DNA of 32,347 bases from NCBI GenBank assembly GCA_903839205.1, contig CAIMBM010000186.1:1-32347 (forward strand), read 5' to 3'. How positions within the stretch are numbered: the first letter of the stretch is position 1; every line of letters starts with the position of its first letter. The notes under the pieces are model-generated. The model did no database searches. It had not been told where the DNA came from and saw only the letters and a program-made list of their open reading frames with translations. A program made the translations under genes and the position numbers. The stretch is from an uncultured Holophagaceae bacterium. GTDB lineage: Bacteria > Acidobacteriota > Holophagae > Holophagales > Holophagaceae. This document shows, piece after piece, positions 1-32,347 of the stretch.

Positions 1-19
1 CGCCTCCTCCTCTACCTGT

Positions 20-47
20 CAGCTTCACTGCGTGAAGCTGTTTTCTT
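20..47 (+). terminator. Intrinsic terminator of a gene lying upstream of the window
   Basis: Perfect 9-bp stem cagcttcac-tgc-gtgaagctg followed by ttttctt. Confidence 0.75.
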
Positions 48-380
48 CAGGACCACCAAAAAGATAGGGACCTATGGGTAATTTGCAATCACATAAGGCG
101 GGTTGTTTAACGCAACTATGAGCAGAGGCCGAATCCCAGCCTCGTTTCCAAGAAGGGATGACACAACACCCACCTTTAGGGCGACAACCCCCCTCCCGGT
201 GAAACGCACACCTGCCGCGGCCGGAATGTCAGCGCAGGCCTGCTGAGAAAACCCCTCACTCTGGATCCAAGGCTGCTTTCATATGAATTTCGTGTTATTT
301 TCGTCTTCATCCATCGAGGAAACCAGCTTGAGACAGTCCCCGGGTTCTGGTTTTTCGAGCGACCTAGAAGCGGCGCAGGA

Positions 381-1577
381 ATGACCCCCTCGCGCGATTC
401 CTTCGCAGACGGCGGCCCGGGGCCGGCCCGGCGCATCGCCCACCTGGACATGGACGCCTACTTCGCGTCCGTGGAACTGCTCCGCCATCCGGAGCTGCGC
501 GGCCAGCCCGTGGTCATCGGCGGCCGCCGCCGGACGGCGCCGCTGGAAGCGACCGGTTTCCAGCGCCTCAGGACCTACGCGGGACGGGGCGTGGTGACCA
601 CGGCCACCTACGAGGCCCGGGCCTTCGGCGTGCGCTCGGGCATGGGCCTCATGAAGGCGGCGGCCCTGGCCCCGGAGGCCATCCTGCTGCCCGGCGACTA
701 CGAGACCTACAGCCGGTTTTCGCGCACCTTCAAGGCCGCCGTGGCCGCCATCGCGCCCCGGATCGAAGACCGGGGCATCGACGAGATCTTCATCGATCTC
801 ACGGACCTGCCCGGCGAGACGCGGGACCTCGCCCAGCGGCTCAAGGAGGCCGTGCGGCAGGCCACGGGCCTCTCCTGTTCCATCGGCGTCACGCCCAACA
901 AGCTGCTCTCCAAGCTCGCCTCCGAACTCCAGAAGCCCGACGGCCTCACGATCCTCAGCCTGGAGGACATCCCCACCCGGATCTGGCCCCTGCCCTGTTC
1001 GGCCATCAACGGCATCGGCCCCAAGGCCAGCGCCAAGCTGGAGGCCCTCCAGATCCGCACCATCGGGGACCTGGCCGAGGCGGACCCGGCCATGCTTGTG
1101 GAGCGCTTCGGCCAGAGCTACGGGGCCTGGCTCCACGAGGCGGCCCACGGGCGGGACGACCGGCCCCTGGCGACCTCGCGGGAACCCAAGTCCATCAGCC
1201 GGGAAACCACCTTCGAACGGGATCTTCATCCCAAACACGATCGGGAGGAGCTCACGCGCATCCTGCTCAGGCTCTGCGAACGCCTGGCGGAGGACCTGGC
1301 CCGCAAGGGCTACCTGGCCGGGAACGTGGGCCTCAAGCTGCGCTACGCGGACTTCTCGACCATCACGCGCGATCACGCCCTCGAAGGTCCAGTCGCCGAG
1401 GCCAAGGCCCTGCGCGATGCGGTCCGGACCTGCCTGAGGCGCGTCCCCCTCGACCGGAAGCTCCGCCTCCTGGGCATCCGGGCGGGGTCGCTGGTGCGGC
1501 GGGAGGACCACCGACCGCCGGCCAATGCGACTCTGCGCGTGGCCGAACCAGGGCTCTTCCTGGACACAGAACGCTGA
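381..1577 (+). CDS. dinB: Y-family DNA polymerase IV (DinB-like)
   Basis: Motifs AHLDMDAYFASVE, TTATYEARAFGVRSGM, SIGVTPNKLLSKLASELQKPDG, INGIGPKASAKLEAL. Confidence 0.93.
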   Translation: MTPSRDSFADGGPGPARRIAHLDMDAYFASVELLRHPELRGQPVVIGGRRRTAPLEATGFQRLRTYAGRGVVTTATYEARAFGVRSGMGLMKAAALAPEAILLPGDYETYSRFSRTFKAAVAAIAPRIEDRGIDEIFIDLTDLPGETRDLAQRLKEAVRQATGLSCSIGVTPNKLLSKLASELQKPDGLTILSLEDIPTRIWPLPCSAINGIGPKASAKLEALQIRTIGDLAEADPAMLVERFGQSYGAWLHEAAHGRDDRPLATSREPKSISRETTFERDLHPKHDREELTRILLRLCERLAEDLARKGYLAGNVGLKLRYADFSTITRDHALEGPVAEAKALRDAVRTCLRRVPLDRKLRLLGIRAGSLVRREDHRPPANATLRVAEPGLFLDTER

Positions 1578-1688
1578 GGCGGGGCCCAGGCGATCCCTGT
1601 TCCCGCCCGAGGGCTCACCCCGTCCCTGGTCTAGAATCTGGGAAGGAACCCCATCACCACCCGATCCGGCCCCTTGGAGGAGACCCCG

Positions 1689-2432
1689 ATGACCCTGCTC
1701 CGGAAAGCCCGCCTGGCCCTCGCGGCCCTGACCCTCGCGGCCCTGCCCCTCCTGGCCGCTCAGCCCAGGCTGGTGTTCGGGTCCGACTGCACCTTCCCGC
1801 CCATGGAGATGGTGGACGCCCACAAGCAGCTCGTGGGCTTCGACATCGACCTGATCCACGCGGTGGCCAGGGCCGCCGGCTTCGAGGCGGTGGTCAAGAA
1901 CACGGCCTGGGACGGCATCTTCGCCGGGCTCGCCGCCGGGGACTACGATGCCGTGCTTTCGTCGGTCACCATCACCCCCGAGCGCGCCCGCACCTTGGAT
2001 TTCTCCAGCCCGTACCTGGAGGCGGGCCAGGTGCTCATCGTCCCTCAGGGCCTCAACGGCCTCACGACCCTGGGCCAGTTCGGCGGCAAGAAGGTCGGCG
2101 CCCAGATCGGCACCACGGGGGCACTGGAAGTGGGGAAGCACCGGGACATCACGCTGAAGGCCTACGACGAGGCGGGCCTGGCGGTGGAGGACCTCTACGT
2201 GGGCCGGATCGACGCGGTGGTGCTGGACAGCCCCACGGCCCGGAACTATGTCCTGCGGAACGAGCGGTACAAGAGCCGGCTCAAGATCGTGGGCACCCCC
2301 TTCACCGACGAGCACTACGGCATCGCCGTGAAGAAGGGCAACCAGAAGGCCCTGGACCTCATCAACCGGGGACTGGACGCCATCCGGAAGGACGGGACCC
2401 TCGCCCGGCTCGTCCACAAGTGGCTGGACTAG
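1689..2432 (+). CDS. Amino-acid ABC transporter, periplasmic substrate-binding protein (SBP family 3)
   Basis: Signal peptide MTLLRKARLALAALTLAALPLLAA, then FGSDCTFPPMEMVD, GFDIDLIHAVA, YDAVLSSVTITPERART; ggaggag SD just upstream of ATG 1689. Confidence 0.9.
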   Translation: MTLLRKARLALAALTLAALPLLAAQPRLVFGSDCTFPPMEMVDAHKQLVGFDIDLIHAVARAAGFEAVVKNTAWDGIFAGLAAGDYDAVLSSVTITPERARTLDFSSPYLEAGQVLIVPQGLNGLTTLGQFGGKKVGAQIGTTGALEVGKHRDITLKAYDEAGLAVEDLYVGRIDAVVLDSPTARNYVLRNERYKSRLKIVGTPFTDEHYGIAVKKGNQKALDLINRGLDAIRKDGTLARLVHKWLD

Positions 2433-2435
2433 CCG

Positions 2436-3266
2436 ATGACGGCTCTCGGCCCCGCTGGTGACGGGATGAGAGGCAGGCCCCTGGCGGATCCGGCGAGCGC
2501 CATGCACCTCAACGAAAGCTCCCTCATCCCCGGGGACCGGGAGACCCTCGCGGCCTGGAAGATCGCCTTCTTCGGCGCCATTGCCCTCACCCTTGCCCTG
2601 CCGCTCTTTCGGCCCCACCCGTTCCTGGAGATCCTGGCCTTCGTGCCGGAGGGTCTCACGGCCACCTTCACGGTCACCCTGGCCTCCATCGGCCTCGCCC
2701 TGGTGCTCGGGCTCCTCGCCGGCCTGGGGCGCATCGCCCGGACCACGGTGATCAACCGCATCGCCACGGTCTACGTGGAGGTGGTGCGGGGGATCCCGCT
2801 GCTGGTCCAGCTGTTCTACATCTATTACGCGCTGGGGCCCCTGCTCCACCTGAACGGGCTCCTGTCGGCCATCGCCGCCCTCTCCATCTGTTACGGCGCC
2901 TACCTGGCGGAAATCTTCCGGGCCGGCCTCCAGTCCATTCCGAAAGGGCAGATGGAGGCGGCCCTGGCCCTGGGCCTGTCCAGGACCCAGGCCCTGTGGC
3001 GGGTCATCCTGCCCCAGACCATCCGGGTGATCCTGCCGCCCATCGGCAACGAGTTCATCGCCCTGCTCAAGGACTCCTCGCTGGTGTCCATCCTGGCCGT
3101 GTCGGACCTGCTGCGCCGGGGGCGGGAGTACGCCTCGACGTCCTTCGACTACCTGGAGGCCTACACCGTCGTGGCCCTCATCTACCTCATCATGACGCTC
3201 TTCTTCTCGCGTCTGGTGGGCCTCCTGGAAGAGAGGTTGCGGACCCATGGCCGACAGCATCATTAG
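2436..3266 (+). CDS. Amino-acid ABC transporter permease (HisM/GlnP type)
   Basis: [69 protein letters not shown]; internal start at 2502 also possible. Confidence 0.9.
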
Positions 3267-3981
3267 GATCCGTCAGGCCCGGAAGCGCTTCGGCGCCGTC
3301 GAGGCCCTGAGGGGGGTGGACCTCGAGGTGGCCCGGGGCGAGGTCGTCCTCGTGGTGGGTCCCTCGGGTTCGGGCAAGAGCACCCTGCTCCGGGCCGTGA
3401 ACCGCCTGGAGACCCTCAGCTCCGGCGAGATCTGGGTCGAGGACACCTGCGTGACCAGCGCCCGGGCCGACATCCGGCGGATCCGCGAGGAAGTGGGCAT
3501 GGTGTTCCAGAGCTTCAACCTGTTTCCCCACCTCACCGTGACCGAGAACCTCGCCCTGGCGCCCACCCTTGTGAAAGGAGAGCCTACGGCGGCGGTACTG
3601 CAGCGGGCCGAGGCCCTGCTGGCCCGGGTGGGACTGTCGGACAAGGCCCACGCCTATCCCGACCAGCTGTCCGGCGGCCAGCAGCAGCGGGTGGCCATCG
3701 CCCGGGCCCTGGCCATGCAGCCCAAGATCATGCTGTTCGACGAACCCACCAGCGCCCTGGACCCGGAGATGATCAAGGAGGTCCTGGACGTCATGCTGGA
3801 CCTGGCCCGGGAGGGCATGACCATGCTGGTGGTCTCCCACGAGATGGGCTTCGCCCGCGCCGCGGCCGACCGGGTGGTCTTCATGGACGAGGGCCTGGTG
3901 GTGGAAGCCGGCCCGCCCGCCGCGCTCTTCGAGCACCCGCAGGAGGAGCGCACCCGGCGCTTCCTGGACCACATCCTCTAG
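3247..3981 (+). CDS. Amino-acid ABC transporter ATP-binding protein (GlnQ type)
   Basis: Walker [10 protein letters not shown], signature [15 protein letters not shown], Walker [15 protein letters not shown]; overlaps the permease by 20 bp. Confidence 0.95.
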
Positions 3982-4021
3982 GGACCAGGCTGGGTGGGCC
4001 CATGCCCTCGGAGCAAGAGGC

Positions 4022-5260
4022 CTAGGCGCCCAGGCTCTCGTCGATGAGTTCGATCCAGTGCCGCACGGGCACGGAAGTGCCCGCCTGGAGGTGGGCGATG
4101 CAGCCGGCGTTGGCGCTGACGATCACCCCGGGGGACCCGGCCGTGAGGGCCGTCACCTTGAGGTCGCGCAGCTGCTCCGCCAGCTCCGGTTCCAGGATGG
4201 AATAGGTGCCGGCCGCCCCGCAGCACATGTGCCTATCGGCGACGGTGCGGAGCGTGTACCCCGCCGCCTGCAGCAGGGCCTCCACCGCGCCGCGGACCTG
4301 CTGCCCGTGCTGCAGCGTGCAGGGGCTGTGGAAGGCGGTGGCCGTTCCCGGTCGATCCTTCCGGGCGCCCTCCAACAGGCGGGCCAGCGGCTCCTGCTCC
4401 CCCACGATCACCTCGCTGAGATCCCGCACTGCCGCCGCCACCCGGGCCGCCTTCTGGGCATAGACCGGATCGTCCTGCAGCAGGTGGCCGTAGTCGCGCA
4501 CATGCACACCGCAGCCCGAGGCGGTCATGACGATGGCCTCGGCCCCGGCCTCCAGCAGGGGAAGCCACGCGTCGATGAGGCGACGCGCGTCCTCGCGGGC
4601 CGCCCCCACGGCATCGAGATGGAACCGGACCGCTCCGCAGCAGCCCACGCCCGGCGCGTCCAGCAGCGTGATGCCCAGCCGGTCCAGCACCCGGGCCGCG
4701 GCCGCGTTGATGTTGGGATACATCGAGGGCTGCACACATCCCGCCAGCTCGATCATCGTCCGCGGGTGGAGACGTGAGGGACGGATCCCCGCCCCGCGCT
4801 GCTCTGGGACCTTGGCCCGGAGGACCCGCGGCAGCAGCGACCGCACCATCCGGCCCAGCCCCAGGGCCACGCCGAAGAGCCCCGCATGGGGCAGGGTGTT
4901 CCGGAGGAGGCCCCGGAGCAGCCGGGCCCGGCCCCGGCGGGGCACCTTCGCCTCCACCACCTCCCGCCCGATGTCCAGCAGCCGCGAGTACTGTACGCCC
5001 GAGGGGCAGGTGGTCTCGCAGGAGCGGCAGTTCAGGCAGCGGTCCAGGTGCAGCTGGGTCCTGGCCGTGGGCTCCTCGCCTTCCAGCACCGACTTGATCA
5101 GGTAGATGCGTCCCCGGGGACCGTCCAGCTCGTTCCCCAGCACCTGGTAGGTGGGACAGGTGGCCGTGCAGAACCCGCAGTGCACGCAGGCCCGCAGGAT
5201 GGCCTCGGCCTCCTGCCCGGCCCGGGTGTCCTTGATGAAGTCGGCGAGGTGGGTTTCCAT
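4022..5260 (-). CDS. glcF: Glycolate oxidase iron-sulfur subunit
   Basis: Two 4Fe-4S motifs (CVHCGFCTATCPTY; CLNCRSCETTCPSGVQYS) and CCG-type repeats (GCCGAVRFHLD, CCGAAGTYSI); start placed at METHLADFI. Confidence 0.9.
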   Translation of the reverse strand: METHLADFIKDTRAGQEAEAILRACVHCGFCTATCPTYQVLGNELDGPRGRIYLIKSVLEGEEPTARTQLHLDRCLNCRSCETTCPSGVQYSRLLDIGREVVEAKVPRRGRARLLRGLLRNTLPHAGLFGVALGLGRMVRSLLPRVLRAKVPEQRGAGIRPSRLHPRTMIELAGCVQPSMYPNINAAAARVLDRLGITLLDAPGVGCCGAVRFHLDAVGAAREDARRLIDAWLPLLEAGAEAIVMTASGCGVHVRDYGHLLQDDPVYAQKAARVAAAVRDLSEVIVGEQEPLARLLEGARKDRPGTATAFHSPCTLQHGQQVRGAVEALLQAAGYTLRTVADRHMCCGAAGTYSILEPELAEQLRDLKVTALTAGSPGVIVSANAGCIAHLQAGTSVPVRHWIELIDESLGA

Positions 5261-6306
5261 CAGAGGTCCGGGAGCAGGCGCCCGGGGTTGAAGACGCCAT
5301 GTGGATCGAAGGCGGCCTTCAGGCGACGATGGACCGTGGCCAGGGGCGCCGGCAGGGGCGTGAAGACGCCCGCGGTCCGGTTCCCGCCCCGAAACAGGGT
5401 GGCGTGGCCCCCGGCCCGGCGGGCCGCGTCCCGCAGCAGGGTCGCATCGAGGTCCCCGCGCAGCCAGCGCTGGGCGCCGCCCCACTCGATGAGCACGTCT
5501 CCAGGCAGGTCCAACGGGGGGGCGGTGGATGGCAAGGAAAGGCGCCACAGGGGGGCCTCGCCGGCGAAGAAGGGATGCCCCTGGTCGCGCAGGGCCGTCC
5601 AGTGGCTCGCGGCATCCCCGTCGGGCACCCGCACCCCGCCCAGGGTCCCACAGGCATCCCGCACGGCCGCTTCGGCCCCGGCGAGCCGGACCATCAGCCC
5701 CTGATCGTCCCAGGCCGCGGCCGTGATGGGCAGGGGCCGTCCGGCCCACAGGTTCATGGTCTCCAGGGCCCGGCCCTGGGCCAGCTGGAAGCGCAGGGTG
5801 GCCTGGGCGACAGGCAGTGGCAGCACCTTGATCGAGGCCTCCAGGATCAGGCCGAGGGTGCCCAGGCTGCCGGCCAGTAGGCGGGATACATCGAAGCCGG
5901 CCACGTTCTTCATCACCTGGCCACCGAAGGTGAGCACCCGCCCTTCACCGTCCATGAGCTTCGCGCCCAGCACGAAGTCCCGCAGGGCTCCGTGGCTCGC
6001 CCGCCCCGGCCCCGACAGCCCGGCGGCCATGGCCCCCCCTAGGGTCGCCGGGCCCCGGAAGGTGGGCGGCTCAAAGGCCAGCCACTGGCCCCGCTCCGCC
6101 AGGACGGCGGTCAGCTCAGCCAGGGGAGTGCCCGCCCGGGCCGTCACCACCAGTTCCGAAGGCTCGTAGCTGACGATGCCCCGATAGGCACTCACGTCCA
6201 GCGGTTCCCCGGCCAGGGGACCCCCGTAGAAGTCCTTGCTGCCGCCGCCCCGGATGCGGAGCGGCCTGCGCTCCAGGATGCGTTCGCGGAAGGCCTCGAG
6301 GCTCAC
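5260..6306 (-). CDS. glcE: Glycolate oxidase FAD-binding subunit
   Basis: FAD_binding_4-like: RIRGGGSKDFYG, LAFEPPTFRGPATLGGAMAAGLSGP, VMKNVAGFDVSRLLAGSLGTLG; sits between glcF- and glcD-like genes. Confidence 0.88.
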   Translation of the reverse strand: MSLEAFRERILERRPLRIRGGGSKDFYGGPLAGEPLDVSAYRGIVSYEPSELVVTARAGTPLAELTAVLAERGQWLAFEPPTFRGPATLGGAMAAGLSGPGRASHGALRDFVLGAKLMDGEGRVLTFGGQVMKNVAGFDVSRLLAGSLGTLGLILEASIKVLPLPVAQATLRFQLAQGRALETMNLWAGRPLPITAAAWDDQGLMVRLAGAEAAVRDACGTLGGVRVPDGDAASHWTALRDQGHPFFAGEAPLWRLSLPSTAPPLDLPGDVLIEWGGAQRWLRGDLDATLLRDAARRAGGHATLFRGGNRTAGVFTPLPAPLATVHRRLKAAFDPHGVFNPGRLLPDL

Positions 6307-7805
6307 AGGCGCTCCAGCTCAGGGAAGGGCAGGTTGCCCTGGTGGACGCGCATGCGCCCCATCTCGGCGCAACGGTGCAGGGAGGGGATCGCCTTGACGG
6401 GATTGAGCAGGCCCTGGGGATCGAAGGCGCGCTTGATGCCGTGGAAGACCTTCAGCTCGTCCGGGAGGAACTGCCCGCACATGGCGTCGAGCTTCTCGAA
6501 ACCCACGCCATGCTCGCCGGTGATGGTCCCGCCCAGGGCCACCGACAGCCGGAGGATCTCCGCCCCGAAGGCCTCGGTGCGCTCCAGCTGGCCGGCCACG
6601 TTGGCGTCGTAGAGGATGAGCGGGTGCAGGTTGCCGTCGCCCGCATGGAAGACGTTGATGCAGCGCAGGCCGTAGGTCACCTCCATGGCCGCGATGGCCG
6701 TGAGCATGTCCCCGAGACGCTTCCGGGGAATGGTGCCGTCCATGCAGTAGTAGTCGGGCGAAATGCGCCCCGCCGAGGGGAAGGCCGCCTTGCGGCCCGC
6801 CCAGAACCGGATCCGCTCGGCCTCGTCCCGGGAGACGCGGATGCCCGTGGCCCCGCCGCGCTCCAGCACCGCCCGCATGCGGGCGATCTCTTCGGCCACC
6901 TCCTGGGCCGTGCCGTCCGCTTCGCAGAGCAGGATGGCGGCGGCGTCCAGGTCGTAGCCCGCGTGGACGAAGGGCTCCACCGCCGCGGTGACGCCCCGGT
7001 CCATCATCTCCAGGCCCGCCGGGATGGAGCCCGCGGCGATCACGGCCGCCACCGCCTCGCCCGCCTTCCTCACATCGTCGAAGCTGGCCATGAGGCACTG
7101 GGCCGTCCGCGGCCTGGGGATGAGCCGGACGGTCACCTCCGTGACGACGCCCAGGAGCCCCTCAGAACCGATGAAGAGGGCCAGCAGGTCCAGGCCGGGG
7201 GCGTCCAGGGCCTGGCTCCCCAGCTCCAGGATGTCGCCTTCGATGGTCACGATCCGCAGGCGGAGCACGTTGTGCACCGTGAGGCCGTACTTGAGGCAGT
7301 GCACGCCGCCGGCATTCTCCGCCACGTTCCCGCCGATGGTGCAGGCGATCTGGGAGCTCGGATCAGGGGCGTAGTAGAGGCCGTGGGGCAGGGCCGCCTC
7401 GGAGATGGCCAGGTTCCTCACCCCGGTCTGCACCACCGCCACCCGGGCCAAGGGGTCGAGGTGGAGGATGCGGTTCAGCTTCGCCAGACTCAGCAGGATG
7501 CCTTGGGGGTGGGGCATGGAGCCGGCCGAGAGGCCCGTGCCCGCACCCCGGGGCACGACGGGGATGCCCGCCCGGTGGCAGGCCGCCAGGACGGCCACCA
7601 CCTGGGCTTCGTCCTCGGGCAGGGCCACGGCCAGGGGCAGCCGGCGGTAGGCGGAGAGGCCGTCGCATTCGTAGGGGCGCAGCAGCTCTTCATCGGTGAC
7701 GAGCGAGGCCGGGGGCAGGAGGGCCCGCAGCTCCGCCAGCAGCGATTCGGGTGAGGTGCCCTGGAAGTCCGGATCCCGTTCGGGGGAGTGTTCGCGCACG
7801 GTCAT
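6303..7805 (-). CDS. glcD: Glycolate oxidase subunit GlcD (FAD-linked oxidase)
   Basis: VVPRGAGTGLSAGS, CTIGGNVAENAGGVHCLKYGLT, FHAGDGNLHPLILYD, GTITGEHGVGFEK; start chosen at MTVREHSPE rather than the longer ORF start. Confidence 0.92.
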   Translation of the reverse strand: MTVREHSPERDPDFQGTSPESLLAELRALLPPASLVTDEELLRPYECDGLSAYRRLPLAVALPEDEAQVVAVLAACHRAGIPVVPRGAGTGLSAGSMPHPQGILLSLAKLNRILHLDPLARVAVVQTGVRNLAISEAALPHGLYYAPDPSSQIACTIGGNVAENAGGVHCLKYGLTVHNVLRLRIVTIEGDILELGSQALDAPGLDLLALFIGSEGLLGVVTEVTVRLIPRPRTAQCLMASFDDVRKAGEAVAAVIAAGSIPAGLEMMDRGVTAAVEPFVHAGYDLDAAAILLCEADGTAQEVAEEIARMRAVLERGGATGIRVSRDEAERIRFWAGRKAAFPSAGRISPDYYCMDGTIPRKRLGDMLTAIAAMEVTYGLRCINVFHAGDGNLHPLILYDANVAGQLERTEAFGAEILRLSVALGGTITGEHGVGFEKLDAMCGQFLPDELKVFHGIKRAFDPQGLLNPVKAIPSLHRCAEMGRMRVHQGNLPFPELERL

Positions 7806-8128
7806 CCCCGGGGATGGGGGGCCGAGGATACCGGCGGCCTGAGTCCGGGCTTCGGGCCCGGGCACGCTTGGCTGGCCCAGGGAGATGCGACGGAAGAGGT
7901 GGGCATGGGCCCTCTGGGATGAAGCGGTGGCTCCTGGATCCTCCCCCGATCCCGAAGGCGCTGTCAAGCCTGATGCCAGGGGCGGTGCCATGGAGAAAAA
8001 CGTCACCAGATCTTCCCGGGGATTGGCCGGAAGCGCACCACCGGCGCCGCGCCGGGGGCCCGCGAACGGAAGCGCCCTCGCCGGGTTGCGGGCGCCGGCC
8101 CCCATGAGATCATTTCCGCGGAGGCGCT

Positions 8129-8668
8129 ATGGCCAGGCGGACGCCGGCTCCCTACAGACCCGAATGGATTCCCTTCCCGGGCATGCAGCAGGCCTTCTCC
8201 CTCGTGGGCTCGAAGGGCACCCTCTACTGGCGCGGCACCAAGGGCTGGTGGGCCCAGCGGCCGGGCAGTGAGGGTATGGTCGGGCCGTTCTCCCGCGACC
8301 ACCAGGCCCGGAAGTGGGCCGAGGAACCGGCCCGGGAAGCCCACGCACAGAAGGTCCAGGCCGCCCAGGCGAAGGCGGCCCGCCGGTCGGCCGAGGCGGA
8401 GCAGGTCCAGCTGAACACCTGGGGGGTCCTCCCGCCTGCGGAACGCAAACTGTGCCCCGGCCAGGTCTGGGGGATGAAGCAGGAGTCCTTCCAGGACCAC
8501 CAGCTGCTCATCCTCCAGCTCAGGAAAGAGTCTGTGCTGGCCCTCATCCGGTCCGGGAAGAAACCCTGGGGGCTATGCCCTCAGGATGTGCGGAGCCATC
8601 ACGCGATCCTGCGCCTCTACCGCTACCAGGGGGAGGCCAAGATCCCCAAGGGCAAGGCCAGGGACTAG
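8129..8668 (+). CDS. Hypothetical protein, about 179 aa
   Basis: Complete ORF with SD-like ggaggcgct before ATG; no family recognised. Confidence 0.6.
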   Translation: MARRTPAPYRPEWIPFPGMQQAFSLVGSKGTLYWRGTKGWWAQRPGSEGMVGPFSRDHQARKWAEEPAREAHAQKVQAAQAKAARRSAEAEQVQLNTWGVLPPAERKLCPGQVWGMKQESFQDHQLLILQLRKESVLALIRSGKKPWGLCPQDVRSHHAILRLYRYQGEAKIPKGKARD

Positions 8669-8887
8669 GGCCCTGTCGGGATAGGGCCCGCCTGAGCTGC
8701 AGTACCGTGTTATGAAACAGGGCACAGGCCACGGAGATGCCTCGTAAGCCGCTGGTCGGAATGGCCCCTGGGCCCGCGTGGAGGAGCATCAGGGGCGCCA
8801 GGATCCGCTAGAATATCCCTTGCCAGGATGAGAAATCGGTCAGGCGCACCCAGGTAAAATCCAACCATTAAAGCAAAGGCGATTTCC

Positions 8888-9352
8888 ATGAATCGGGCCA
8901 AATGCCTTGCCGCAGTGACCCTTCCCTCTCTGCTCTCCTTTGCCCAGTCGCCGGCTTCGACTCGGGCCCAGGCCCTGGTGAAGCAGGCCGTGGCTTTTGC
9001 GAAGCAGAACGGCCTGGCCAAGTTGATCGAGGAGACCACCACGCCCAGGGGCAGATTCCATGTGAACAGGGAAGACGCACTTCACATCTTCATCTACGAC
9101 GGACGCGGCATGGCGAAGGCCTTCGGCGACCAGACCGGCCCCGCCGCGGCCAAGAGCCGCTGGGACCGGCGGGACCCCGACGCCGTGATGATCCTCCAGA
9201 AGCTGCAGCGGGTCGCCAAGAACCAGGAGAGTGGCTGGGTGGATTACAAGTACGCCAATCCCGCCACCAACCTCCTCGACCAGCGGGCCTCCTATTTCGA
9301 ATTCTATGAAGGACACCTGATCGGCTGCGGCATCGAGAAGGCCGGGGACTGA
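8888..9352 (+). CDS. Putative periplasmic single Cache-domain protein
   Basis: N-terminal signal-like segment; ARALVKQAVAFAKQNGLAKLIEE, LHIFIYDGRGMAKAFG, SGWVDYKYANPATN resembles sCache_2 proteins. Confidence 0.65.
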   Translation: MNRAKCLAAVTLPSLLSFAQSPASTRAQALVKQAVAFAKQNGLAKLIEETTTPRGRFHVNREDALHIFIYDGRGMAKAFGDQTGPAAAKSRWDRRDPDAVMILQKLQRVAKNQESGWVDYKYANPATNLLDQRASYFEFYEGHLIGCGIEKAGD

Positions 9353-9394
9353 ACTGCCGGGGCCCCTCGATGGCCGCAGAGAAGTGTGCGGTGA

Positions 9395-9919
9395 ATGATG
9401 CGCCCATCCATGAACGGCCCTCAGATCCAATCTTCCTCCGAGCGCAGGGGGTGGCGGACCTGGGCTCCTGCGGCCCTGCTCCCAGCCCTACTCCTCGCCG
9501 GCTGTGGCCACCTGGGACCGGGGCCGAACCCGGCCAAGGTGACCCTCAAGTTCGTCATCTATGACAACGACAACTCCTTCGCGGCCACGGTCTATGCCCA
9601 GGAGGTCCAGACCGGCCTGACCACTGCGTTCGCCTACGGGCCCCACACGCCCTCCCTCACGGTGGACCTGAAGGTCCCGGGGACCTACGTGTTCTATGCG
9701 AGACTCGTGGAGGCGCCGGATGACTACCACTACGGATTCACGGGCTACCAGGCCGGGGCCTATGGGCACATGACCCGGGGCGGGACCCGGGGCGCCGCCA
9801 CCAACCTCATCGCCTTGGATATCAGACCGGGCGCCAAGTACAAGGTCTTCATCAGCGACAGCTGGGCGCTCCTGCCGCAGCCGGGAAAGCCGGTCCAAGT
9901 GCCCTGGCACCGGGAGTAG
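9395..9919 (+). CDS. Hypothetical lipoprotein
   Basis: Hydrophobic signal ending in lipobox-like LLLAGCG; remainder unrecognised; internal starts possible. Confidence 0.6.
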   Translation: MMRPSMNGPQIQSSSERRGWRTWAPAALLPALLLAGCGHLGPGPNPAKVTLKFVIYDNDNSFAATVYAQEVQTGLTTAFAYGPHTPSLTVDLKVPGTYVFYARLVEAPDDYHYGFTGYQAGAYGHMTRGGTRGAATNLIALDIRPGAKYKVFISDSWALLPQPGKPVQVPWHRE

Positions 9920-9935
9920 GAGGCCGGTTCCCCCC

Positions 9936-10871
9936 TCAACGGGAAAGGAAGGCCTGCAGGAGCGGCTCCACGAGGTCCTTCCCCCGGAGTGAGGCCAGCC
10001 AGCGCGCCGGGATCGCCTGCACCCCGTCGCGGAGCCCCGCGATGCCCCCCGCCACGCAGGCGGTGGTGTCGGTGTCGTTCCCGAACTGGATGGCGGCCCT
10101 GACCACCGCCTCGTAGCTCCCGGCCTCCACGGCCTGGACGGCCGTAAGGAGCGTGTCCACCACATGGCCCGTGCCCCGGGCGGGATCCGGATCCCGGGGG
10201 TGGATTCTCCCGTCGTACTCGAGGCGCTCGGGAGTGCCGGGGGGGAATCTCGCCTCCAGCTTGTCCATGGCCTCGACCCACGGCAGGGAAGCTCCGGACA
10301 GAATGCCGCGGGCCCAGAGGCAGTAGAGGGCACAGCAGAGCCCGGACCGCACGTGCCCATGGGTGATGCTCGACTGCAGCATGGCATCGGCGATCAGGTC
10401 CCCGTCCGCACCCTCATGCCAGAGGGCCAGCGGGAGGACCCGCATCAGGGCCCCGCCCCCGTTGCTCCACTCGCCCCTCGGGGCGCATTCCATGAGGGGC
10501 CTCCCTTCCAGGTACCGTTCCAGGGCTCGGCGGGTCTGCAGCCCCACGTCGAACACATCGTGGTCCACGGCGAGATACCCGTCGCGCAGCCAGCGGCAGA
10601 GCCGGCCCATGAGGTCCCCGGGGTCCATACGGCCCCGCTCCAGCAGCGAACTGAGCAGGCACAGAGCCTGGGATCCGTCATCGCTCCAGGTGCCCGGTTC
10701 CACGCCCAGGTGGGCCCGGTGGAAGCCCCGGGGGGGCTCCATCTCGATGCGATCAAAGGGTGGGATGGTCCGGGGCGGTGCGAACTCGTAGGGTACCCCC
10801 AGGGCATCCCCCACGAGCAGGCCCCAGATGCCGCCGGCCATGCGCTCCGCTCTCGTCAGGGAGGGGGCCAT
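9936..10871 (-). CDS. draG: ADP-ribosyl-[dinitrogen reductase] hydrolase
   Basis: ADP-ribosylglycohydrolase motifs: GGIWGLLVGDALGVPYEF, GTWSDDGSQALCLL, SITHGHVRSGLCCALY, FGNDTDTTACVAGGIAGL; TGATG coupling with draT. Confidence 0.92.
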   Translation of the reverse strand: MAPSLTRAERMAGGIWGLLVGDALGVPYEFAPPRTIPPFDRIEMEPPRGFHRAHLGVEPGTWSDDGSQALCLLSSLLERGRMDPGDLMGRLCRWLRDGYLAVDHDVFDVGLQTRRALERYLEGRPLMECAPRGEWSNGGGALMRVLPLALWHEGADGDLIADAMLQSSITHGHVRSGLCCALYCLWARGILSGASLPWVEAMDKLEARFPPGTPERLEYDGRIHPRDPDPARGTGHVVDTLLTAVQAVEAGSYEAVVRAAIQFGNDTDTTACVAGGIAGLRDGVQAIPARWLASLRGKDLVEPLLQAFLSR

Positions 10872-11677
10872 CAGTAGAGCAGTTTCTTGACGCGGTACTC
10901 GCCGCCCAGCACGAGGAATTCCCGTTCGCTTTCCAGCCAGTTCCTGGGCAGGAGCCCGCCGAAGAACACGATCTTGGGCAGCGGCACCTGCACCTTCCAG
11001 ACCGAGGAGCCGAACTCCCAGGCGATCTCGGGATCGGAGGTGAAGGAGCTGAGGTTGTTGAGCGCCACCAGGGAACCGGCCCCGGCCCCTTCCCGATGGA
11101 CGGCGTATTCCTCGGGATCGTGGGTGCCCCGATAGAGGGTCATCCATCGCTCGCCCGGAAAGCGCCGCGCCAGTTCGTACTGGCAGAGCGTGTAGGCGAG
11201 GTCGAGCTGCATGGTGATGCTCTTGGGCCCGGCATAGCGTTTGTCGTTGAGGTACTTCATGCGGGCCGCCGGATCCTCGGCGAGGATCCCGCCATGGTAG
11301 GTGGCCAGCAGGCCGAAGCGGCTCTCCACCCAGCTCTTCAGCACCGCCCCCGAGCGGCTGTTGCTGTCGATCCTCCACCCCAGGAGGAAGTGCATGTAGT
11401 GCCGCTGGAGCACCTTTTCGGAGGCCTTCTCGGCGGCGCTGCGGGGGTCGATCTGGAAGCGATCAGCCATGTATTCGTGGAAGGCATCCCGGCGCTGTTC
11501 TGGGTCCTCCATCGGGTCCAGCCGATCGAAAAGGGCCCTTTCGGCCTCGCGGACCCCCGGGATCTCCAGGGGCAGAGGATCCTCCTGGAAAGACTGGCTG
11601 GCCAGCGCTCCGGGGGGCAGGTTGCAGCGACCGCCCACCGGAGTCGGCGAGGGCTCGGGCGAAGGTGATGGACTCAT
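10871..11677 (-). CDS. draT: NAD+-dinitrogen-reductase ADP-D-ribosyltransferase
   Basis: SITMQLDLAYTLCQYELARRFPGERWMTLYRGTHD, LNNLSSFTSDPEIAWEFGSSVW, VPLPKIVFFGGLLP; adjacent to draG and the nif operon; start at MSPSPSPE with aaggaaagg SD. Confidence 0.9.
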   Translation of the reverse strand: MSPSPSPEPSPTPVGGRCNLPPGALASQSFQEDPLPLEIPGVREAERALFDRLDPMEDPEQRRDAFHEYMADRFQIDPRSAAEKASEKVLQRHYMHFLLGWRIDSNSRSGAVLKSWVESRFGLLATYHGGILAEDPAARMKYLNDKRYAGPKSITMQLDLAYTLCQYELARRFPGERWMTLYRGTHDPEEYAVHREGAGAGSLVALNNLSSFTSDPEIAWEFGSSVWKVQVPLPKIVFFGGLLPRNWLESEREFLVLGGEYRVKKLLY

Positions 11678-11764
11678 CCTTTCCTTCTTCGGTGGAAGCG
11701 CGGAAAGGGAATCATAGCCTGCGGAAGCGGCCGAGGCCGCGGCACCCTTCAATGCCCCACCGGA

Positions 11765-11974
11765 TCAGTCGACGCCGATGAGGATGGTGGAGGCCTTGAT
11801 GACGGCATAGGCGATCTTGCCTTCCGCCAGGCCCAGCGAGTTCACGGACTGGTTGGTGATGACCGCCGCGAGCTGCTGGCCCCCCTCCAGCGTCAGGATC
11901 ACCTCCGCATTGACGGGTCCATGGGTGATTTTCGAGACCATGCCCTTGAGCTGGTTGCGGGCGCTGATCCTCAT
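11765..11974 (-). CDS. Molybdenum-pterin/molybdate-binding TOBE (Mop-like) protein
   Basis: 69 aa MRISARNQLKGMVSKITHGPVNAEVILTLEGGQQLAAVITNQSVNSLGLAEGKIAYAVIKASTILIGVD, a typical Mop/TOBE sequence. Confidence 0.9.
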   Translation of the reverse strand: MRISARNQLKGMVSKITHGPVNAEVILTLEGGQQLAAVITNQSVNSLGLAEGKIAYAVIKASTILIGVD

Positions 11975-12059
11975 GATGCCTCCTGGGGACGGGAACGCTT
12001 GGTACATGAACATGGTGGACACTCGTTTCTACCGGAGGCCGGTCCCCGGGGCCCTGGGA

Positions 12060-12368
12060 TCAGCCGAGGACATACTTCTTAGCCACGGTGCCCGCCTCGA
12101 TGGCATCCAGGATCTGGTCAACGTCCGCCTCGGTCTCCACCCCCCCGTACCAGACGTTCCCGGGGTGCACGATCATGGCCGGGCCCCTCTCGCAGACCTT
12201 GAGGCAGCCCGTGGCCGTCACGGTCACGCCCTCGAGGTCGCGGTCGGTGATCTCCGACTCCAGATAGGCCAGCAGGCTGCCCGCGCCTTTCTTGTGGCAG
12301 ACGCCCTGGGGGGTGCCGGCCATCCGGAAGCTGGCGCAGACCAGCAGGTGGGTGTTGGGACGTTCCAT
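12060..12368 (-). CDS. Thioredoxin-like [2Fe-2S] ferredoxin, nif-associated
   Basis: HLLVCASFR, GVCHKKGA, TATGCLKVCERGPAMIVHPGNVWY; four Cys in thioredoxin-like ferredoxin arrangement; next to nifB. Confidence 0.88.
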   Translation of the reverse strand: MERPNTHLLVCASFRMAGTPQGVCHKKGAGSLLAYLESEITDRDLEGVTVTATGCLKVCERGPAMIVHPGNVWYGGVETEADVDQILDAIEAGTVAKKYVLG

Positions 12369-12389
12369 GGTGTGCTCCTCGATCTCTGT

Positions 12390-13667
12390 TCAGGCGCAGC
12401 CCTGGCCCTTGCCGGAACACCCGTCCCCGCAGCGGAAGGGCTTGCCCAGTTTGCGGATCTGCCCGCCGACGGCGGCCATGGGCACCAGATCCGCCACCAG
12501 GCCTTCGGTTTCAAAGACCCGCAGGCCCCGGGCCTGCAGGATCCGGGTGGGCGAAGGGCCGATGCCCGCCACCAGGAGGGCGATGCAATCGGAGAGCAGG
12601 TCCCCCAGCTCCTCCCAGCGGGTGTTGCCGGTGCCCGTGGGAGGGGCCCGGCGGACGTCCACCTGGCGGCAGGCACCCGCCTCCACGGCGTAGACAAGCA
12701 GCTCGTCGGCCTCGCCCAGATGCTGATTGACGAACGCCCCCTCCAGGCTCGCCACAGCCACCAGCTTCCGCTCGGCGCCCGAGGGTGCGCTGCGGGCGTG
12801 GCGCTCGAGGGTGGCGTAGCGGTCCGGGGACATGGCCTCGCCGAGGCGCCCCACCGCGTCGGCACGGCAGCGGTTGCAGTGCTCCATCTGCGGCAGGTGG
12901 GTGGATGCGGCCTCCCGGGCCAGGGTCATCTCCCGGGCGGTGGGTGCCGGCAGGCTGGCGAACTCGGAGCCCTCCACGGGAATCATGGCCATGCAGTTGT
13001 GCATGGAAGCGCCGGCCAGCCTGCAGGCCGCCGCCACCTCGCCCACGTGCTGATCGTTGAGGCCGGGCACCACGATGGTGTTCACCTTCACCAGGATGCC
13101 GAGGGCGGCCATGCGGGCGATGCCCTCCCGCTGCCGGGACCAGAGCAGCTCCGCTGCCTCGCGGCCGCGGTGGATGTTCCGGCCGTCTCGGATCCAGGCA
13201 TAGAACAGCTTGCCGATCTCGGGATCTACGGCGTTGACGGTCACGGTGACATGGCTCACGCCGGCCGCGGCCAGGGCATCCGCGTGCTGGGGCAGCGCCA
13301 GCCCGTTGGTGGCCACGCAAAGCAGGGTCTCGGGGTGCTTCTCGTGGATGCGCCGGAGGGTGCTGAGGGTGGCGTCGGCGCTGGCCAGGGCATCGCCGGG
13401 GCCGGCGATGCCCGCCACGGAGATGGATGGATCCGCCTCGAGTATTTCGTCGAAGTAGCGCTCGGCCTGCCAGGGCTGCAGGATGGTGCTGGTGACACCC
13501 GGGCGGCTTTCGGCCACGCAGTCGTAGTCCCGGTTGCAGTAGTGGCACTGGACATTGCAGGCCGGGGCCACGGGCAGGTGGGCCCGGCCTTGGGTGTGCT
13601 TTGCATCCGCATCGAAACAGGGGTGGCCGGCCGTCGTCCGGGCGGCAAGGGGCTCATTGGTAGGCAT
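12390..13667 (-). CDS. nifB: Nitrogenase FeMo-cofactor biosynthesis protein NifB (radical SAM plus C-terminal NifX-like domain)
   Basis: CX3CX2C motif PACNVQCHYCNRDYDCVAESRPGVTS; GIAGPGDALA; C-terminal domain VASLEGAFVNQHLGEADELLVY. Confidence 0.96.
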   Translation of the reverse strand: MPTNEPLAARTTAGHPCFDADAKHTQGRAHLPVAPACNVQCHYCNRDYDCVAESRPGVTSTILQPWQAERYFDEILEADPSISVAGIAGPGDALASADATLSTLRRIHEKHPETLLCVATNGLALPQHADALAAAGVSHVTVTVNAVDPEIGKLFYAWIRDGRNIHRGREAAELLWSRQREGIARMAALGILVKVNTIVVPGLNDQHVGEVAAACRLAGASMHNCMAMIPVEGSEFASLPAPTAREMTLAREAASTHLPQMEHCNRCRADAVGRLGEAMSPDRYATLERHARSAPSGAERKLVAVASLEGAFVNQHLGEADELLVYAVEAGACRQVDVRRAPPTGTGNTRWEELGDLLSDCIALLVAGIGPSPTRILQARGLRVFETEGLVADLVPMAAVGGQIRKLGKPFRCGDGCSGKGQGCA

Positions 13668-15030
13668 AGCCCATCTCCGATGAATCCTGCTGATTGGCCA
13701 GCAGGGCGTTGGCCACCTCGTCGAAGAGCCGCTGGGTGCCGCGGTACCCGAGGTGGAGGATGCGTCCGGCGCCGATGCGGTCGTGGACGGGGAAGCCGAT
13801 GCGGACGAGGGGGATGCCCAGGGCCCGGGCCATGGGGTAGGCCTTGCTGGGCCCGAGCACCAGGTCGGGTTTCAGCTCGATCACGCGCCGCTGGATGCTG
13901 TCGTAGTCTGCGTCCTCCATCACCTCAAAGGCCCCCGGTGCCAGCCCCAGCGCTTCCAGGGCCGGAGCCATGCGGTGGGTCAGGGCGCCGCTGGCCACGA
14001 GCACGGGAATCAGGCCTATTTCGGCGCAGAAGCCGGCCACGGCCACGGCCAGGTCGGGGTCCCCCACCACGGCCACCCGCCGGCCGGACACGTACTTGTG
14101 GCCGTCCACATAGGCATCCACCAGGCGGCCCCGCTCGGCGCTGAGCCAGGCCGGGATGGCCGCCGCCGCTGCTCCGGCCGCGTCCGTCGCCGCGAAGGCC
14201 GCCAGGGACGCCAGCACCGCGTCCGTGGCGCGGACGCCGATGGGCAGGCTGGCCCTGACCAGGGGCACCCCAAAATCCCTTTGCAGGCTTGCGCCGGGCC
14301 CGGGTTCCAGGGTGGCTCCCAGTTGCAGGGTGCCGATGGCCCGGCCCGCATCGGCGACGTCGGCGAGGGCGGTCCCCCCTTCAGGAATGGGGGCGTAGCT
14401 GGCCAGGCTGGGCCCGTCCAAGGTCTCGCTGTAGTCCGGCAGCATCAGCAGGGGCAGGCCGAAGGCCTCCACGAGCTCGCGCAGGTGGCGCAGGTCCGCG
14501 GGGGACACCGGGCCGGGCAGGAGGTTGAGGTGGGACATCGGCGTGCCGGCCTTGGCCGTGACCTTCAGGATGGCCGCCACGGTGTCGTGGAAACCCCGAT
14601 ACTGGCAACCCTTGAAGCTGGGCGTGGACACGTGGATGATCGGCGGCAGGCTGGGATCTTCGGTGGTGATCTCGCGGAGGATGCCCTCGGTGTCCTCCCC
14701 GATGGTCTCGGCCAGGCAGGTGGTGCAGACGCCGATCACTTCGGGCGCGTACTGGCGCACCATGTTCTTGATGGCGGCCGCAAGGTTGCTCTGGCCGCCG
14801 AAGATGGTGGCGGACTCGTCGAAGGACGTGGAGCCCACATCCATGGGTTCCCGGAAGTGGCTGATGAGGTAGCGCCGAATGTAGGTGGCGCAGCCTTGTG
14901 AGCCGTGGATGAGGGGCATGCAGCCCCGCAGCCCGCGGAAGGCCAGGACGGAACCCAGGGGCGCGCAGACCCGGCAGCTGTTGGTGGCGGCGGGGCGCTT
15001 GCTGGAGGGGACGGCGATCGGCAGGCTCAT
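13654..15030 (-). CDS. nifN: Nitrogenase cofactor scaffold NifN
   Basis: NifK-like: CAPLGSVLAFRGLRGCMPLIHGSQGCATYIRRYLISHFREPMDVGSTSFDE; between nifE and nifB; start at MSLPIAVP. Confidence 0.93.
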   Translation of the reverse strand: MSLPIAVPSSKRPAATNSCRVCAPLGSVLAFRGLRGCMPLIHGSQGCATYIRRYLISHFREPMDVGSTSFDESATIFGGQSNLAAAIKNMVRQYAPEVIGVCTTCLAETIGEDTEGILREITTEDPSLPPIIHVSTPSFKGCQYRGFHDTVAAILKVTAKAGTPMSHLNLLPGPVSPADLRHLRELVEAFGLPLLMLPDYSETLDGPSLASYAPIPEGGTALADVADAGRAIGTLQLGATLEPGPGASLQRDFGVPLVRASLPIGVRATDAVLASLAAFAATDAAGAAAAAIPAWLSAERGRLVDAYVDGHKYVSGRRVAVVGDPDLAVAVAGFCAEIGLIPVLVASGALTHRMAPALEALGLAPGAFEVMEDADYDSIQRRVIELKPDLVLGPSKAYPMARALGIPLVRIGFPVHDRIGAGRILHLGYRGTQRLFDEVANALLANQQDSSEMGYAYQ

Positions 15031-16373
15031 GACAGCGCCTTGCCGGCCCGGCGGGGCACCAGGGACCACACAGGGCTGGTGACCGTGGCGTGGACCTCCC
15101 GGGCAAAGGCGGCACAGCCCTCGAAGCCCGCGAGGCCGATCTTCCGCTCGTGGTTGTGGTCGCAGAAGCCGATGCCCAGCTTGAAGGCCACGGGCCGCTC
15201 CTTCACCCCGCCGATGAACAGGTCCACATCCCGCAGGGCCAGCCAGGAGGCCATTTCAAGGGGATTCGAGTCGTCGGCCAGGATGGTGTCCGCGTCGCAG
15301 AGCTCCTTGAGGTGCTCGTAGTCGGCGGGGCCGCCGGTTTGCGTGCCGGCCATGGCCACCTGCATGCCGATCTGCCGCAGGGCTTTCACCAGGGAGAAGG
15401 CCTTGAAGGCCCCGCCCACGTAGAGCGCGGCCTTCTTGCCCTCCAGGTCCCTGCGGATGCGGGCCAGCTCGGGAAGCACCGCCTCCGTCTCGGCCTTCAC
15501 GATGTCCTTGGTGCGGCGGAGCATCCCGGGATCCCCGAAGTGCTTGGCGACCTGGTAGAGGGCGTCCGCGCAATCCTCCAGGCCGAAGAAGGACACCTGC
15601 ACATAGGGGATGCCGTACTTCTCCTTCATGAGCTTGGCCACGGAGGTCATGGAGCCCGCGCACTGCACGATGTTCAGCCTGGCGCCGTGGGCCTTCCGGA
15701 TGGTGTCCATCCGGCCGTCCCCGGTCATGGTGGCCACCACTTCCACGCCCATGCGCTCGAGATAGCCCTTGATGACCCAGATCTCGCCGGCGATGTTGAA
15801 GTCGCCCAGGATGTTCACGGAGTGGGGGCCGATGCCCTCCGTGGGCCCGGTGCCGATGAGCTGGTCCAGGGCCCGGCAGGCGGCGGAGTAGCCGTCCTTC
15901 TTGGTGCCCTTGAAGCCCTCGCTCTGCACGGGGATGACGGGAATGCCCAGCTCAGCGGTGGCCATGCGGCACACGGCCTCCACGTCGTCGCCGATGACAC
16001 CGGTGAGGCAGGTGGCATAGACGAAGGCGCCCTTGGGCCTGTGGATGGCCACCAGCTCCCGGAGGGCCCGGGCCAGCTTCTTCTCCCCGCCGAAGATGAC
16101 TTCCTCTTCCCGGATGTCGGTGTTGAAGGAGAGGCGGTGCAGCTGGGGACCGGAGGACTGGGCCCCCCGGATGTCCCAGGTGTAGGCGGCGCAGCCCACG
16201 GGCCCGTGGACCAGGTGCAGGGCGTCGGCGATGGGGTAGAGCACCACCCGCGAGCCGCAGAAGGAGCAGGCGCGCTGGGTCACGGACCCGGCCACGCTGG
16301 GGCGATCGCAGACGACGGCGCGGGCTTCCCCGGCGGTGACTACTTGGCGCTTGCGATCGTCCAGCAGGTCCAT
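15027..16373 (-). CDS. nifE: Nitrogenase cofactor scaffold NifE
   Basis: NifD-like: ADALHLVHGPVGCAAYTWDIRGAQSSGPQLHRLSFNTDIREEEVIFGGEKKLA, FVYATCLTGVIGDDVEAVC; ATGA overlap with nifN. Confidence 0.94.
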   Translation of the reverse strand: MDLLDDRKRQVVTAGEARAVVCDRPSVAGSVTQRACSFCGSRVVLYPIADALHLVHGPVGCAAYTWDIRGAQSSGPQLHRLSFNTDIREEEVIFGGEKKLARALRELVAIHRPKGAFVYATCLTGVIGDDVEAVCRMATAELGIPVIPVQSEGFKGTKKDGYSAACRALDQLIGTGPTEGIGPHSVNILGDFNIAGEIWVIKGYLERMGVEVVATMTGDGRMDTIRKAHGARLNIVQCAGSMTSVAKLMKEKYGIPYVQVSFFGLEDCADALYQVAKHFGDPGMLRRTKDIVKAETEAVLPELARIRRDLEGKKAALYVGGAFKAFSLVKALRQIGMQVAMAGTQTGGPADYEHLKELCDADTILADDSNPLEMASWLALRDVDLFIGGVKERPVAFKLGIGFCDHNHERKIGLAGFEGCAAFAREVHATVTSPVWSLVPRRAGKALS

Positions 16374-16394
16374 GGCGGTCTCACAGTCACAACG

Positions 16395-17798
16395 TCACAG
16401 GACGAGTTCGAAGGCGTGGTCGGGGGCGTCGCGGTCCTGCCGCTCCTGGATGGCGCTGATGATCTCCACCGCGAGGCGCAGGCTGCCCAGGTAGCCCACC
16501 GTGGGGAAGTAGCTGTGGCCGACCCGGTCGAGGATGGGCCAGCCCACCCGCACCAGGGGGATGTCCTCGGCCCGGCCGATGAACTTCCCGTAGGTGGTGC
16601 CCAGCAGCAGGTCCACCGGCTCATTCTTGATCCACTGGTGCAGCAGGAAGAGGTCGCCCTGGGCCTTCACGTTGGCGTCCGGGACACTATCGGCCAGGAT
16701 GTCCTTGATGCGGGTCTCGAAGGCGTTGCCCACGGAGCCCGTGAGGACGTGGACCGGCAACATGTCCATGTCCCGGCAGAACTCAGTGAGGGCGATGACG
16801 TGGTCAGGATCGCCGTAGATGGCCACCTTGCGGCCCGAGAGGTACTGGTGCATGTCGCTGATGACGTCGACCAGACGGCCCCGCTCGTCCTCGATCTGGG
16901 CGGGAACCTCCACGCCGGCGAGGCCCCGGAGGCTTTCGATGAAACGGTCCGTGGCGGCCAAGCCGATGGGCAGGTCCAGGTCCTGGAAGGGCACGCCGCA
17001 GGTGGTTTCCAGCAGGGTGGCGGCGTCCAGAGAAGCCCAGGTGCCGAGGGATAGGGTGGCCCTGGCATCGCCCATGGCCTTGATTTCGGGGAGGGTCGTG
17101 CCGCCCTTGGGGAAGAAGGCATGCTCCCCCGTGGCCGGTGCGTCCAGGACGCTGCTGGTATCCGGCAGCATGGTCATGGGCAGGCCGAAGGCGGCCACGA
17201 GGCGCTTGATCTCGGTCATGTCCGAGGGCTCCACCCAACCCGGGAGGATATTGATCGCCGTGGAGGGGGTCCCGGTGCTCTCCGAAAGGTATTTTACGAA
17301 TCCCTTCACCATCGCGCTGAAGCCCGTGACGTGGGAGCCCACGAAACTGGGCGTGTTGCAGTGCACCACCACCTTGCCCTCGGGGATGCGGCCTTCCTCC
17401 CGGGCCTTGCTGATGATGGTCGGGATGTCGTCGCCGATGACCTCGCTGAGGCAGGTGGTGTGGACGGCCACGATGTCGGGGTCGTACATCTCGAAGATGG
17501 TGCTGAAGGCCTGGGTGAGGTTGGCCATGCCCCCGAACACGGAGCTGCCTTCGGTGAAGGAGCTGGTGGAGGCCATGACCGGCTCCTTGAAGTGCCGGGT
17601 CAGGTGGCTCCGGTGGTAGGCGCAGCAGCCCTGGGAACCGTGGCTGTGGGGCAGGCAGCCGTGCACGCCCAGGGCGGCATAGACCGCGCCCACCGGCTGG
17701 CAGGTCTTCGCCGGGTTGATCTTCAGGGCGACGCGGTCGGCGACGGTGGAGGGGGTCGAGTCGAGCATGGGATTCTCCGGTTCGTGCTTCTGTTCCAT
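16395..17798 (-). CDS. nifK: Nitrogenase molybdenum-iron protein beta chain
   Basis: CQPVGAVYAALGVHGCLPHSHGSQGCCAYHRSHLTRHFKEPVMASTSSFTEGSSVFGG, VHTTCLSEVIGDDI; a second start at MLDSTPS is possible. Confidence 0.96.
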   Translation of the reverse strand: MEQKHEPENPMLDSTPSTVADRVALKINPAKTCQPVGAVYAALGVHGCLPHSHGSQGCCAYHRSHLTRHFKEPVMASTSSFTEGSSVFGGMANLTQAFSTIFEMYDPDIVAVHTTCLSEVIGDDIPTIISKAREEGRIPEGKVVVHCNTPSFVGSHVTGFSAMVKGFVKYLSESTGTPSTAINILPGWVEPSDMTEIKRLVAAFGLPMTMLPDTSSVLDAPATGEHAFFPKGGTTLPEIKAMGDARATLSLGTWASLDAATLLETTCGVPFQDLDLPIGLAATDRFIESLRGLAGVEVPAQIEDERGRLVDVISDMHQYLSGRKVAIYGDPDHVIALTEFCRDMDMLPVHVLTGSVGNAFETRIKDILADSVPDANVKAQGDLFLLHQWIKNEPVDLLLGTTYGKFIGRAEDIPLVRVGWPILDRVGHSYFPTVGYLGSLRLAVEIISAIQERQDRDAPDHAFELVL

Positions 17799-17870
17799 TC
17801 AGGGGCGGGTGCGCCTTCGGCAGGAGCCCAGCATGGGCTGCGCCTGGGGACCTGCAGGATGGGCTGCCTG

Positions 17871-19466
17871 TCAGGCGGACTGCTGCTTCCAGGGCGGAGA
17901 GATGAGCTTGGAGATGCGCTTGCCGATCATCCGGTCGATCTCCTGGTAGAAATTGGTTGCCCCGATGAAGCCCGCGTAGGGCCCGCCGTAGTCGTAGCTG
18001 TGCAGCTGCTTGCAGGGCACGCCCATCTTCTCGACCACGTACTTGTCCTTGACACCGCTGCAGAAGATGTCGGGCTTATAGGTGGCGATCAGCTTCTCCA
18101 TTTCGAAATGGCTGATGTCGTCGATGACGAGGGTGCCCTTCTTCATCTGGCTCATCATGCCGTCGTAGTCGCGCCAGTTGAATCCCTTCTTCTCGGCGGC
18201 GGCCAGCTCCTCCGGCGTGCGCCGGGGGGAATACCGGGTGTCGTCGGCGGTGATGTGCAGCTCCTCGATGTTCCGGGTATCCGCGTCCACCTTGATGGTG
18301 GGCAGGACCCGTCGGCCCTCGTAGTCGTCCCGGTGGGCGAACTCGTAGCCGGCGGCCACGGAGGTCATGCCCACTTCGCTGAACAGGTCCTGGTAGTGGT
18401 GGGCCCGGGAGCCCCCCACGAACAGCATGGCGGTCTTCCCGGCGAGGCGGGAGGCCACGTCCGCGCGGACGCTGACGACCTTCGCCAGCTCGTCGGCGAT
18501 GACCGCTTCCACCCGGGCGGTGAGGTCCTCGTTGCCGAAATACTCGGCGATCTTGCGCAGGCTCTTGGCAGTGCTGTCGGCACCGATGAAATTGACCTTG
18601 AACCAGGGGATGCCGAACTTGCTCTCCATCATCTCGGCCATGTAGTTGATGGACCGGTGGCACATCACCACGTTCAGCTTGGCGTTGTGCGACTGGGCGA
18701 TGTCATCGTACTTCACGTTCCCCGAGAAGGTCGCCACCAGGTGGATGCCGCAGAGCTCAAGGATGCGCTCGATCTCGAAGGCATCGCCCCCGATGTTGTA
18801 CTCCCCGAGGAGGTTGATGGAGAAGGGATGGTCCACGGGCGTGTCGTTCTCGCCCACCACATTCTTGAAGAGGCCGTTGTTGGCGATGTGGTGGCCCGCG
18901 GACTGGGAGACGCCCTTGTAGCCCTCGCAGGAGAACCCGAAGACGTTGATGCCCAGTTCCTCCTTCATCTGACGGGCGACGGCGTGGACATCGTCCCCGA
19001 TGAGCCCGACCGGACAGGTCGAGTAGAGCCCGATGGCCGTGGGCTTGAGCAGGGCGTAGGCCTCCCGGCAGGCCTGGGCCAGCTTCTTCTCCCCGCCGAA
19101 GACGATGTCCTCTTCCTGCATGTCCGTGGAAAAGGCGTAGTGGATGAAGTTGGCGATCCCGTCGCCCGTAGCGGCCTGGTTGCGCCGGGAGAGCCAGGCG
19201 TAGTAGCTGCAGCCGATGGGGCCGTGGACGATGTGGACCATGTCCTTGATGGGCCCCATGACCACGCCCTTGCAGCCGGCGTAGCAGCAGCCGCGCTGGG
19301 AGATGATGCCGGGGATCGTGCGGACATTGGCTTCGATCTCGGCCGGCACCTCCGGATCATTGACCAGGATGTGCTTGGCCCGCTTCTTCCCGACTTTGCC
19401 GGGGTAGCTCTTGACGACTTCGTCGCGGAAGGCCTCGGGGCTGGGGATGGGTTCTCGTTCGCTCAT
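17871..19466 (-). CDS. nifD: Nitrogenase molybdenum-iron protein alpha chain
   Basis: QRGCCYAGCKGVVMGPIKDMVHIVHGPIGCSYYAW, YSTCPVGLIGDDVHAV, VVMCHRSINYMAEMMESKFGIPW, LHSYDYGGPYAGF. Confidence 0.97.
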   Translation of the reverse strand: MSEREPIPSPEAFRDEVVKSYPGKVGKKRAKHILVNDPEVPAEIEANVRTIPGIISQRGCCYAGCKGVVMGPIKDMVHIVHGPIGCSYYAWLSRRNQAATGDGIANFIHYAFSTDMQEEDIVFGGEKKLAQACREAYALLKPTAIGLYSTCPVGLIGDDVHAVARQMKEELGINVFGFSCEGYKGVSQSAGHHIANNGLFKNVVGENDTPVDHPFSINLLGEYNIGGDAFEIERILELCGIHLVATFSGNVKYDDIAQSHNAKLNVVMCHRSINYMAEMMESKFGIPWFKVNFIGADSTAKSLRKIAEYFGNEDLTARVEAVIADELAKVVSVRADVASRLAGKTAMLFVGGSRAHHYQDLFSEVGMTSVAAGYEFAHRDDYEGRRVLPTIKVDADTRNIEELHITADDTRYSPRRTPEELAAAEKKGFNWRDYDGMMSQMKKGTLVIDDISHFEMEKLIATYKPDIFCSGVKDKYVVEKMGVPCKQLHSYDYGGPYAGFIGATNFYQEIDRMIGKRISKLISPPWKQQSA

Positions 19467-19584
19467 GATGCATCCAGGGTGGCGTGTGCTGGTGGCAGAG
19501 GAATAGTGCTAGGGCTTCGCCCGTCCTGATGCAGTGCGCATCCGGATCGATGAAGGGCGTTGATCTTGGTGGACCGCCAGGAAC

Positions 19585-20499
<915 letters not shown>

Positions 20500-20538
20500 A
20501 AACCAGTAATGACGCCATCTTCCCGCCGACCCGGTTTA

Positions 20539-20552
20539 CCTGTTCGAACAGG
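20539..20552. promoter_or_regulatory. 14-bp perfect palindrome upstream of nifH, candidate operator
   Basis: cctgttcgaacagg. Confidence 0.4.
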
Positions 20553-20584
20553 ATGATACGCTTTTCGCGGCACCAATCTGTTCC

Positions 20585-20604
20585 GCGGAACGTTTTCGTT
20601 CCGC
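20585..20604. repeat. Perfect 8-bp hairpin directly after the nifA stop codon
   Basis: gcggaacg-tttt-cgttccgc; overlaps palindrome gttccgcggaac (20580-20591). Confidence 0.6.
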
Positions 20605-20606
20605 CC

Positions 20607-22211
20607 CTACTTGAACCGCTGCCAGTCGATTCCGTAGAGGCGGATCTTGTACTGGATCATCCGCTTGCTGAGGCCCAGGCGCTTGGCCGCCTGGGACTGG
20701 TTGCCCCGGGTGTCCTTGAGCGCCTCGGTGATCAGCTCGATCTCGAAATTGGCCACCCGGTCTGCAAAGCCGCTGTCCTCGGAGGCGTCGCCAAGCCCTG
20801 GCTTGGTCTGGTAGCGGTTCAGCTGCAGGCTCGGGGGGAGGTGGTGCCCGTGGATCACGTCCCCCTCGGCCATGACCGCGGCCCGCTCGATCACGTTCTC
20901 CATCTCGCGCACGTTCCCGGGCCAGTGGTAGGCCGTGAGCATGTCGATGGCCGGGGTGTCGATGCGGACGATGGTCTTGCCCATCTCCCGGGAGAACCGA
21001 TCCACGAAGGCGTCCGCCAGCAGCATCATGTCCGCCTTGCCGCGCTCGCGCAGGGGCGGCATGTGGATGGGGAACACGTTCAGCCGGTAGTAGAGGTCGG
21101 AACGGAACCTCCCGGCGACGATGTCGCCTTCCAGGTGCCGGTTGGTGGCGGCGATGATGCGGGCGTCGCTCACGATCGTCTCGGACCCGCCGACCCGCTC
21201 GAAGCGCTTGGTCTGGAGCACGCGCAGGAGACGGGTCTGCACCCCCGGCGGCAGCTCGCCGATCTCGTCGAGGAACACCGTGCCGCCCTGGGCGCGCTCG
21301 AACACGCCCGCCCGGCGGGCGGCGGCCCCGGTGAAGGCGCCCTTCTCGTGGCCGAACAGCTCGCTCTCCACCAGACTCTCGGGAATGGCGCCGCAATTCA
21401 CTTCGATGCAGGGCTTGGCCCGCCGGGGGGAGAGGTCATGGATGAGCTGGGCGAGGACGCCCTTCCCCGTGCCCGTCTCGCCGGTGATCAGCACCGAGGT
21501 ATCCACACCTGCGACCTTCGCGGCCAGGCGGGTCACGGCCTCCATGGCCGGCGACCGGCCCACCAGCCGGTCGAAGGTGGCCACATGCACGCGCTGGTAG
21601 GCTTCCAGCCGGTCCTCCAGGCGCCGGCGCTGCACGAAGGGCCCCACCAGGTAGGCGACCTCGCTCAGCAGCCGCAGGTCTCCGTCCGGATCCGTGGCCT
21701 CGGCCAGGGGTCTGTCCGCCGAGAGGGCGCCCACGGCCTTGCCACGATATTGTATCGGCACGCAGAAGAAGGCCATGCGGGCCAGGTCCAGCCCCTGCCG
21801 CAGCCCACTCCGGTCGAGGAAACCGTCCTTGGCCTTCACCCCCGCGAGGTACACGGGCGTGTTGGTGGCGATGACCCGGCCCGTGATGCCCTCGCCCGGG
21901 CGGTAGCGCATGAGGATGCCCGTGTCCGTGGGCACCCCCGCCGCCGTGATGTCCGCCGCGATTTCGTCCTCGGCGTCATTGAGCAGGGTGACCACGCCCC
22001 GGGCATAGCCCTGGTCCCGGTCCAGCCAGCGCAGCACCTCGCTCAGGGCCGAGGCGGCATTGTCCTCGGTCGAAAGGAAGCGTCCGATGCGTGCCAGCAG
22101 GCCCAGCCGCGCGCAGGCGGTATTGTTGGGCACGGGGAAGGTGCCCAGCATCGGACAAGGGGCGAAGAACCCCTCGCTGTCGCCATCGGTTGAGCTCAAC
22201 GTCACCACCAC
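20607..22211 (-). CDS. nifA: Nif-specific sigma-54-dependent transcriptional activator (GAF, AAA+, Fis-type HTH)
   Basis: GETGTGKGVLAQLIH, ESELFGHEKGAFTGAAARRAGVFE, GTVFLDEIGELPPGVQTRLLRVLQ, C-terminal NQSQAAKRLGLSKRMIQYKIRLYGI; directly upstream of nifH. Confidence 0.92.
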   Translation of the reverse strand: MVVTLSSTDGDSEGFFAPCPMLGTFPVPNNTACARLGLLARIGRFLSTEDNAASALSEVLRWLDRDQGYARGVVTLLNDAEDEIAADITAAGVPTDTGILMRYRPGEGITGRVIATNTPVYLAGVKAKDGFLDRSGLRQGLDLARMAFFCVPIQYRGKAVGALSADRPLAEATDPDGDLRLLSEVAYLVGPFVQRRRLEDRLEAYQRVHVATFDRLVGRSPAMEAVTRLAAKVAGVDTSVLITGETGTGKGVLAQLIHDLSPRRAKPCIEVNCGAIPESLVESELFGHEKGAFTGAAARRAGVFERAQGGTVFLDEIGELPPGVQTRLLRVLQTKRFERVGGSETIVSDARIIAATNRHLEGDIVAGRFRSDLYYRLNVFPIHMPPLRERGKADMMLLADAFVDRFSREMGKTIVRIDTPAIDMLTAYHWPGNVREMENVIERAAVMAEGDVIHGHHLPPSLQLNRYQTKPGLGDASEDSGFADRVANFEIELITEALKDTRGNQSQAAKRLGLSKRMIQYKIRLYGIDWQRFK

Positions 22212-22411
22212 GTTGAAATCGTAGCAGTTCCCATGCCAGCGCCCTGGGCCCCCGGGGCGACCCTGGGAGCACCTCTCAACCCTACCCAGGAGCGGTCAAC
22301 CCCGGATTCGGGGAGGGAATTCCGTGCCGCGGCGGGTCTCCATTCGATACGATGAAATGGTCGTTAAGGCCATAGATTTTGAATGAGTCCCATGAAATTT
22401 CCGTGCATACT

Positions 22412-22427
22412 TGGCTCTATTGAAGCA
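22412..22427 (+). promoter_or_regulatory. Weak candidate sigma-54 promoter upstream of the hybrid histidine kinase
   Basis: TGGCTCTATTGAAGCA: GG/GC spacing and flanking bases fit, interior match weak. Confidence 0.3.
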
Positions 22428-22449
22428 TATTTGTGATCAATGGTGATGG

Positions 22450-24288
22450 ATGGCAGGGCTCCTAAGGATCATCAGCGCGCTGCTTGACCTGCTGGTCCCG
22501 CCCTCGGCCCGCGCCGATCCCAGGCTGCGTCTCCGCCACCGCGGCATCGCGAAGTCCCTCCTCTCCATCTCGGGCGTGGTCACGATCCTCTTTGCCGTCT
22601 ATATCGCGGTGCGGCCCCAGCTGGGCCTGCAGGAAGTGATCCTGTTCGTGGCGGCCATCGTCTCGCCGGCCCTGGGGGCCCTGTACGTGCGCCTCACGGG
22701 CCAGATCCAGGGGGGCCTCATTCTCACGAACGTGGCGGGCATCGCCATCGTCGCCTACTGGTGCGGGGTCACGGGCGGCATCAGGTCCGTGGCCCTGCCC
22801 TGGTTCCTGCCGAACCTGTTCCTCCTGAGCACCTTCGGCAGCAAGCGCATGCTGATCATCACCTCCGGCCTCCTCTTCGCGGTCATCGCCGGACTGTTCC
22901 TGGCGACCATCCGGGGCTGGCTCCCCCCGAGCCAGGTGCCCGCCATCCTGGTCCCGGAGTTCAATTTCCTCTCGATGGTCTCCAGCGTCGGGGTGGTGGT
23001 GCTCGCGGCCATCGCCATGACCGGCGAGCGCGAGAAATCCAAGCAGTTCCTCCTGGAGGCCAAGAACGCCGCCGAGGCTGCCAATCAGGCGAAATCGGTC
23101 TTTCTCGCCTCCATGAGCCACGAGCTGAGGACGCCCCTGAACGCGATCCTGCTTTCTGCGGACCTGCTCAGGGAGGACCAGGATCCGCCCCTGAGCCCCA
23201 AGCAGCTGCACACGGCCGACGAGCTCCGCCTCGGCGGACAACTCCTCCTGGGGCTCGTGAACCAGGTGATGGAGCTCAGCAGCATCGAGGCCGGAAAGGT
23301 GTCCCTCTCCATGGGGGCGACCCGCCTCTCCGAGGCGCTCTCGGATGCCCTCAGCGTGATCCAGCCGCTGGCGTTGCGCCGCCACATCCGCATCGACTTC
23401 AACCTCGAGGCCCTCGCGGACCTGGTCGTCCTCGCGGACCCCTCCCAGCTGAGATCGGTCCTGATCAACCTCCTCTCCAATGCGGTGAAATTCAACCGCC
23501 CCCAGGGCGAGGTCCGAGTCGGCGCCCAGAGGACCGACCAAGGGACGGTCAGGATCGAGATCCGCGATACGGGACCGGGGCTCCCTTCCCGGGCCGGAGC
23601 GGGCGACTTCCAGCCCTTCAACCGGCTCGGAGCCGAAGGTTCCCACATCGAGGGGACCGGCCTGGGACTTCCCATCACCGAACGCCTCGTCCAGATGATG
23701 TCCGGCCGCCTGGGCTTCGAAAGTGTGCAGGGGCAGGGCAGCACCTTCTGGGTCGAGCTGGCTGCCCAGGCACCCCTCCCGAAAGCCGAGCAGCCCCCGC
23801 CGCCCCGCGCCCTGCCCGCTCCGGCCAGAGAGGGAATCCCCTCGGCCAAGCCCCTCGACGTGCTCATCGCCGAGGATCACCCGATCAACCAGAAACTCCT
23901 GCGCTTGACCCTGGAGAAGCGGGGGCACCGGGTGACGGTCGTGTCGAACGGTGCCGAGGCGCTCCAGGCCCTGAATGACCACGCCCAGAACGCACCCCAT
24001 TTCGATGTCGTCCTCATGGACCTGATGATGCCCATCATGGATGGCCTGGAGGCCACCCGGCGCATCCGGCAGATGGAGTCCGGCAGCGGGCGCCGCATCC
24101 CCATCGTGGCCGTGACCGCCTGCGCCATGGACAGCGACCGGGCGGCCTGTTTCGCGGCAGGCATGGACGACTACCTCGCCAAACCCGTGGACACCCAGAA
24201 CCTCATCCGGATCCTGGCGGCCATCCCGAGCGGCAATCATGCCGGCCAGGGACAGGGAACCACGAATCACGGGGTCGGAGCCTCCTGA
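22450..24288 (+). CDS. Membrane hybrid sensor histidine kinase (TM region, HisKA, HATPase_c, receiver)
   Basis: Multiple hydrophobic N-terminal segments; FLASMSHELRTPLNAILLSADLL; NLLSNAVKFN; GTGLGLPITERLVQMMSGRLGFES; LIAEDHPINQKLL, DVVLMDLMMPIMDGLEATRRIR. Confidence 0.92.
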   Translation: MAGLLRIISALLDLLVPPSARADPRLRLRHRGIAKSLLSISGVVTILFAVYIAVRPQLGLQEVILFVAAIVSPALGALYVRLTGQIQGGLILTNVAGIAIVAYWCGVTGGIRSVALPWFLPNLFLLSTFGSKRMLIITSGLLFAVIAGLFLATIRGWLPPSQVPAILVPEFNFLSMVSSVGVVVLAAIAMTGEREKSKQFLLEAKNAAEAANQAKSVFLASMSHELRTPLNAILLSADLLREDQDPPLSPKQLHTADELRLGGQLLLGLVNQVMELSSIEAGKVSLSMGATRLSEALSDALSVIQPLALRRHIRIDFNLEALADLVVLADPSQLRSVLINLLSNAVKFNRPQGEVRVGAQRTDQGTVRIEIRDTGPGLPSRAGAGDFQPFNRLGAEGSHIEGTGLGLPITERLVQMMSGRLGFESVQGQGSTFWVELAAQAPLPKAEQPPPPRALPAPAREGIPSAKPLDVLIAEDHPINQKLLRLTLEKRGHRVTVVSNGAEALQALNDHAQNAPHFDVVLMDLMMPIMDGLEATRRIRQMESGSGRRIPIVAVTACAMDSDRAACFAAGMDDYLAKPVDTQNLIRILAAIPSGNHAGQGQGTTNHGVGAS

Positions 24289-24599
24289 AGGAGGCGAGAA
24301 CCTCCACCCGTAGTGGCATCGCTTCCGACCCGGCGGTGCCCCAGCTCCTTCTTACACTCCGTAAATCACTTCCCACAAATTCTTTATGTTTGATCCCGAT
24401 TTAGTGCTTTCCATCACCTTTCGATTTCCCGCCACTCCCGCCTGCCGGTTTCCGGGGCTAGAGTCATGTCGTCCCGTTTGAGGCTCCGTTACCACGCCGC
24501 CGCAGCCTTGGGACAAGTCCTGCGGCACAACCATTTCAGTCCATCCTGACCCGGGCCCGAGCCCACATCTTTCTCAACACCTTCCTTGCTGGAGGAACC

Positions 24600-25949
24600 A
24601 TGAGTCAGTACGTCAACGAAGTCCTTGAGGGTCTGAAGAAGAAGGCGCCCTGGGAAAGCCTCTTCATCCAGGCCGCCACCGAGATCCTCCACTCCCTGGC
24701 GCCGGTCCTCGAGAAGGAGCCCAAGTACAAGAAGAACGCCATCCTCGAGCGCCTCGTCGAGCCCGAGCGCGCCGTCTCCTTCCGGGTGCCCTGGGTGGAC
24801 GACAAGGGCCAGATCCGCATCCATACCGGCTACCGCGTGCAGTTCAACAGCGCCATCGGGCCCTACAAGGGCGGCATCCGCTTCCATCCCAACGTCACCC
24901 TCGACACGCTGAAATTCCTGGGCTTCGAGCAGATCTTCAAGAACAGCCTCACGGGCCTGCCCATGGGCGGCGGCAAGGGCGGTTCCGCCTTCGATCCCAA
25001 CGGCAAGTCCGACGGCGAGATCATGCGCTTCTGCCAGGCCTTCATGATGGAGCTCTTCCGCCACATCGGCCCCGACACGGACGTGCCCGCCGGCGACATC
25101 GGCGTGGGGGGACGCGAAGTGGGCTACATGTTCGGGATGTACAAGAAGCTGGCCAACGAGTTCACCGGCGTGCTCACCGGCAAGGGCCAGTACTGGGGCG
25201 GCAGCCTCGTGCGTCCCGAGGCCACGGGCTACGGCGTCGTCTACTTCGCCGAGGAGATGCTGAAGACCAAGGGCGACAGCATGAAGGGCAAGAAGGTCGC
25301 CGTATCCGGCTTCGGCAACGTGGCCTGGGGCGCCGTCACCAAGGCCACCCAGCTCGGGGCGAAGGTCGTGACCATCTCCGGTCCCGATGGCTACATCTAT
25401 GACGCCGATGGGATCTCCGGCGAGAAGATCGTCCACATGGAGGAGATGCTGCGCATCGACCGCATGGCCGTGGCGCCCTACGTCCAGAAGTACAAGAGCG
25501 CCCAGTTCCATGCGGGCAAGCGCCCCTGGGAACAGGTGGTGGACGTGGCCCTGCCCTGCGCCATCCAGAACGAGCTGAACCTGGACGAGGCCAAGACCCT
25601 GCTTGCCAACGGCTGCAAGGCCGTGGTCGAGGGCGCCAACATGCCCAGCACCCTGGATGCCGTGGAGTTCTTCCAGGCCAACACGGACAAGATCCTCTAC
25701 GCCCCCGGCAAGGCCTCCAACGCCGGCGGCGTGGCCACCTCGGGCCTCGAGATGAGCCAGAACTCCATGCGCCTCGGCTGGACCGCCGAGGAAGTGGACG
25801 CCCGCCTGCACCAGATCATGGTCAACATCCACAAGTCCTGCGTGGATGCCGCCACCCGCTTCGGCACCCCCGGCAACTACGTGAACGGCGCGAATATCGC
25901 CGGCTTCCTGAAGGTGGCCGACTCGATGATCGACCAGGGGCTCGTCTAG
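24600..25949 (+). CDS. gdhA: Glutamate dehydrogenase (probably NADP-dependent)
   Basis: YRVQFNSAIGPYKGGIRFHPNVTLDTLKFLGFEQIFKNSLTGLPMGGGKGGSAFDP, VPAGDIGVGGREVGYMFG, RPEATGYGVVYF. Confidence 0.96.
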   Translation: MSQYVNEVLEGLKKKAPWESLFIQAATEILHSLAPVLEKEPKYKKNAILERLVEPERAVSFRVPWVDDKGQIRIHTGYRVQFNSAIGPYKGGIRFHPNVTLDTLKFLGFEQIFKNSLTGLPMGGGKGGSAFDPNGKSDGEIMRFCQAFMMELFRHIGPDTDVPAGDIGVGGREVGYMFGMYKKLANEFTGVLTGKGQYWGGSLVRPEATGYGVVYFAEEMLKTKGDSMKGKKVAVSGFGNVAWGAVTKATQLGAKVVTISGPDGYIYDADGISGEKIVHMEEMLRIDRMAVAPYVQKYKSAQFHAGKRPWEQVVDVALPCAIQNELNLDEAKTLLANGCKAVVEGANMPSTLDAVEFFQANTDKILYAPGKASNAGGVATSGLEMSQNSMRLGWTAEEVDARLHQIMVNIHKSCVDAATRFGTPGNYVNGANIAGFLKVADSMIDQGLV

Positions 25950-25966
25950 TCCCTGGATCTCCTCAG

Positions 25967-26004
25967 CGCAGAAAAGGGGGCCGCGAGCGGCCCCCTTTTC
26001 TGCG
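25967..26004 (+). terminator. Strong terminator-type hairpin after gdhA
   Basis: Perfect inverted repeat cgcagaaaagggggccgc-ga-gcggcccccttttctgcg; the tttt lies in the 3' arm. Confidence 0.8.
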
Positions 26005-26041
26005 TAGAACAGTAAACTGCCTCAAAGGCAGGGCCTCCACA

Positions 26042-29000
26042 ATGATCAGTCGGGAATTCAACGAGATCTTCCGGAAGTACACCTCGGACAAAGAGATCTT
26101 CCATGACCTGATGCCGCTGCGCACCCGCGAGATCCTGCTGGTGGCTCCGGCCTTCGACGCCTTCACCCTGGAGCAGGATGGCCTGCTGACGGAGATCCTC
26201 TTCGAGGGCTACTACCAGCTCAACATGAGCAACCCGCCCCGGGTGATCAACGTGTCCACCCTGGACGATGCGCTGGAGAAGTGCGCCGCCCGCCACTTCG
26301 ACATGATCATCGTCATGAGCCGCCTGGGCCAGGGCGGCCATGTGGAGCTGTCCAAGGCGCTCCGGAAGGCCGCCCAGGGCATCCCGATCTACCTGCTCCT
26401 CAACGACAACGTGGAAGTCGGCGCCATGGACCGGAGGCGCCAGGAACTCCAGCGCCACTACGACCAGATCTTCGTCTGGAACGGGAACCCCGAGATCTTC
26501 ATGGCCATGGTGAAGCTGATGGAGGACCGGGCCAACGTCGAGAACGACACCAAGGTCGGCCTCACCCGGGTCATTCTGCTCGTCGAGGACAGCATCCGCT
26601 ACTACTCGCGGTACCTGCCCATCCTCTACGCCGAGATCCTCAAGCAGACCACTCGGCTGGCCAAGGATCTGACCGTGGATGGCATGACGCGCACTCTGTC
26701 CATGCGGGTCCGGCCCAAGGTGCTGCTGGCCACCACCTACGAGGAGGCCATCGCCTTTTGCGACAAGTACCAGGACTTCCTGCTCTGCGTCATCACCGAC
26801 AGGAAGTTTCCCAAGGACGGGGCCCTGGATCGAGAGGCTGGCCTCAAGGTCATCAAGGCGGTGAAGGACCGGAATCCCCACCTCCCGACCCTGCTGCAGT
26901 CCTCGGACCCCTTCAAGGAATCCTGGGCCACCGCCATCAACAGCGGCTTCCTGAACAAGAACTCGTACACGCTCGGCGCCGAGCTCTCCAATTTCTTCCA
27001 CGAGAGCCTGGGCTTCGGCGACTTCATCTTCCGCGACGAGCGGGGCGCCGAGATCGCCCGCGCCACGGACATGGAGGACCTGCAGGCCAAGCTGCGGACC
27101 GTGCCCGTGGAGTCGCTCGTCTACCATGCCTCGCGGAACCACTTCTCCGCCTGGATCATGGCCCGCGGGGAGGTCCAGGTGGCGAAGGTACTGGGGAAGT
27201 TCCGCCTGTCCGACTACCGGGACCCCGAGGAAATGCGCACCTTCCTCATCAACGTCGGCGACTATGTGCAGCGCATGAAGACCCTGGGGAAGGTGGTTCC
27301 CCTGACCGAATCCACGCCGAAGGATGAGCCCAATATCCTGCGCCTGGCCCCGGGTTCCATGGGGGGGAAGGGCCGCGGCGTCGCCTTCATCCACTCCCTG
27401 CTCTCCCGCCTGGACCTGGACAACCTGCTCCCCGAGGCGAACATCCGCATCCCCCGCTCGGCCATCATCGGCACCGAGGAGTTCAACGGCTTCATCAGCC
27501 GAAACGGCCTGCGGCAGATGCTCCAGAACGACGTCGACGACGACGCCATCAAGCGCCGCTTCCTCATGGGCTCCCTGTCCCCGGAGCTGATGGCCAGGCT
27601 GCGCCTCTTCCTGGCCAAGCATGCACGGGTGCCCCTGGCGGTGCGCTCGTCGGGCCTGCTGGAGGACAGCCTCTCCCATCCCTTCGCGGGCCTTTACAGC
27701 ACCTTCTTCCTGCCCAACAACGACCCCGACCCTTCGGTGCGCGAGGCCCAGCTCACCGAGGCCATCCGGCTGGTCTACGCCTCGGTCTATTCGAAGGCCG
27801 CGCGCTCCTACTTCCAGGCCATCGACTACAAGATCGAGGAAGAGCAGATGGCCATCCTCATCCAGGAGGTCTCGGGACGCCGCTTCGGGGACCGCTTCTA
27901 CCCGCACATCTCCGGTGTGGCCCAGTCCTTCAACTACTACCCGGTGGCCTACACCCAGCCCCAGGACGGCATCGCCAACATCGCCGTGGGCCTCGGGAAG
28001 TACGTGGTCGAGGGGGGGAAGACCTACCGCTTCGCCCCCCCCTACCCCGAGATGGACATGTTGCCCCCCAGGGAGCAGCTGCGCACCACCCAGAAGCAGT
28101 TCTACGCCCTGGACATGAGCCGCACCTCCGTGGACCTGTACGGCGGGGAGGACGCGACGCTGATCAGCCTGGACATCAGCCAGGCCGAGCAGGACGGCGC
28201 CCTCTGGCATTGCGCCTCCGTCTGGGACGCCAACGACGACCGGATCCGCGACGGCCTGGACAGCCCCGGGCCCCGCGTCGTGAACTTCCGGAACATCCTG
28301 AAGTACGACCAGTTCCCCCTCCCGAAGATCCTCCAGACCCTCCTGGAACTCATCCGCGAAGCCATGGAGACCCCCGTGGAGATCGAGTTCGCCGTTGATT
28401 TGGACAAGGACCCCGAGAACGGCAAGCCCACCTTCACCCTGCTCCAGATCAAGCACCAGCTCCTCGACAACGGCGAAGTGAACCTCTCGGTGTCGGACCT
28501 GGACCCCGCGGAGCTCTTCCTCTTCTCGGAGAAATGCGTGGGGAACGGCATCGTGGAGGGACTGCGCAACGTCGTGTGGGTGGACCCCGAGGGCTTCGAC
28601 AAGTTCGAGACCCCGGCCCTGGCCGCCCAGATCGAGCAGGTCAACGACCGGTTCCGCACCGAGGGGGGGAAGTACGTGCTGCTGGGCCCAGGCCGCTGGG
28701 GCAGCAACGACCATCACCTGGGCATCCCCATCGCGTGGTCCATGATCTCCTGCGCCCAGGTGATCGTGGAGTACGCCATGGCCAACTTCCAGGCGGACGC
28801 CTCCCTGGGCTCCCACTTCTTCCACAACGTCACCTCCCTGAACATCGGCTACTTCACCGTGCCCTACCCCCGGGGCAGCAGCCTCCTCGACTGGGACTGG
28901 CTGCGCCAGCAGCCCGAGGTCTGGCGCTCGGGCTGCCTGGTCCACAGCCGCCTCGAGGAACCTGTGCACATCGTCATGGATGGACGGCGCAGCGCCTCGG

Positions 29001-29062
29001 CCATCTTCAAGCACAAGCCAACGACGCGCACCCCGCACCCCGAGGAGGAGCCCGGGCTCTGA
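26042..29062 (+). CDS. Large PEP/pyruvate-binding (PPDK_N-like) protein with N-terminal receiver-like domains
   Basis: RVILLVEDSIRYYSRYLP and VITDRKFPKDG receiver-like region; GSMGGKGRGVAFIHSLL, PLAVRSSGLLEDSLSHPFAGLYSTF typical of the PEP synthase/PPDK N-terminal domain. Confidence 0.82.
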   Translation: MISREFNEIFRKYTSDKEIFHDLMPLRTREILLVAPAFDAFTLEQDGLLTEILFEGYYQLNMSNPPRVINVSTLDDALEKCAARHFDMIIVMSRLGQGGHVELSKALRKAAQGIPIYLLLNDNVEVGAMDRRRQELQRHYDQIFVWNGNPEIFMAMVKLMEDRANVENDTKVGLTRVILLVEDSIRYYSRYLPILYAEILKQTTRLAKDLTVDGMTRTLSMRVRPKVLLATTYEEAIAFCDKYQDFLLCVITDRKFPKDGALDREAGLKVIKAVKDRNPHLPTLLQSSDPFKESWATAINSGFLNKNSYTLGAELSNFFHESLGFGDFIFRDERGAEIARATDMEDLQAKLRTVPVESLVYHASRNHFSAWIMARGEVQVAKVLGKFRLSDYRDPEEMRTFLINVGDYVQRMKTLGKVVPLTESTPKDEPNILRLAPGSMGGKGRGVAFIHSLLSRLDLDNLLPEANIRIPRSAIIGTEEFNGFISRNGLRQMLQNDVDDDAIKRRFLMGSLSPELMARLRLFLAKHARVPLAVRSSGLLEDSLSHPFAGLYSTFFLPNNDPDPSVREAQLTEAIRLVYASVYSKAARSYFQAIDYKIEEEQMAILIQEVSGRRFGDRFYPHISGVAQSFNYYPVAYTQPQDGIANIAVGLGKYVVEGGKTYRFAPPYPEMDMLPPREQLRTTQKQFYALDMSRTSVDLYGGEDATLISLDISQAEQDGALWHCASVWDANDDRIRDGLDSPGPRVVNFRNILKYDQFPLPKILQTLLELIREAMETPVEIEFAVDLDKDPENGKPTFTLLQIKHQLLDNGEVNLSVSDLDPAELFLFSEKCVGNGIVEGLRNVVWVDPEGFDKFETPALAAQIEQVNDRFRTEGGKYVLLGPGRWGSNDHHLGIPIAWSMISCAQVIVEYAMANFQADASLGSHFFHNVTSLNIGYFTVPYPRGSSLLDWDWLRQQPEVWRSGCLVHSRLEEPVHIVMDGRRSASAIFKHKPTTRTPHPEEEPGL

Positions 29063-29090
29063 ACCGCCCCGCCCTGCCGGATCCTCCCGC

Positions 29091-29867
29091 CTAGCGACGC
29101 CCCTTCCGCTTCATGATCCGCTCGAGAATGCCCTGCTTCTTCGTCGGGCTGATGGAGGCGCCGATGATGGCTGTACTCCCCGGCTCCTGGTAGCAGAGCC
29201 CCTGATCTCCGCTCTGCTCCACATGCTTGGTCAATCCGGTTTGCAGCAGGGTCCGCACCAGCAGCCTGGCATTCGACTCCAGCTGGTCGGTGCTGAAGTC
29301 CTTGGTTTCCAGGGCGGTATTGCCGATCTGACGGACGATGCGCACGCTGAGGCGAGCCACGCGGGGCAGTTCCGACTGGGCCAGGTGGTCACCCAGGCGC
29401 TGGCTGAGGGCGCAGGTCAGGGCCTCCTCGAGTTCGTCCGCATGGGTGGCGGTCACCAGGAGGCGGTGCTTCGCCAGGTATTCGAACAGGGCAGCCTGGA
29501 TGGGATGGAACTCCCTCGACAAGCCAAAGACCGCCCTTCCAAGGCAAGCACTCAGCTTGTTAATAATCGTCACATCATCATGAATTTCGTTCCAATTAAT
29601 TGAAGAAATTTGATTGTTAAATAGTTCGACCATGGTCCGCTGGTAGCGATCGAAAAGGGCGATGGCGATGTCATCCCGTCCGTTGGGGAAGTAGTTGTAC
29701 AGGGTCTGATTGCTGACACCAGAGACGGACAGGATGTCCCTCAGCGTGGTGTCTTCAACGGGGAACTGAGCAAACAGTCCCGCCGCGGTTTCCAGAATGG
29801 CCTGGTAGGACCCACGCCCCCCATGCCTGGGTTCCAGGCCGCGCAGGATGATCACTCGTTCGTTCAT
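29091..29867 (-). CDS. TetR-family transcriptional regulator
   Basis: YQAILETAAGLFAQFPVEDTTLRDILSVSGVSNQTLYNYFPNGRDDIAIALFDRY (TetR_N HTH). Confidence 0.85.
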   Translation of the reverse strand: MNERVIILRGLEPRHGGRGSYQAILETAAGLFAQFPVEDTTLRDILSVSGVSNQTLYNYFPNGRDDIAIALFDRYQRTMVELFNNQISSINWNEIHDDVTIINKLSACLGRAVFGLSREFHPIQAALFEYLAKHRLLVTATHADELEEALTCALSQRLGDHLAQSELPRVARLSVRIVRQIGNTALETKDFSTDQLESNARLLVRTLLQTGLTKHVEQSGDQGLCYQEPGSTAIIGASISPTKKQGILERIMKRKGRR

Positions 29868-29892
29868 CGGTCTGCCTTCCCGTTTATTTTTA

Positions 29893-29910
29893 CGATAGGC
29901 CGGTTTATCG
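29893..29910. promoter_or_regulatory. Candidate TetR operator in the divergent intergenic region
   Basis: Inverted repeat cgata-N8-tatcg just upstream of the tetR start. Confidence 0.35.
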
Positions 29911-30081
29911 ATCGTTTTTTAGAACATTCACTGATTGTGCATAGTTAAAACTTTTATTTATTATATTTAGATGCGTTTGAATCCTGGAATCGACAGATTC
30001 CGTGGAGGGGGTAACCATGTCCTCGTAACCCGGTTATTTCTGCACACTCCTGCCGACTTCTTGAGGCTTGAAGGGCCAGCC

Positions 30082-30570
30082 ATGTCCACCGACGCTTGCA
30101 TGCCGCTCCATGGACCCTGGCCTGGTTCCCGGCTGGAAGGCGCTTCCCCGAGGGCCTGCCCCATGGCCACAGAGCAGCCCGCCAAGGGAGCCGCGGGGAT
30201 GGCCTGCACCAAACCGGAATCCGGGTCCTGCATCCTCCTGGTGGATGACGACACGCTCATCATCGAGACCGTCGGCGGGATGCTTGCCCACCTGGGTTTC
30301 AGCCCGGTGTGCACGTTGACGGGCGAGGAGGCCCTGGCCCAGCTGGAGGCGGGCCTGGAACCCTCCCTGGTGATCCTCGACATGGACATGCCCGGCCTGG
30401 GTGGGGCCGGCACCCTGCCCCTGATCCGGAACCGGAGGCCCGAACTGCCAGTGCTGATCTCCACCGGACGCATGACTGCGAAGGTGGCCGAGCTGCTCCA
30501 GAGCCTTCCCCACGTGGGCCTGCTGCCCAAGCCCTACGGGTTCCAGGTCCTCAAGGAGCGGCTCACCTAG
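30082..30570 (+). CDS. Single-domain response regulator (CheY-like receiver)
   Basis: SCILLVDDDTLIIETVGGML, LVILDMDMPGLGG, VLISTGR, LLPKPYGFQVLKERL; the ORF extends upstream to 29971. Confidence 0.85.
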   Translation: MSTDACMPLHGPWPGSRLEGASPRACPMATEQPAKGAAGMACTKPESGSCILLVDDDTLIIETVGGMLAHLGFSPVCTLTGEEALAQLEAGLEPSLVILDMDMPGLGGAGTLPLIRNRRPELPVLISTGRMTAKVAELLQSLPHVGLLPKPYGFQVLKERLT

Positions 30571-30656
30571 GCTCTCTGCCCAAGGCGGGATGCGGCCGCG
30601 CAAGGGCCCCGCCGTGGTGCGATGGGGATCCTGTAAAGTGGAACCTGGAGGCAGGC

Positions 30657-31271
30657 TTGATTCACCATCCAGGCAACGTGTTCGTGGTCTCCGCACCCTC
30701 GGGCGCGGGCAAGTCCACCCTCGTCCAGCGGCTGGTCTCGACCCTGCCGGACCTGGTCTTTTCCATCTCGTTCACCACCCGCAAACCGCGTCCCGGCGAG
30801 GTGGATGGCCGCGACTACTTCTACATCGACGACGCGCGCTTCGAGGCCATGGTCCAGGAGGGCGGCTTCGTGGAGTGGGTCGAAGTCTACGGCCACCGCT
30901 ACGGGACGGGCCGGGCCTGGCTGGACGGCATGCTGGCCTCGGGGCGCGACGTGCTGCTGGACATCGAGACCACCGGCGCCCTGAACCTCCGGCGCGCCAT
31001 TCCAGATGCGCGCATGATCTTCATCCTGCCGCCATCGGCCAAGGCCCTGGAGGAGCGCCTCCGCAGCCGGGGCAAGGATTCCGACGAGCAGATCCGCATC
31101 CGTCTGGACTACGCCCGCCACGAGATGGAGCTGTACCCAGCCTACGATTACCTGGTGACGAACGACGATCTTGAACTCGCCTACCGCCGCTTCGAGAGCA
31201 TCTTCCTCTCCATCCGCGCCACGCGGGAGCGCATGGCCCCCGAAGCGCAGAGGATCCTCGAAGGGTTCTGA
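30657..31271 (+). CDS. gmk: Guanylate kinase
   Basis: VFVVSAPSGAGKSTLVQRLV, SISFTTRKPRPGEVDGRDYFYID, FVEWVEVYGHRYGTG; TTG start proposed because ggagg lies just upstream. Confidence 0.94.
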   Translation: MIHHPGNVFVVSAPSGAGKSTLVQRLVSTLPDLVFSISFTTRKPRPGEVDGRDYFYIDDARFEAMVQEGGFVEWVEVYGHRYGTGRAWLDGMLASGRDVLLDIETTGALNLRRAIPDARMIFILPPSAKALEERLRSRGKDSDEQIRIRLDYARHEMELYPAYDYLVTNDDLELAYRRFESIFLSIRATRERMAPEAQRILEGF

Positions 31272-31348
31272 CCCGGTCACCGCCAAAACGCCGATTCGCC
31301 GCCAGAGCGGCCCGGGCGTATCCTGGAGGCTGTCTTCCCGGGAGCCCC

Positions 31349-32347
31349 ATGGCCCGTTTCTTCAAGCGCAACTGGATGTGGATCGTGATGGCCACCACGG
31401 TGGTGGTGGCCGGCCCCCTGCTGGCCCGGTCCAGCGGAGAGACCGCACGCCAGCGCAGCCTGGACACCCTCACGGAGATCATGGACCTGGTCCAGAAGGA
31501 CACACCCGAGCCGCCGACGCCCCGGCAGCTCACCCACGCCACCATCCAGGGCATGCTGCACACCCTGGATCCCCACTCGAACTACATGGACGAGAGCGAG
31601 TTCAAGCTGCTGCGCGAGGAGCAGAAGGGGTCCTTCTTCGGCATCGGCGCCATCATCCAGCAGCACGACCAGGGCATTGCGATCATCAGTCCCATGAAGG
31701 GCGGCCCGGCCGAGCGCATGGGCGTGCGATCCGGCGACGTCATCAAGGAGATCGACGGCGTCAGCACGGAGGGCATGAGTTCCAACGCTGCCCTGCAGAA
31801 GCTCCGGGGCGAGAAGGGCACCCTGGTGGAGCTGGCTGTGCAGCGGGCGGGCATCGCCGAACTGCTGCGCTTCTCCATCACCCGGGCCGAAGTCCCCACC
31901 AACAGCGTCTACTACAGCTTCATGCTCAACCCCACCACGGGCTTCATCCTCATCAAGGACTTCGGGGAAACCACCTCGGACGAGTTCGAGAAGGCCGTGG
32001 CCACCCTGAAGCAGCAGGGCATGAAGCAGCTCATCCTGGACCTGCGGGGCGACGGCGGAGGCGTGCTGGACGCCGCCATCGGCATCTGCCGCCAGCTGCT
32101 GGGACCCGACCAGCTCATCGTCAGCCAGAAGGGGCGGGACGGCCGCGAGGAGAACCAGACCCGGACGAGCAAGGGCTCCCAGCTCGACCCCTTTCCGCTG
32201 GTCATCCTCATCAACCGCGGCACCGCCAGCGCCAGCGAGATCGTCACCGGCGCCGTCCAGGATCACGACCGGGGCCTGGTTGTCGGCCAGACCAGCTGGG
32301 GCAAGGGGCTCGTCCAGAGCGTGCTCACCATCAACCGCTCCCGCGGC
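31349..32347 (+). CDS. S41 family C-terminal processing peptidase, truncated at window end
   Basis: Open frame from ATG 31349 to the end: MARFFKRNWMWIVMATTVVVAG; PDZ GSFFGIGAIIQQ; KQLILDLRGDGGGVLDAAIGICRQLL; NRGTASASEIVTGAVQDH; GQTSWGKGLVQ. Confidence 0.93.
   Translation, partial: MARFFKRNWMWIVMATTVVVAGPLLARSSGETARQRSLDTLTEIMDLVQKDTPEPPTPRQLTHATIQGMLHTLDPHSNYMDESEFKLLREEQKGSFFGIGAIIQQHDQGIAIISPMKGGPAERMGVRSGDVIKEIDGVSTEGMSSNAALQKLRGEKGTLVELAVQRAGIAELLRFSITRAEVPTNSVYYSFMLNPTTGFILIKDFGETTSDEFEKAVATLKQQGMKQLILDLRGDGGGVLDAAIGICRQLLGPDQLIVSQKGRDGREENQTRTSKGSQLDPFPLVILINRGTASASEIVTGAVQDHDRGLVVGQTSWGKGLVQSVLTINRSRG

Follow-up and report, generated by a model that had tools for sequence, protein, structure and literature searches.

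A swivel-less ATP-grasp protein with two receivers, encoded beside glutamate dehydrogenase genes in several phyla, is a putative regulator of the 2-oxoglutarate/glutamate node

The 1006-aa protein encoded near the end of the window (the whole stretch of DNA analysed, 32,347 nucleotides) is probably a switch for nitrogen entry into glutamate, since genes of its family adjoin glutamate dehydrogenase (GDH) genes in multiple phyla. We propose a family of GDH-linked regulators, characterized by a PPDK_N domain, a C-terminal domain with GPGRWG and HFF motifs and a gene located near GDH; the window protein has all of these. GDH is one of the main ammonia-assimilating enzymes of Bacteroidota and of many anaerobes, and in Bacteroides fragilis a reversible, ammonia-driven inactivation of GDH was reportedly described in the 1980s, the modifying protein not being identified. 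Being a large signalling ATP-grasp protein whose gene adjoins gdhA in many phyla, the protein described here offers a concrete candidate for a GDH modifier. In our reading, which has a putative chemistry and is about as likely as not to be correct, the protein is an ATP-grasp regulator without a swivel that acts on the 2-oxoglutarate/glutamate node under two-component control and possibly modifies GDH covalently. The class suggested by an earlier note on this DNA, a putative phosphorelay-controlled ATP-dependent phosphotransferase or sensor, is still the leading one. The features on which the analysis draws are collected in Table 1.

Table 1 Features of the gdhA/regulator region, with positions in the window
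Feature	Position	Strand	Evidence or remark
gdhA, NADP-specific glutamate dehydrogenase, conserved neighbour	24600..25949	+	NF006929, 721 bits (cut-off 536)
Hairpin with 18-bp stem and A/T tracts, intrinsic-terminator-like	25966..26005		Between gdhA and the regulator gene; fold z = -5.4
GDH-linked REC-REC-PPDK_N-Cterm protein, 1006 aa	26042..29062	+	ATG start; homologues over the full length are known from many phyla
REC1, aa ~28-168, aspartate-less receiver	26123..26545	+	AlphaFold2 fold, Foldseek PleD matches, column counts
REC2, aa ~175-322, intact receiver with a long insertion after alpha1	26564..27007	+	AlphaFold2, Foldseek, alignment
Asp253 codon, predicted phospho-acceptor of REC2	26798..26800	+	Invariant in the 50- and 9-sequence alignments
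Linker, aa ~324-430	27011..27331	+	Sub-threshold DUF5752 similarity (Pfam): E=0.018 for the window protein and 1.2e-4 for relative L133
PPDK_N-type ATP-grasp, aa ~432-808	27335..28465	+	Pfam PPDK_N, E=3.7e-34; Foldseek 5hv3/1kbl; conservation; motifs
C-terminal domain, aa ~812-992	28475..29017	+	AlphaFold2 alone; no Pfam family or solved fold matched
His925 codon, invariant	28814..28816	+	50/50 and 9/9 in two alignments; all aligned paralogues

The start and the full length of the protein are kept in same-genus genomes at 80-96% identity, while more distant relatives share 35-56% identity over the full length; its nearest named relatives belong to Holophagaceae/Geothrix. A Pfam search of the protein matched PPDK_N (PF01326) at aa 440-805 with 118.9 bits against a cut-off of 27, gave Response_reg and DUF5752 at sub-threshold level only, and returned neither a PEP-utilizers swivel nor a PEP barrel. 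AlphaFold2, run on a 50-sequence alignment, modelled the whole protein with a mean pLDDT of 83. All the motifs listed in the earlier note are present, and its description of two receivers, one degenerate and one intact (AlphaFold2, Foldseek, column counts), of a PPDK_N-like region (Pfam, Foldseek 5hv3) and of a protein devoid of both the swivel and the C-terminal barrel (Pfam, AlphaFold2, Foldseek) was borne out. Structure prediction gave receiver folds and did not give a complete canonical PPDK/PPS architecture, the two points on which that note had staked its reading. The C-terminal domain and the linkage to gdhA had been overlooked.

The N-terminus folds as two receivers in the model, and the REC-REC part of PleD was its top Foldseek match (E~1e-6). 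REC1 is an aspartate-less receiver: position 92, where the acceptor Asp is expected, is occupied by M, T, I or L in 50 of 50 aligned sequences. In REC2 the receiver fold carries the acid pair (E182 and D183), the acceptor (D253), the Ser/Thr (S287) and the Lys (K306), and these five residues are invariant in the 50 close sequences as well as in 9 distant ones. The tandem receivers are shared with PleD-type response regulators, whose output is, however, a GGDEF domain, whereas that of the window protein is an ATP-grasp.

The middle region resembles PPDK and rifampin phosphotransferase (5hv3, E=4e-12 by Foldseek). K443 (in GGKG) and R535 (in VRSS) are invariant in the alignments, and E780, E782 and Q802 show little or no variation; owing to this conservation of catalytic residues, the ATP site looks competent, as judged by its motifs. 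At the last position of the LLQxR motif, which corresponds to R337, most close relatives have Lys (K804), whereas Arg prevails among the distant ones. These residue equivalences rest on motif reading against the PPDK of the genus and on a HMMER alignment with rifampin phosphotransferase, since hhalign of the family profile with that single PPDK gave no useful alignment.

PPDK, PEP synthase and rifampin phosphotransferase (PF01326 with PF00391) have the PPDK_N ATP-grasp fold and its motifs in common with the window protein which, unlike these enzymes, is devoid of the PF00391 His-swivel and of the PEP barrel, and has receiver inputs and a different C-terminal domain. The latter occupies the place where the swivel would stand. 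Folded alone, it gave a pLDDT of 89 and a pTM of 0.87 (AlphaFold2), with no Foldseek match in the PDB at E<=0.001 and a best PDB profile match of only E=0.39; Pfam did not assign it convincingly to a family in any of the 50 members searched. Its invariant motifs are GNG, GPGRWG (R885, W886) and S-x-G-x-HFF (H925), and the module, including the His, is common to the paralogues. On the strength of this conservation, His925 is a candidate phospho-acceptor. We rejected the possibility that the domain is a disguised swivel, as neither a swivel-fold match (Foldseek) nor Pfam support was obtained. A swivel acting in trans, for which the earlier note had proposed a search, was rejected likewise: no free-standing swivel was found in five near-complete same-genus genomes, where the PF00391 matches fall within reading frames 873-1010 aa long that include the PPDK of the genus.

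In the window, gdhA ends 92 bp upstream of the regulator gene, and the pair is kept in all 20 same-genus loci (L005-L024). The arrangement of the two genes differs between taxa. They lie on the same strand in Geothrix, overlap on one strand in three loci of related families (L028, L033, L034), converge in another (L026) and diverge in Bacteroidota, as seen for the annotated gdhA of Parabacteroides distasonis and in many genome loci. According to whole-genome coordinates, 19 of the 33 genomes (which are not independent of each other) have a family member with a GDH gene at <=3 kb, while random placement expects 0.29 and reached a maximum of 3 in 2000 trials. In the remaining 14 genomes GDH is absent within 3 kb; some of these are contig-split or have other 2-oxoacid genes adjoining the family member. 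GDH-linked members are scattered across deep branches of the family tree.

When neighbours were clustered with no gene picked in advance, GDH was the commonest cluster, occurring in 42 of the 98 short-flanked loci, followed by the alpha and beta subunits of 2-oxoacid:ferredoxin oxidoreductase (13 loci each), for which the label KorAB-type holds at the family level only, 2-oxoglutarate specificity not being established. Family copies without a nearby GDH often adjoin this oxidoreductase. In one locus (L080), a gltA-type NADPH glutamate synthase and its FAD partner lie downstream of the regulator, gdhA also adjoining it. The function, left unassigned in the earlier note, thus acquires a likely target through linkage to GDH, 2-oxoacid:ferredoxin oxidoreductase and glutamate synthase.

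The paralogues keep the PPDK_N domain and the C-terminal module, and differ in their N-termini. Those of L029, L124, L125 and L126 directly adjoin a second GDH family, and in the genome G055 every one of the four GDH genes adjoins a family member. That the association recurs with both GDH families argues most strongly for GDH being the object of the family. The paralogues in L124, L125 and L126 carry a C-terminal Polbeta-type nucleotidyltransferase.

Glutamine synthetase is set by GlnE and GlnD, and PPDK by its own regulatory protein. The logic proposed here, i.e. the post-translational setting of an enzyme of nitrogen or PEP metabolism, is analogous, and a Polbeta-type nucleotidyltransferase, as in GlnE/GlnD, is fused to some GDH-linked paralogues. 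In the window protein, a profile search found no nucleotidyltransferase domain and no match to the GlnE/GlnD or PPDK regulatory protein families. PPDKs have been named among the effectors associated with aspartate-less receivers (PMC4395418), and the REC-PPDK fusions of earlier censuses join REC, including an aspartate-less receiver, to a PPDK-type domain. The census passages that deal with them do no more than list the fusion, and describe neither the two-receiver layout nor the missing swivel, the C-terminal domain or the GDH linkage. Our literature search, limited in coverage, found no described function, GDH link or account of the C-terminal domain. An outline of the architecture was thus known before, while the GDH association and the tail domain appear to be new within the literature searched.

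We propose that a histidine kinase would phosphorylate Asp253 of REC2, a second input being provided by the aspartate-less REC1 or, in the Bacteroidota copies, by an extra N-terminal sensory domain. The receivers would then switch the PPDK_N ATP-grasp domain, which may use ATP to phosphorylate or pyrophosphorylate either the C-terminal domain, where His925 is the best candidate site, or a partner protein without an intermediate. In this way the activity of the neighbouring GDH or, in other copies, that of 2-oxoacid:ferredoxin oxidoreductase would be set. In this scheme, we infer the direction of signalling, the phosphoryl acceptor and the GDH protein, rather than its expression, as the target. 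Should it be correct, a PPDK_N enzyme would operate without a His-swivel domain. Only tentatively do we extend the scheme to a widespread, as yet undescribed class of signalling enzymes, in which the phosphate of ATP would pass through a swivel-less PPDK_N domain and a new C-terminal His domain to GDH or 2-oxoacid:ferredoxin oxidoreductase, so that a phosphorelay-driven covalent switch would act on ammonia assimilation in many anaerobes.

A different role for the same catalytic parts would be that of a metabolic phosphotransferase: in a reaction resembling that of PEP synthase and involving a new acceptor domain, the ATP-grasp and the C-terminal domain would phosphorylate some small molecule close to the 2-oxoglutarate/glutamate node, the receivers acting only as a gate. 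To our knowledge, the substrates of the characterized PPDK_N enzymes are small molecules, glucans or antibiotics, which they modify by means of a His swivel; this precedent, together with the intact catalytic motifs of the ATP-grasp and the resemblance of the invariant Arg, His and Trp of the C-terminal domain to an active site, speaks for such an enzyme. The input domains differ widely, however. The partner enzymes are diverse too (two GDH families, KorAB-type and gltA-type), which is easier to reconcile with a regulator than with a single, invariable step of a pathway. We consider the metabolic role unlikely, though a serious contender.

Catalysis might also be lacking altogether, the protein being a scaffold whose ATP-grasp reports energy charge by sensing ATP/ADP and which binds GDH, inhibiting or activating it without covalent change. 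Such a scaffold could dispense with the swivel, which is missing from the protein and from the near-complete relatives as a free-standing domain, and could tolerate K804 in place of the usual Arg in most relatives. But the practical invariance of K443, R535, E780, E782 and Q802 goes further than binding by itself would be expected to require, and some GDH-linked paralogues are fused to a nucleotidyltransferase. We regard a purely sensory role as unlikely, though likewise a serious contender. The similarity to PPDK_N and the generic annotation "PEP/pyruvate-binding domain-containing protein" could finally be taken to mean that the protein is the remnant of a diverged PEP synthase or PPDK, its proximity to gdhA being inherited synteny with no functional meaning. 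Inherited synteny is at variance with a linkage that extends over several phyla, differing orientations and two GDH families, and that exceeds the random expectation to the extent given above; a remnant is at variance with full-length conservation and with invariant receiver residues. We strongly disfavour this explanation, which has a very small chance of being correct. The preferred reading is that of a regulator acting on GDH, possibly by covalent modification, or on KorAB.

Seven same-genus relatives have the long, palindromic, terminator-like hairpin at the corresponding place downstream of gdhA, its sequence changing in both arms across the genus, and transcription of gdhA probably ends mostly there. 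Its conservation makes strict co-transcription in Geothrix doubtful; linkage need not mean one transcript. The hybrid kinase encoded at 22450-24288, which the earlier note had considered as a partner in phosphotransfer, was rejected as a dedicated partner because it is not a conserved neighbour: among the same-genus loci with enough flank, a counterpart stands beside gdhA only in L044, the closest relative. No conserved partner kinase was found among the neighbours examined. A link to anti-phage defence was rejected as well, the window protein having no PADLOC match.

The gdhA/regulator pair lies beside a nif cluster (nifH, nifD, nifK, nifE, nifN and nifB with a NifA-type activator; window 12390-22211, minus strand), the NifD of which has about 50-60 aa extra in comparison with its model; this setting of the pair also speaks for the preferred reading. 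In L124, L126 and L125 (12833-17935), the nucleotidyltransferase-bearing PPDK_N proteins are encoded directly downstream of the second GDH family, and the L125 copy contains two PPDK_N modules. Another protein of this locus (L125:7737-10433, plus strand) joins a PPDK_N module to an N-terminus that by eye recalls a RecA/KaiC-type ATPase, without Pfam support. A paralogue of ~780 aa (L026:9699-12047, L031:7094-9415) consists of PPDK_N and the same C-terminal domain without receivers, and its gene adjoins one resembling a SpoU-type methyltransferase. Downstream of the regulator in L080, a zinc-ribbon-like protein (8184-9053) is encoded and the gltA-type glutamate synthase (10007-11827) has a cysteine-rich N-terminal extension. 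The N-terminal extension of the Bacteroidota copies appears GAF-like by eye, Pfam giving no match to it. A Crp-type regulator with cNMP-binding and HTH domains is encoded divergently from gdhA in L129 (5033-6223, minus strand), and its N-terminus is similar, at 25% identity, to the sensory extension that precedes the receivers in Bacteroidota members of the family.
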